From positions 1 to 41,190 of IMG/VR virus record IMGVR_UViG_3300007540_005056: a stretch of DNA of 41,190 nucleotides; one strand, written 5' to 3'. The stretch's first letter is position 1. Each line of letters starts with the position of its first letter. The translations under genes were made by a program, and so were the position numbers. Below the pieces are notes generated by a model, which saw only the letters and a program-made list of their open reading frames with translations, was not told the DNA's origin and did not search any database. Shown in pieces: positions 1 through 41,190 of this stretch. This stretch comes from a virus.

Positions 1-1
1 T

Positions 2-994
2 AATTCAATGAGTACTACTTTGAATGATGCTTTAGTTTTAATCGCTGATAAAAAGTTTACTCAAGTTAAAGAATTGTTACCTATTCTAGAAGCAGTTTCA
101 AACCAAAATAAACCGTTGGTTTTGATTGCTGAAGATATTGATGGTGAAGCACTTGCTACATTAATTGTAAACAAAGCAAGAGGTATTTTGAAAGTTGTAG
201 CAGTTAAAGCTCCTGACTTTGGTGATCGCCGTAAATTAATTCTTGAAGATATTGCTACACTAACAGGTGGACAAGTTTTTAGTACTGAAAAAGGAATGAA
301 ACTTGATAAATTTAGCTGGGATTGGTTTGGTCAAGCTCGAGTAGTTACTGTAAGTAAAGATGAAACAACAATTGTTGATGGTAAAGGAGATGCTGATAAA
401 ATTCAAGCACGTATTGAAGAACTTCAAACCCAAATTGATAAATCAGTTTCACCATATGAGAAAGAAAAACTTCAAGAACGTTTAGCTAAATTTATCGGTG
501 GTGTAGCTGTTGTGCATGTAGGTGGTTATACAGAAGCTGAAATGCGTGAGAAAAAAGATCGTGTTGATGATGCTTTACAAGCTACAAAAGCCGCTTTAGA
601 AGAAGGTATTGTACCTGGTGGTGGAATGGCTTTATTGCATTCTCGAAATGGAATTAGTGATCTTAATAGTATTGGTGGTAGAATTGTTTATAACGCTTGT
701 GCTGAATCATTTAAGAAAATTTTATCAAACGCTGGTTATGAACAAGAAGATATCTATAACGCTTTATCTGGAGCAACAGGAGGTGATTATTGGTATGGTT
801 TTAATCTTAGTGATGATGATTTTTGGGATATGAGAGAAATTGGAGTAATTGATCCAGCTAAAGTAACTCGCACAGCACTTGAAAACGCAGCTTCAGTAGC
901 GGGTACTATTTTACTAACAGAAGCCGTTGTAGTTGATAAGCCTGAAGAAAATAAAGATGATGATGGGCTTGGAGGTATGATGGGAATGATGTAA
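2..994 (+). CDS. groL: GroEL-family chaperonin, C-terminal part (5' truncated by window)
   Basis: The reading frame is open from the first bases of the window, so the apparent ATG at position 8 is internal and about the first 200 residues lie upstream. What remains matches the GroEL apical, intermediate and equatorial segments: a KAPDFGDRRK stretch, EKLQERLAKFIGGVAV, the DRVDDALQATKAALEEG helix carrying the ATPase aspartate, VPGGG, and IDPAKVTRTALENAASVAG. It ends in the usual Gly-Met tail (GGMMGMM). GroEL-family rings fold proteins in an ATP-driven cycle; phage copies are known and are thought to fold virion or replication proteins. Odd: the segment equivalent to GroEL YGYNAATEEYG is replaced by a Trp-rich stretch (YWYGFNLSDDDFWD), and the apical region has KFSWDWFG. 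No GroES gene is visible in the window. Family assignment is very secure. Confidence 0.97.
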   Translation, partial: NSMSTTLNDALVLIADKKFTQVKELLPILEAVSNQNKPLVLIAEDIDGEALATLIVNKARGILKVVAVKAPDFGDRRKLILEDIATLTGGQVFSTEKGMKLDKFSWDWFGQARVVTVSKDETTIVDGKGDADKIQARIEELQTQIDKSVSPYEKEKLQERLAKFIGGVAVVHVGGYTEAEMREKKDRVDDALQATKAALEEGIVPGGGMALLHSRNGISDLNSIGGRIVYNACAESFKKILSNAGYEQEDIYNALSGATGGDYWYGFNLSDDDFWDMREIGVIDPAKVTRTALENAASVAGTILLTEAVVVDKPEENKDDDGLGGMMGMM

Positions 995-998
995 AAAT

Positions 999-1256
999 AT
1001 GCAAACAGAAACAATAGAAAAATTAGTAGAGATTGCAGACCGAATGCCACCAGGTGATAGATGGGAAGTGAAGGGGGTTGAAGAAATTCAACCCACCTTA
1101 ACTGACGCCTTAGAAGCATGGTTTCAAGTAGCAACTGTTAAACCTAAAGCATTTCGATTAGGTTTGGCTGAGGGTAAATTATATGCTATATTAACATCTG
1201 AACAAGAAATCAAAGAACCAGAACCAAAGAAATTTAGCATATATGGCGATTACTAA
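999..1256 (+). CDS. hypothetical protein, 85 aa
   Basis: Starts four bases after the chaperonin stop and overlaps the clamp-loader start by 14 bases, so it is translated in the same unit. It is acidic, without cysteine pairs or membrane segments, and ends in a charged tail (EPEPKKFSIYGDY). I do not recognise a family. Its position between the chaperonin and replication genes suggests a small accessory protein of either, but nothing in the sequence decides this. Confidence 0.8.
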   Translation: MQTETIEKLVEIADRMPPGDRWEVKGVEEIQPTLTDALEAWFQVATVKPKAFRLGLAEGKLYAILTSEQEIKEPEPKKFSIYGDY

Positions 1257-2181
1257 AAAAGAACATTCATTATGGGTTGAAAAATATCGTTCTAATGATC
1301 TTTCTACATATGTAGGAAACGAACAAATAAAAGGTACTATTTCTAAGTACCTAGAACAAAATGATATCCAAAATTTTATTTTCTATGGTCCAGCCGGAAC
1401 TGGCAAAACTACTCTTGCTAAACTCATTGTTAATAATCTTGACTGCGATTATCTCTATATTAATGCTTCCGATGAACGTGGTATTGATACTATTAGGGAT
1501 AAGGTCCAGGGCTTCTCGTCTGTGGCGTCTTTTAAGCCGCTCAAAGTTGTCATCTTGGATGAGGCTGATTTCCTTACTATTCAAGCTCAGGCGTCGTTAA
1601 GAAACATTATTGAGACATTTTCCCGTACAACAAGATTTATCTTGACATGTAATTATATTGAAAGGATTATAGATCCACTTCAATCACGTTGTCAGGTACT
1701 TAAAATTGTTCCTCCATCTAAACAAGATATTGTTTGGCATCTTGTAGACATTCTTAATAAAGAAAATATTAGTTGTGGAGCAGATGATTTTAAATTAATT
1801 GTTAATCAATTTTATCCTGATGTACGTAAAATGCTTAACTCATTACAAATGAGTGTAGTAGAGGATAAATTCGTTATAGACAATAGTGTATTAGTATCTA
1901 GTAATTATAAGAATCAAATTCTTAAAGAATTATGTAAACCAACTTCTAAATCATTTAATAACATTAGACAAATTATAGCTGACTCTGGTGTTAGTGATTT
2001 TGAAGAACTATTTAGATTTTTATTTGAAAATGTAGATAAATATACCTCTACTGAAGCAGGTATGGTTATTATCTATATTGAAGAATATCAATATCATTCT
2101 AATTTTAGAATTGATAAAGAAATAAACATAATGGCTCTTATTTCTCGAATATTAGCTGTTATTGAAAAAAGAGTATTATGA
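1243..2181 (+). CDS. DNA polymerase sliding-clamp loader, large subunit (T4 gp44-like AAA+ ATPase)
   Basis: AAA+ clamp-loader ATPase of the RFC-small/T4 gp44 type. It uses ATP to open the ring-shaped clamp and load it on primer-template DNA for the phage polymerase. Visible motifs: Walker A GPAGTGKT at residues 49-56, Walker B VVILDEAD around 102-109, sensor 1 TCNY at 135-138 and the clamp-loader SRC motif at 148-150, which supplies the arginine finger to the neighbouring subunit. At 312 residues it is close to T4 gp44 (319). The C-terminal third is helical, as expected for the collar domain. The gp62-like partner lies three genes downstream (2594), the same pairing as in T4-like phages. Bases 1500-1600 are visibly more GC-rich than the rest of the gene. 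Confidence 0.96.
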   Translation: MAITKKEHSLWVEKYRSNDLSTYVGNEQIKGTISKYLEQNDIQNFIFYGPAGTGKTTLAKLIVNNLDCDYLYINASDERGIDTIRDKVQGFSSVASFKPLKVVILDEADFLTIQAQASLRNIIETFSRTTRFILTCNYIERIIDPLQSRCQVLKIVPPSKQDIVWHLVDILNKENISCGADDFKLIVNQFYPDVRKMLNSLQMSVVEDKFVIDNSVLVSSNYKNQILKELCKPTSKSFNNIRQIIADSGVSDFEELFRFLFENVDKYTSTEAGMVIIYIEEYQYHSNFRIDKEINIMALISRILAVIEKRVL

Positions 2182-2375
2182 GACAATTCCTAAAATTCAC
2201 TACAATTTGGATTAGCCAAAACTTAGCCATACCTTTCTGGATGGTAGGTCATGTCCATTTAATGACAACTGTGTATCAAGATATACATGAGGTTATTATG
2301 AGTATAGGTATGAATATTGTAGTGGCAATAGGATTTATTTTAGACTATAAACAAAACAAAAACAATGAAAAATAA
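2178..2375 (+). CDS. small membrane protein, 65 aa
   Basis: Overlaps the clamp-loader stop (ATGA) and the next start. It has two moderately hydrophobic segments (about residues 9-28 and 38-54) and a basic Asn/Lys-rich tail, so it probably sits in the inner membrane as a hairpin. No family recognised. It is inserted between two clamp-loader subunit genes but has no visible link to replication. Confidence 0.7.
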   Translation: MRQFLKFTTIWISQNLAIPFWMVGHVHLMTTVYQDIHEVIMSIGMNIVVAIGFILDYKQNKNNEK

Positions 2376-2607
2376 TCAAATGAACATTAACTTAGATGTA
2401 TCTAAGACAACCCCTGTAGAAACTTCAACTGGTAAAAAAGTATGGAATCAAGGAGTTATTATTCGCAAAGTATCTCGCTTTGTAGTTGGAGCTGATGAAG
2501 ATGCTTTAGTACCAATTCCAGTATTTTATGATGCTGAGACAGGAGAAATTTTGCTTGAGACTTTACCTAAAGAATTAAGAGAAGAATATAAGAATGACAA
2601 TCTTTGA
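2365..2607 (+). CDS. conserved phage-type protein, 80 aa
   Basis: Short protein with a mostly beta, acidic middle (FVVGADEDALVPIPVFYD) and a C-terminal helix with ELREEYKND. It overlaps both neighbours and lies directly before the clamp-loader small subunit. I cannot name a family. The alternative start at residue 5 (MNINLD) is possible; the first ATG is favoured because it overlaps the preceding gene as elsewhere in this operon. Confidence 0.75.
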   Translation: MKNNQMNINLDVSKTTPVETSTGKKVWNQGVIIRKVSRFVVGADEDALVPIPVFYDAETGEILLETLPKELREEYKNDNL

Positions 2608-3013
2608 TTGGTTAAAACAAATTACAACTGATAAAAAACCTTGGTCATCTTTTACAAAAGATCAACAAGAATCATTCAATTCTTACATGGTTCATCGGTT
2701 TGTAAGTATGTATGAGGGATACACTGAGGTTGCTAATCACGGCCAAAGAATCCCATATCCTGAAAAGGAAAAAACCTACAAGTACTACTGCACCATGTTA
2801 CCTAAAAGAAATATATTCCTCAAGTATGTTAAGTCTTCTAAAAAAAGACCAAGCAATGATTTATTAAAATACATAGCTGATTACTATGTTGTGTCTCTAG
2901 GAGAAGCTGAAGATTTTATTTATCTTCTAAAACGAGAAGGAATAGAACATATTCTTGAAAAATCAGGAGTTGACAATAAGGAAATTAAAAGGTTATTAAA
3001 AGAAATTAAATGA
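2594..3013 (+). CDS. probable clamp-loader small subunit (T4 gp62-like)
   Basis: All-helical 139-residue protein whose layout fits the phage clamp-loader small subunit: an N-terminal FDWLKQITTDKKPWSSF segment, then a middle carrying MLPKRNIFLKYVKS and a C-terminal helical part ending in a lysine-rich helix. In T4, gp62 joins four gp44 subunits to form the clamp loader. The call rests on this pattern and on its place a few hundred bases after the gp44-like gene; it has no ATPase motifs, as expected. It is shorter than T4 gp62 (187 residues). It overlaps genes on both sides. Confidence 0.75.
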   Translation: MTIFDWLKQITTDKKPWSSFTKDQQESFNSYMVHRFVSMYEGYTEVANHGQRIPYPEKEKTYKYYCTMLPKRNIFLKYVKSSKKRPSNDLLKYIADYYVVSLGEAEDFIYLLKREGIEHILEKSGVDNKEIKRLLKEIK

Positions 3014-3297
3014 CAAAAAATAGTGATGTTTATGGAGTCACACATGCTGATTCCTTTATCAAAGCCTTAGAGAAATCTAAACAACAATATGAGAAACAAA
3101 CCGGGTTTGTTCCTGATTCAATTGTTAATTCTGTTATTAATAAATTTAATGTTCGTGCCAAACAAGGTTACGAAAAATATAACAACACTTTAGATAGAGA
3201 TGATTTTACAGTACTTGAGTGGATTGAAAATGCTCAAGAGGAATTAATGGATGGAATTCTTTATTTAGAGAAGTTGAAAAAAACACTAGGTGGCTAA
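3010..3297 (+). CDS. MazG / dATP-dGTP diphosphohydrolase-like helical protein, 95 aa
   Basis: Ends in a helical block (KYNNTLDRDDFTVLEWIENAQEE...LMDGILYLEK in overall pattern) that resembles the short phage proteins related to dATP/dGTP pyrophosphohydrolases and MazG. There the paired acidic residues (here E and E in NAQEEL, D in LMDG) bind Mg2+ and the nucleotide. If active it would trim dNTP pools. It lies between clamp loader and nuclease genes, consistent with nucleotide or replication work. Only the one block is recognisable, so enzymatic activity is an inference. Confidence 0.7.
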   Translation: MTKNSDVYGVTHADSFIKALEKSKQQYEKQTGFVPDSIVNSVINKFNVRAKQGYEKYNNTLDRDDFTVLEWIENAQEELMDGILYLEKLKKTLGG

Positions 3298-4249
3298 AAA
3301 GAAAAAAATACCTGCTGTTGTAAAGCAGATTAAGCAGCATAACTTAAGAGAAGTTAATTACGCTTTTGAAAAATCAATTTCATATAGCCAGTTCTCAATG
3401 TTTACTGCTTGTCCTCATAAGTGGAGTCTCCAATATAAAGACGGTTATTACCACTCTGAATCGTCTATTCATATGACATTCGGAACTTCGTTACACGAGG
3501 CGTTACAACATTATATAACGACTATATACGATGTTAGTGGCGCTGAGGCGGACCGTATCAATATAGAAGAGTATTTTGAGGAGCGTTTTAGAGAAAACTA
3601 TTTAAAAGATTATAAATCAAATAAAAATGTTCATTTCTCTGATTCAATCCAAATGAGGGAATTTTTTGAAGATGGATTAGCCATTATAAATTTTATTAAA
3701 AAGAATCGAGGAGGTTATTTTGGGAAACGAGGATGGTATTTAGTAGGATGTGAAGTTCCTATTACATTAAATCCCCACTCAAACTATAAAAATGTATTTT
3801 ACAAAGGATATTTAGATGTAGTTTTATATCATGAACCAACTAATAAATTTAAAATTTTAGATATTAAAACATCTACTAAAGGTTGGGATGATTATAACAA
3901 AAAAGATGAAACCAAACAGATGCAGTTAATTTTATATAAAAAGTTTTTTGCTCAACAATTTAATGTTTCTGAAGATAATATTGATGTAGAATTTTTTATA
4001 GTAAAAAGAAAAGTATGGGAAGATTCACCATACCCTATATCCAGGGTACAAGAGTTTAAACCAGCAAGTGGTAAAGTAAAAATTAATAAAGCAACTAAAG
4101 CTATTACTTCATTTATAGAAGAAGTATTTAACTATGATGGATCTTATAAAGATAAAGCATATGAACCTAACCCTTCTAAGTTTAATTGTATGTTTTGTCC
4201 TTTTAAAGAAGATAAAAATCTTTGCAATAAAGGGTTTACCTTCACATAA
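3290..4249 (+). CDS. PD-(D/E)XK nuclease, Cas4/RecB-like with probable Fe-S cluster
   Basis: Starts at a GTG overlapping the previous stop by eight bases; no ATG fits better. Motifs run in family order: first cysteine in FTACPHKW (C41), GTSLHEAL (H69-E70), the catalytic GYLD (D176), then ILDIKTS (D191, K193) and the following QMQLILYKKFF helix with the motif-IV glutamines. A C-terminal Cys cluster follows (C300, C303, C312, spacing CxxC-x8-C). C41 plus the three C-terminal cysteines is the four-Cys arrangement that holds a 4Fe-4S cluster in Cas4 and AddB-type nucleases. Probable role: exonuclease acting on phage DNA ends in recombination, repair or host DNA breakdown. It closes the replication module. 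Confidence 0.93.
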   Translation: MAKKKKIPAVVKQIKQHNLREVNYAFEKSISYSQFSMFTACPHKWSLQYKDGYYHSESSIHMTFGTSLHEALQHYITTIYDVSGAEADRINIEEYFEERFRENYLKDYKSNKNVHFSDSIQMREFFEDGLAIINFIKKNRGGYFGKRGWYLVGCEVPITLNPHSNYKNVFYKGYLDVVLYHEPTNKFKILDIKTSTKGWDDYNKKDETKQMQLILYKKFFAQQFNVSEDNIDVEFFIVKRKVWEDSPYPISRVQEFKPASGKVKINKATKAITSFIEEVFNYDGSYKDKAYEPNPSKFNCMFCPFKEDKNLCNKGFTFT

Positions 4250-4255
4250 TCCACA

Positions 4256-4263
4256 TATATTTA
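4256..4263 (+). promoter_or_regulatory. possible promoter -7 box before the RHH gene and glycan operon
   Basis: TATATTTA, the same octamer as in the thirteen stronger promoters downstream, lies 27 bases before the start at 4290. An upstream GGTTTA (4233-4238) is 3 bases nearer than the fixed 20-base spacing used elsewhere and lacks the G of TTTG. This is a weaker candidate, but it is the only visible promoter-like site for the long operon that follows. Confidence 0.4.
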
Positions 4264-4289
4264 TATACGTTATCAATTAAATAAAAGCT

Positions 4290-4484
4290 ATGACAAATAA
4301 AAAAGATATGACATTAACCTCTGTGAAAGTACAGAGTGAGTTATTTGACAATTTCAAAATTGCTTGTGTTAAGTACAAATTTTCTTTACAAAAACTTGCT
4401 GACCGCACTATTCATTTATATCTTACAGATGAAGATTTTAGAAAAAAAGTACACAGTCACAATAATTTAGAAATTAAAGATTAA
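4290..4484 (+). CDS. ribbon-helix-helix-like DNA-binding protein, 64 aa
   Basis: The order is a short beta segment (MTLTSVKVQSEL), helix (FDNFKIACVKYK), turn and second helix (FSLQKLADRTIHLYL). This fits the MetJ/Arc ribbon-helix-helix fold, which binds DNA as a dimer through the paired strands. It stands alone between the replication module and the glycan operon with spacers on both sides, the usual place for a local regulator. The function is inferred from length and secondary-structure pattern only. Confidence 0.6.
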   Translation: MTNKKDMTLTSVKVQSELFDNFKIACVKYKFSLQKLADRTIHLYLTDEDFRKKVHSHNNLEIKD

Positions 4485-4492
4485 AAAAAATT

Positions 4493-5935
4493 ATGAATTC
4501 AAGTTTTGCTTATCTTCCTCCTGAAAAGAGGAAAAAGATTATGCTTATTACTGATGACATTAGAGTTCCCTCTGGTGTTGCTGGTGTAGGTAGGGAAATT
4601 ATTTTACACACTTGTCAACATTTTAATTGGGTCAATATTGGCGGTTCAATTAAACATCCAGAACAAGGTAAACGTTTTGATCTTTCACCATCAACTAATG
4701 AAGCAACAGGTTTAAAAGACGCTTCAGTTATTCTTTATCCAGTTGATGGATATGGAAACCCAGATTTACTTAGACAGTTAATAGAATTAGAAAAACCAGA
4801 CGCGTTAATGTTAATTACAGATCCACGTTATTTTGTTTGGTTGTTTCAAATGGAAAATGAGATAAGAAAAAATATTCCTATTACTTATTTGAATATTTGG
4901 GATAATTATCCTGCTCCTTTATATAATAAACCATATTATGAAGCATGTGATTTATTGATGGGTATCTCAAAACAAACTGTGAATATTAATAAAATTGTAT
5001 TAGGAGATAAAGCAGATAAAAAAATTATTAAATATATTCCTCATGGATTAAATCATGAAGTGTTTAAACCTTTAGATAAAAATGATCCTGAATTAAAAAA
5101 GTTTAAAAAATCTTTATTTAAAGATAAAGAATATGATTTTACTTTGTTATTTAATTCTAGAAATATTCAAAGGAAACGTATTCCTGATACTATATTAGCT
5201 TGGAAATATTTTATTGATTCTTTAACTGTTGATGAGGCTAAAAAATGTGCTTTAGTTCTTCATACTGAACGAGTAAATAATCATGGTACTGATTTAGAAG
5301 CTATTATTGAATTGTTTTGTGATGATGAAAAATATAATATTCTATTCACTGATCAGATAACAAAACTATCTCCTGAACAAATGAATCTACTATATAATAG
5401 TACAGATGCTCAGATTTTATTAACATCAAATGAAGGTTGGGGATTAAGTATAACTGAAGCTATTTTAGCTGGTAATCCTATTATTGCTAATGTGACAGGT
5501 GGAATGCAAGACCAAATGAGATTTGAGGATGATAAAGGAAATTGGTTCACACCTACTACTGAAATTCCTTCTAATCATAAAGGAACTTATAAAAAACACG
5601 GTGGTTGGGCATTTCCAGTATTTCCATCTACCAGAGTATTACAAGGTTCTCCCCCAACACCTTATATCTGGGATGATGTGTGCAAATCAGAAGACGCTGC
5701 TAAACGAATTAAAGAAGTTTATGAATTAAGTCCTGAAGAACGTAAAACTAGAGGAATGATGGGAAGAGAATGGGCTGTAGGAGATGAAGCTGGATTCACA
5801 GGTGAGGGACAGGGTAAAAGAGTTATTGAAGCTTTTGATGAATTATTTGAAACTTGGACACCAAGAGAAAAATATGAATTAATAAATGCTAATGAAGTTG
5901 AAAATAGAATTTTAAATCACGAATTGTTATACTAA
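4493..5935 (+). CDS. GT-B glycosyltransferase (GT4-like)
   Basis: 480-residue GT-B enzyme. The N-terminal Rossmann half begins at KKIMLITDD with a glycine-rich GVAGVGREI loop. The C-terminal half holds LLFNSRNIQRKR and the donor-binding E-x7-E motif (EGWGLSITE, E314 and E322), followed by AGNPIIANVTGG. Such enzymes transfer a sugar from a nucleotide or phospho-sugar donor. First gene of an almost continuous run of sugar-modifying genes to 17237; the stop overlaps the next start by one base. Compared with typical GT4 enzymes it carries an extra C-terminal stretch of about 100 residues rich in Trp and Pro. Acceptor unknown. Confidence 0.88.
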   Translation: MNSSFAYLPPEKRKKIMLITDDIRVPSGVAGVGREIILHTCQHFNWVNIGGSIKHPEQGKRFDLSPSTNEATGLKDASVILYPVDGYGNPDLLRQLIELEKPDALMLITDPRYFVWLFQMENEIRKNIPITYLNIWDNYPAPLYNKPYYEACDLLMGISKQTVNINKIVLGDKADKKIIKYIPHGLNHEVFKPLDKNDPELKKFKKSLFKDKEYDFTLLFNSRNIQRKRIPDTILAWKYFIDSLTVDEAKKCALVLHTERVNNHGTDLEAIIELFCDDEKYNILFTDQITKLSPEQMNLLYNSTDAQILLTSNEGWGLSITEAILAGNPIIANVTGGMQDQMRFEDDKGNWFTPTTEIPSNHKGTYKKHGGWAFPVFPSTRVLQGSPPTPYIWDDVCKSEDAAKRIKEVYELSPEERKTRGMMGREWAVGDEAGFTGEGQGKRVIEAFDELFETWTPREKYELINANEVENRILNHELLY

Positions 5936-7242
5936 TGAAACCGTTATTTGTAATAAGTTGTCCTTATGATACCTACAGTGGCTATGGTGCTCGCTCAAGG
6001 GACTTAGTTAAAGCCATTATTGAAACAGATAAATATGAGGTAAAATTAATACCTCAACGATGGGGTTCTACTCCGTTTGGTTTTTGTAAAAATAATCCTG
6101 AATGGGGATTTTTATATAAACATAATCTTATCCCAACCCAACATAATCCTCAACCTGATATTTGGATGCAAATTACTGTACCAAATGAATTTCAAAAAAT
6201 AGGAAAATTTAATATTGGATGTACAGCTGGTATTGAAAGTAATATATGCTCAGCAGAATGGATTGAGGGTCTAAACAGAATGGATTTGATTTTATCTTCT
6301 TCTGAACACACTAAAAAAGTATTTGAGGAATCAAAATTTGAGAAAAAAGATAAAAATACTAATCAAACTCAAGAAATTATTGAACTTAAAACACCTGTTG
6401 AAGTTTTATTTGAAGGAGCAAATACAAATGTATATAAAGTAATTGAGTCTCATCAAATTAAAAATATTGATTTAAATTCAATTAAAGAAAAATTTGCTTA
6501 TCTATTTGTAGGACATTGGATGGAAGGTGATATAGGTGAAGATAGAAAAAATGTAGGTTTATTAGTTAAAGCGTTTTTTGAAACTTTTAAAAATAAACAA
6601 AATAAACCTGCTTTAATTTTAAAAACAGCTAAAGTAGGTTCATCATATTTGGATAGAGAAGAAATTCTTAAAAAAATAAAAGAAATTCGTAAAACAGTTA
6701 ACTCAGTTAATATACCTAATGTTTATCTTTTAAATGGTGAATTCAGTGATAGTGAAATGAATGAACTGTATAATCATCCAAAAGTAAAAGCTATGGTTAG
6801 TTTAACTAAAGGTGAAGGTTTTGGACGCCCATTACTTGAATTTACTCTAAGTAAAAAACCATTAATATGTTCTGGATGGTCAGGCCAAATGGATTTTTTA
6901 GAGTCTAAATTCACTTGTTTATTAGGAGGTCAATTAACACCTATACATCCAAGTACTCAAAATCAATTTTTACCTCCTGAGTCAGTATGGTTTTCTCCTG
7001 ACCATAGTCAAATAGGTTTTTATTTAAAAGATGTATTTGAAAATTATAAAAACTATACTGATAATGCTAAACGTCAAGCTTATAAAAGTAAAAATGAATT
7101 TAGTTGGGATAAAATGAAAGAAAAAGCAGATAATATTTTAACAAAATATATTCCTGAATTTCCAAAGCATGTTAACTTAGAATTACCTCAATTAAAAAAA
7201 GTAGAATTACCTAAATTACAAAAAATAGAACAAAATGGATAA
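5935..7242 (+). CDS. GT-B glycosyltransferase (GT4-like)
   Basis: Second GT-B enzyme in tandem with the previous gene. The N-terminal half starts PLFVISCPYDTYSGYGARSRD. The C-terminal half has a FVGHWMEGD strand-turn, then LTKGEGFGRPLLE, an E-x7-E motif (E294, E302), and KPLICSGWSGQMDF. The last 30 residues are a Lys-Leu-Pro repeat (LPQLKKVELPKLQKIE) that looks like a flexible tail. The start overlaps the previous stop. It probably acts in the same pathway as its neighbour, adding a different sugar. Confidence 0.88.
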   Translation: MKPLFVISCPYDTYSGYGARSRDLVKAIIETDKYEVKLIPQRWGSTPFGFCKNNPEWGFLYKHNLIPTQHNPQPDIWMQITVPNEFQKIGKFNIGCTAGIESNICSAEWIEGLNRMDLILSSSEHTKKVFEESKFEKKDKNTNQTQEIIELKTPVEVLFEGANTNVYKVIESHQIKNIDLNSIKEKFAYLFVGHWMEGDIGEDRKNVGLLVKAFFETFKNKQNKPALILKTAKVGSSYLDREEILKKIKEIRKTVNSVNIPNVYLLNGEFSDSEMNELYNHPKVKAMVSLTKGEGFGRPLLEFTLSKKPLICSGWSGQMDFLESKFTCLLGGQLTPIHPSTQNQFLPPESVWFSPDHSQIGFYLKDVFENYKNYTDNAKRQAYKSKNEFSWDKMKEKADNILTKYIPEFPKHVNLELPQLKKVELPKLQKIEQNG

Positions 7243-7690
7243 TTTAATTGTATGCGCCAGATGTGGTTCTGACGCTTGTTATGTAGATGAAGTAAACCAA
7301 GACATTAAAACTTATTTCTGTTATGGTTGTGGTTTTCAAACTAATTCATTAATGAAAGAAGGAAGTGAATTTTATGAAAGACAACTTGAAGTACTTCCTG
7401 AATTGTATAAAGATTTATTAGGAAAAGATGCTGATGATCATATTTGGATGCCAACAACAGTAAATGTTTTTGAAAAAGGAATGGTTTTTGCAAATGGAAC
7501 TTCTGATAATCAATGGGCTTGGGCAGCTGTAAAAGCAGTTCCTGTAACAGAAGAAGATAAAGAAAAATACCCCATACCAGGAAAAAAAGATCAATATTAT
7601 GAATGGAGAATGGATATGACAACCCTCCAAAATTATCCTGAAAATGAGTTTATGGAAGCTTTGTCTTATATTGGATTATTACCTGAATGA
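7235..7690 (+). CDS. zinc-ribbon protein, 151 aa
   Basis: The N-terminus has CARC (C7, C10) and CYGCGF (C29, C32), a treble-clef or ribbon-like zinc site. The remainder is Trp- and acidic-rich (DADDHIWMPTTVNVF, WAWAAVKAVPV). It overlaps genes on both sides inside the glycan operon. I do not recognise a named family. It could be a binding or regulatory partner of the operon enzymes, or an unrelated conserved phage protein. Confidence 0.75.
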   Translation: MDNLIVCARCGSDACYVDEVNQDIKTYFCYGCGFQTNSLMKEGSEFYERQLEVLPELYKDLLGKDADDHIWMPTTVNVFEKGMVFANGTSDNQWAWAAVKAVPVTEEDKEKYPIPGKKDQYYEWRMDMTTLQNYPENEFMEALSYIGLLPE

Positions 7691-8295
7691 TTAGTATAGC
7701 AATTACAGTTTGTAATGAACATGAGGAATTAGAGACTCTATTAGATTATTTATCTGATAGAGCTCTTTTTCCTGAATATGAAATTGTTGTTCAAATAGAT
7801 AAAGATAATCATACTGATGATGTTATTGGTGTGATTGTTGGTAGAGGAATCAAACATTGGTTTTACCCACTAAATAAAGATTTTGCTAGTTATAAAAATG
7901 AACTAGCCAACCACTGTGAAGGAAAATATATCTTCCAAATCGACGCTGACGAATTACCCTCAGTAGAATTACTTAATATGCTCCCTAGTATATTAGAAAG
8001 TAACCCCGAAGTGGATGTATACTTAGTTCCTCGAATTAATACTGTAAGTGGTATCACCGAGGAACATATCCTCAAGTGGGGTTGGAGATATGAAAATGAT
8101 AGAGTAAATTTCCCTGATTATCAATGGAGGATTTATAAAAACAATGGATCAATAAAATGGAAAAATAAAGTTCATGAAAACTTGGAGGGCCATAAAACGT
8201 TTGCTACATTACCGCCACAGGATGAATTTTGTTTATTACATCCAAAAACAATAGAAAAACAAGAAAAACAAAATAATTTTTACAATACTTTATAA
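7687..8295 (+). CDS. GT-A glycosyltransferase, family 2-like
   Basis: GT2 fold: ISIAITVCNEHEELETLLDYL at the N-terminus, an EIVVQIDKDNHTDD donor-binding region, and the metal-binding QIDADE motif (D86, D88). The ending (WRIYKNNGSIKWKNKVHE) is the pattern of the LPS-core/WaaE-like branch, in which W-R-I-Y and H-E lines are typical. At 202 residues it is short but includes the catalytic core. It overlaps the zinc-ribbon gene by four bases and sits two bases before the aminotransferase. Confidence 0.87.
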   Translation: MISIAITVCNEHEELETLLDYLSDRALFPEYEIVVQIDKDNHTDDVIGVIVGRGIKHWFYPLNKDFASYKNELANHCEGKYIFQIDADELPSVELLNMLPSILESNPEVDVYLVPRINTVSGITEEHILKWGWRYENDRVNFPDYQWRIYKNNGSIKWKNKVHENLEGHKTFATLPPQDEFCLLHPKTIEKQEKQNNFYNTL

Positions 8296-8296
8296 T

Positions 8297-9490
8297 ATGA
8301 AAAAACCAAAAACTCCAATCCAACTATTTAAAGTTCATATGGCTCCAACAGCGGCTGATGAAGTTGCTAAAGTATTAAATAGTGGTTATATTGGTCAAGG
8401 ACCTAAAGTAGAACAACTTGAAAAAGATATTCAAGACTTTTTAGATTGTGACCGAGTATTAACCCTCAATTCAGGCACATCTGCTTTACATTTAGCCTTA
8501 CATTTATTAAAAAAACCAAAAACAACTACTAAAACTTTTGAAGGCATGGCTTATTGGGATGAACAATGGCCAGGAATTAATCCAGGAGATGAAGTATTAG
8601 CTACAGCGTTAACGTGTACAGCTTCTAATTTTCCAATTTTAGCTAACGGTTTAAAAATTAAATGGGTGGATATTGATCCTAAAACTCTGAATATGGATTT
8701 AGATGATTTGGAACGTAAAATATCCCCAACTACAAAAGCTATTATATTAGTACATTGGGGAGGTTATCCAAGTGATTTAGATAGAGTTAAACAAATCCAA
8801 GAAAAAGCAAAATCAACATATGGGTTTAAACCAGCAGTTATTGAAGATGGAGCTCATTCATTTGGCTCTACTTATAAAGGAAAATCTTTAGGTAATCATG
8901 GTAATATGGTAATGTATTCTTTACAAGCTATTAAACATATTACAGCTATTGATGGAGGAGTATTAACATTACCTCATAAAGAACTTTATGATAGAGGTAA
9001 ATTAATTCGTTGGTATGGAATTGATAGAGAAGGTAATAGAAAAGATTTTAGATGCGAGGCTGATATTACTGAGTGGGGATATAAATTTCATATGAATGAT
9101 GTTTGTGCTACTGTAGGTATTGAAAATCTAAAACATGCTGATGAAATAATTAAAAAACATCAAGACAATGCCTCTTTTTATGATAAAAATTTAAAAGATG
9201 TAAAAGGAGTTACCTTATTAGAACGCCATAATGATAGAACTTCAGCGTATTGGATTTATAGTTTATTAGTAGATAATAGAGATAACTTTATGAAACATAT
9301 GAAAAACTGCAATATTGTAGTATCTCAAGTCCATGAACGTAATGATAAACATACTTGCGTCTCAGAATATAAATCCGCTTTACCTACATTAGATAAAACA
9401 ATAGGAAAAGTAGTTTCAATTCCTGTTGGTTGGTGGATAACAGAAGAAGAAAGACAATATATTGTAGACTGTATTAAAAAAGGATGGTAA
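8297..9490 (+). CDS. DegT/DnrJ/EryC1/StrS-family PLP aminotransferase
   Basis: Sugar aminotransferase of the DegT family. It converts a keto group of a nucleotide-linked sugar to an amine using PLP. The N-terminal NSGYIGQGPKVEQLE and LNSGTSALHLAL motifs are typical. D184 (IEDGAHSFG) would bind the PLP pyridine nitrogen, and K213 in SLQAIKHITAIDGG is the Schiff-base lysine. Full length (397 residues). No gene for the preceding dehydratase or keto-sugar synthesis is visible, so the phage may draw a keto-sugar from the host or from the SDR at 12363. Residues 72-95 are an insertion not typical of the family. Confidence 0.95.
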   Translation: MKKPKTPIQLFKVHMAPTAADEVAKVLNSGYIGQGPKVEQLEKDIQDFLDCDRVLTLNSGTSALHLALHLLKKPKTTTKTFEGMAYWDEQWPGINPGDEVLATALTCTASNFPILANGLKIKWVDIDPKTLNMDLDDLERKISPTTKAIILVHWGGYPSDLDRVKQIQEKAKSTYGFKPAVIEDGAHSFGSTYKGKSLGNHGNMVMYSLQAIKHITAIDGGVLTLPHKELYDRGKLIRWYGIDREGNRKDFRCEADITEWGYKFHMNDVCATVGIENLKHADEIIKKHQDNASFYDKNLKDVKGVTLLERHNDRTSAYWIYSLLVDNRDNFMKHMKNCNIVVSQVHERNDKHTCVSEYKSALPTLDKTIGKVVSIPVGWWITEEERQYIVDCIKKGW

Positions 9491-10182
9491 AAATGAATAA
9501 TTTTGAATATAAACACTGGAATGAATATTGGGTAAATACAAAAAATCCTCCAATATATGAAAACCCACCTATTGAAGTTTATGGTGGTACAAATATTGAG
9601 CCATTAGCGTCAATTGGAATGTCTTGTTTCACTGATGCTTCAAGAGATGATTTTAAAGAAAATTTTTCTATTATTGATTATGGATGTGGGGCAGGTATAT
9701 TATCTAATTTTATAAGTGAGAGATTAGACTCATTTAAATATTTTGGATTAGAACCTAATAACAACTGGGGATCAGATTGGATTGAAAGAGGAAAAAAATA
9801 TTTTAATGATCCAAGAGTAAATTTTGGTTTCACAGATGACTATAATAAAATTGTAGAAAATAATAAAATAGATACAGTGATATTAATTTCTGTATTTACT
9901 CACTTAGTTATAGATGATTGTTTACAAATATTAGATAATCTTAAAAATATTTTTAAATATAATAAAAACGCTAGTATTATCTTTTCTTGCTTTACCTCAG
10001 ATACTCCTTGGATTGGTGATCTCCAATCAGATATTAATTCTAACTACTATAGTCAAAGTTATATAAAATTAAAAGATTTACAAGATTACACAGATAAAAA
10101 TAATCTTAAACTTACCAAACATATGGATTTTATAGCTATGGGAGGTTTTAAACATGAAATTTTTAAAATTACAGAACTATGA
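9484..10182 (+). CDS. class I SAM-dependent methyltransferase
   Basis: SAM-binding motif I IIDYGCGAG (about residues 63-71), an acidic motif II (FKYFGLEPNN) and a VILISVFTHL post-motif strand with a helix behind it: the class I methyltransferase fold. The N-terminus (KHWNEYWVNTKNPP) is a lid typical of small-molecule or sugar methyltransferases. The start overlaps the aminotransferase stop; a second ATG three codons later is also possible. Likely methylates the sugar being built by the operon. Confidence 0.85.
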   Translation: MVKMNNFEYKHWNEYWVNTKNPPIYENPPIEVYGGTNIEPLASIGMSCFTDASRDDFKENFSIIDYGCGAGILSNFISERLDSFKYFGLEPNNNWGSDWIERGKKYFNDPRVNFGFTDDYNKIVENNKIDTVILISVFTHLVIDDCLQILDNLKNIFKYNKNASIIFSCFTSDTPWIGDLQSDINSNYYSQSYIKLKDLQDYTDKNNLKLTKHMDFIAMGGFKHEIFKITEL

Positions 10183-10745
10183 TAGGATGGAATGAAGAAA
10201 TAAAAGAAACATTAGGATCATATGGAACTAATGTTTTCATTGGCCATAATGTAATCTTTACTAATCCTGATAAAGTACATCTTGGTAATAATGTTAGAAT
10301 TGATCCTTTTACCTTAATAACAACTGGTTTAAAAACGGGAGATAATATTCAAATATGTTCACATGCTGTTTTAGGAGGAGGAAACCAACATACTATTACT
10401 TTAGGAGATTGGTGTTTTATTGGATATGGATCTAAATTATTTTGTGCTTCTGAAGATTATTCAGGAGAATCAGGTCCAGTAAATGAATTTTGGGGATCAA
10501 ATAAAATATATAGAGGAGACATAACTCTTAAATCATACTCAGGAATCGCATCTGATGTTATGGTAATGCCTAAAGTTGTTATACCTGAGGGATGTACTGT
10601 AGGTGCTAAAAGTTTTATTTATACTAAAAACAATTTAGAACCTTGGGGAGTATATATTGGAAATCCTTTACAATTCCATAAATCCAGAAATAAAGAAAAT
10701 GTTATAAACTTATCAAAAGACTCTAAGTTTTTAAAGCAAAAATGA
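10179..10745 (+). CDS. hexapeptide-repeat (LbH) acyltransferase
   Basis: Left-handed beta-helix protein with repeated hexapeptide turns (for example IGHNVIFTN, HLGNNVRIDP, ITLGDWCFIG, VVIPEGCTVGAKS) and a closing VYIGNPLQF, as in WbbJ/maltose-acetyltransferase-like enzymes. These form trimers and usually acetylate or formylate a sugar or amino sugar from acyl-CoA. The family His that acts as base is probably in one of the central coils (ICSHAVLGGGNQH). It follows aminotransferase and methyltransferase genes, consistent with N-acylation of the new amine. Confidence 0.9.
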   Translation: MIGWNEEIKETLGSYGTNVFIGHNVIFTNPDKVHLGNNVRIDPFTLITTGLKTGDNIQICSHAVLGGGNQHTITLGDWCFIGYGSKLFCASEDYSGESGPVNEFWGSNKIYRGDITLKSYSGIASDVMVMPKVVIPEGCTVGAKSFIYTKNNLEPWGVYIGNPLQFHKSRNKENVINLSKDSKFLKQK

Positions 10746-11500
10746 AATGTGCTAAATTAATAGCTTGCTATTTTGGGGATAGAAGATCAGATAATGCTAA
10801 TCCAAAAAACCCATTTTCATTTATAAAAGAAATGATTCTTAATGAGTTATCTTTAGAAAATGGATATCCAACAGATGTTTATTTAATAGTCAATAACTGT
10901 GATAATTTATCATCTGATAATTTTTTATCTAAATATAATAATATTAAAACCAAAAATGGAACATTAAAAGTTATTAATAGAGAAAATATTGGGGGCTCAT
11001 TTGGTGCTTATTTAGATACTTATTCTAAATACCAAAACAAGTACAAATATTGGTTTTTTTGTGAAGACGATGTTTTTATTTACCAAAACAATTATATTAA
11101 AGTTTTTATAGATTATTTAGAACAAAATAAAGAAAATGTAAGTTTTGTATCTTTATCCCCTATTTCCCAAAACCATCCTATTCATTGTGGTGGAGGATGT
11201 GGATTAACATCAACAGATATAATGAAAGAGTATTATTCTAAAGAAACTATTGATAAATTTTTTGAAAATTATAAATTAAACGGATCATCATACTCTGTTT
11301 TATCTAATTATGAAACACAGTTTTCATCTCAGTTTTGTATTAAAGATAAAACCTTATCAAATTGTCCTGATTATTCTCCTTTATGTATCAATTATAATGA
11401 TCACTCAAATCAAAAAAGATATTATTTTTTAAGTGATGAAAAGAATCCTAAAGAATTTATATATTCTGTAGGTTCAACATCTCAAATACCTTTAATATGA
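10742..11500 (+). CDS. GT-A-like glycosyltransferase, divergent
   Basis: The beginning KCAKLIACYFGDRR and the middle NIGGSFGAYLDTY (84-96) followed by YWFFCEDDVF (metal-binding EDD, 108-110) give the order of a GT-A enzyme with a DxD-like site. It does not resemble the other GT2 genes closely. After the core there are several cysteines (HCGGGCG at about 148-154). It overlaps genes on both sides in the operon. Likely sugar transferase; donor and acceptor unknown. Confidence 0.65.
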   Translation: MKCAKLIACYFGDRRSDNANPKNPFSFIKEMILNELSLENGYPTDVYLIVNNCDNLSSDNFLSKYNNIKTKNGTLKVINRENIGGSFGAYLDTYSKYQNKYKYWFFCEDDVFIYQNNYIKVFIDYLEQNKENVSFVSLSPISQNHPIHCGGGCGLTSTDIMKEYYSKETIDKFFENYKLNGSSYSVLSNYETQFSSQFCIKDKTLSNCPDYSPLCINYNDHSNQKRYYFLSDEKNPKEFIYSVGSTSQIPLI

Positions 11501-12366
11501 AAAATTATTTACAAAATAAAACAGCTTTAGATATTCCATGGATTGAATCTCCTTTTTTTAATAAATTATTAGAATCATCTAATTATACAGAAGAAGAAAA
11601 GTCTTTATTAAAAGAATATAATGAAAAAGGTTATATTGTTATTGACTTAGAATTAACAGATGAATATATTGATAGTTTATTACAAGGAGTATTTGATGAA
11701 TTAAAAAAACTACCAACTCAAGACTCAAGATACCACTACTCAGAATCTCCAAGAATATTTGAAGGATGGAAAACCAATTCATATATTTTAGAATTAGCTA
11801 GACATCCAAAACTTTTATCAACATTAGAGTTATTATATGGTAAAAAAGCTATTCCATTTCAAACAATTAATTTTTTATATGGAAGTAATCAACCACTTCA
11901 TCAAGACTCAATTCATTTTTATACCCAACCAGAAAGATGGATGGTTGGAACTTGGACAGCGTTGCAAGACATGACTGATGATTGTGGTCCATTAAATATT
12001 GTTCCTGGAAGTCATAAATGGCCCCATTATAATTTTCAAAATTTAAATCTACCAAAAGCAGAGTTTGGTCAACAATTTGATAATTATCATGAATATGAAA
12101 ATTTTCTTATCCAATTAGTTGATGTAATGGAAGGTAAAAGAAAACAATGGCTTGGAAAAAAAGGACAATGTTTAATATGGGCATCTAATTTATTACATGG
12201 TGGTGCTCCAATTTTAAATCCTAAATCCACTAGGTATGCTCAAGCCACCCATTTTTATTTTGAGGGTTGTGACCATTACTATTCCCCATTATTTTCAGAT
12301 ACCCCAAAAGGTATTTATGCTGATAAAGATTTAACAAATAAAAATATACTAAATCACACAATATGA
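11497..12366 (+). CDS. phytanoyl-CoA dioxygenase-like Fe(II)/2-oxoglutarate oxygenase
   Basis: PhyH-family double-stranded beta-helix oxygenase: Fe ligands H135 and D137 (LHQDSIHF, HxD) and H234 (NLLHGG), 2-oxoglutarate-binding R246 (TRYAQ), plus a GPLNIVPGSHKW loop. Family members hydroxylate small molecules using O2 and 2-oxoglutarate, producing succinate and CO2. In a glycan operon it may hydroxylate a sugar or lipid carrier, or a fatty group. It overlaps its neighbours by four bases on each side. All metal ligands are present, so it should be active. Confidence 0.93.
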   Translation: MKNYLQNKTALDIPWIESPFFNKLLESSNYTEEEKSLLKEYNEKGYIVIDLELTDEYIDSLLQGVFDELKKLPTQDSRYHYSESPRIFEGWKTNSYILELARHPKLLSTLELLYGKKAIPFQTINFLYGSNQPLHQDSIHFYTQPERWMVGTWTALQDMTDDCGPLNIVPGSHKWPHYNFQNLNLPKAEFGQQFDNYHEYENFLIQLVDVMEGKRKQWLGKKGQCLIWASNLLHGGAPILNPKSTRYAQATHFYFEGCDHYYSPLFSDTPKGIYADKDLTNKNILNHTI

Positions 12367-13007
12367 AAAAAATAGCATTTTTTGGAGGAACAGGAGGATT
12401 AGGATCTAAAATTATTCCTTTTTTAGATGACACAAAATATAAAATTGAAACCATAGGTTCATCTAAAGTAGATCTTTTTAATGAAGAAACTATTCATAAT
12501 TACTTCCAAACAAATAATCCAGATATTATTATTTTATTTTCTAATTATAATTTTAATTCTTTTTTACATAAGTATGTTAATTCTTTTAATGAGTTAGATA
12601 AACAAATTGATATTAATATAAAAGGTATACTTAAATGTTTATCATATTCTCTAGATTATATGAGAAAAAATAATTATGGTAGAATTATTTTAGCGTCAAG
12701 TATTACTGTTGAAAAAAATGTTATAGGAACTAGTTTATACGCTGCTACAAAAGCATTTTATGAAAATATAGTTAAAACTATTTGTTTAGAAAACGCATCA
12801 AAAAATATAACAGCCAACTGTATTCAATTAGGATACATGGATGGTGGTTTAACTTATACTCTTCCTGAGGAATTTATTAATAATAAAATAAAAGAAATAC
12901 CTTCTCAACGATTAGGAACACCTAAAGAAATAGCAAATACACTTGGTTATCTAATAGAAAATAATTATATTAATGGCACCACTGTAAAATTAACAGGAGG
13001 ACTATGA
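12363..13007 (+). CDS. short-chain dehydrogenase/reductase (SDR)
   Basis: Classic SDR: NAD(P)-binding FFGGTGGLGS (7-15), catalytic Ser around 112-113 in ILASSIT, and Y126-x3-K130 (LYAATK); the end GTTVKLTGG is the standard SDR C-terminus. At 214 residues it is slightly short. It could oxidise or reduce a sugar hydroxyl and so supply the keto substrate for the aminotransferase at 8297; this pairing is inference. It overlaps the dioxygenase stop. Confidence 0.92.
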   Translation: MKKIAFFGGTGGLGSKIIPFLDDTKYKIETIGSSKVDLFNEETIHNYFQTNNPDIIILFSNYNFNSFLHKYVNSFNELDKQIDINIKGILKCLSYSLDYMRKNNYGRIILASSITVEKNVIGTSLYAATKAFYENIVKTICLENASKNITANCIQLGYMDGGLTYTLPEEFINNKIKEIPSQRLGTPKEIANTLGYLIENNYINGTTVKLTGGL

Positions 13008-13960
13008 GAATAATTAACGATAATAGACCATCTTTTTATTACATTAATGATGATAAAATATCAGGAGTTAATGTTGATAAATTAGGTTTTTATTTTAAAG
13101 ATTTTATATCTCCATTTCCAAAAAATTATGATGGAATAATAACTGTTTCTCGAACTGTTTTTTCAGTCGGGGATTGGGGAGTAATAAGTGGTCTTCCTTA
13201 TGCTTTAAAACAACTACATCCTAATTGCAAAATAGCTATCCCAACTCCAGAATGGAACAGACATGTATTTAATTTTTGGTTTTCATCTGGAGGAAACCAA
13301 TCAGTCTGGAATAAACCATGGGAAAACTCAGAGATAATTTTTAAAAATAACCCATATATTGATATTAGATTTAATGTTGGTGAAATGAAAGGAATGATAT
13401 TTCATGACCATCATAGAGTTTATACTGATAATGAGGAGGAACCAATAGTAGAACAGCTTTTAAGGTTTTTTGGAGCTGATGATGATCAAATTAAATCAAT
13501 AGATTCTAGGCCACAGTTATTTTTTGATGAAGAAGAAATAAAATTAGGTGATGAAATAATTAAAAAATATATAGGTGAAGAAGATTTTGGAACCTTGATG
13601 TTATCAACAGCTAATCCAAAATATCAAGTTCCTTGGGATGAAAAAATAGATAAAGAACTAATAAAAGAAATTAAAAAATATAAAAAACTTAAATTTTTCT
13701 ATTATAGTCAAGTACCTTTAGAACAAACTAGATATAATTTTATTAAAGGTATTAACATAGAAAACTTAAATATTCCCCTTAGAATCCAAATGTATATAAA
13801 AAATAAAGCACTTATTAATACAGGGTACCAATCAGGAATAAATGATTCTATAGGCACCAGAAACACAAAAATAATTTGTGCAACTCCTTATTCTTCTTTA
13901 AAATCAAATATAGGAAGAGGTATAAAATATTATAATGGTAATAACATAAAATGTATATAA
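13004..13960 (+). CDS. putative GT-B-like transferase, 318 aa
   Basis: No strong signature. The N-terminal half has an IITVSRTVFSVGDWGVISGLPYAL segment with a glycine-rich turn. The C-terminal half has a strand/helix order ending LRIQMYIKNKALINTGYQSGINDS, which resembles the donor side of heptosyltransferase-like (GT9) GT-B enzymes, where such a loop contacts the nucleotide. A FHDHHRVYTD stretch is His-rich. The gene overlaps the SDR and is seven bases before a methyltransferase. Alternative: a different glycan-binding or transfer enzyme. Confidence 0.45.
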   Translation: MRIINDNRPSFYYINDDKISGVNVDKLGFYFKDFISPFPKNYDGIITVSRTVFSVGDWGVISGLPYALKQLHPNCKIAIPTPEWNRHVFNFWFSSGGNQSVWNKPWENSEIIFKNNPYIDIRFNVGEMKGMIFHDHHRVYTDNEEEPIVEQLLRFFGADDDQIKSIDSRPQLFFDEEEIKLGDEIIKKYIGEEDFGTLMLSTANPKYQVPWDEKIDKELIKEIKKYKKLKFFYYSQVPLEQTRYNFIKGINIENLNIPLRIQMYIKNKALINTGYQSGINDSIGTRNTKIICATPYSSLKSNIGRGIKYYNGNNIKCI

Positions 13961-13967
13961 TTAAACT

Positions 13968-14576
13968 ATGGAACAAATAAAATTAAACTTAGGTTGCGCT
14001 TCTAAATTACTAGATGGCTACATTAACATTGATCAGGATAACATTGATGTTATCAGAGCTAGATACCCTTGGATAGAATTCCCTGAAGATGCTTATGTTT
14101 ACACTTATGATGTATTTAATTTACCTTATGAAGAGGGTACAGTGGATGAAGTAATTGCTGATGGATTTATTGAGCATTTGTCTTTTATTGAAGAGAAAAA
14201 AATGTTTGAAGAAATCAAACGTGTTCTCAAACCAGGTGGAGTATTAAGCTTTGCTGTTCCTAATTTTGAAAAAGTAGTTAAACTTTGGTTAGATGCTGAA
14301 GATAATTGGCAGGATTTTTATCGTTTAGATGAAGAAGCTATTGAACAAAAACATTGGTTTGGAACTTACACTTATGAACCTACTAATAGGTGGGGTTATT
14401 TAACAGCCCAACTATATGGTAGCCAACATGGTGAAGGTCAATTCCATCAAAATTGTTATACTATTCCTAAAATTAAAGCTATGTTAACTAAATTAGGGTT
14501 TTCTAATATTGATGTAACTGAATTTCAATGGAAGGGAGATAGAGACCCAATGTTAAGAACAGTAGCTATTAAATAA
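13968..14576 (+). CDS. SAM-dependent methyltransferase (Methyltransf_11-like)
   Basis: Motif I IKLNLGCASK near the N-terminus (5-14), acidic motif II (YINIDQD), a VIADGFIEHL strand, then IKRVLKPGGVLSFAVPN, the post-III segment of Methyltransf_11 enzymes acting on small molecules. Length 202 residues, complete. Two bases separate it from the next methyltransferase-like gene. It probably modifies the glycan of this operon. Confidence 0.88.
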   Translation: MEQIKLNLGCASKLLDGYINIDQDNIDVIRARYPWIEFPEDAYVYTYDVFNLPYEEGTVDEVIADGFIEHLSFIEEKKMFEEIKRVLKPGGVLSFAVPNFEKVVKLWLDAEDNWQDFYRLDEEAIEQKHWFGTYTYEPTNRWGYLTAQLYGSQHGEGQFHQNCYTIPKIKAMLTKLGFSNIDVTEFQWKGDRDPMLRTVAIK

Positions 14577-14577
14577 A

Positions 14578-15141
14578 ATGTACTTAAATCCTAAAATTGA
14601 ATCCTCTTATTATCAAAACAATTTAGGTAAAACTCTTTATGATTGGGTATTAGAAACAAAACCTATAAAAGTAATTGAGTTTGGATGTTTATATGGTTAT
14701 TCAACTATAGCTATTGGTTTAGCTTTAAAACACCTAGGTCAAGGTAAACTTATATGTTACGATTTATTTGAAGAATACAAATATAAACATTCAACAATAC
14801 AACAAACAATCCAAAATGTAAAAGAATATGGTGTTGAAGATTATGTAGAGTTTATTAAAATGGATTATGACAAATGGCTGTCTAATCCTGAAGATTTTGA
14901 TTTATTACACCTAGATATATCAAATACAGGGGACGTCGTTTTAAAAACATATAATGCGTTAAAAAACAAAATTAATAATGGTAGTGTAATATTATTTGAA
15001 GGTGGTAGTGAGGAAAGAGATAATGTTGAATGGATGATCAAATACAAAGCAACCCCTATAAATTCAGTTAAACAACATACAAATTATAAAATAATTAATT
15101 CAAATTTTCCATCATTGTCTATTATAAAAAATGAATATTAA
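14578..15141 (+). CDS. class I methyltransferase-like protein (Methyltransf_24-like)
   Basis: VIEFGCLYGYST (33-43) is a motif I variant, followed by KLICYDLFE (motif II) and DLLHLDISNTGDVVLKTYNALK, the pattern of the caffeoyl-CoA O-methyltransferase/Methyltransf_24 branch. Here LLHLDIS holds the metal or substrate aspartate. Together with the genes at 9484 and 13968 this makes three different methyltransferases in one operon. It overlaps the next gene by 11 bases. Confidence 0.78.
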   Translation: MYLNPKIESSYYQNNLGKTLYDWVLETKPIKVIEFGCLYGYSTIAIGLALKHLGQGKLICYDLFEEYKYKHSTIQQTIQNVKEYGVEDYVEFIKMDYDKWLSNPEDFDLLHLDISNTGDVVLKTYNALKNKINNGSVILFEGGSEERDNVEWMIKYKATPINSVKQHTNYKIINSNFPSLSIIKNEY

Positions 15142-16036
15142 TAATATAACAATAGTAATTGTAAGTTATTATAGAGGTTCTAGATTAAATAAATGTTTAG
15201 ATACTTTAAAAAATATTCCTAATATTTTAGTTTGGGATAATAATACCACTGGGGAGGAGTTAGAAAAAGTTAAATTAGCAGAACAAAACCACCCCCATGT
15301 TAAATTTATTTATAGTGAAGAAAATGTTGGTTTAACCAAAGCATGGAACCAAGGTATTATCCAGAGTGAAACAGATTGGGTTTTACTTACTTGTGATGAT
15401 ATGTTATTTGATGAAGATTGGTTTGAAGTATTAAATGATATTTTAAAAGAAAAACCTCAATTAGAACAAATCCATTTAAACGCTTGGAACGCTGTTGTTT
15501 TTCATAAGCAAACAATTGTTAGAATGGGTTGGTGGGATGAAAGATATCGTTATTATCCAAGTATGGAAGATGATGATTGGTATTTAAGAACAGTGGAAGA
15601 ATTAGGATATTCTCCTTATGGAGGAATTGCCCAACATATCCCATTTTCAGAAAAATACAAGAAAATTATTTCTCCTTATTTAAATAAAAAAGAAGAATAT
15701 TTTAACCAAGAAGATAATTTTACCTATTACTGTAATTCAGAATATTCTAAACATAAAGTAATAGGTTTATCTACTATTACAGGACAAGAAGATGATGCTG
15801 GAAGTAGAAATACATCCGAAGGAAGTTCAGATAAAGGTAATAATGCAACAGGGGTAGAAATACATCATAGAAAGTGGGAAAATATTATTGATCCCTCTAG
15901 ATTGAATGAAGAAGGAATGTTATTAGGAAAAGATGGGAGAATTTGGAAACGTAAAGAAGTTGACTTAGATTTCTATCCTAAAATTAGAAACGAATATGCT
16001 AAAAAATATTTTAATATAAATTTATATGAAGATTAG
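15131..16036 (+). CDS. GT2-family glycosyltransferase (rhamnosyltransferase-like)
   Basis: GT-A fold: ITIVIVSYYRGSRLNKCLDT, LVWDNNT (34-39), ENVGLTKAWNQG (64-75) and LLTCDDMLFDEDW with the metal-binding DD (89-90); then GWWDERYRYYPSMEDDDWYLR, whose ED...D motif is the usual base region. The C-terminal third (EEGMLLGKDGRIWKRKEVD) is an extension. It overlaps both neighbours. Probable inverting sugar transferase. Confidence 0.9.
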   Translation: MNINNITIVIVSYYRGSRLNKCLDTLKNIPNILVWDNNTTGEELEKVKLAEQNHPHVKFIYSEENVGLTKAWNQGIIQSETDWVLLTCDDMLFDEDWFEVLNDILKEKPQLEQIHLNAWNAVVFHKQTIVRMGWWDERYRYYPSMEDDDWYLRTVEELGYSPYGGIAQHIPFSEKYKKIISPYLNKKEEYFNQEDNFTYYCNSEYSKHKVIGLSTITGQEDDAGSRNTSEGSSDKGNNATGVEIHHRKWENIIDPSRLNEEGMLLGKDGRIWKRKEVDLDFYPKIRNEYAKKYFNINLYED

Positions 16037-17237
16037 TTTTATACAACCCTCAAGAAATAATCTTAAGTATCTTAAATGGTCTTATGATGCTATAAGAAAA
16101 AACCAAGGTGACCATACAGCTGAAATTTGTGTCGCTGATGATTTCTCAAATGATGGCACTTGGGAATGGTGTCAAGAAATGATGGAAAAAGATCCTGATT
16201 TTAAAGCAATTAGAAATGAAGGTCCAACTCGTTTAGGACATACTATTTTATATGATAGGTTAGTTAATGAATTAGCGAGTCATGAAATTTGTATGATTTA
16301 TCATGCTGATATGTACTTATGCCCTGGTGCTTTAGATGCTATTGAAAAACATATGTACACAGAGGTAGATGCTGGAGACAATGGCAAGCGATGGAAAAAT
16401 GAAAAAACAATAGTATCACTAACCCGTATTGAACCACCACTCCACCCTCCAGGACCAGAAAAAGTATTTGTTGATTGGGGTGCTACTGAACCTGAAGATT
16501 TTAATGAGGAAGAATTTCTTAATTGGTTTAATAATGATTTAGAAAAAAAAGAACCTACAGAAGGTATATTCGCACCTTGGGCTTTCTATAAAAAAGATTT
16601 TCAAGAAATAGGAGGGCATGATCCATTATATGCTCCTCAATCAAAAGAAGATTCTGATATTTTTAATCGCTTTCAATTAAATGGGGTTAAATTTTTACAA
16701 ACTTGGGAAGGTTATGTTTACCATATGACCTGCAGAGGTTCTAGATTTAATCCTTTATTAACAACACCTGGACAAAATTCAAATGAGTGGGAAGAACAGA
16801 ATGTTAGGTCAACTAGAAACTTTTTACGTAAATGGGGACATTTTTGTAAACATGATGCTTTAATGAAACCTATTATACCTCCTAAATATAATATTGGTTT
16901 TGAAATTATAAATTGCACTCCCCAACTTTTAGAAGTTTTAGAACCATGGGGAGATCATATTTTAGTTGATTTAACAGAAAATTATATTCAAGAATATATA
17001 GATAAAGAACAACCAAATACTAAATTTAATCTTAAAGAAAGAGTAAACACTAATAAAGAAACTGAAATTAGGGTTAGTGTAGATGGTAAAACATTTAATA
17101 ATGAAGATTTTAAAATTATTCAACAACTAACAGAAATAATTTCAGACAGCGGAAGTAAAGGAGCGTTTGGAATAGGTAATTTAGAAATAGTTATAAATGA
17201 TATGAATGAGTATCAAAATAACTTAATTAAACTATGA
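16026..17237 (+). CDS. GT2-family glycosyltransferase with C-terminal extension
   Basis: Last enzyme of the operon. KISFIQPSRNNLKYLKWSY at the start, VADDFSNDGTWEW (36-48) as donor site, an IYHADMYLCPGAL metal-binding region (D95), and IGGHDPLYAPQSKEDSDIFNR as base and acceptor region. About 130 further residues after the GT core form an acidic alpha/beta tail (LLEVLEPWGDHILVD to the end) of unknown role. The stop overlaps the following small gene. Confidence 0.88.
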   Translation: MKISFIQPSRNNLKYLKWSYDAIRKNQGDHTAEICVADDFSNDGTWEWCQEMMEKDPDFKAIRNEGPTRLGHTILYDRLVNELASHEICMIYHADMYLCPGALDAIEKHMYTEVDAGDNGKRWKNEKTIVSLTRIEPPLHPPGPEKVFVDWGATEPEDFNEEEFLNWFNNDLEKKEPTEGIFAPWAFYKKDFQEIGGHDPLYAPQSKEDSDIFNRFQLNGVKFLQTWEGYVYHMTCRGSRFNPLLTTPGQNSNEWEEQNVRSTRNFLRKWGHFCKHDALMKPIIPPKYNIGFEIINCTPQLLEVLEPWGDHILVDLTENYIQEYIDKEQPNTKFNLKERVNTNKETEIRVSVDGKTFNNEDFKIIQQLTEIISDSGSKGAFGIGNLEIVINDMNEYQNNLIKL

Positions 17238-17392
17238 TATTTGGATTTTATAATAGGAACGATAAGATGGAAGAACTTGTTGGGCGCACAGTTGGAACAT
17301 CTAGACTTAAAGCGGCTAAATATTTTGCTGCTAGAAAACAATTACCATTAAAAGAATTTTTAAAAATATTTGGAATAAAACAAGTAATCTAA
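17234..17392 (+). CDS. conserved small phage protein, 52 aa
   Basis: Starts at an ATG overlapping the stop of the last glycosyltransferase and ends overlapping the next start. It reads M-I-F-G-F-Y-N-R-N-D-K... with a GTSRLKAAKYFAARKQLPLK helical core. That core (TSR..AAKYFA..K.L....F) recurs in small proteins of Bacteroidota phages as I remember them. No biochemical function known to me. Overlaps on both sides show it is translated as part of the run. Confidence 0.75.
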   Translation: MIFGFYNRNDKMEELVGRTVGTSRLKAAKYFAARKQLPLKEFLKIFGIKQVI

Positions 17393-17799
17393 TGAATATG
17401 ACAGGTCTTTTTAAAGGTTTCGGAAAAAATTTAAATTTAAAACTACGTAACGAAAACAAATCATTTGGAAATAATAAAAAAACATTTGTTAAGTTAGTAG
17501 ATACTTTCGATCAATTAGTTCAACGAACTTATTCTATTGAGGAAGAGGTAGGTATCATTATGGAAAAATATGAAGAACCTTTCTTTATATTGATTGAAAG
17601 TTTATTTTATTTAAACTATGAGGATTGGAAAGCTGAGTTAGTTATGTGGTATGTTTATGATAGATGGGATGATGAAGGTGAATTATCTCCTCTTAATATA
17701 ACAGATATAGAAGCAGGAACAGAAGAAGAAATCATCATCAATACACCAGGTGAATTATATGATTTGTTAAAACGTATAGATAAAAAAGGAAAAAAATAA
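17392..17799 (+). CDS. hypothetical protein, 135 aa
   Basis: Acidic, mostly helical protein with an aromatic middle (FFILIESLFYLNYEDWKAEL) and WYVYDRWDDEGE. Its stop precedes a short AT-rich gap. It begins with MNMTGLF, so the second Met is also a possible start. The fold could be helical adaptor-like, but I do not recognise it. It is the last gene of the long overlapped run. Confidence 0.75.
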   Translation: MNMTGLFKGFGKNLNLKLRNENKSFGNNKKTFVKLVDTFDQLVQRTYSIEEEVGIIMEKYEEPFFILIESLFYLNYEDWKAELVMWYVYDRWDDEGELSPLNITDIEAGTEEEIIINTPGELYDLLKRIDKKGKK

Positions 17800-17819
17800 A
17801 AGTTATAATATTTAAAGTT

Positions 17820-18119
17820 ATGAAATGTATTAAATGTGGAGAATTAATTCCTGAAGGTAGATTAAAAGCATTACCAGGAACTAAAACATGTACAGCATGC
17901 TCAAATGCTAAAATGAAAGGAGTAGTTACAATAATGAAAGGTGAAGGAGATCATACTTGGATTGAAACTATTCATTTAGAACATGATGAACATCAAAAAT
18001 ATATGGAAGCGGAAAATCGCCTTCGTAAACAAAGTAGTACCCCATCAGATAAACTAGATTCATCTAATGATGTTCCTTATGGTTTTAAAGAAACTAAATT
18101 AAATAAAAAAGAAAAATAA
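17820..18119 (+). CDS. DksA/TraR-type C4 zinc-finger protein, 99 aa
   Basis: The N-terminal zinc finger CIKC-x17-CTAC (C3, C6, C24, C27) with IPEGRLKALPGTKTC between is the DksA/TraR signature. DksA-type proteins bind the RNA polymerase secondary channel and change promoter preference; phages carry short forms. Here the finger is at the N-terminus and the coiled-coil with acidic tip is missing, replaced by an acidic and basic tail, so the polymerase role is uncertain. The leader AAAGTTATG matches other genes here. Confidence 0.8.
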   Translation: MKCIKCGELIPEGRLKALPGTKTCTACSNAKMKGVVTIMKGEGDHTWIETIHLEHDEHQKYMEAENRLRKQSSTPSDKLDSSNDVPYGFKETKLNKKEK

Positions 18120-18760
18120 TGCCTAAAGCTAGACCACTCAGTAAAGAGGAAATTCTAGCAGCTATGTCTAAAACGAAATCAGTACGTAGCGCTGCTAGGT
18201 ATCTGAATTGTTCCTATCAACATCTTAAAAAATGGATGAAATTATATGATGGTAGTAATGGTCAAAGTTTATTTGAGGAACATAAAAATCAATCAGGTAA
18301 AGGCATTCCTAAATTTTTAAGTAATTCTCCATTTGGGAAAAAAGAACCTGCTATATTAGATATTATAAATGGTGTAGTAGATGCCTCTAATTTTAATCCT
18401 CAAAAAATTAAATATAGACTTATAGAAGGAGGTCACTTAAAAGAAGAATGTTATAACTGTGGATTTCATGAAAGAAGAGTATTAGATTATAAAATGCCTT
18501 TAATACTCCATTTTAAGAATGGTAATAAACAACATTATAGATTAGATAATTTAGAAATGCTTTGTTATAATTGCTATTTCCTTTCAGTTGGAGATTTATT
18601 TACAGGTAAACAAGTTGAACAAATGGAAGATCATGTACCAAGTAAAGAAAAAGAACCAGATTGGGAAGTAGATGATTATACTCAACAACGACTAAAAGAA
18701 TTAGGATTATATGATTCTAAACCAGATGATGATCCTTATGATTTAGTGTCTAAACTTTAA
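18119..18760 (+). CDS. HTH plus degenerate HNH-like zinc protein, 213 aa
   Basis: Helix-turn-helix at the N-terminus (SVRSAARYLNCSYQHLKKW, 21-39), then a zinc/beta-beta-alpha unit: CYNCGF (C111, C114), LILHFKNGNKQHYRLDNLEMLCYNC (H131, N144, C149, C152). The layout is that of HNH nucleases, but the usual DH or HH at the first catalytic position reads LHF and the final H after CxxC is Tyr (Y153). It may therefore bind DNA without cutting; a regulator is more likely than a homing enzyme. The start overlaps the DksA-like gene by one base. Confidence 0.75.
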   Translation: MPKARPLSKEEILAAMSKTKSVRSAARYLNCSYQHLKKWMKLYDGSNGQSLFEEHKNQSGKGIPKFLSNSPFGKKEPAILDIINGVVDASNFNPQKIKYRLIEGGHLKEECYNCGFHERRVLDYKMPLILHFKNGNKQHYRLDNLEMLCYNCYFLSVGDLFTGKQVEQMEDHVPSKEKEPDWEVDDYTQQRLKELGLYDSKPDDDPYDLVSKL

Positions 18761-18772
18761 ATATTTATAATA

Positions 18773-18931
18773 GTGAAAAAGAATAAAAAGCACGATAAGT
18801 TGGTCAAGGATTATGATAAGCAGAAAGAGAGACATCTTGAAAAATTAGCTACTAAAAAACTTAAAGATCAAGATAAAGTAGACCACTTACGTACAAAATA
18901 TATTGACACAGATTTTTTAAATTTATTTTAA
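18773..18931 (+). CDS. small highly charged protein, 52 aa (GTG start)
   Basis: Frame from a GTG codon to TAA, reading V-K-K-N-K-K-H-D-K-L..., extremely rich in Lys, Asp and Glu, probably one long helix, ending TDFLNLF. No ATG is available upstream in frame. It lies between two genes with no other explanation for the 170 bases. A GTG start is also used by the nuclease and thymidylate synthase genes here. Function unknown. Confidence 0.6.
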   Translation: MKKNKKHDKLVKDYDKQKERHLEKLATKKLKDQDKVDHLRTKYIDTDFLNLF

Positions 18932-18933
18932 TT

Positions 18934-19239
18934 ATGGCAGGAGAAATAACAGTTAATAACACTGACGAATTCCAGGAAATGATAGACAGAAAAGATTTTA
19001 GAATAGCTAAAGCTATTGTTGAGTCTATTTTAAGTAATATGGAAAATAAAAAACGTAATGTCCATATACTATCAGTTGCCTGTGTAGAAGACCAAGCCAT
19101 ATATGATTTGACTTTGGATAGAAAATTTTTTGTAGATACTTTAGAAGAAAACCTAAAATATTTTATTGAGCAAGAGCGTTATGAACAATGTCAAGAGATA
19201 GTAGAGGCAATAAAAAAATTAAAAAAGAAAACAAAATAA
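18934..19239 (+). CDS. conserved hypothetical protein, 101 aa
   Basis: Helical protein with DRKDFRIAKAIVESIL and a C-terminal EQERYEQCQEIVEAIKKLKKK helix; a central NVHILSVACVEDQAIYDLTL segment looks beta. It resembles small proteins in many tailed-phage genomes without known role. Two bases after the preceding gene. The next gene has its own promoter, so this closes a unit. Confidence 0.8.
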   Translation: MAGEITVNNTDEFQEMIDRKDFRIAKAIVESILSNMENKKRNVHILSVACVEDQAIYDLTLDRKFFVDTLEENLKYFIEQERYEQCQEIVEAIKKLKKKTK

Positions 19240-19240
19240 A

Positions 19241-19272
19241 CTTGGTTTCATAACTTACTAATGTTATATTAA
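19241..19272 (+). promoter_or_regulatory. Bacteroidota-type promoter (CTTG-N20-TATATTAA)
   Basis: CTTGG at 19241 and TATATTAA at 19265-19272 with exactly 20 bases between, 17 bases before the lysin start. The -7 box matches the TAnnTTTG-like box used in the window at seven of eight positions. No hairpin lies on this one. Confidence 0.75.
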
Positions 19273-19289
19273 TAACAAAAATAAAAGTT

Positions 19290-19856
19290 ATGTTTTACAG
19301 GTTTGACAGAGAACAATTAATGTTTACTAAAGACCAAAAGAAATTGAGAAGGGTTTTATTATTTATTATAGTATTATTACTATGTACCTTTGCAATTGGT
19401 CGTTACATGCAATTCAAAACATTGGACAAATATGAAAAACAACTCATTGTCCTTAATTTAGAAAAAGAAAGAAATCAATTCACAGAAGAAAAATTTATTG
19501 ATTTAGTTAAAGAACTCAATATGAAATTTCCTCATATTGTTTATGCCCAAGCTCGAATTGAATCAGGCAACTTTAAATCAGCAGTATTTCGTCAGAATAA
19601 TAATTTGTTTGGTATGAGAGAAGCTAGAGTTAGAGTTAATACTGCTAAAGGAACTAATTTAAATCATGCATATTATGACAACTGGAAAGAATCAGTTTAT
19701 GATTATGCTTTCTATCAATGTCGTTATATGAGTAATGCAGATTCAGAAGCTGAGTACTACCAAGCATTAGACGCTTCATATGCTGAAGTAGGAGGTACTT
19801 ATTCAAAAGCGTTAAAGAATTTAATTAAAAGAGAAAACGTTAAAGAAAAATTTTAA
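19290..19856 (+). CDS. membrane-anchored glucosaminidase endolysin
   Basis: Peptidoglycan hydrolase of the glucosaminidase family (FlgJ/LytG type). Residues 20-39 are one strongly hydrophobic helix with a basic N-terminal flank and no cleavage site, so it is a signal anchor as in SAR endolysins. The catalytic domain follows: AQARIESGNF with the acid E91, then NNNLFGMREA (103-112), the conserved NLFG loop, and a YDNWKESVYDYAFYQ segment that ends the domain. It would cut the GlcNAc-MurNAc bond when released or refolded in the periplasm. Own promoter; stands apart from replication genes, as lysis genes often do. Confidence 0.92.
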   Translation: MFYRFDREQLMFTKDQKKLRRVLLFIIVLLLCTFAIGRYMQFKTLDKYEKQLIVLNLEKERNQFTEEKFIDLVKELNMKFPHIVYAQARIESGNFKSAVFRQNNNLFGMREARVRVNTAKGTNLNHAYYDNWKESVYDYAFYQCRYMSNADSEAEYYQALDASYAEVGGTYSKALKNLIKRENVKEKF

Positions 19857-19863
19857 TATTAAG

Positions 19864-19885
19864 GCCATGTATTTATTGACATGGC
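19864..19885 (+). promoter_or_regulatory. hairpin over the start codon of the next gene
   Basis: GCCATGT (19864-19870), eight-base loop ATTTATTG, ACATGGC (19879-19885): a perfect seven-base-pair stem. The ATG of the gene at 19881 is inside the 3' arm, so in RNA the start would be paired. It may limit translation unless melted. Confidence 0.5.
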
Positions 19886-20033
19886 AGCAAAGAAAAAATC
19901 AACATCAGTAAGCGCTTCAACTTTGTATAAGGAGAAGCCAAAAAGAAGAAGAAAAGGCGTTCATGCAAAAACTAAAATTAGCAAATCTAAAAACGCTACT
20001 AATTACAAAAAATTATCAGTAGGACAAGGCTAA
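19881..20033 (+). CDS. small basic conserved phage protein, 50 aa
   Basis: Reads M-A-A-K-K-K-S-T-S-V..., with a RRRKGVHAKTKISKSK middle and a YKKLSVGQG tail. It is overwhelmingly Lys, Arg and Ser, likely nucleic-acid binding. The K-P-x-R-x-R-K-G-V-H-A-K pattern recurs in short proteins of Bacteroidota phages as I recall. Its start lies in the hairpin at 19864-19885. The next gene begins two bases after its stop. Confidence 0.8.
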   Translation: MAAKKKSTSVSASTLYKEKPKRRRKGVHAKTKISKSKNATNYKKLSVGQG

Positions 20034-20034
20034 T

Positions 20035-20151
20035 ATGAGTAACACATCACGCTATACTCGAAGTAGGAAGCAACAAAAGAAATTTGAAAAAAGAATAAAA
20101 GAAAATAATAAAGTTTTAAATCAAGCAAAAGTTTATGAGCAAAACAAGTAA
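20035..20151 (+). CDS. very small basic protein, 38 aa
   Basis: ATG directly after the previous stop, reading M-S-N-T-S-R-Y-T-R-S-R-K..., a short basic helix (KQQKKFEKRIKENNKVL). Overlaps the next gene by 17 bases. The compact head-to-tail arrangement with 19881 and 20135 supports it, but its length makes it uncertain. Could bind nucleic acid. Confidence 0.6.
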   Translation: MSNTSRYTRSRKQQKKFEKRIKENNKVLNQAKVYEQNK

Positions 20152-20278
20152 CCACCAGAAATTAGCAGTTTTAAATGTTTGGATTGACGATGTCAAAAAG
20201 AATAGTCGATACCGTAAACAAATGAAAAAACAACCTAAGTGGCTTATTCAAGCATTAAAAGAATTAGATGAAGATTAA
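20135..20278 (+). CDS. small protein, 47 aa
   Basis: Frame M-S-K-T-S-N-H-Q-K-L..., with a LAVLNVWIDDVKKNSRYRK middle and LKELDED end. It overlaps the previous gene by 17 bases and the next by 11. Its basic then acidic make-up suggests a helical protein. Function unknown; support is the overlap pattern and sensible amino-acid use. Confidence 0.6.
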   Translation: MSKTSNHQKLAVLNVWIDDVKKNSRYRKQMKKQPKWLIQALKELDED

Positions 20279-20462
20279 CGGAGGGGCTCTTGAATTTTTT
20301 GAGAGTCTCCCTGATGATATATTAGTAAAAATTGCTATGTATGATTGGGAGGCACTAGAACGCTTATGTAGTGCCCTCACTTTAGACTTAGAATTACTTA
20401 AACAAGAGCAAAAATACTTTGATGAAAGAATGAGGCAGGCTAAAAAGGATTTGGCCTCCTAA
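20268..20462 (+). CDS. hypothetical protein, 64 aa
   Basis: Helical protein (ILVKIAMYDWEALERLCSALT, then LELLKQEQKYFDERMRQAKK). It ends in D-L-A-S because its last codons GATTTGGCCTCC are also the -33 region of the next promoter. Function unknown. It overlaps the preceding small gene by 11 bases. Confidence 0.75.
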   Translation: MKINGGALEFFESLPDDILVKIAMYDWEALERLCSALTLDLELLKQEQKYFDERMRQAKKDLAS

Positions 20463-20481
20463 AATCCCTTACTTATATTTA
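20450..20481 (+). promoter_or_regulatory. Bacteroidota-type promoter (TTTG-N20-TATATTTA)
   Basis: TTTGG at 20450 and TATATTTA at 20474-20481, exactly 20 bases apart, 15 bases before the SWIM-protein start. A weak hairpin (GGATTT 20447-20452 with AAATCC 20462-20467) covers the -33 box and first spacer part. The -33 box is within the last codons of the preceding gene. Leader reads GGTATAATAAAGGTTATG. Confidence 0.85.
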
Positions 20482-20496
20482 GGTATAATAAAGGTT

Positions 20497-20967
20497 ATGG
20501 CATTACACGAAGTAATAGAAAAACACAAAGTAACTATTTTAGGTCAGGAAATTAAGTACACTAACAAGTATATCACATATACTGAAGGTACAATTCGTAG
20601 TTACAAACCATCACCAAGCATGTATAGTTGTTCTGGTAGATTGTTTAAGTATGAATATGTTCACCCAAATATGGGCCCTACATTATATGTTAATCCTAAA
20701 GGTGAAAAATTTATCACTCCTACTTTCCAAAAAGTTCATCCCCAAACAACTTATAAGGATATTGAATGGATTAGACCTGAAAAGATAGAAGAAAAAGTAG
20801 AAAAAGGAACTTGGAAATTTGAATCCAGTTCTGAGAAAGGAATCTTTTATAAAGTAAAACAAAATGGAGATAAGTTCACTTGTAACTGTTCTGGGTTTTG
20901 GAGAGTAAAAGACAAATCTAAAGGTTGTAAACATATTCAAGAAGTTAAAAAACAGTTATCCAAATGA
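20497..20967 (+). CDS. SWIM-type zinc-finger protein, 156 aa
   Basis: The C-terminus carries a CxCx(n)CxH zinc site: C129, C131, C144, H146 (FTCNCSGF..., KGCKHI), the SWIM finger, which contacts DNA or proteins. The N-terminal 110 residues are beta-rich (KVTILGQEIKYTNKYITYTEG) and hold no recognised domain. It may be a DNA-binding or ubiquitin-like accessory protein; phages often carry stand-alone SWIM proteins. It has its own promoter and overlaps the next start by four bases. Confidence 0.82.
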   Translation: MALHEVIEKHKVTILGQEIKYTNKYITYTEGTIRSYKPSPSMYSCSGRLFKYEYVHPNMGPTLYVNPKGEKFITPTFQKVHPQTTYKDIEWIRPEKIEEKVEKGTWKFESSSEKGIFYKVKQNGDKFTCNCSGFWRVKDKSKGCKHIQEVKKQLSK

Positions 20968-21179
20968 TAAAAGAGAAAGAACAAAGTAAGTATATTGAGA
21001 TTGACTTAACAGGTCCTCAAGGTAATGCTTTTTATTTATTAGGTACAGCTAAAAGTTTAAGTCACCAACTAGGATTAGATTGGGAAGTTATTCATGCTCA
21101 AATGACTGAAAGTGATTATGAATGGTTGCTTCAAACATTTGATCATTATTTTGGTGATTTAGTAGTGATGTATAGATAA
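20964..21179 (+). CDS. conserved phage protein, 71 aa
   Basis: IDLTGPQGNAFYLLGTAKSL, then a LDWEVIHAQMTESDYEWLL helix and FGDLVVMYR at the end. This arrangement is familiar from many tailed-phage genomes as a short protein of unknown function. Overlaps genes on both sides. Possibly structural or regulatory; nothing more can be read. Confidence 0.82.
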   Translation: MIKEKEQSKYIEIDLTGPQGNAFYLLGTAKSLSHQLGLDWEVIHAQMTESDYEWLLQTFDHYFGDLVVMYR

Positions 21180-21403
21180 TGGCTAGAGAAAAATTATACA
21201 CTAGTGATCCTGTTGTTATAGTATTTAAAACATCAAATAGGTCAAACGCTCAAACCAAAATGAAAGTATTTAAAAGCAAAACCATTGATGATATAATTAA
21301 CCCCAAATCAAAACTACCAGGCATTCCAGATACAGCAGTATTTTTATCTGTTGGGTTAGGTGAAATTTTTATTAAAGATTTTAAATTAAAATACAAACTG
21401 TAA
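21179..21403 (+). CDS. hypothetical protein, 74 aa
   Basis: Basic N-terminal part (VFKTSNRSNAQTKMKVFKS) and a hydrophobic beta end (TAVFLSVGLGEIFIKDFKLKY). Overlaps the preceding gene by one base. The following gap contains AATATTTATAATA (21402-21414), a weak promoter-like stretch without a TTTG partner. Function unknown. Confidence 0.72.
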   Translation: MAREKLYTSDPVVIVFKTSNRSNAQTKMKVFKSKTIDDIINPKSKLPGIPDTAVFLSVGLGEIFIKDFKLKYKL

Positions 21404-21419
21404 TATTTATAATAAAATT

Positions 21420-21941
21420 ATGTTAAAAAGAAAACCAACATTCAGAGTAGGAACAATAAATGATTCTTACTATAACATCAAAAATCATATTGATAGGTTA
21501 GAAGATGAAGGAGAAATCATGGTTAAACATATGACTAATTCTCCAGATGGAAAAGTAACTAATGAATTTTTAATTATGCCATCTGATCCAGAATTAGAAG
21601 AATTTTCCATTTATGATTATAAATTTGGCTTTGATCCATCTGATGAGGACCATTATCAAGAAGAATATCCATTTAGTATTGGAGGCACAGGTAAAGATTC
21701 TGTAAGAAGTGCTGAGGCTTTAATGTTTGATGTTGAAAGATATTTAGAAGAAGATAAAGATAAAGTAGTAGCCAAAGGTGATGGAATTGAAATCACTCAA
21801 GCAATGATGGATAAACTACACGCTGGTAAAACAGTTGAATTACCAAATGGCAGCACTTTAACCTTTGTTAAAGAAGAAAAAGATGAAATTGAAGAACAAT
21901 TCATCAATAAAATGAAACACCGCGCAGGTATTATTAAATAA
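21420..21941 (+). CDS. hypothetical acidic protein, 173 aa
   Basis: Acidic protein in two parts: a helix and beta N-terminal half (IKNHIDRLEDEGEIMVKHM, EFSIYDYKFGFDPSDEDHY) and a compact C-terminal part (VVAKGDGIEITQAMMDKLHAGKTVELPNG) that reads like a small beta module. No family recognised. It is followed directly by a strong terminator hairpin (21961-21992), so it ends a transcript. Confidence 0.78.
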   Translation: MLKRKPTFRVGTINDSYYNIKNHIDRLEDEGEIMVKHMTNSPDGKVTNEFLIMPSDPELEEFSIYDYKFGFDPSDEDHYQEEYPFSIGGTGKDSVRSAEALMFDVERYLEEDKDKVVAKGDGIEITQAMMDKLHAGKTVELPNGSTLTFVKEEKDEIEEQFINKMKHRAGIIK

Positions 21942-21960
21942 GACCCTACCTTGTCAAGAT

Positions 21961-21992
21961 AGAAGGGGTTTGGCTTCCGCCAAGCCCTTTCT
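21961..21992 (+). terminator. strong hairpin terminator overlapping the next promoter
   Basis: A 14-base-pair stem (21961-21974 with 21979-21992, two G-T pairs) around the loop TTCC, ending in a T-rich stretch (TTATATTTA). The stem includes the TTTG of the promoter at 21969, so the same bases serve to end the upstream transcript and to start the downstream one. Confidence 0.85.
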
Positions 21993-22000
21993 TATATTTA
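21969..22000 (+). promoter_or_regulatory. Bacteroidota-type promoter (TTTG-N20-TATATTTA), leaderless
   Basis: TTTGG at 21969 and TATATTTA at 21993-22000, 20 bases apart. The start codon of the next gene is only four bases beyond the -7 box, about where transcription would begin, so the mRNA would have little or no leader. Confidence 0.85.
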
Positions 22001-22004
22001 TAGT

Positions 22005-22142
22005 ATGGTGAAAGAGGATAAATTAAACGGTTTAAGTAAAGGTCAAGTGAAACAAATCATTAGACGCAATATGATTACTAAAGTTAAACCTAGTAAAAAG
22101 GTCTATTCTCGTAAAAACTTAAAAAAGGGTTTGGCTTTCTAA
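22005..22142 (+). CDS. small basic protein, 45 aa
   Basis: M-V-K-E-D-K-L-N-G-L..., with an SKGQVKQIIRRNMITKVKPSKK basic core, ending G-L-A-F because its last codons GGTTTGGCTTTC are the -33 region of the next promoter. Transcript likely leaderless (see 21969). Lysine-arginine rich; a possible nucleic-acid binder. Confidence 0.72.
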   Translation: MVKEDKLNGLSKGQVKQIIRRNMITKVKPSKKVYSRKNLKKGLAF

Positions 22143-22161
22143 AATAAGCTACTTATATTTA
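22130..22161 (+). promoter_or_regulatory. Bacteroidota-type promoter (TTTG-N20-TATATTTA)
   Basis: TTTGG at 22130 (inside the end of the preceding gene) and TATATTTA at 22154-22161, 20 bases apart, 15 bases before the next start. The downstream leader GGTATAATAAAGGTTATG is identical to the one at 20482. Confidence 0.85.
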
Positions 22162-22176
22162 GGTATAATAAAGGTT

Positions 22177-22332
22177 ATGAGATATATAGTTAAAGTAGTT
22201 AAAAATGGTGAGGTTGAAAATATTTACTCCACCAATGATTGTTCTAGTGCCATGTCAGTTGAACGCACTGCAAAACAAATCTATGATCAAGTTTGGATTT
22301 GTGATTGTTTAATGGAAATGTTAGTAGGTTAA
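22177..22332 (+). CDS. small protein, 51 aa
   Basis: M-R-Y-I-V-K-V-V-K-N..., a beta start then ENIYSTNDCSSAMSVERTAKQIYD and WICDCLMEMLVG. Promoter and AAAGGTTATG leader are present. Three cysteines, two as CDC. No family recognised. The next gene follows eleven bases after its stop with the same AATAAAGGTTATG leader. Confidence 0.75.
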   Translation: MRYIVKVVKNGEVENIYSTNDCSSAMSVERTAKQIYDQVWICDCLMEMLVG

Positions 22333-22342
22333 AATAAAGGTT

Positions 22343-22660
22343 ATGATAAAAAATAAAGATATATTCCAAGAATTGTTCAATGTGTTAGAGTCAAATAACA
22401 TTGATATTGAACGTGATTGTGATTTTGTTAACGGTAAATTTGTTACTGTTAATTCTCCAGATGTTAGATCAGGTTACTATAATGGTGTTGAAGGTTTTTA
22501 TTTCAACAAATCTGATTATGGTTTCTTCAATAAAGAACATATTGCATCATTATTCCCAATGAACATTCAAGGTAAAGAAATTGAATTGGTTGATGTTTCT
22601 GATATGGAGGTAGATGATGACCGTATGTGGAAATCAAGTATTAGTTTTATTATTAAATAA
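22343..22660 (+). CDS. hypothetical protein, 105 aa
   Basis: Acidic protein (IFQELFNVLESNNIDIERDCDF), a beta core with VNSPDVRSGYYNGVEGFYFNKSDYG, and a DDDRMWKSSISFIIK end. Its leader is again AATAAAGGTTATG. Function unknown. Confidence 0.78.
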   Translation: MIKNKDIFQELFNVLESNNIDIERDCDFVNGKFVTVNSPDVRSGYYNGVEGFYFNKSDYGFFNKEHIASLFPMNIQGKEIELVDVSDMEVDDDRMWKSSISFIIK

Positions 22661-22666
22661 AAGTTT

Positions 22667-22765
22667 ATGAATAGAAAACAAGAACTAGAAAAAGGAATTT
22701 TATTAATGTTAAAATACACAAGTATATTGTTTGCAATATTAATAGGGATAAGTTTATTATTTTAA
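22667..22765 (+). CDS. tiny single-span membrane protein, 32 aa
   Basis: M-N-R-K-Q-E-L-E-K-G... then one hydrophobic helix (YTSILFAILIGISLLF). The charged N-terminus suggests an N-in orientation. Leader AAAAGTTTATG. Short membrane proteins of this kind are repeated between 34128 and 38889. Possible role in membrane remodelling or lysis timing; unproven. Confidence 0.55.
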   Translation: MNRKQELEKGILLMLKYTSILFAILIGISLLF

Positions 22766-22775
22766 AAAATAAGTT

Positions 22776-23003
22776 ATGAAAAAAACAAATATTCTAACAC
22801 CAATGTGGCTCAATTGTAGAGCACTACTTGAAAAAGAAGACCTAGAACAGGCAGATGATGAGTTGATGCGTTTAATCTATAAACTAGCAGACTATACTAT
22901 AAATGGTTATAAAGATGCAGACAAGATTGAAGGTGTTAAACTTGAAACATGGAAAGAAAGAGCATGGTATGCTCTTGAAAATGCGGGTTTGTTGCCCGAA
23001 TAA
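22776..23003 (+). CDS. hypothetical protein, 75 aa
   Basis: Helical acidic protein (LNCRALLEKEDLEQADDELMRLIYKLADYTI, then LETWKERAWYALENAGLLPE). Leader AAGTTATG. The alternating pattern suggests three helices. No family recognised. It has one cysteine and no membrane segment. Confidence 0.76.
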   Translation: MKKTNILTPMWLNCRALLEKEDLEQADDELMRLIYKLADYTINGYKDADKIEGVKLETWKERAWYALENAGLLPE

Positions 23004-23006
23004 GTT

Positions 23007-23327
23007 ATGGCAGAAAAAAGAGGGCAAACAGAACAACTAAAATATGATTTTAACACTGCTCGTGCTTCTTATATTAAAAGGAAAGCAATAGGTAAATGGG
23101 TTAGAGTCACTTGTAGGGAATTTAGATCATTTTGTGGTGAACGAAGTATTTACTTAAAAAATGATGAGACAGAAGAGTATGAATATGTTCCCTACAATGG
23201 TCCTATTTATTATTGGAATTCAAATAAAATTTGTAAAGAACCAATTGAAGAACAAATTCAATACCTTCATGACTGCCCTCGCAAAGTAGTCGCAAGACCT
23301 CAAGAAAAACATCTACTTAACAATTAA
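23007..23327 (+). CDS. hypothetical basic protein, 106 aa
   Basis: N-terminal basic helix (FNTARASYIKRKAIGKWVRV), a middle with CREFRSFCGERSIYLKN (two cysteines) and YNGPIYYWNSNKI, and a basic end. Stop and next ATG abut (TAA ATG). Function unknown. Confidence 0.76.
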   Translation: MAEKRGQTEQLKYDFNTARASYIKRKAIGKWVRVTCREFRSFCGERSIYLKNDETEEYEYVPYNGPIYYWNSNKICKEPIEEQIQYLHDCPRKVVARPQEKHLLNN

Positions 23328-23534
23328 ATGGGAATATTTATTTATATGACTAATGAGGAACTAATTGAAGAATTATACCACAAAGCTCATATGAAGGGGT
23401 TTTTTAATGAATTGCATAACAAAGTAGATGAGTTATCAAAAAGTAAGTTATTTAAGTGTAGACATGATATGGTCCGAACAGCCTATAATGAAATAAAAAA
23501 TTCAAAGCTTGCTCGACCACTCCACAAAAATTAA
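23328..23534 (+). CDS. hypothetical protein, 68 aa
   Basis: Starts directly after the previous stop; a second in-frame ATG at 23346 (MTNEELIEELYHK) gives a 62-residue protein and may be the true start, since the first six residues (MGIFIY) are unlike the rest. The helices ELYHKAHMKGFFNELHNKVDEL are charged. The gene is followed by about 70 bases containing the promoter at 23553. Function unknown. Confidence 0.7.
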   Translation: MGIFIYMTNEELIEELYHKAHMKGFFNELHNKVDELSKSKLFKCRHDMVRTAYNEIKNSKLARPLHKN

Positions 23535-23552
23535 TCCGTATATACGCCTTAA

Positions 23553-23584
23553 TTTGGACCCACAAAACAAAATACATATATTAA
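23553..23584 (+). promoter_or_regulatory. Bacteroidota-type promoter (TTTG-N20-TATATTAA)
   Basis: TTTGG at 23553 and TATATTAA at 23577-23584 with 20 bases between; 18 bases to the next start. It would drive the set of genes leading into the exported-protein island. Confidence 0.78.
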
Positions 23585-23602
23585 AAATAAAAGTTATAAA
23601 AA

Positions 23603-23959
23603 ATGAATTCATTTAGTTACAATTTGGGTGACACAGAGTATCTAGTTTTTAAACCCAACAGAAACCATTTTGATCTTTATTCAGGTAGTGAAACTAGTGA
23701 CCCAAAAAAGATAGCCTGTTACAAGGCTGGAGAGTGGTGTTTTGGTAGCTACGAGCAAGAGAGAGTGTTCTGGTATTTGTTTAGTACGTACAAGGAAGGT
23801 ATGGGTCGTGCTTTTAAGTTGTATATACGTAGTCTAAGGGAGAAACCGAAAATGTACGAATTTAATTGTGTGCGTAGGAAATTTAACATTAAAGTGACTA
23901 AATTGAAAAGGGGCTGTAGTGATTGGTTTTATGGGTTGTGGCCAACAAGGGAATTTTAA
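23603..23959 (+). CDS. hypothetical protein, 118 aa
   Basis: Aromatic and basic protein (GDTEYLVFKPNRNHFDLYS, EWCFGSYEQERVFWYLFSTY, RAFKLYIRSLREKPK). No signal peptide. It is the first gene behind the 23553 promoter; its bases look more GC-rich than the genes before it. Function unknown. Confidence 0.75.
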   Translation: MNSFSYNLGDTEYLVFKPNRNHFDLYSGSETSDPKKIACYKAGEWCFGSYEQERVFWYLFSTYKEGMGRAFKLYIRSLREKPKMYEFNCVRRKFNIKVTKLKRGCSDWFYGLWPTREF

Positions 23960-23963
23960 GAAT

Positions 23964-24344
23964 ATGAAAAAGTTATTTTTTGGGCTGTTGTTTATGTTGG
24001 CAAGTAGTTTGTCAGCCCAGTCCTATTTGAGGGCCGAATCTTTTACAATGGGGGTTAGGCAGAGTGAGGTATCGCCTATTGTTTGGGGTGAAACTAATGA
24101 GTGTAGTATTTTAATTGAACTTTATGAGACTAAAGTTATTATTAATAGTAAGGTACTACAAACATACTATGTTATTAATCAGGTCCTTGATACTACACCA
24201 GGTGTAAGAACTTGGATGTGTAAAGATTTAAATGGGAATACTTGTAAATTTACTATGATGTATTTAATTAAATACCCAGGGTTTACAATTTGCCAGGTTG
24301 ATTATAATGATGCTGTCTGGTTTTACGTTTGTACAAAAAATTAA
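23964..24344 (+). CDS. small secreted protein, 126 aa
   Basis: The start at 23964 is chosen over an upstream in-frame ATG because it gives a proper signal peptide: MKK, a hydrophobic core LFFGLLFMLASSL and a cleavage site SAQ. The mature part is beta-rich with four cysteines (NECS, WMCKDLNGNTCKF, FTICQVDYNDAVWFYV). Similar little secreted proteins occur in Bacteroidota and their phages as I recall. It lies first in the exported-protein island; function unknown. Confidence 0.75.
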   Translation: MKKLFFGLLFMLASSLSAQSYLRAESFTMGVRQSEVSPIVWGETNECSILIELYETKVIINSKVLQTYYVINQVLDTTPGVRTWMCKDLNGNTCKFTMMYLIKYPGFTICQVDYNDAVWFYVCTKN

Positions 24345-24346
24345 TT

Positions 24347-24538
24347 ATGCCTACACTTAGAAAATATGTGACCACAACAGACATGAATGTCTATGAGGTT
24401 GAAGTAACTGAAGAACAGTTAGAAGTTTTTAAGAACGATGAAGATCGTTTTTATGATGAAATTATGGAAGACTTAGATTGGGAATGGGCCCATGATAAAG
24501 TTGGAGATGAAGATTGGACAATTGAAATAAAAGATTAA
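24347..24538 (+). CDS. small acidic protein, 63 aa
   Basis: Start at 24347 (MPTLRKY) is preferred to an earlier in-frame ATG inside the previous gene. Contains VYEVEVTEEQLEVFKNDED and a strongly acidic, Trp-containing end (DLDWEWAHDKVGDEDW). No signal peptide, unlike its neighbours. Function unknown. Confidence 0.72.
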   Translation: MPTLRKYVTTTDMNVYEVEVTEEQLEVFKNDEDRFYDEIMEDLDWEWAHDKVGDEDWTIEIKD

Positions 24539-24539
24539 T

Positions 24540-25478
24540 ATGAAAAAACTATTCGGTTTATTGGCTGTGATGGCGACTGTGGTAAGTGCTCAAGCCAAAT
24601 GTGATTGGTCTGGTTATTGGATGAAAACAGTTAACCAGCAACAAAATGTATTTACGTTTCAAACAAACGTAGATTGGGATTCATGTGTTGATTACTGGTG
24701 GATTGTTTACGACTATCAGTTGAAGAAAAAAGACACACTTCAAGACTTTAACGGTTATACACAAGTACAATTTAATGCTAAAGGAAAGTATAAAGTAGTA
24801 CTTCATGTACTTGATGCTTGTAATAAGTGTGACACTAATTTTGTTCAAGAAATTGATATTACAATTTATGGTAAGGCAGATGTTGGATATAATGTAGGGG
24901 CCCATAATTGTCATTATTATACTTTTGAAATGACTAATATGAATGATGATTGTATTGAGTACTATTATTCAATTTACAAGAGTGATTTATTTGATTCTCT
25001 TTATGGTTACTGGGATACAGCTGAAGATTTATATGAGTGGTTGTATTTTAATTATGACTTTGATGAAAACGATTTAGTGTATTATAATACAGCATCACAA
25101 CGAGTTGTTAACCATGAGTTTGTTGATTCAGGTCGTCATTTGTTGATTGGTTATTGGTATAATACATGTACTGGAATTGATACTTGGGTTATGCGTAAGG
25201 TAAATGTTTGTGTTAGTGAGCCTGTAAATGGATTAGTTCCAATTTCACCTTCAGTAGGAGGAATGGCTCGCCCTAATCCAACTAGTTGTGAGTTTTATAT
25301 TACTGAAACTAAAGTGGCTGCTGAGTATATGATTTTGAATACTTCAGGAACTATTATCGCAACTGGTAATACAAGCGCATTTGAGCAAGTTAAAGTTAAA
25401 ACTTGTAATTGGCCTAATGGAGTTTATTACCTTTGGGTAATGGGTGTTGGGCGTGAACTTATTGTTATCCAACATTAA
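24540..25478 (+). CDS. secreted PKD-like protein with a T9SS C-terminal sorting domain
   Basis: Signal peptide MKKLFGLLAVMATVVSAQA, then Trp/Tyr-rich beta modules of PKD-like shape (FNAKGKYKVVLHVLDACNKC), and a C-terminal part of about 80 residues (231-312). That part shows the order of Bacteroidota type-A T9SS sorting domains: ARPNPTSCEF (243-252), a YMILNTSGTIIATG turn, and NWPNGVYYLWV (290-300). Known T9SS domains direct proteins across the outer membrane, after which the domain is cut and the protein anchored or released. Two cysteines near the domain are unusual. Probable surface or released protein of unknown target. It is followed by a terminator hairpin. Confidence 0.8.
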   Translation: MKKLFGLLAVMATVVSAQAKCDWSGYWMKTVNQQQNVFTFQTNVDWDSCVDYWWIVYDYQLKKKDTLQDFNGYTQVQFNAKGKYKVVLHVLDACNKCDTNFVQEIDITIYGKADVGYNVGAHNCHYYTFEMTNMNDDCIEYYYSIYKSDLFDSLYGYWDTAEDLYEWLYFNYDFDENDLVYYNTASQRVVNHEFVDSGRHLLIGYWYNTCTGIDTWVMRKVNVCVSEPVNGLVPISPSVGGMARPNPTSCEFYITETKVAAEYMILNTSGTIIATGNTSAFEQVKVKTCNWPNGVYYLWVMGVGRELIVIQH

Positions 25479-25514
25479 TTGAAGGGTAATATTTTAGTAA
25501 TCATTTAAATGTTG

Positions 25515-25539
25515 AGGGTCGCTATGTATTAGCGACCTT
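25515..25539 (+). terminator. perfect hairpin terminator before the TonB receptor gene
   Basis: GGTCGCTA (25517-25524), loop TGTAT, TAGCGACC (25530-25537), extended by A-T and G-T pairs at its foot. It lies just ten bases upstream of the next start codon. It can end the upstream transcript, or lie in the leader of the receptor mRNA. No clear -33/-7 promoter is seen between it and the receptor gene. Confidence 0.75.
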
Positions 25540-25548
25540 TCAAATAAT

Positions 25549-27738
25549 ATGTTATTACTCGTTGCAATTTTTAATTTGTTTCAATCTGATACAAGTAAGA
25601 TAGGAGAGGTTAATATCTCAGTATCTGCGAAACAAGAAACAATCTCATCCACAATTAATTTTCAAAAGAAAAGTTTAGTAATTCTAGACATTGTTTCTTC
25701 AGAATCAATTAACAAAACTCCTGACGCTAATATAAGTGGAGTATTAAAGCGAGTAGGTGGTGCTTCAATCCAAAACGATAAATTTATTATTGTTAGAGGA
25801 TTAGCCGATAGATACAATTCAGTATCATTAAATGGAGCTTTAATAGGTTCAACTGAACCAGATAAAAAATCATTCTCATTTGATTTAGTTCCATCTAATT
25901 TAGTTGACAATCTAACAGTTACTAAAACAGCCAGTCCAGAAATTACAGGTGAATTTTCAGGAGGCTTGGTTAACATAGTTACTAAAGTACCAAGCAGACA
26001 AATAAAACAATTAAGTTTGGGATTAGGGTATGGCAGTTTATCTACATTCAATAATGGGTGGAAATTAAACACTACTTATCTACCTAATGATTTTTTATCA
26101 ACAAAACAGTTTAGGAGCTTGCCGACGGACGCAAGACGTGCTGAATCAGATAAAATCAATTCGGTATTTAATCCTACTCAAACTTTTAATATACCAAACT
26201 TATCTCTAAAATATACTTTAGGTGATAGAAATTTTATATCTAATTTAACCCTCAGAAAATCAAATTCCATTATAACTAGTGAAAGACAAGACTATATGTC
26301 AGGTAATGACTTAATGTATCAATACGTTGATATAAACTATAGTGAGGTTATAAACATAGGAGGTATCACAAACATTAAATTAAAATCATTAGATTTTAAA
26401 AATACTTTTAATTATTTAAGAGAAAATTCAGTTGTTGAACGTAATGGAGTAAATTATGATAACCAACAATTAATTAATAGTACTAGTTCAAATCATACTA
26501 ATAAATTTATTTTATTAACTCAATTAAATAATAAAAAATGGGGCATTAACTACAGCTTACTTTATAGAACACAACCTGACTATAGAATTAATCCGTTTGC
26601 TAAAAACATTGATTCAAAAGGTGACTCTAATTTTATATGGAGAGACTCATATAGATTCTGGAGTAAAATGAATGAGAATATTTTAGGTGGTTATTACAAT
26701 GATACTTTAGGAAAAATTAAGTATGGTTTTTATGAGATGTTTAAGTATAGAGGTTTTGGAGCTAGAGTATTTAGATACGACAATGGTTTTGTGTTAAATG
26801 AAATAACTAATAATACAGACAAGTATAATGCTTATTCTAATCTAGCATCAGGTTATGCCTCATATTATAACTCAAATGGTAAGTTTAGTTATTTAACAGG
26901 TGTTAGAGTTGAGAATCAATTATTCAGAGTCAACACTTATGATTTTGGAGGAACACCTCAAAACATAAACAGAATTTATTTAGACATTTCACCTTCATTA
27001 AATTTAACTTATGGTAAAGTAAACAAAGTAAGAATGTCATTAAGCCAAACAGTTGCTCGCCCTGAATTTAGAGAAGTAAGCAACTTTGCATTTTATGACT
27101 TTGCTAGGAATGCTCAAATAGTAGGCAATCCAAACTTAGTAAGAACTAAAGTATTGAACAGTGATTTAAGATATGAAATATACCCTTCCAAAAATGAAAT
27201 AATCACAGTATCAGCTTTTTACAAATACTTTATTAATCCAATTGAACAAACAGTTGATAACGGTTCAGTACCAAGCAATTTGATATTAACGTTATCTAAT
27301 TCACCTAAAGCAACTTTGTACGGAGGTGAAATTGAGATTAGAAAAAATATAACTAAAGAACTACAATTATACTCTAACTTATCTTATTTCAAATCAACAG
27401 TAGTAGCTAGTTCATGGTACAGACCATTACAAGGTCAATCACCTTATATTATTAATGCTGGTTTGTTTTACACTAAAGACAAATACTCAATAAATGCACT
27501 CTACAATCGAATTGGTGAAAGAATAGCAGCAGTTGGATTTCAAGGTTATCCAGACATTTATGAGAATGCTAGAGATGTATTGGATATAACAGCTCAATAT
27601 GAAACTAAAAGAACAACAATTAAATTCACATTATCAGATCTATTATCTCAAAATTCTAGATTTTATCAGAAGGGCAGAGATTTGATTACTAATAATAACG
27701 AAACAAATATAAATTTAAGTGTAAATTACAAACTATGA
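25549..27738 (+). CDS. TonB-dependent outer-membrane receptor, compact
   Basis: Outer-membrane transporter with a plug domain (about 45-147: SINKTPDANISGVLKRV, IIVRGLADRYNSVSLNGA, EFSGGLVNIVT) and a beta barrel to the end (LSVNYKL). This is the plug pattern of Bacteroidota receptors that import iron complexes, vitamins or glycans using TonB energy. It lacks the N-terminal carboxypeptidase-regulatory-like domain common in host relatives. At 729 residues it is compact. The signal peptide is short and lacks a basic start (MLLLVAIFNLFQS), which is odd and may weaken export. The stop overlaps the lipoprotein gene start, so the two are probably translated together. Confidence 0.92.
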   Translation: MLLLVAIFNLFQSDTSKIGEVNISVSAKQETISSTINFQKKSLVILDIVSSESINKTPDANISGVLKRVGGASIQNDKFIIVRGLADRYNSVSLNGALIGSTEPDKKSFSFDLVPSNLVDNLTVTKTASPEITGEFSGGLVNIVTKVPSRQIKQLSLGLGYGSLSTFNNGWKLNTTYLPNDFLSTKQFRSLPTDARRAESDKINSVFNPTQTFNIPNLSLKYTLGDRNFISNLTLRKSNSIITSERQDYMSGNDLMYQYVDINYSEVINIGGITNIKLKSLDFKNTFNYLRENSVVERNGVNYDNQQLINSTSSNHTNKFILLTQLNNKKWGINYSLLYRTQPDYRINPFAKNIDSKGDSNFIWRDSYRFWSKMNENILGGYYNDTLGKIKYGFYEMFKYRGFGARVFRYDNGFVLNEITNNTDKYNAYSNLASGYASYYNSNGKFSYLTGVRVENQLFRVNTYDFGGTPQNINRIYLDISPSLNLTYGKVNKVRMSLSQTVARPEFREVSNFAFYDFARNAQIVGNPNLVRTKVLNSDLRYEIYPSKNEIITVSAFYKYFINPIEQTVDNGSVPSNLILTLSNSPKATLYGGEIEIRKNITKELQLYSNLSYFKSTVVASSWYRPLQGQSPYIINAGLFYTKDKYSINALYNRIGERIAAVGFQGYPDIYENARDVLDITAQYETKRTTIKFTLSDLLSQNSRFYQKGRDLITNNNETNINLSVNYKL

Positions 27739-28934
27739 AAAAACTATTGTTTTTAGCAGTTGGGGCATTGATGATGCTCAACTCATGCAAAGAAGATCCA
27801 ATCGAACCAACAATTGATACGGTTCTAGTTGGAACATTAACTCAAGACAAAACCTTGACAGCAGACAAAGTATGGACCTTGAAAGGCTACGTTTACGTTC
27901 CTGAAGGTGTTACTTTGACTATTGAAGCAGGAACCACTATCAAAAGTGATATTGCTGAAAAAGGTGCTTTATGTATTGAAAGAGGAGGTAAGATTATGGC
28001 CGAAGGTACTGCTGATAAGCCTATTGTTTTTACTTCTGGTCAAGCTAGTCCTGCACCTGGGGATTGGGGTGGAGTTATTTTGTTAGGTAAAGCAACTACC
28101 AACAGAACAACTGAACCAACAATTGAGGGTGGTATTGGAAGACCTTATGGAGGTAATGACGACAATGATAATTCAGGAGTATTAAAGTATGTTAGAGTTG
28201 AGTATGCCGGTATTGCTGCCTTCCCTAATTCAGAAATTAATGCTTTCACATTTGGTGCTGTTGGTTCAGGTACTACAGTTGAATTCTGTGAATCTTATTA
28301 CGGTAATGATGATGCGTTTGAATTCTTTGGAGGTACAGTTAGTCCAAAGTACTTAGTTGCCGTTGGTACTGCTGATGATGATTATGATTTTGACTTTGGT
28401 TATAGAGGAACTATACAGTATGCTATTTCAAAACGTGATCCTCAATTTGTTGATGGTGCTGATGCCGGGAATGGAATTGAATGTGACAATGATGGAACTG
28501 GTTCTTCAGCTACTCCAACTACTCATCCAACATTATTGAACTTTACTTTAATTGGACCTGCTACTTCAAATGCTGCTGCTAATCATAATTTGGCTATGAG
28601 ATGGAGACGTGCAAGTCAATTCACAGTTGTGAACTCTATCTTCTACGGATACTTAAAAGGTGGTTTAAGTTTAGAGAGTGATGAAACTGCTCAAGCATTT
28701 AAAGACGGTGTAAGCAAATTTGTAAACAACTATGTCTCGGCTGTTGATACTGCTAAATTAACAATCAGTAAATCTTCAGTAATTGCTTCATCTGAAATGC
28801 CCGGTATTGCTTCAACCTCAACATTTAGCACCTCACAAGTTGCTCCATTCAATAATATGTTTGAATCAACTACAAACATCGGAGCTATTCCTTTCGGTAC
28901 AGTAAATTGGTTATTAGGTTGGACTAAATTTTAA
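27735..28934 (+). CDS. surface lipoprotein, beta-helix-like, partner of the TonB receptor
   Basis: Lipoprotein signal peptide with lipobox LNSC (Cys 18) followed by K-E-D, acidic as in Bacteroidota surface-export signals. The mature protein is rich in Gly, Thr and Asp with beta-helix-type turns (GVTLTIEAGTTIKSD, GGKIMAEGTADKPIVFTS). Such proteins occur beside TonB receptors in flavobacterial genomes as I recall, and may catch the ligand. It overlaps the receptor stop by four bases. Its base composition looks more GC-rich than that of the phage genes, which suggests acquisition from a host. Confidence 0.82.
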   Translation: MKKLLFLAVGALMMLNSCKEDPIEPTIDTVLVGTLTQDKTLTADKVWTLKGYVYVPEGVTLTIEAGTTIKSDIAEKGALCIERGGKIMAEGTADKPIVFTSGQASPAPGDWGGVILLGKATTNRTTEPTIEGGIGRPYGGNDDNDNSGVLKYVRVEYAGIAAFPNSEINAFTFGAVGSGTTVEFCESYYGNDDAFEFFGGTVSPKYLVAVGTADDDYDFDFGYRGTIQYAISKRDPQFVDGADAGNGIECDNDGTGSSATPTTHPTLLNFTLIGPATSNAAANHNLAMRWRRASQFTVVNSIFYGYLKGGLSLESDETAQAFKDGVSKFVNNYVSAVDTAKLTISKSSVIASSEMPGIASTSTFSTSQVAPFNNMFESTTNIGAIPFGTVNWLLGWTKF

Positions 28935-28956
28935 TTAAAACAAAAATATAATTTAA

Positions 28957-28988
28957 CTTGGAGGGGCGCAAGCCCCTCTTTATATTTA
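28957..28988 (+). promoter_or_regulatory. Bacteroidota-type promoter (CTTG-N20-TATATTTA) with a terminator in its spacer
   Basis: CTTGG at 28957, TATATTTA at 28981-28988, 20 bases between. The spacer is filled by the hairpin at 28961-28978. The next start, GTG at 28994, is five bases past the -7 box, so the thymidylate synthase mRNA would be nearly leaderless. Confidence 0.82.
28961..28978 (+). terminator. GC-rich tetraloop hairpin terminator
   Basis: GAGGGGC, loop GCAA, GCCCCTC, followed by TTTATATTTATT: a perfect seven-pair stem closed by a GNRA tetraloop with a U-rich tail in RNA. It ends the exported-protein unit and lies within the promoter spacer for the next gene. Confidence 0.88.
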
Positions 28989-28993
28989 TTAAT

Positions 28994-30025
28994 GTGAACC
29001 CATTAGATCTACAATATCAACAACTACTCAAAGATATAATTGAATATGGAGTAGAAAAACAAGACAGAACTGGAACCGGAACAAAAAGTATATTTGGTTA
29101 TACTATCAGGCATAATATGGCCGATGGTTTTCCTTTATTAACAACTAAGAAGGTTGCCTTCAAGACAATGGTAACTGAGTTGTTGTGGTTCTTAAAAGGA
29201 GATACCAACATTAAGTATTTGGTTGATAATGAATGTAACATTTGGAATGGTGATGCTTATAAAAACTATGAGAAGTATGCAATGGCTAATTCATATGGTG
29301 TTGATGTATTCTCAATGGATGAGTTTATTGATGAAATTAAAAATAATAATGAGTTTGCTAAGAAGTGGGGTGAGTTAGGGCCAATTTACGGTAAGCAATG
29401 GAGAGATTGGAAAATCAATTTAATTGACCCGCACACTATGGAGTTTGTTCCACCTATTGACCAAATCCAAAACCTAATCAACGACCTTAAAACAAACCCA
29501 GATTCAAGACGATTAATGGTTTCAGCTTGGAATGTAGGTGAAATAAATCATATGGTTCTTCCTCCTTGTCATTATGGATTTCAAGTTTATACAACTGAAA
29601 TGAATGAAGAAGAAAGAAAAAATTGTTGGGCAACTTATATAGGAAAAAGTAAAAAGTATGTTGAAAAAATGGATCATAACAGATTGGATAAAGTAAATGC
29701 TCCATCAAGAAAAATTTCACTAATGTGGAATCAAAGATCAGTTGATACATTTTTAGGTCTTCCTTTTAATATTTCCTCATATGGTTTATTACTAATAATG
29801 ATTGCTAAAGAAGTTAATATGATTCCTGATCAATTAATTGGTAGTTTGGGCGATACTCATCTTTATTTGAATCATATTAAACAAGCTAAAGAACAAATTA
29901 AAAGAACTCCATTTAAATTACCAACAGTAGAAATAAATGAGGTAGATGTGTTGAAAGGTGAAGTAGAATTAGAATTAAAAAATTATTTACATCACGATCC
30001 AATTAAAGCACCTCTTTCAAATTAA
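28994..30025 (+). CDS. thyA: thymidylate synthase (GTG start)
   Basis: Methylates dUMP to dTMP using methylene-tetrahydrofolate. R24 (DRTGTGT, phosphate loop), the catalytic Cys 192 in LPPCHYGFQVY, and NQRSVDTFLGLPFNISSYG with the Asn (N259) that selects dUMP are all present. The GTG at 28994 is chosen because the earlier in-frame ATG at 28958 lies within the promoter and terminator hairpin. At 343 residues it exceeds the E. coli enzyme (264) because of inserts around residues 83-130 and 200-235. Supplies dTTP for phage replication. The Asn argues against a dCMP hydroxymethylase. Confidence 0.95.
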   Translation: MNPLDLQYQQLLKDIIEYGVEKQDRTGTGTKSIFGYTIRHNMADGFPLLTTKKVAFKTMVTELLWFLKGDTNIKYLVDNECNIWNGDAYKNYEKYAMANSYGVDVFSMDEFIDEIKNNNEFAKKWGELGPIYGKQWRDWKINLIDPHTMEFVPPIDQIQNLINDLKTNPDSRRLMVSAWNVGEINHMVLPPCHYGFQVYTTEMNEEERKNCWATYIGKSKKYVEKMDHNRLDKVNAPSRKISLMWNQRSVDTFLGLPFNISSYGLLLIMIAKEVNMIPDQLIGSLGDTHLYLNHIKQAKEQIKRTPFKLPTVEINEVDVLKGEVELELKNYLHHDPIKAPLSN

Positions 30026-30026
30026 A

Positions 30027-30058
30027 TTTGTTTTTTAACAAATTAATTATTATATTAA
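30027..30058 (+). promoter_or_regulatory. Bacteroidota-type promoter (TTTG-N20-TATATTAA) with hairpin, leaderless
   Basis: TTTG at 30027, TATATTAA at 30051-30058, 20 bases between, and the start codon four bases further. AATTTGTT (30025-30032), loop TTTT, AACAAATT (30037-30044) is a perfect hairpin covering the -33 box. Confidence 0.8.
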
Positions 30059-30062
30059 TGGT

Positions 30063-30335
30063 ATGAAACGAGATACCATATTATTTTTATTTATTTTAAC
30101 TATAGTTATATCTACGTTAGCAATTTTACAAAAAGCAGCTATCAAACGTAGTTATAAATTTGAGAAACGAGTAGTTAATTATGTTGATTCAACTTGGTCT
30201 ACTAAACCAGGACAAGAACATTCTTTACAAACTAGTTATAAATATTATGGTCGTTTAGATAATGGTCGTGTTATAAGCCACCATAAACCGTTTAATATTG
30301 GAGACAGTATTGTAAGTATACATTATGGAAAATAA
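30063..30335 (+). CDS. small membrane-anchored protein, 90 aa
   Basis: One hydrophobic segment near the N-terminus (ILFLFILTIVISTLAIL) after a short basic start, then a basic periplasmic-like region ending SIVSIHYGK. Probably anchored with the C-terminus outside the membrane. Overlaps the next gene by 11 bases. Function unknown; the leaderless-type promoter is just before it. Confidence 0.75.
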   Translation: MKRDTILFLFILTIVISTLAILQKAAIKRSYKFEKRVVNYVDSTWSTKPGQEHSLQTSYKYYGRLDNGRVISHHKPFNIGDSIVSIHYGK

Positions 30336-30567
30336 GGTTATACAGTTGGATTTACACGGTGTTAGGCATGAAGATGTTATTGACATAGTTAGTGAATGGG
30401 CTTTACTTTGGGACTATAGAGTTGAAGGATTTAGTGGTAAAATTATAACTGGTAATAGTTCTAAAATGAAAACATTAGCTGAAGGTGCTTTACGTAAACA
30501 CAATTTTGATTACAGACATATGTCTGATGGTTCAATTCTAGTAAATGGAAAGTTATGGATAAAATAA
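30325..30567 (+). CDS. Smr-domain protein, 80 aa
   Basis: LDLHG (8-12), followed by RHEDVIDIV and ITGNSSKMK (41-49), the signature of the small MutS-related (Smr) domain, ending with ILVNGKLWIK. Smr domains in larger proteins nick DNA or cut RNA. Here the domain stands alone, as in many phages. Overlaps genes on both sides. Nuclease activity is inferred. Confidence 0.82.
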   Translation: MENKVIQLDLHGVRHEDVIDIVSEWALLWDYRVEGFSGKIITGNSSKMKTLAEGALRKHNFDYRHMSDGSILVNGKLWIK

Positions 30568-30968
30568 GTTATGAAAATCGTTACAATGATGTTTTCACAT
30601 TCACTAAATTAGAAAATGGTGATGTGTTATGGGAAGGTAATTTTAAATGGTGCCGTTCTGGATGGCCTAATGTTTATGATAGAGCATATGAGGCCTATCG
30701 TAAGGATGGAGGTGAAATGCATATTGAGGAATTCAAAAATGCAGTTCATGAGTATGATAATGAAAAAAGTGAATACACCCCACTAGCTAAACAATATCAA
30801 AAATTAGTTTACTCAGATACTACTAAACTTTCATTCGTGGATCCTTCTGGGGGGCCCTTTATTTCAATCGAAATGGATATGAAGTATATAGATGAGGTAT
30901 TTGAGGGAAAAATAATTGAAGATTTAAAACCAATACCAGAAGGTTATTTAATTATCATTAAGAAATAA
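30555..30968 (+). CDS. hypothetical protein, 137 aa
   Basis: Aromatic, acidic protein with VFTFTKLENGDVLWEGNF and WCRSGWPNVYDRAYEAYR near the N-terminus. No family recognised. It overlaps the Smr gene by 13 bases, and a structured non-coding region follows its stop. Confidence 0.75.
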   Translation: MDKISYENRYNDVFTFTKLENGDVLWEGNFKWCRSGWPNVYDRAYEAYRKDGGEMHIEEFKNAVHEYDNEKSEYTPLAKQYQKLVYSDTTKLSFVDPSGGPFISIEMDMKYIDEVFEGKIIEDLKPIPEGYLIIIKK

Positions 30969-30976
30969 TTTTTTAC

Positions 30977-31017
30977 AATATTTATTATCGCCGAGTCGCA
31001 GCGGTAGTAAAAATATT
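30977..31017 (+). ncRNA. possible structured RNA element, 5' part (see finding)
   Basis: AATATTT (30977-30983) pairs with AAATATT (31011-31017). Between them CCG (30991-30993) and CGG (31002-31004) close a small hairpin whose loop contains GTCGCAG (30995-31001). That loop is the exact complement of CTGCGAC at 31046-31052. I do not recognise a named RNA family. Confidence 0.4.
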
Positions 31018-31020
31018 AAA

Positions 31021-31077
31021 AAAACACCCAAGCGTGAGTAAGGAACTGCGACCCTGAAAGCGTCTTGGGTTTTTTTA
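31021..31077 (+). terminator. terminator stem with an embedded alternative pairing
   Basis: ACCCAAG (31026-31032) pairs with CTTGGGT (31064-31070), followed by a run of T and preceded by a run of A. The 31-base loop contains CTGCGAC (31046-31052), which can pair with GTCGCAG upstream at 30995-31001, so the two helices interleave. The HNH start codon is only ten bases after the stem. Confidence 0.7.
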
Positions 31078-31080
31078 ACT

Positions 31081-31704
31081 ATGAAAAAATGTACAAAATG
31101 TCAAATTGAAAAATCTTTAAATGAATTTAGTAAAGATAAACAACAAAAAAATGGGTTAAGTTGTTGGTGTAAAAAATGTGTTAATCTAAAAGGAAAAAAA
31201 TGGTATACTCAAAATAAAGAAAAACATTTAGAATACGCTCGTGAGTATAACAAAACATGGGTTCAAGAGAATAGAGAGCATATTAAGGAGTATGGTCATG
31301 GTTATAGACAAAATAATAAAGAAAAAATTAGGGAAACCGAAAAAATCTATAAAGAAAAAAACCAACATGTTGGAAGGTGGAGAGATTTATTAAAGTCAAC
31401 CCTTAAACGCTTCCATAGAGATAAATCAGCCAATACCCAAACACTCTTAGGATACTCAGCTACTCAACTAAAAGAACATTTAGATTCACAAGGTATGGAT
31501 TGGGAAAACGATCATATTGACCATATTATTCCTCTTAGTTGGTTTAAAAAGAATACTCCTATCCATATAGTAAATGATTTAAGAAATTTACAACCCCTTT
31601 CAGCAAAAGAAAATTTAAAAAAGTCAAATAAATTTGGATCTTTAAAAGATTTTTATTATATTAACGAGGTAAAAGAGTTTATAAAAAAAGACAAATTAAA
31701 ATAA
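31081..31704 (+). CDS. HNH endonuclease with N-terminal zinc finger
   Basis: The N-terminus has CTKC (C4, C7) and CWCKKC (C30, C33), a zinc finger. A lysine-rich coiled linker follows (about 40-100). The C-terminal half is the HNH unit: DHIDHIIPLSWF (144-155), VNDLRNLQPLSAKENLKKSN (164-183), with the His/Asp and two Asn residues in place. Free-standing HNH proteins in phages often act as homing endonucleases. The preceding structured region and terminator suggest a mobile or tightly controlled gene. No flanking group I intron parts are seen. Confidence 0.9.
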   Translation: MKKCTKCQIEKSLNEFSKDKQQKNGLSCWCKKCVNLKGKKWYTQNKEKHLEYAREYNKTWVQENREHIKEYGHGYRQNNKEKIRETEKIYKEKNQHVGRWRDLLKSTLKRFHRDKSANTQTLLGYSATQLKEHLDSQGMDWENDHIDHIIPLSWFKKNTPIHIVNDLRNLQPLSAKENLKKSNKFGSLKDFYYINEVKEFIKKDKLK

Positions 31705-31709
31705 AAGTT

Positions 31710-32135
31710 ATGAACATACAAAACTTAAACACAGCAGAATTAAAGGAATTACAAATATTGCTTAACAAAATGAATCCACAACCCACTAAAAAAGTGTATT
31801 TGGATCCTGTCAATAAAATGATTGATGATATTATGGAAAATTTTGACTTTAATAGAGTTCAATTGGTGATGGATTATTTGAATTGGAAATGGCTTGGAGA
31901 TGATGGACTTGAGTGTGTTCCTGTTGAAATGCTTAAAAAAGAGGCAGAACGTTTGCTTAGAGGTGCTGCTGAAGCTAGATTAGGACAATTTAGAAATGAA
32001 CATTGGGAACAAGGTATTATTCATGGTACAGGTGGATTTCAGGCAATGGCGTTCTGTGATGAAGATAAAACTAAAATCACAGCATTGGATTTGAAATTTG
32101 TTTTAACTGAGTGGGACAAAGAAATAGAGGATTAA
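31710..32135 (+). CDS. conserved hypothetical protein, 141 aa
   Basis: Helical beginning (LKELQILLNKMN), a DFNRVQLVMDYLNWKWLGDDG block, and an ECVPVEMLKKEAERLLRGAAEARL segment. The block order and the TGGFQAMAF end resemble phage proteins known to me only as hypothetical. Leader AAAAGTTATG; five bases after the HNH gene. Confidence 0.78.
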   Translation: MNIQNLNTAELKELQILLNKMNPQPTKKVYLDPVNKMIDDIMENFDFNRVQLVMDYLNWKWLGDDGLECVPVEMLKKEAERLLRGAAEARLGQFRNEHWEQGIIHGTGGFQAMAFCDEDKTKITALDLKFVLTEWDKEIED

Positions 32136-32137
32136 TT

Positions 32138-32782
32138 ATGAGAAGTAAATTTGAAGTAAAAGATAATAGAACATTCAAACAACGTTTGGAGGATTTGAAA
32201 TACACCATCTTATTTTGGAAAGGTCGTAAGATGAAATATATTACTACTCGCAATATACAATGGAGTGATTTACGTTACATTTTCTTCCCAACTGAAGAGG
32301 ACAAGTATGGATATTTGAATGCCACGTTCTATAAGGATAGTGAATTCAATAAAGTGCTTCGACCACTTGTATTAGCAATGGATTATGAGGCAAAACCTAA
32401 ATGGTGTCCAAGATGGTTTTTACGTTTCCTACACGTGTTTGGAAATGATAAGTCATTGGTTCGTGTTCGTAATTTTAGATTACATTACCTACACAGACGC
32501 TTGACTAAGGGTATTATGTTTTGGGATTGGAAAACCAAATGGACAGATTATGATTTACGCATTACAATTTCAGGACCTGAACACTTAGTAAATTTATCTG
32601 ATTGGATTGAAGAAGGATACTACAATGAAGGATACAGAGCAAAACTAATGCGAGACATTGCCATGTATGAACCTGACCCAGATGCTGAAATTATCTTTAG
32701 TGATATTAAGCACCTTGAAGAGCAGTTGGAGAAATTACAAAATAAAGAAGAAGACGAAACCTTTAACACAAAAGAGAAATGA
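32138..32782 (+). CDS. hypothetical protein, 214 aa
   Basis: The start is set at 32138 (MRSKFEVKD); an earlier in-frame ATG is inside the previous gene. A basic, aromatic protein (KCTP-free; AKPKWCPRWFLRFLHVF, ITISGPEHLVNLSDWIEEG). The last codons read ETFNTKEK because the repeated intergenic leader (see 32761) is translated in frame here. Function unknown. Confidence 0.78.
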   Translation: MRSKFEVKDNRTFKQRLEDLKYTILFWKGRKMKYITTRNIQWSDLRYIFFPTEEDKYGYLNATFYKDSEFNKVLRPLVLAMDYEAKPKWCPRWFLRFLHVFGNDKSLVRVRNFRLHYLHRRLTKGIMFWDWKTKWTDYDLRITISGPEHLVNLSDWIEEGYYNEGYRAKLMRDIAMYEPDPDAEIIFSDIKHLEEQLEKLQNKEEDETFNTKEK

Positions 32783-32997
32783 AAAAGAAACTAAAATCAT
32801 TAGATGAACACAATTCAAATTCTTGGAGCAATTATTCTTCAATGTTTGAAAACTCACCAAAACCAAACGGAATTGCTTGCCCAAAGTGTGGTGAGGAATT
32901 GATGGATAGTCAACCTATGGTAACATTAACATTCAATCCACCAAAGAAGGATATACATTGCCCTTCTTGTGGTTATGTTGGATATAGAATTGCATAA
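32779..32997 (+). CDS. zinc-ribbon protein, 72 aa
   Basis: CPKC (C34, C37) and CPSCGY (C61, C64) form a ribbon-type zinc site at the C-terminus; the first 30 residues are Ser/Asn-rich and probably flexible. It uses the repeated leader. Possible DNA-binding accessory protein, target unknown. Confidence 0.82.
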   Translation: MKKKLKSLDEHNSNSWSNYSSMFENSPKPNGIACPKCGEELMDSQPMVTLTFNPPKKDIHCPSCGYVGYRIA

Positions 32998-33009
32998 CAC
33001 CAAAGAGAA

Positions 33010-33150
33010 ATGAAATCACATAATGTTCGATTCCAGAGAATATTTAACCCATATTTGAGAAAACTACTTAGAGTTGAGATATGTCCTATCATATATGATG
33101 GTAAAATAATCGGTTACGGAATAATAAAATTTAAAACAAAAGAGAAATGA
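33010..33150 (+). CDS. small basic protein, 46 aa
   Basis: M-K-S-H-N-V-R-F-Q-R..., with a FNPYLRKLLRVEICPIIYDGK middle, ending F-K-T-K-E-K because the last codons are a copy of the repeat. The frame is open from the repeat leader. Short but supported by the shared leader and the following overlap. Confidence 0.6.
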   Translation: MKSHNVRFQRIFNPYLRKLLRVEICPIIYDGKIIGYGIIKFKTKEK

Positions 33151-33284
33151 AAAAGTTTAAATGGGGTAGAATTATGACATCAAACCAAATTGGGCTGATG
33201 GTATCTTGGGGAACAAGCGTTATCCCAAAAAGAAAGTGCATCTGCCTTGAGATTCCTTTTCTTATTATTCAAATCTACCTTTAA
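33147..33284 (+). CDS. small protein, 45 aa
   Basis: ATG overlaps the previous stop. M-K-K-F-K-W-G-R-I-M..., with a short hydrophobic end (EIPFLIIQIYL). The last codon is followed at once by a copy of the repeat leader. Could be a fragment or a small peripheral membrane protein. Function unknown. Confidence 0.5.
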   Translation: MKKFKWGRIMTSNQIGLMVSWGTSVIPKRKCICLEIPFLIIQIYL

Positions 33285-33296
33285 CACCAAAGAGAA

Positions 33297-33515
33297 ATGA
33301 CACCTAAAGAAAAAGCACAAGATCTAGTCAGTCAGTTCAAAAACATCCTAATGGATGAGGATACAGACTGCGGTCAGGAACTGTTGTGTACTTCGATAGC
33401 AATTAAGAACGCATTAGTTATGATAAACGAACTACTCAGTAACTCAACATTCTTATTGAGTAGTGGTGAGATTTACTATTGGGATGAAGTAAGACGAGAA
33501 CTAAACAACCTTTAA
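33297..33515 (+). CDS. hypothetical protein, 72 aa
   Basis: Helical acidic protein (EKAQDLVSQFKNILMDEDTDCGQELLCTS, then IKNALVMINELLSN). Uses the repeated leader (33278-33299). The pattern of the first helix, and Cys residues at DCGQELLC, are familiar from small phage proteins. No function known. Confidence 0.75.
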   Translation: MTPKEKAQDLVSQFKNILMDEDTDCGQELLCTSIAIKNALVMINELLSNSTFLLSSGEIYYWDEVRRELNNL

Positions 33516-33527
33516 CACAAAAGAGAA

Positions 33528-33842
33528 ATGAGTAAACTAAACCAAATCAAAATACCAGTAGATATAATACCTAACAATAGTAGGTATAAACTAGTTCGTG
33601 AACGAGATGGTTTGACACATTATGGAAGAGAGTTAGGTTGGATTGAATGGAATGAAGATGATAGGTTCGAACAAAAACATGATGAACCTGCCGTTGGTAG
33701 ATCTTGTATGTTAGATCCTCATCGACTAAGCTTTACTTGGTTAACAACTCAAGTAACAGAAATAGTAGAACAAAAAGAAGATTATATCAAATTCAATACA
33801 AAGAATTCAGTATACGAGTTATGGCAGCTAAAAAACGATTAA
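33528..33842 (+). CDS. hypothetical protein, 104 aa
   Basis: Beta-rich beginning (KIPVDIIPNNSRYKLVRERDG), a GWIEWNEDDRFEQKHDEP stretch, then a WLTTQVTEIVEQKEDYIKF strand and helix. The fifth copy of the repeat precedes it. Overlaps the next gene by 22 bases. Function unknown. Confidence 0.75.
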   Translation: MSKLNQIKIPVDIIPNNSRYKLVRERDGLTHYGRELGWIEWNEDDRFEQKHDEPAVGRSCMLDPHRLSFTWLTTQVTEIVEQKEDYIKFNTKNSVYELWQLKND

Positions 33843-34123
33843 GTCGAGAACAAAAACAAGAACAAGCAGTTATTGATTTAATTAATCAAATGTTTATTAT
33901 TGCTGGTCATGATGTAACTTATGATGATGTTGTAGGACGCAAAGATGATTGGTACACACAATGGACAATGACTGTTGAACAAAGTGAGGAATGGAGAGAA
34001 TGGGGTGAAAATTACCTACGTAAAAACCTTAAATTAAATAAACGTTTGGCTGAACGAGAAATGGCTATGGTGGTTTTGATGTGGGGTTTAAAATTTAGTA
34101 ACTGGGAAGAATATCATAAATAA
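33821..34123 (+). CDS. conserved phage protein, 100 aa
   Basis: Start at 33821 (MAAKKRLSREQK) inside the end of the previous gene. Then IDLINQMFIIAGHDVTYDDVVGRKDDWYTQW and WGENYLRKNL, with MAMVVLMWGLKFSNW at the end. The order of blocks is recognisable as a protein common in tailed phages, without assigned role. Helical with a central aromatic cluster. Confidence 0.82.
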   Translation: MAAKKRLSREQKQEQAVIDLINQMFIIAGHDVTYDDVVGRKDDWYTQWTMTVEQSEEWREWGENYLRKNLKLNKRLAEREMAMVVLMWGLKFSNWEEYHK

Positions 34124-34127
34124 TAAT

Positions 34128-34226
34128 ATGGAAGGCATAGTAAGTTTAATAGCAATACCTTGGATTGTAGCAATATGCATATTTGGCATATATTTAGCTA
34201 CAAAAAAGGTTGAAGATGATGAATAA
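34128..34226 (+). CDS. tiny single-span membrane protein, 32 aa
   Basis: M-E-G-I-V-S-L-I-A-I..., a hydrophobic run (LIAIPWIVAICIFGIYLA) then a charged end (TKKVEDDE). Starts four bases after the preceding stop. The TTTG of the next promoter begins four bases after its stop. Role unknown. Confidence 0.55.
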   Translation: MEGIVSLIAIPWIVAICIFGIYLATKKVEDDE

Positions 34227-34229
34227 GAG

Positions 34230-34261
34230 TTTGGCTTCTGTAAATCATGATGTTATATTTA
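34230..34261 (+). promoter_or_regulatory. Bacteroidota-type promoter (TTTG-N20-TATATTTA)
   Basis: TTTGG at 34230, TATATTTA at 34254-34261, 20 bases between, 31 bases before the next ATG. The leader (TATCATAATAAAGAAATAAATAATAAAGG) is one of the two longer leaders and matches the one behind 36993. Confidence 0.85.
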
Positions 34262-34292
34262 TATCATAATAAAGAAATAAATAATAAAGGTT

Positions 34293-34637
34293 ATGACAAA
34301 AACAGAAGTAAAAAATTTCAGATCAGATTTTCAGAAAGCAGTAGCTCAGCTTGAGAAGCAGTATGGTGTACAAATCGGATTGGGTGCAATTCGTTTTAAT
34401 GATAATGAGATGCGAGCTAAAATGACAGCTACTAAAGGAGCTGCGGTTGAGCGTCTTAGTAAAAATGATTTTAAAGTAGGTGATATTGTAGGTATTAACC
34501 ATAAAAAAATTAATCCGAACGAGTCATTTCGTATTATCAAAATTAATTCTAAAAACATCATAGTTGAGGAGATAAATGACAATCCTTTCCGTTCACGTAA
34601 AATTAATGTTTCACCAAGTTTGTTAATTAAAAAATAA
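34293..34637 (+). CDS. hypothetical protein, 114 aa
   Basis: N-terminal helix (FRSDFQKAVAQLEKQYGVQIG) followed by a beta domain (FKVGDIVGINHKKINPNESFRIIKINSKNIIVEE) that looks like a KOW/SH3-like barrel. Basic end (NPFRSRKINVSP). Such small barrels bind nucleic acid or proteins; inference only. Own promoter. Confidence 0.78.
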   Translation: MTKTEVKNFRSDFQKAVAQLEKQYGVQIGLGAIRFNDNEMRAKMTATKGAAVERLSKNDFKVGDIVGINHKKINPNESFRIIKINSKNIIVEEINDNPFRSRKINVSPSLLIKK

Positions 34638-34642
34638 GAGTT

Positions 34643-34903
34643 ATGTTTAATATAGTTAATAATGATTTTAATAAAGGTTTCCAAATAACCTTCTCTAATA
34701 AAATGACTGTGAGTGTTATGTTTGGTAAAATGAGTCACAGTGATGGGAATACAGCTGAAGTAGCTGTATTCAATGATGATGATATTTGGTTTATTTTAGA
34801 CCAAGATGATAATTTAGTTCCTGTTAAGGATGGTACTGATGTTATGACATGGGTTTCAGCTAATAAAGTAGCAGATATTATTTCTAAAGTAGCAAATTTT
34901 TAA
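34643..34903 (+). CDS. hypothetical protein, 86 aa
   Basis: Beta-rich protein (NKGFQITFSNKMTVSVMFGKM), an acidic turn (FNDDDIWFILDQDDNLVPV), ending in a helix (VADIISKVANF). Leader AGAGTTATG. No family recognised; possibly a small cytoplasmic domain. Confidence 0.74.
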   Translation: MFNIVNNDFNKGFQITFSNKMTVSVMFGKMSHSDGNTAEVAVFNDDDIWFILDQDDNLVPVKDGTDVMTWVSANKVADIISKVANF

Positions 34904-34906
34904 GAT

Positions 34907-35152
34907 ATGAGTACAACATTTGGAATTGAATATGGTGATGAGGTCATAGAGATTGCTCGTCGTATGGGAACTGGAAATGGTAAAGTGGCCATTATATGGA
35001 GAAATGATTTATACAGGAAATTAGCTCCAGATACACCAGTAGTACCACTTGACAACACATACCAAGGTGTTGAAACAATATTTGATTTATTGGTGCTAGA
35101 GAGATATGGTAGTTTAAAATTAAAAGTAGAACAATATGAAGTACAGTCTTAA
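34907..35152 (+). CDS. hypothetical protein, 81 aa
   Basis: Short beta/alpha protein with GDEVIEIARRMGTGNGK at the start and a LYRKLAPDTPVVPLDN middle. It overlaps the next gene by 17 bases. I do not recognise a family. Confidence 0.74.
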   Translation: MSTTFGIEYGDEVIEIARRMGTGNGKVAIIWRNDLYRKLAPDTPVVPLDNTYQGVETIFDLLVLERYGSLKLKVEQYEVQS

Positions 35153-35333
35153 AGATTTTTACACACTAGATAACATGTATTACTTTCCTAATATACAGGA
35201 TGGAATATGGGTTGATGAAGATGAGGCTCAGAACATCATTAATGAGATGAATACTGAGATAGAGGATGAAAATGAACCATGGGAAGATTACGAAGGTGAT
35301 GCTGCATGGAGTGATTATAGTTTTGGAATATAA
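35136..35333 (+). CDS. acidic protein, 65 aa
   Basis: Very acidic C-terminal half (NEMNTEIEDENEPWEDYEGDA) with Trp and Tyr; the front half reads SLKDFYTLDNMYYFPNIQ. DNA-mimic-like composition, but no assignment is supported. Overlaps the preceding gene. Confidence 0.7.
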   Translation: MKYSLKDFYTLDNMYYFPNIQDGIWVDEDEAQNIINEMNTEIEDENEPWEDYEGDAAWSDYSFGI

Positions 35334-35344
35334 AATAAAAGAAT

Positions 35345-35419
35345 ATGAATATAATAGCTATTGAATTGTTGGCAATATTTTTCTTGTTGCTTAGGATAAA
35401 TGATAAAATAAAAGAATAA
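35345..35419 (+). CDS. possible tiny membrane peptide, 24 aa
   Basis: M-N-I-I-A-I-E-L-L-A-I-F-F-L-L-L-R then I-N-D-K-I-K-E. One short hydrophobic helix with a charged tail, leader AAAGAATATG. It fills the gap between two genes. Too short to be sure; one of several such peptides in this stretch. Confidence 0.35.
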   Translation: MNIIAIELLAIFFLLLRINDKIKE

Positions 35420-35420
35420 A

Positions 35421-35642
35421 ATGAAAAATTTAAATAACATTATGTTGGTGGTTACCTTTATTGGTATCGTTATGTTGGCTTTTAAAATGGAGAAACAAAA
35501 TGCTCAAAAGGAAGCCTATTTTAATCACTTTGATAGTGTTATCACTAGGGTAGATTCATTACTGGTTCAAGCAGAACAAAGAGTTAAATGGACAGATAGT
35601 GTGACTAATTTGCTTCGCGAGTATAATAAAAACAATAAGTAA
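35421..35642 (+). CDS. signal-anchored small protein, 73 aa
   Basis: N-terminal hydrophobic segment (MLVVTFIGIVMLAF) after a short polar start, then a charged helix (VITRVDSLLVQAEQRVKW). Probably one-pass membrane protein with a cytoplasmic or periplasmic coiled domain. Function unknown. Confidence 0.7.
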   Translation: MKNLNNIMLVVTFIGIVMLAFKMEKQNAQKEAYFNHFDSVITRVDSLLVQAEQRVKWTDSVTNLLREYNKNNK

Positions 35643-35752
35643 TGTCTCTTATTCCAATGTTTATTGTTTACACTTTATTTTGCATAATGATAGGTTTAGC
35701 AGTTGTAGGTGTAATTAGTATTATTGGAGACTGTAAATGTAAAGATAAATGA
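35642..35752 (+). CDS. tiny two-part membrane protein, 36 aa
   Basis: M-S-L-I-P-M-F-I-V-Y..., almost entirely hydrophobic (FIVYTLFCIMIGLAVVGVISII) then a CxC end (GDCKCKDK). Start overlaps the previous stop by one base and its own stop overlaps the next start (ATGA). Likely membrane-embedded; function unknown. Confidence 0.55.
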   Translation: MSLIPMFIVYTLFCIMIGLAVVGVISIIGDCKCKDK

Positions 35753-36099
35753 GTAATGCAATAATGATACTATGGGGAATAATAGTCGGATTAATAATCC
35801 AGGCTGTTACTTTCTTTCAATTACAAGGACCAGTTAAATGGCCTAGTTGGGATAAATACTACTGGGCATTAGCATTATTAGGTGTTCCGGTTTCAATGAT
35901 TTGGATGTACTATGCTAAAATGATGAGTCAAGCATTTGGAGGACAAATATGGCCACAACGTCTAATTGGGTTTGGATTAGGTGCTATTGTTTTTGCCTTA
36001 GGTAGTTGGTATGTTTTTAAGGAACCATTAACTATGAAAACTATAGTTTGTTTAGTGTTGGCTCTGATTATTGTTATGATTCAAGTTTTTTGGAAATGA
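35749..36099 (+). CDS. four-helix inner-membrane protein, 116 aa
   Basis: Four hydrophobic segments: about 4-23, 41-60, 71-88 and 97-114, with a WPSWDKYYW loop and a GQIWPQRLIGFG turn between. The shape resembles small multidrug-transporter-like phage membrane proteins. Function not determinable from sequence. Confidence 0.78.
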   Translation: MSNAIMILWGIIVGLIIQAVTFFQLQGPVKWPSWDKYYWALALLGVPVSMIWMYYAKMMSQAFGGQIWPQRLIGFGLGAIVFALGSWYVFKEPLTMKTIVCLVLALIIVMIQVFWK

Positions 36100-36257
36100 A
36101 TTTAGAAGTAATAAAAGAAATGATTAAAGTGTATCTTAATGACCTTGAGGGACATAACATCAACATAAAGAAAAAAGCAGACATATTAAATGACTTCCTT
36201 CTGTACTGGCAAAGCCAATGGGGGGATGAAAATGATGAAGACGAAATAGCATACTAA
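36096..36257 (+). CDS. small protein, 53 aa
   Basis: Start at 36096 (MNLEVIKEMIKVYL) overlaps the stop of the membrane protein. Helical with acidic end (WGDENDEDEIAY). Overlaps the next start by one base. Function unknown. Confidence 0.65.
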   Translation: MNLEVIKEMIKVYLNDLEGHNINIKKKADILNDFLLYWQSQWGDENDEDEIAY

Positions 36258-36601
36258 TGAAAGAACTAGATTTAATAGAATTAGGTTTTGAGAGAAATGA
36301 TGATAATGATGGTTATAAAGAATATTACTACTATACTCTTGATATAGGTGATGATTATACCCCATTCTGTTTGATATCAAAAGCTAATAATGAGGGAAAA
36401 GATAAAGAATGGTTTGTTGAAATATTTGATTATGAATCATTTAGATTTATATCTCGTTATCAATTAGAACAATTTATCACTGTCCTAAAGTATGCTCAAG
36501 TTACTAAAGAAAATATTGGGGTGAAACAAACTATAGGAGGGATAAATAATACGAGTGTTAATAATCCAGGTAATAATACGACGGGGAACAGAATAACATG
36601 A
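36257..36601 (+). CDS. hypothetical protein with Asn/Thr-rich tail, 114 aa
   Basis: Acidic, aromatic first half (KEYYYYTLDIGDDYTPFC), a FVEIFDYESFRFISRYQLEQF middle, and a low-complexity end (NNTSVNNPGNNTTGN). The tail is unlike other proteins here and may be a flexible linker. ATGA overlap with the next gene. Function unknown. Confidence 0.7.
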   Translation: MKELDLIELGFERNDDNDGYKEYYYYTLDIGDDYTPFCLISKANNEGKDKEWFVEIFDYESFRFISRYQLEQFITVLKYAQVTKENIGVKQTIGGINNTSVNNPGNNTTGNRIT

Positions 36602-36789
36602 CACACGAGGAATTTAAACAACACAGGGAACAATGGGTACGTGAGTGGGCAACCAAATGGAGACACCTTGATATAGACTTTGAGGCGTACATGGTAATGA
36701 AGGGTGTAACCGGGGATGAATATAAACGGTTGAATGAGGAAACAGACGATACTGAATCGGACGGTAATGGATTAATTGGCCTTGCGTAA
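36598..36789 (+). CDS. small charged protein, 63 aa
   Basis: Helical protein, Trp- and Arg-rich first half (HREQWVREWATKWRHLD) and acidic end (NEETDDTESDGNG). Overlaps the previous stop. The bases here are more GC-rich than in the neighbours. Function unknown. Confidence 0.65.
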   Translation: MTHEEFKQHREQWVREWATKWRHLDIDFEAYMVMKGVTGDEYKRLNEETDDTESDGNGLIGLA

Positions 36790-37017
36790 CGTGTGACAAG
36801 CACATGCCATACGGATATCCTAATATGTGTAGATAAGTATAATATGTGGAACAATAGGGGACGGGTGTATGGGATAGAGTTAAGGCACCATTAACCCCCT
36901 TTCATTGCGAGGCCAAGCCTCTCACTCTAAAAAGAAATATATACACCCCCCTAACCCCCTGTTTGGCCCCCCAGGGGAACGATGTTATATTTATATCATA
37001 ATAAAGAAATAAAGGTC
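36790..37017 (+). other. 228-base intergenic region with C-rich tracts and two hairpins
   Basis: Contains GAGGC-CAA-GCCTC (36909-36921), runs of five to six C (36944-36961, 36966-36972), a hairpin CCCCTG (36956-36961) with CAGGGG (36972-36977), and the promoter at 36962. No coding frame of significance is seen. Unusually GC-rich for this genome. Confidence 0.6.
36962..36993 (+). promoter_or_regulatory. Bacteroidota-type promoter (TTTG-N20-TATATTTA) with hairpin
   Basis: TTTGG at 36962, TATATTTA at 36986-36993, 20 bases between. The -33 box is in the loop of the CCCCTG/CAGGGG hairpin (36956-36977). 24 bases to the next ATG. Confidence 0.82.
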
Positions 37018-37593
37018 ATGAAAGGTAACGCATTAATTAACATCCAAAAAGAAGCTAAAGTAATTGTTGAACAATTGGCTGATAAGCAAATTAACGAAAT
37101 GGTTGCACGTTTGGATGCATTTTTAGCTTGGATGCAAGTTGATGGAAACGCTATTATATCTAAGTACAATAACAGTATTGAATCATATGGTAGTGCTGAA
37201 AAATATATTTACTTGACTCAACACCGTACATGGAATAGTGAGTTGAGCAAATTTGTATTGCCTACAAGTTTTGAGCCCGGTTACAGTGGCAGCCGTCGCT
37301 TCATGACTAAGGATGAAGTTAATATGGTTGCCGAATTGAGAATGATGTTAGGTAAAAATTGGATGGATAATTTCCGTGAGCAATTTATTGCCTCAAACAT
37401 GATGAAATTGAATCGTGCCTTGAGTAAGCACATTCATGACAACATGACAGCTAGTAATATTAAGGTACGTGTTGGTGGTGATGGAGCAGAAGTAACAGCC
37501 GATGTAGATGATAAGTTTTTTAAAACGTTCGGAACGTTGTGTGGCGGATATGTTCAGTGTTACCACTACCGTTACAGAAGCAGTTTGAAATAA
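37018..37593 (+). CDS. hypothetical protein, 191 aa
   Basis: Start at 37018 (MKGNALINIQKEAK), since the earlier in-frame ATG lies within the promoter. Helical first half (LADKQINEMVARLDAFLAWM), a basic core (FRYR-free; YLTQHRTWNSELSKF), and a C-terminal part with KVRVGGDGAEVTADVDD. Resembles phage proteins of unknown function. The next promoter begins directly after its stop. Confidence 0.78.
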   Translation: MKGNALINIQKEAKVIVEQLADKQINEMVARLDAFLAWMQVDGNAIISKYNNSIESYGSAEKYIYLTQHRTWNSELSKFVLPTSFEPGYSGSRRFMTKDEVNMVAELRMMLGKNWMDNFREQFIASNMMKLNRALSKHIHDNMTASNIKVRVGGDGAEVTADVDDKFFKTFGTLCGGYVQCYHYRYRSSLK

Positions 37594-37595
37594 GG

Positions 37596-37627
37596 TTTGG
37601 CTCTCCAAATCATAGATGTTATATTTA
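37596..37627 (+). promoter_or_regulatory. Bacteroidota-type promoter (TTTG-N20-TATATTTA) with hairpin
   Basis: TTTGG at 37596, TATATTTA at 37620-37627, 20 bases between. GGTTTGG (37594-37600), loop CTCT, CCAAATC (37605-37611) forms a seven-pair hairpin across the -33 box. 21 bases to the next ATG. Confidence 0.85.
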
Positions 37628-37648
37628 GGTATATTAGAAATTAAGGTT

Positions 37649-37756
37649 ATGAAACAGTTTATTAAAGAATGTATTATTGGAACAGCTGTATTGGCTATGG
37701 GTGTGATGTTTGTGGCTGCGGCCGTAATTGCAATTTATAAAGCAGCAGGACTATAA
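37649..37756 (+). CDS. small single-span membrane protein, 35 aa
   Basis: M-K-Q-F-I-K-E-C-I-I..., a hydrophobic run (IIGTAVLAMGVMFVAAAVIAI) with a charged front and a short tail. Own promoter and AAGGTTATG leader support it in spite of its length. Function unknown. Confidence 0.65.
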   Translation: MKQFIKECIIGTAVLAMGVMFVAAAVIAIYKAAGL

Positions 37757-37757
37757 T

Positions 37758-37991
37758 ATGGATGCAATGGATAAAATGATAGACATGTCTATGAAGTATG
37801 CCTCGGCAACAGGACGACTCTATGGGGCCGTAATTGGTGAAATGCTATATAATGATGATATTCAGATAAATAAATTCAATATGCTATATGAAACACTGAA
37901 TTATGTTGATGAGACACTAGGACGACAAATGGACCCGTTTGATAAAGCACGTTTGGAAGAAAAACTAGAAGAAATCAAAAACGCAAAATAG
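37758..37991 (+). CDS. hypothetical protein, 77 aa
   Basis: Start at 37758 (MDAMDKMIDM) just after the previous stop; an earlier in-frame start is inside that gene. Helical acidic protein (YETLNYVDETLGRQMDP, then FDKARLEEKLEEIKNAK). Ends with TAG, the only TAG stop I noticed in the window. Confidence 0.74.
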   Translation: MDAMDKMIDMSMKYASATGRLYGAVIGEMLYNDDIQINKFNMLYETLNYVDETLGRQMDPFDKARLEEKLEEIKNAK

Positions 37992-38326
37992 AAACCTTTA
38001 TTTATTTATTATATTGGTGGTGCACCTTACGGTGTACTGCCTGCGTACGTACGTACCGTGTACGGGGTATATGCGCATAAAATACCACGTGCGTTGTTAT
38101 CACTATAGGTTTGGATATATGGGAAAAAGGATTTAGATGTAAATTCAGCTCGAAAATAACTTTTACGCATCGATGTGTATATACTTATATCCCCCATAAC
38201 ATAAATGTAATTTCCATTTTACCAACCGGGAGAAAAATTTATAAATCCAAAAAAAGAGCTTTAATAAAAGGTTTGGCTATCGAGGAATATATACGTATAT
38301 TTAGGTATATTAAAAAATAAAAGGTT
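37992..38326 (+). other. 335-base region with clustered palindromes; no secure gene
   Basis: Holds a GC-rich patch at 38019-38091 with perfect palindromes GGTGCACC (38019-38026), GTACGTACGTAC (38045-38056), TATGCGCATA (38070-38079) and CACGTG (38086-38091). Hairpins are seen at 38020-38037 and 38066-38086. A frame from TTG (38111) to 38320 exists but runs over the next promoter. The promoter at 38272 closes the region. Confidence 0.6.
38272..38303 (+). promoter_or_regulatory. Bacteroidota-type promoter (TTTG-N20-TATATTTA)
   Basis: TTTGG at 38272, TATATTTA at 38296-38303, 20 bases between, 23 bases before the next ATG. The leader ends AAAAGGTTATG, as at other cassettes. Confidence 0.85.
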
Positions 38327-38503
38327 ATGATTTATTGGGTATTAACAATTGTAGTGATTTTAGTTTTAGCAGGATTAGCAGAACTAGTTTGGAAAATAGC
38401 AGGTGGTATTGTCAGATTGGTTTTTGGTCTAATTAAAACTATTTTACCATTTATGTTGATAGTTGTTATTTGTGATTTCGTTATTGAAATTTTTGAATAC
38501 TAA
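38327..38503 (+). CDS. small membrane protein, 58 aa
   Basis: M-I-Y-W-V-L-T-I-V-V... Two hydrophobic helices (VLTIVVILVLAGLAELVW and FGLIKTILPFMLIVVICDF) with a short basic loop between. The stop TAA directly precedes the next promoter box. Function unknown; typical of the small membrane proteins in this stretch. Confidence 0.72.
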   Translation: MIYWVLTIVVILVLAGLAELVWKIAGGIVRLVFGLIKTILPFMLIVVICDFVIEIFEY

Positions 38504-38505
38504 GG

Positions 38506-38537
38506 TTTGGCTTCCGTAAATAAGGATATTATATTTA
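38506..38537 (+). promoter_or_regulatory. Bacteroidota-type promoter (TTTG-N20-TATATTTA)
   Basis: TTTGG at 38506, TATATTTA at 38530-38537, 20 bases between, 22 bases before the next ATG. The sequence TTTGGCTTCCGTAAAT is very close to that at 34230, including spacer bases. Confidence 0.86.
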
Positions 38538-38559
38538 GATATATTAAGAAATAAAGGTT

Positions 38560-38889
38560 ATGAAAAAAGTAAATTTGAATGTTGTAGGATTAAGTATGTT
38601 AGTGTTAGCTATCACTAGTTTGTTTAAAGGTCTTGAAGATGCGTTTTTGATCTTCTTAGTTCTAAGTTCAGCTATGTTTGGTGCAGCTCGTATGAATGTT
38701 TTAATGGATGGTAAATCTAATATTAGAAAATCAAATGCTCTCTTAGCATTGTTAGGTTTAGCATTTGGTATTGCCAGTATGTTCACCTCAGGTGTCTTTG
38801 AAGTTATTTCTAGCTTTTTCTTAGGTACTTGTTTTGGTTTGATTGGTGTTAATATGATCTTTGAAAAGAACAATGAACAAGAAGATTAA
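38560..38889 (+). CDS. multi-span membrane protein, 109 aa
   Basis: Four hydrophobic segments (about 4-20, 25-43, 55-72, 76-98) with a basic short loop (GKSNIRKSN) and an acidic end (NNEQED). Probably an inner-membrane four-helix protein. Own promoter. Overlaps the next gene. Function unknown. Confidence 0.78.
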   Translation: MKKVNLNVVGLSMLVLAITSLFKGLEDAFLIFLVLSSAMFGAARMNVLMDGKSNIRKSNALLALLGLAFGIASMFTSGVFEVISSFFLGTCFGLIGVNMIFEKNNEQED

Positions 38890-39184
38890 GGAACTACTAG
38901 ATAAGAGAGATATTCTTTCAGATATGGCAGAAGTGTTATATGGTGAGTTTTGGGTCGCTAATGACGAGTTCTATAACTCACCAACAGAGAAAGAAATGAG
39001 GGAAGTAATGGCCCAATTGAATGAATTGGGTTATGAGAATCCCGATATGAATGATGATACAAGAGCCCTCGGACAAATCATTCTTGATGAACTTGCCAAA
39101 AAAGGAATTATTCTAGATGAAGATAACATTCCTAAATGGTGGGAAGATGAAGATGAGGACGATGATGATAATTGGTTTGTATAA
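38873..39184 (+). CDS. acidic hypothetical protein, 103 aa
   Basis: Start at 38873 (MNKKIKELLDKRD); helices LSDMAEVLYGEFWVANDEFY and EMREVMAQLNELG, and a very acidic end (WWEDEDEDDDDNW). No family recognised. The following 30 bases are short and end at the next start. Confidence 0.74.
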   Translation: MNKKIKELLDKRDILSDMAEVLYGEFWVANDEFYNSPTEKEMREVMAQLNELGYENPDMNDDTRALGQIILDELAKKGIILDEDNIPKWWEDEDEDDDDNWFV

Positions 39185-39214
39185 AAAAAGTTTTGACACT
39201 AACAAATTCCGCGT

Positions 39215-39730
39215 ATGAGTACTTTCCTCCCTCCCGAACAAATCCTAAATAATCCAGAATATATCCAAATTGAGATCAAACCGGATGGCCTAGGTGGATC
39301 ACGAATGGGACAAGTAACCCATCACACACGTGTTCCTTCAGTTAACCCACGTTTCCCGGACGAGGACGGTTGGGAAGACTACATGTATTTCCGTCATATA
39401 GGGTCTCATAACGCCGATGAGTCACCTAAAAATGGACTTGGCGGTTATGTTTATGTCCTCGTTAATACACAGTTTCCTGGTAAATGTAAGATTGGTATGA
39501 CTACCAATCATCCTACTAAAAGACTACAACAAATTAATAATGCTGGTGTAGTTAACGATTGGGAACTAGCTTATCATTACAAGTGCTCTCGCCCGTTTGA
39601 TTTTGAGCAAGCACTTCATGCCAAACTTGATTACTGTCGTACCCGTAATGATAGGGAATTTTTTGACATCCAAAGTGGAGAAGCAATTTTTCTCATTGAA
39701 GAAATGGGACATATGTTTAGTCCATTATGA
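39215..39730 (+). CDS. T5orf172/MUG113-type GIY-YIG-like nuclease-domain protein
   Basis: The C-terminal half has the order of T5orf172/MUG113 domains, a branch of the GIY-YIG fold: GYVYVLVN (77-84), KIGMT (92-96), TKRLQQIN with the Arg (R103), then FEQALHAKLDY with Glu and His (E131, H135) and a REFFDI end. GIY-YIG enzymes cut DNA by a Tyr/Arg/Glu mechanism. The first 70 residues contain no recognised domain and may bind DNA. Isolated gene with no close partner. Confidence 0.82.
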   Translation: MSTFLPPEQILNNPEYIQIEIKPDGLGGSRMGQVTHHTRVPSVNPRFPDEDGWEDYMYFRHIGSHNADESPKNGLGGYVYVLVNTQFPGKCKIGMTTNHPTKRLQQINNAGVVNDWELAYHYKCSRPFDFEQALHAKLDYCRTRNDREFFDIQSGEAIFLIEEMGHMFSPL

Positions 39731-39786
39731 TCGTATATACGGATAGATGTATATTAGGACTTCGAACTCACCTTTTTAAAAGCTGG

Positions 39787-39818
39787 CTTGGAATCCAAAA
39801 ATAGAGATATTATATTAA
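39787..39818 (+). promoter_or_regulatory. Bacteroidota-type promoter (CTTG-N20-TATATTAA)
   Basis: CTTGG at 39787, TATATTAA at 39811-39818, 20 bases between, 14 bases before the next ATG. A short TTGG-AAT-CCAA hairpin lies just behind the -33 box. Confidence 0.76.
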
Positions 39819-39832
39819 ACTAAATTAAGGTT

Positions 39833-40030
39833 ATGAAAGATAAAACATTCGGTATTTACACATTAAAGTACAAAAATCAAAACGCACCTACTTCGGGTGT
39901 TGTTTCTACTAAAGAACATTGGGACAATATCAAACTATATGTCCTAAATAAAGCCAATATAAACGTTATAGAACAATTTATTCTGTCCTATTACGATAAT
40001 AATGAACTTAAAAAAGAAGTGGTTATATGA
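39833..40030 (+). CDS. small protein, 65 aa
   Basis: MKDKTFGIYTLKYKNQN, then a KEHWDNIKLYVLNKANINVIEQ helix and strand. Overlaps the ATPase start by four bases, so the two genes are co-translated from the promoter at 39787. It may be a cofactor of the ATPase; not recognisable. Confidence 0.72.
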   Translation: MKDKTFGIYTLKYKNQNAPTSGVVSTKEHWDNIKLYVLNKANINVIEQFILSYYDNNELKKEVVI

Positions 40031-41190
40031 TAAAAGATCTAATTTCTATTAATGTTAATGAGCTCAAAAGTTTTTTGACCCACATTATCGACAACAATCG
40101 TTTTTTGCAAGAGCAAGGAAAATCACCTGTTAGTGTTGAAGTTATAGGTGAAAGTGGTATTGGTAAAACTTCCGCCATTATTCAACTTGCTAAAGAGCAA
40201 AATCTTAACTTTGTAAAATTGAACCTATCCCAAATTGAAGAAATTGGTGACTTGGTAGGTTTTCCAATTAGACAGTTTGAAATGCAAAGAGATGAAGAGG
40301 GAGATAAAATTTGGGTTGATGAAAATGTTATAGAAGAAAAACGTAAACAAGGTTACTATTCAACAGGTTTAAATAGAATGAGTTATTGTCCACCCGAATG
40401 GATTAGTGGTAAAGAAGAAGGTGGTATTTTGCTTTTGGATGATTGGAATAGAGCAGATGTTAGGTTTATTCAAGCTGTTATGGAGTTGATTGACCGTCAA
40501 CAATATATTAGTTGGACATTACCTAAAAATTGGCATATTATTCTTACTGCTAATCCTGATAATGGAGATTATTTAGTTAATAGTATTGATAATGCTCAAA
40601 AAACTCGATTCATTAGTGTTCAACTTAAGTTTGATAAAGATTGTTGGGCTAAATGGGCTGAGGAAAATGACATTGATGGTCGTTGTATTAACTTTTTGTT
40701 GATGAATCCAGAATTGGTCACTACTGATGTTAATAGTAGAAGTGTTTCAATGTTTTTTAATAGTATTAGTTCTATTAAGTCTTTTGAAGATAGTTTGCCT
40801 TTGATTCAAATGATTGGTGAGGGTTCAGTTGGGCCTGAGTTTAGTAGTTTGTTTACTATGTTTATCAATAATAAGTTGGATAAGATTATTTCACCTGAAA
40901 ATATTTTTGAACAGGATGAAAAATATGTTATGACTACTTTGAAATCAATTGTTGGTAAAGATGATAAATACAGAGCAGATATTGCTTCAACTTTAGCTAC
41001 TCGAATTGTTAACTATTTGGATGTTTATGCTAATAAAAATAAAGTTGAAAAATCAACTATTGACAGGATTTCTAAAATAGTTAAAGAAGAAATTTTTACA
41101 ACAGACATTTGTTATAACATGGTTAGGTCAATTTATAATAATAATATTACTAAATTCAAAACTATGATTATGGATAAAGAATTAGTTAAA
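40027..41190 (+). CDS. MoxR/CbbQ-like AAA+ ATPase (3' truncated by window)
   Basis: Open to the end of the window (388 codons without a stop), start ATG overlapping the previous gene. Walker A GESGIGKT (41-48), an EIGDLVGFP segment (72-80) typical of MoxR/AAA_5 proteins, Walker B GGILLLDDWNRAD (132-144) and sensor 1 ILTANPDNG (172-180) are present. MoxR-type ATPases remodel protein complexes or insert metal cofactors, and their genes usually sit next to a von Willebrand factor A protein gene, which would be just beyond the window. Phage copies may assist virion maturation or host takeover; this is inferred. Confidence 0.92.
   Translation, partial: MIKDLISINVNELKSFLTHIIDNNRFLQEQGKSPVSVEVIGESGIGKTSAIIQLAKEQNLNFVKLNLSQIEEIGDLVGFPIRQFEMQRDEEGDKIWVDENVIEEKRKQGYYSTGLNRMSYCPPEWISGKEEGGILLLDDWNRADVRFIQAVMELIDRQQYISWTLPKNWHIILTANPDNGDYLVNSIDNAQKTRFISVQLKFDKDCWAKWAEENDIDGRCINFLLMNPELVTTDVNSRSVSMFFNSISSIKSFEDSLPLIQMIGEGSVGPEFSSLFTMFINNKLDKIISPENIFEQDEKYVMTTLKSIVGKDDKYRADIASTLATRIVNYLDVYANKNKVEKSTIDRISKIVKEEIFTTDICYNMVRSIYNNNITKFKTMIMDKELVK

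Follow-up and report, generated by a model that had tools for sequence, protein, structure and literature searches.

Gene organization at the locus

Analysis of the window, i.e., the whole stretch of 41,190 nucleotides examined here (IMG/VR record IMGVR_UViG_3300007540_005056), revealed a phage genome context with genes for a clamp loader, an exonuclease, an endolysin, and a thymidylate synthase. Within it, a gene for a TonB-dependent receptor (25549–27738, plus strand) is followed by one for a beta-helix lipoprotein (27735–28934, plus strand). The thymidylate synthase gene flanking this pair (28958–30025, plus strand; phrog_160, E 4.5e-104) showed 73% identity to its counterpart in L001, a diverged relative phage whose 75-kb record includes a tail-sheath gene and which harbors the pair at the same place, with the same genes on both flanks. 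The phage-borne location proposed in the first-pass annotation was thereby confirmed, and a check for chimerism by comparison with L001 found none, since synteny holds on both sides.

The receptor comprises 729 aa and displayed Plug (PF07715) and OMP_b-brl_3 (PF14905) domains above cut-off, together with a partial match to TIGR01782 under the family cut-off. As its AF2 model also matched TonB-dependent transporters in Foldseek (E 1e-25), the compact receptor recognized earlier was verified, as was its short form, the domain search detecting no N-terminal regulatory domain (CarboxypepD_reg). A likely TonB-box region (IGEVNIS, near residues 17–24) aligns with LSEITV/LQEVVV of relatives. The N-terminus (MLLLVAIFNLFQSD) would constitute a signal peptide without the positive N-region present in most relatives.

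The downstream gene encodes a surface lipoprotein of 399 aa with the lipobox LNSC (Cys18), and its start overlaps the receptor stop as ATGA. The predicted model is a beta-helix (pLDDT 89.5), so that the description of a beta-helix lipoprotein overlapping the receptor stop proved correct. Regarding its signal, the lipobox stood, but the supposed LES type is not general, as the window reads CKED and other phage copies mostly CxK(D/E)LG. A structure search of the PDB with the model resulted in weak beta-helix matches alone (best E 1e-2), single-sequence and profile searches against the PDB yielded nothing significant, and comparison with Pfam detected neither SusD nor any other known family domain. 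The conserved acidic and arginine residues of the lipoprotein site are retained in phage copies.

Upstream on the same strand, the locus carries genes for a probably secreted protein of 126 aa (23964–24344; 71% identity in L001), without family matches in any domain library searched, and for a secreted protein of 312 aa (24540–25478) that had been described as PKD-like and T9SS-sorted. The C-terminus of the latter (ARPNPTS...WPNGVYYLWV) looks right for T9SS sorting, and its type A sorting domain is borderline, scoring below cut-off in both libraries (PF18962, 24.2 vs. 27 bits; TIGR04183, 19.5 vs. 23 bits). A PKD domain was not found by domain search, nor was a T9SS domain in the L001 orthologue, which shares 39% identity with it at a dN/dS of 0.36, and pattern stretches of the protein had no match in other viral contigs. 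Of the four-gene surface module suggested initially, the receptor and the lipoprotein are co-conserved and co-transferred. The module as such was rejected, since the neighbors diverge freely between phages and the pair does not; the T9SS-like cargo and the small secreted protein lie outside the conserved, mobile unit.

Promoter repeat and cassette boundaries

Directly upstream of the receptor gene, a Pho-box-like direct repeat was identified, in which three TAAY units are spaced by 11 bp (TAATTGAAGGG TAATATTTTAG TAATCATTTAA; 25476–25508, plus strand). Its first unit shares bases with the stop codon of the gene upstream (24540–25478). The repeat is the single chain of at least three such units on either strand of the window. 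Repeats of TAAC/TAAT with the same spacing preceded the receptor gene in 39/49 phage and 52/55 bacterial cases, their position being conserved among phage copies. The phage figure compares with 3.6 in shuffles and with 39/939 other phage gene starts, and triple repeats were present in 14 of the 49 phage promoters vs. none of 939 control gene starts (Fisher 8e-20). The repeat is a candidate regulatory element resembling a PhoB box. In Riemerella, a PhoP/PhoB-type regulator with a putative role in phosphate control recognizes the motif TTTAACA (PMC9603813), in agreement with the TTAACA units of the phage repeat. Apart from that, a possible -7-type promoter element (TAAATGTTG; 25506–25514, plus strand) was tentatively assigned by its resemblance to TA(A/G)TTATTG, a motif found in many phage copies about 25–31 bp ahead of the start. 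For genome-wide searches, a threefold TAACA pattern was dropped as too strict. Chains of four TAAY units were detected at the receptor of the pair in several genomes, at another receptor, at a PAP2-like gene, and as noise, those in one genome (G051) being mostly unrelated-looking repeats; since such chains also occur at non-Pho sites, we refrain from defining a Pho regulon by them.

Between the window and L001, the pair alone is nearly identical (dS of 0.14–0.25 compared with at least 0.43 elsewhere) and has a dN/dS of 0.07–0.11, which indicates transfer of the pair as a cassette, with purifying selection acting on it. Identity to L001 rises from a hairpin onward (GGTCGCTA-TGTAT-TAGCGACC; 25517–25537, plus strand; predicted -16.2 kcal/mol with flanking bases). 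Also present in L001, this structure may be a leader hairpin or a weak terminator and, lying between promoter and receptor start, could lower expression. Just past an intrinsic terminator that closes the cassette according to a terminator scan (28960–28979, plus strand; -16.6 kcal/mol), identity collapses.

Distribution among phages and relation to bacterial Pho loci

The lipoprotein is encoded on at least 134 IMG/VR contigs. Among 49 pair-carrying records, a terminase was present in 17 and a tail-sheath match in 12, with the terminases falling into three classes of about 20–33% identity between classes. PhoH, present in 13 of these records, was left out of the evidence because it is, to our knowledge, ubiquitous in phages. 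All 76 examined phage loci holding both genes displayed the ATGA overlap, compared with 1/77 bacterial loci (L082, placed in the phage clade); the genes are otherwise spaced in bacterial copies. In the tree, phage lipoproteins formed one clade (support 100/99) inside the Bacteroidota family, and distant copies from a huge phage (634 kb) and from the gut joined other branches. These distant copies are probable separate captures, both gut records being short. The pair is widespread among large phages and descended from a bacterial Pho-locus family.

Homologues were found in 250 of 395 sampled Bacteroidota genomes, the nearest sampled lipoprotein sharing about 61–65% identity with that of the window. 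Of 60 bacterial loci spanning at least 11 kb, 35 have the pair near PitA, PhoU-like, OprP, PhoR, or PhoB genes, and such linkage was also seen in the phylum sample (L195 and L206–L208). Pedobacter-type pairs (L097) are located away from Pho genes, yet carry the repeat. None of the viral loci examined had these neighbors.

Sequence comparison shows the window lipoprotein to be a homologue of those in Bacteroidota Pho loci, and gene context assigns it to the FII type. Judged from gene context and the published description, the bacterial family appears to match the PUSIV/FII locus of Flavobacterium johnsoniae. There, a TonB receptor (Fjoh_0545) likewise precedes a pectin-lyase-fold-type lipoprotein (Fjoh_0546, FII) beside OprP and PhoBR. 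On phosphate depletion, this pair in the phoBR cluster was induced by log2 8.0 and 9.9, respectively, and the locus was reported to be phosphate-specific and repressed under N and Fe limitation (PMC8115612). Bacterial homologues of the phage pair reside in comparable Pho clusters, whereas phage copies lack the Pho neighbors, possess the fused ATGA junction, and encode shorter lipoproteins (about 400 vs. about 455 aa). Many phage receptors, including that of the window, also lack the N-terminal regulatory domain.

Putative role in phosphorus scavenging

Based on the Pho-locus context in bacteria, the induction in F. johnsoniae, and the Pho-box-like promoter, we consider it very probable that the phages carry an auxiliary metabolic gene pair for phosphorus scavenging under host PhoB control. 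The nutrient uptake during infection proposed in the first-pass annotation thus gains support and is narrowed to phosphorus. After export, the lipoprotein would sit on the cell surface and may there bind or help process a phosphorus-containing substrate, presumably phosphate or an organic phosphate, and pass it on to the receptor. Powered by the host TonB-ExbBD system, the receptor would import this substrate across the outer membrane, and host inner-membrane phosphate transporters would complete uptake. With its candidate host-type PhoB box, the pair is apparently still wired to the host phosphate alarm; its expression would be expected chiefly in infected cells short of phosphate, maintaining phosphorus influx during phage DNA copying. 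PhoB binding, induction, and transport are what we infer, as are the exact substrate and the benefit to the phage. The presence of such a pair, with its apparent link to the phosphate alarm, suggests that these large phages of Bacteroidota help starving hosts to scavenge phosphorus for virus DNA.

A generic TonB system for another nutrient, e.g., iron-siderophore, cobalamin, or glycan, could be read from the closest solved folds to the receptor model, namely siderophore, haem, copper, and cobalamin receptors. However, such receptors dominate the TonB-receptor structures deposited in the PDB, and the window receptor is just 11–14% identical to them. The clustering of bacterial homologues with Pho genes, the TAAY repeat, the phosphate-specific F. 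johnsoniae locus, and the lack of SusD or another known domain in the lipoprotein make such uptake very unlikely. Superinfection exclusion, the surface-remodelling role raised initially, would mean that one of the two proteins covers host receptors or takes their place, preventing adsorption of rival phages. The expected surface exposure of both proteins would fit; many phages use TonB receptors for attachment, and FhuA is blocked by lipoproteins that T5 and phi80 encode. Exclusion nevertheless seems still less probable, since the transport machinery (plug, barrel, and likely TonB box) is conserved, both genes occur together, and the promoter predicts expression solely under phosphate starvation. 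Known exclusion lipoproteins of the Llp/Cor type are small and act alone, in contrast to the window lipoprotein, a beta-helix of 399 aa paired with a receptor.

The strong repeat with its conserved position would also be expected if Pho boxes on phage DNA mainly titrated host PhoB, the proteins being incidental; this is highly improbable, as purifying selection on both proteins and the retained site residues of the lipoprotein indicate that the proteins matter. Host DNA, as an assembly chimera or a bacterial contaminant contig, might be suspected from the frequency of homologues in Bacteroidota. This has next to no probability in view of the flanks shared with L001, the divergence from the nearest sampled bacterial lipoprotein, the phage-only ATGA overlap with its well-supported clade, and the terminase or tail-sheath genes on many pair-carrying records.

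Like the phage pair, SusCD and PusCD pairs combine a TonB receptor with a surface lipoprotein, but a SusCD-type pair was ruled out by the missing Pfam match and the beta-helix model. In Caulobacter crescentus, the surface lipoprotein ElpS (CC0170), which is induced by phosphate starvation and linked to phosphatase activity (PMC2996285), likewise adjoins a TonB receptor (CC0171) and was reported to be distantly related to FII (31–36% identity over about half of the protein). That system differs in being proteobacterial, in its type II secretion-dependent release, and in receptor expression that is not phosphate-dependent. Cyanophage pstS and other phage genes are controlled by host PhoBR (PMC10976474). 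Found in T4-like phages, pstS likewise derives from a host and serves phosphorus uptake, but its product is a single periplasmic component of an ABC importer, in contrast to the active-transport pair of the outer membrane in Bacteroidota phages.

The best-known phosphorus genes of phages are those of marine cyanophages, whose products work in the periplasm or at the inner membrane. If phosphorus scavenging by the pair holds true, phage-driven acquisition would reach the outer membrane and Bacteroidota, with host regulation captured together with the genes. We found no earlier published description of a phage-spread phosphorus pair, nor of phage-encoded TonB receptors, in the freely accessible journal articles searched. 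The defined promoter and two proteins offer a test of phages using the host starvation sensor to time feeding of the cell, and a handle on a lipoprotein family that ranks with the most strongly induced proteins of Flavobacterium under phosphate starvation. A more speculative and rather unlikely reading is that the phage clade represents a specialized viral version, not a part borrowed from the host. This version would have lost the regulatory domain of the receptor in a single sub-lineage, acquired a translational fusion, and come to move among large phages that are unrelated, and it may be adapted to recovering phosphorus from nucleic acid outside the cell or from the debris of lysed neighbors; a starving infected cell would then feed on the products of earlier lysis.

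The receptor-lipoprotein pair and its secreted neighbours

The window encodes a TonB-dependent receptor of 729 aa (25549-27738, plus strand) with Plug and barrel domains above the cut-off, and a lipoprotein of 399 aa without a Pfam family (27735-28934, plus strand), whose start overlaps the receptor stop in an ATGA junction, as described in the first-pass annotation. AlphaFold2 models, computed with alignments built from the loci fetched in this study, revealed a TonB-dependent transporter for the receptor (pLDDT 83, Foldseek E 1e-25) and a beta-helix for the lipoprotein (pLDDT 89.5; best PDB match weak, E only 1e-2). An acidic and arginine residue set, including D192, D193, E196, D214-D216, D218, D220, E249, D251, R289, R291, and R292, is invariant in the lipoproteins of bacteria and phages, so that the site for binding or catalysis seems preserved in the phage protein. 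Phage receptors occur in two lengths, about 745 aa and about 825 aa. N-terminal inspection revealed a CarboxypepD_reg-like segment mostly kept in the longer and absent from the shorter ones, which points to its loss as an event inside the phage clade and not as a defining feature. The window receptor belongs to the short type and, as noted earlier, lacks the usual N-terminal regulatory domain.

Comparison with phage L001, a diverged relative on a 75-kb IMG/VR contig also carrying a tail-sheath gene, showed a common gene order on both flanks of the pair (protein identity about 39-95%), while the pair itself shared 94 and 98% identity. This synteny speaks against assembly chimerism, with the phage flanks on both sides recurring in L001. 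Between both phages, the receptor has a dS of 0.25 and the lipoprotein one of 0.14, whereas 12 other genes range from 0.43 up to saturation; dN/dS of receptor and lipoprotein is 0.11 and 0.07, respectively. DNA identity climbs at a hairpin (25517-25537) and collapses past a terminator (28960-28979). Together, these values argue for a recent swap of the pair between the two phages as a single cassette and for purifying selection on both genes. L001 harbors an additional alpha/beta-hydrolase-like gene (13467-14516) between the pair's terminator and the thymidylate synthase gene.

Thus, of the four-gene outer-membrane module suggested previously (23964-28934), receptor and lipoprotein hold together as a unit; the T9SS-like protein (312 aa, 24540-25478; 39% identity to L001) and the small secreted protein (126 aa, 23964-24344; 71%) diverge freely and fall outside it. 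The T9SS sorting domain claimed for the former scored below threshold. Above the cut-off, this domain was detected in 634-642-aa open frames of several large phages and in a 204-aa frame of the 634-kb huge phage LR745206; T9SS-domain proteins in phage records were located at G016:12001-12237 (L021), G015:16111-16347 (L020), G024:9028-9249 (L033), and G003:9488-9715 (L004). T9SS cargo encoded by phages may be a recurring theme.

Distribution and phylogeny in phages

Among the viral contigs scanned, 134 stretches were found to encode the lipoprotein (source records up to 326 kb), and 80 loci were kept; among 50,697 phage records, the pair was found in no isolate phage. All 76 kept phage loci with both genes displayed the exact ATGA overlap, whereas bacterial pairs mostly had a gap of 5-290 bp. 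The sole bacterial locus with the overlap, a 4.2-kb contig of a Cytophagaceae MAG (L082, JAIXRT010000198.1), probably represents phage DNA that was binned with a bacterial genome, because it combines this junction with the phage lipobox CSKDLG and a lipoprotein of the phage clade. In regard to the 49 records tested, a terminase was present on 17 and a tail-sheath match on 12. Three terminase classes were distinguished, which share about 20-33% identity with one another; one of them is that of the distant 634-kb huge phage.

In a maximum-likelihood tree, phage lipoproteins formed a single clade (support 100/99) nested in a Chitinophagales/Sphingobacteriales group. The copies of LR745206 and of two human-gut records lay outside this main clade and are likely separate captures. 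In LR745206.1 (L162, 14791-18628), the pair is diverged, its gene order is reversed (lipoprotein-receptor), and the upstream triple repeat is absent. The huge-phage paper assigned Bacteroidetes hosts to the size class of this 634-kb phage.

Promoter repeat and proposed link to phosphate

PhoB boxes have the geometry of 11-bp direct repeats. Upstream of the receptor genes, we identified TAAC/TAAT units at 11-bp spacing, with no excess at spacings 10 and 12. Among 49 dereplicated phage promoters, 39 had at least two units (shuffles 3.6) and 14 at least three (shuffles 0.03); for bacterial promoters, the numbers were 52 and 43 of 55. Other gene starts of the same phage loci reached only 39/939 and 0/939 (Fisher 1e-38 and 8e-20, respectively). 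The window's only three-unit run on either strand (25476-25508) lies 40 bases 5' of the receptor start codon. As a conserved element of the receptor promoter, the repeat is convincing; as the mark of a defined regulon, it is less so, since a genome-wide four-unit search matched the receptor of the pair in several genomes along with repeats and sites of no relation to it. A TTTAACA motif is bound by a PhoP/PhoB-type regulator of Riemerella, a member of the Flavobacteriia (PMC9603813).

Of the 60 bacterial loci spanning at least 11 kb, 35 have the pair near a gene for the phosphate transporter PitA, a PhoU-like protein, an OprP-like porin, or PhoR/PhoB; no viral locus has such a gene. By gene context and published description, the bacterial loci resemble PUSIV of Flavobacterium johnsoniae, where phosphate depletion raises the Fjoh_0545 receptor by log2 8.0 and the Fjoh_0546 (FII) lipoprotein by log2 9.9, and for which tight repression was reported under nitrogen and iron limitation (PMC8115612). 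FII is a distant relative of Caulobacter ElpS, a phosphate-starvation lipoprotein adjoining a TonB receptor (PMC2996285).

The best explanation is a pair for phosphorus scavenging that phages took from Bacteroidota along with its putative starvation-responsive control and now hand on to one another. For the phage pair, the phosphorus link is indirect, drawing on homology, neighbours, and promoter. Uptake of another nutrient or superinfection exclusion are possible roles as well, but neither gained positive support. Phosphorus scavenging would parallel the logic of cyanophage pstS under host PhoBR control (PMC10976474), though the phage pair would act at the outer membrane.

Other genes of the window

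The 41,190 bases of the window make up an entire IMG/VR virus record, which probably covers part of a T4-like phage genome. Clamp-loader and exonuclease genes, an endolysin, endonuclease VII, thymidylate synthase, a groEL-like gene, and glycosyltransferases were recognised, while no capsid or tail genes were recognised among the proteins scanned. The groEL/Cpn60-like gene at the 5' end (8-994, 328 aa) matches only the C-terminal part of its family. Glycosyltransferases, an aminotransferase, and a methyltransferase are grouped in one block (4493-17237), which suggests a phage-encoded surface-glycan or DNA-modification cluster. The thymidylate synthase (28958-30025) comprises 355 aa, which exceeds most of the models (264-318 aa), and its match is broken into several stretches; an insertion inside this gene is possible.
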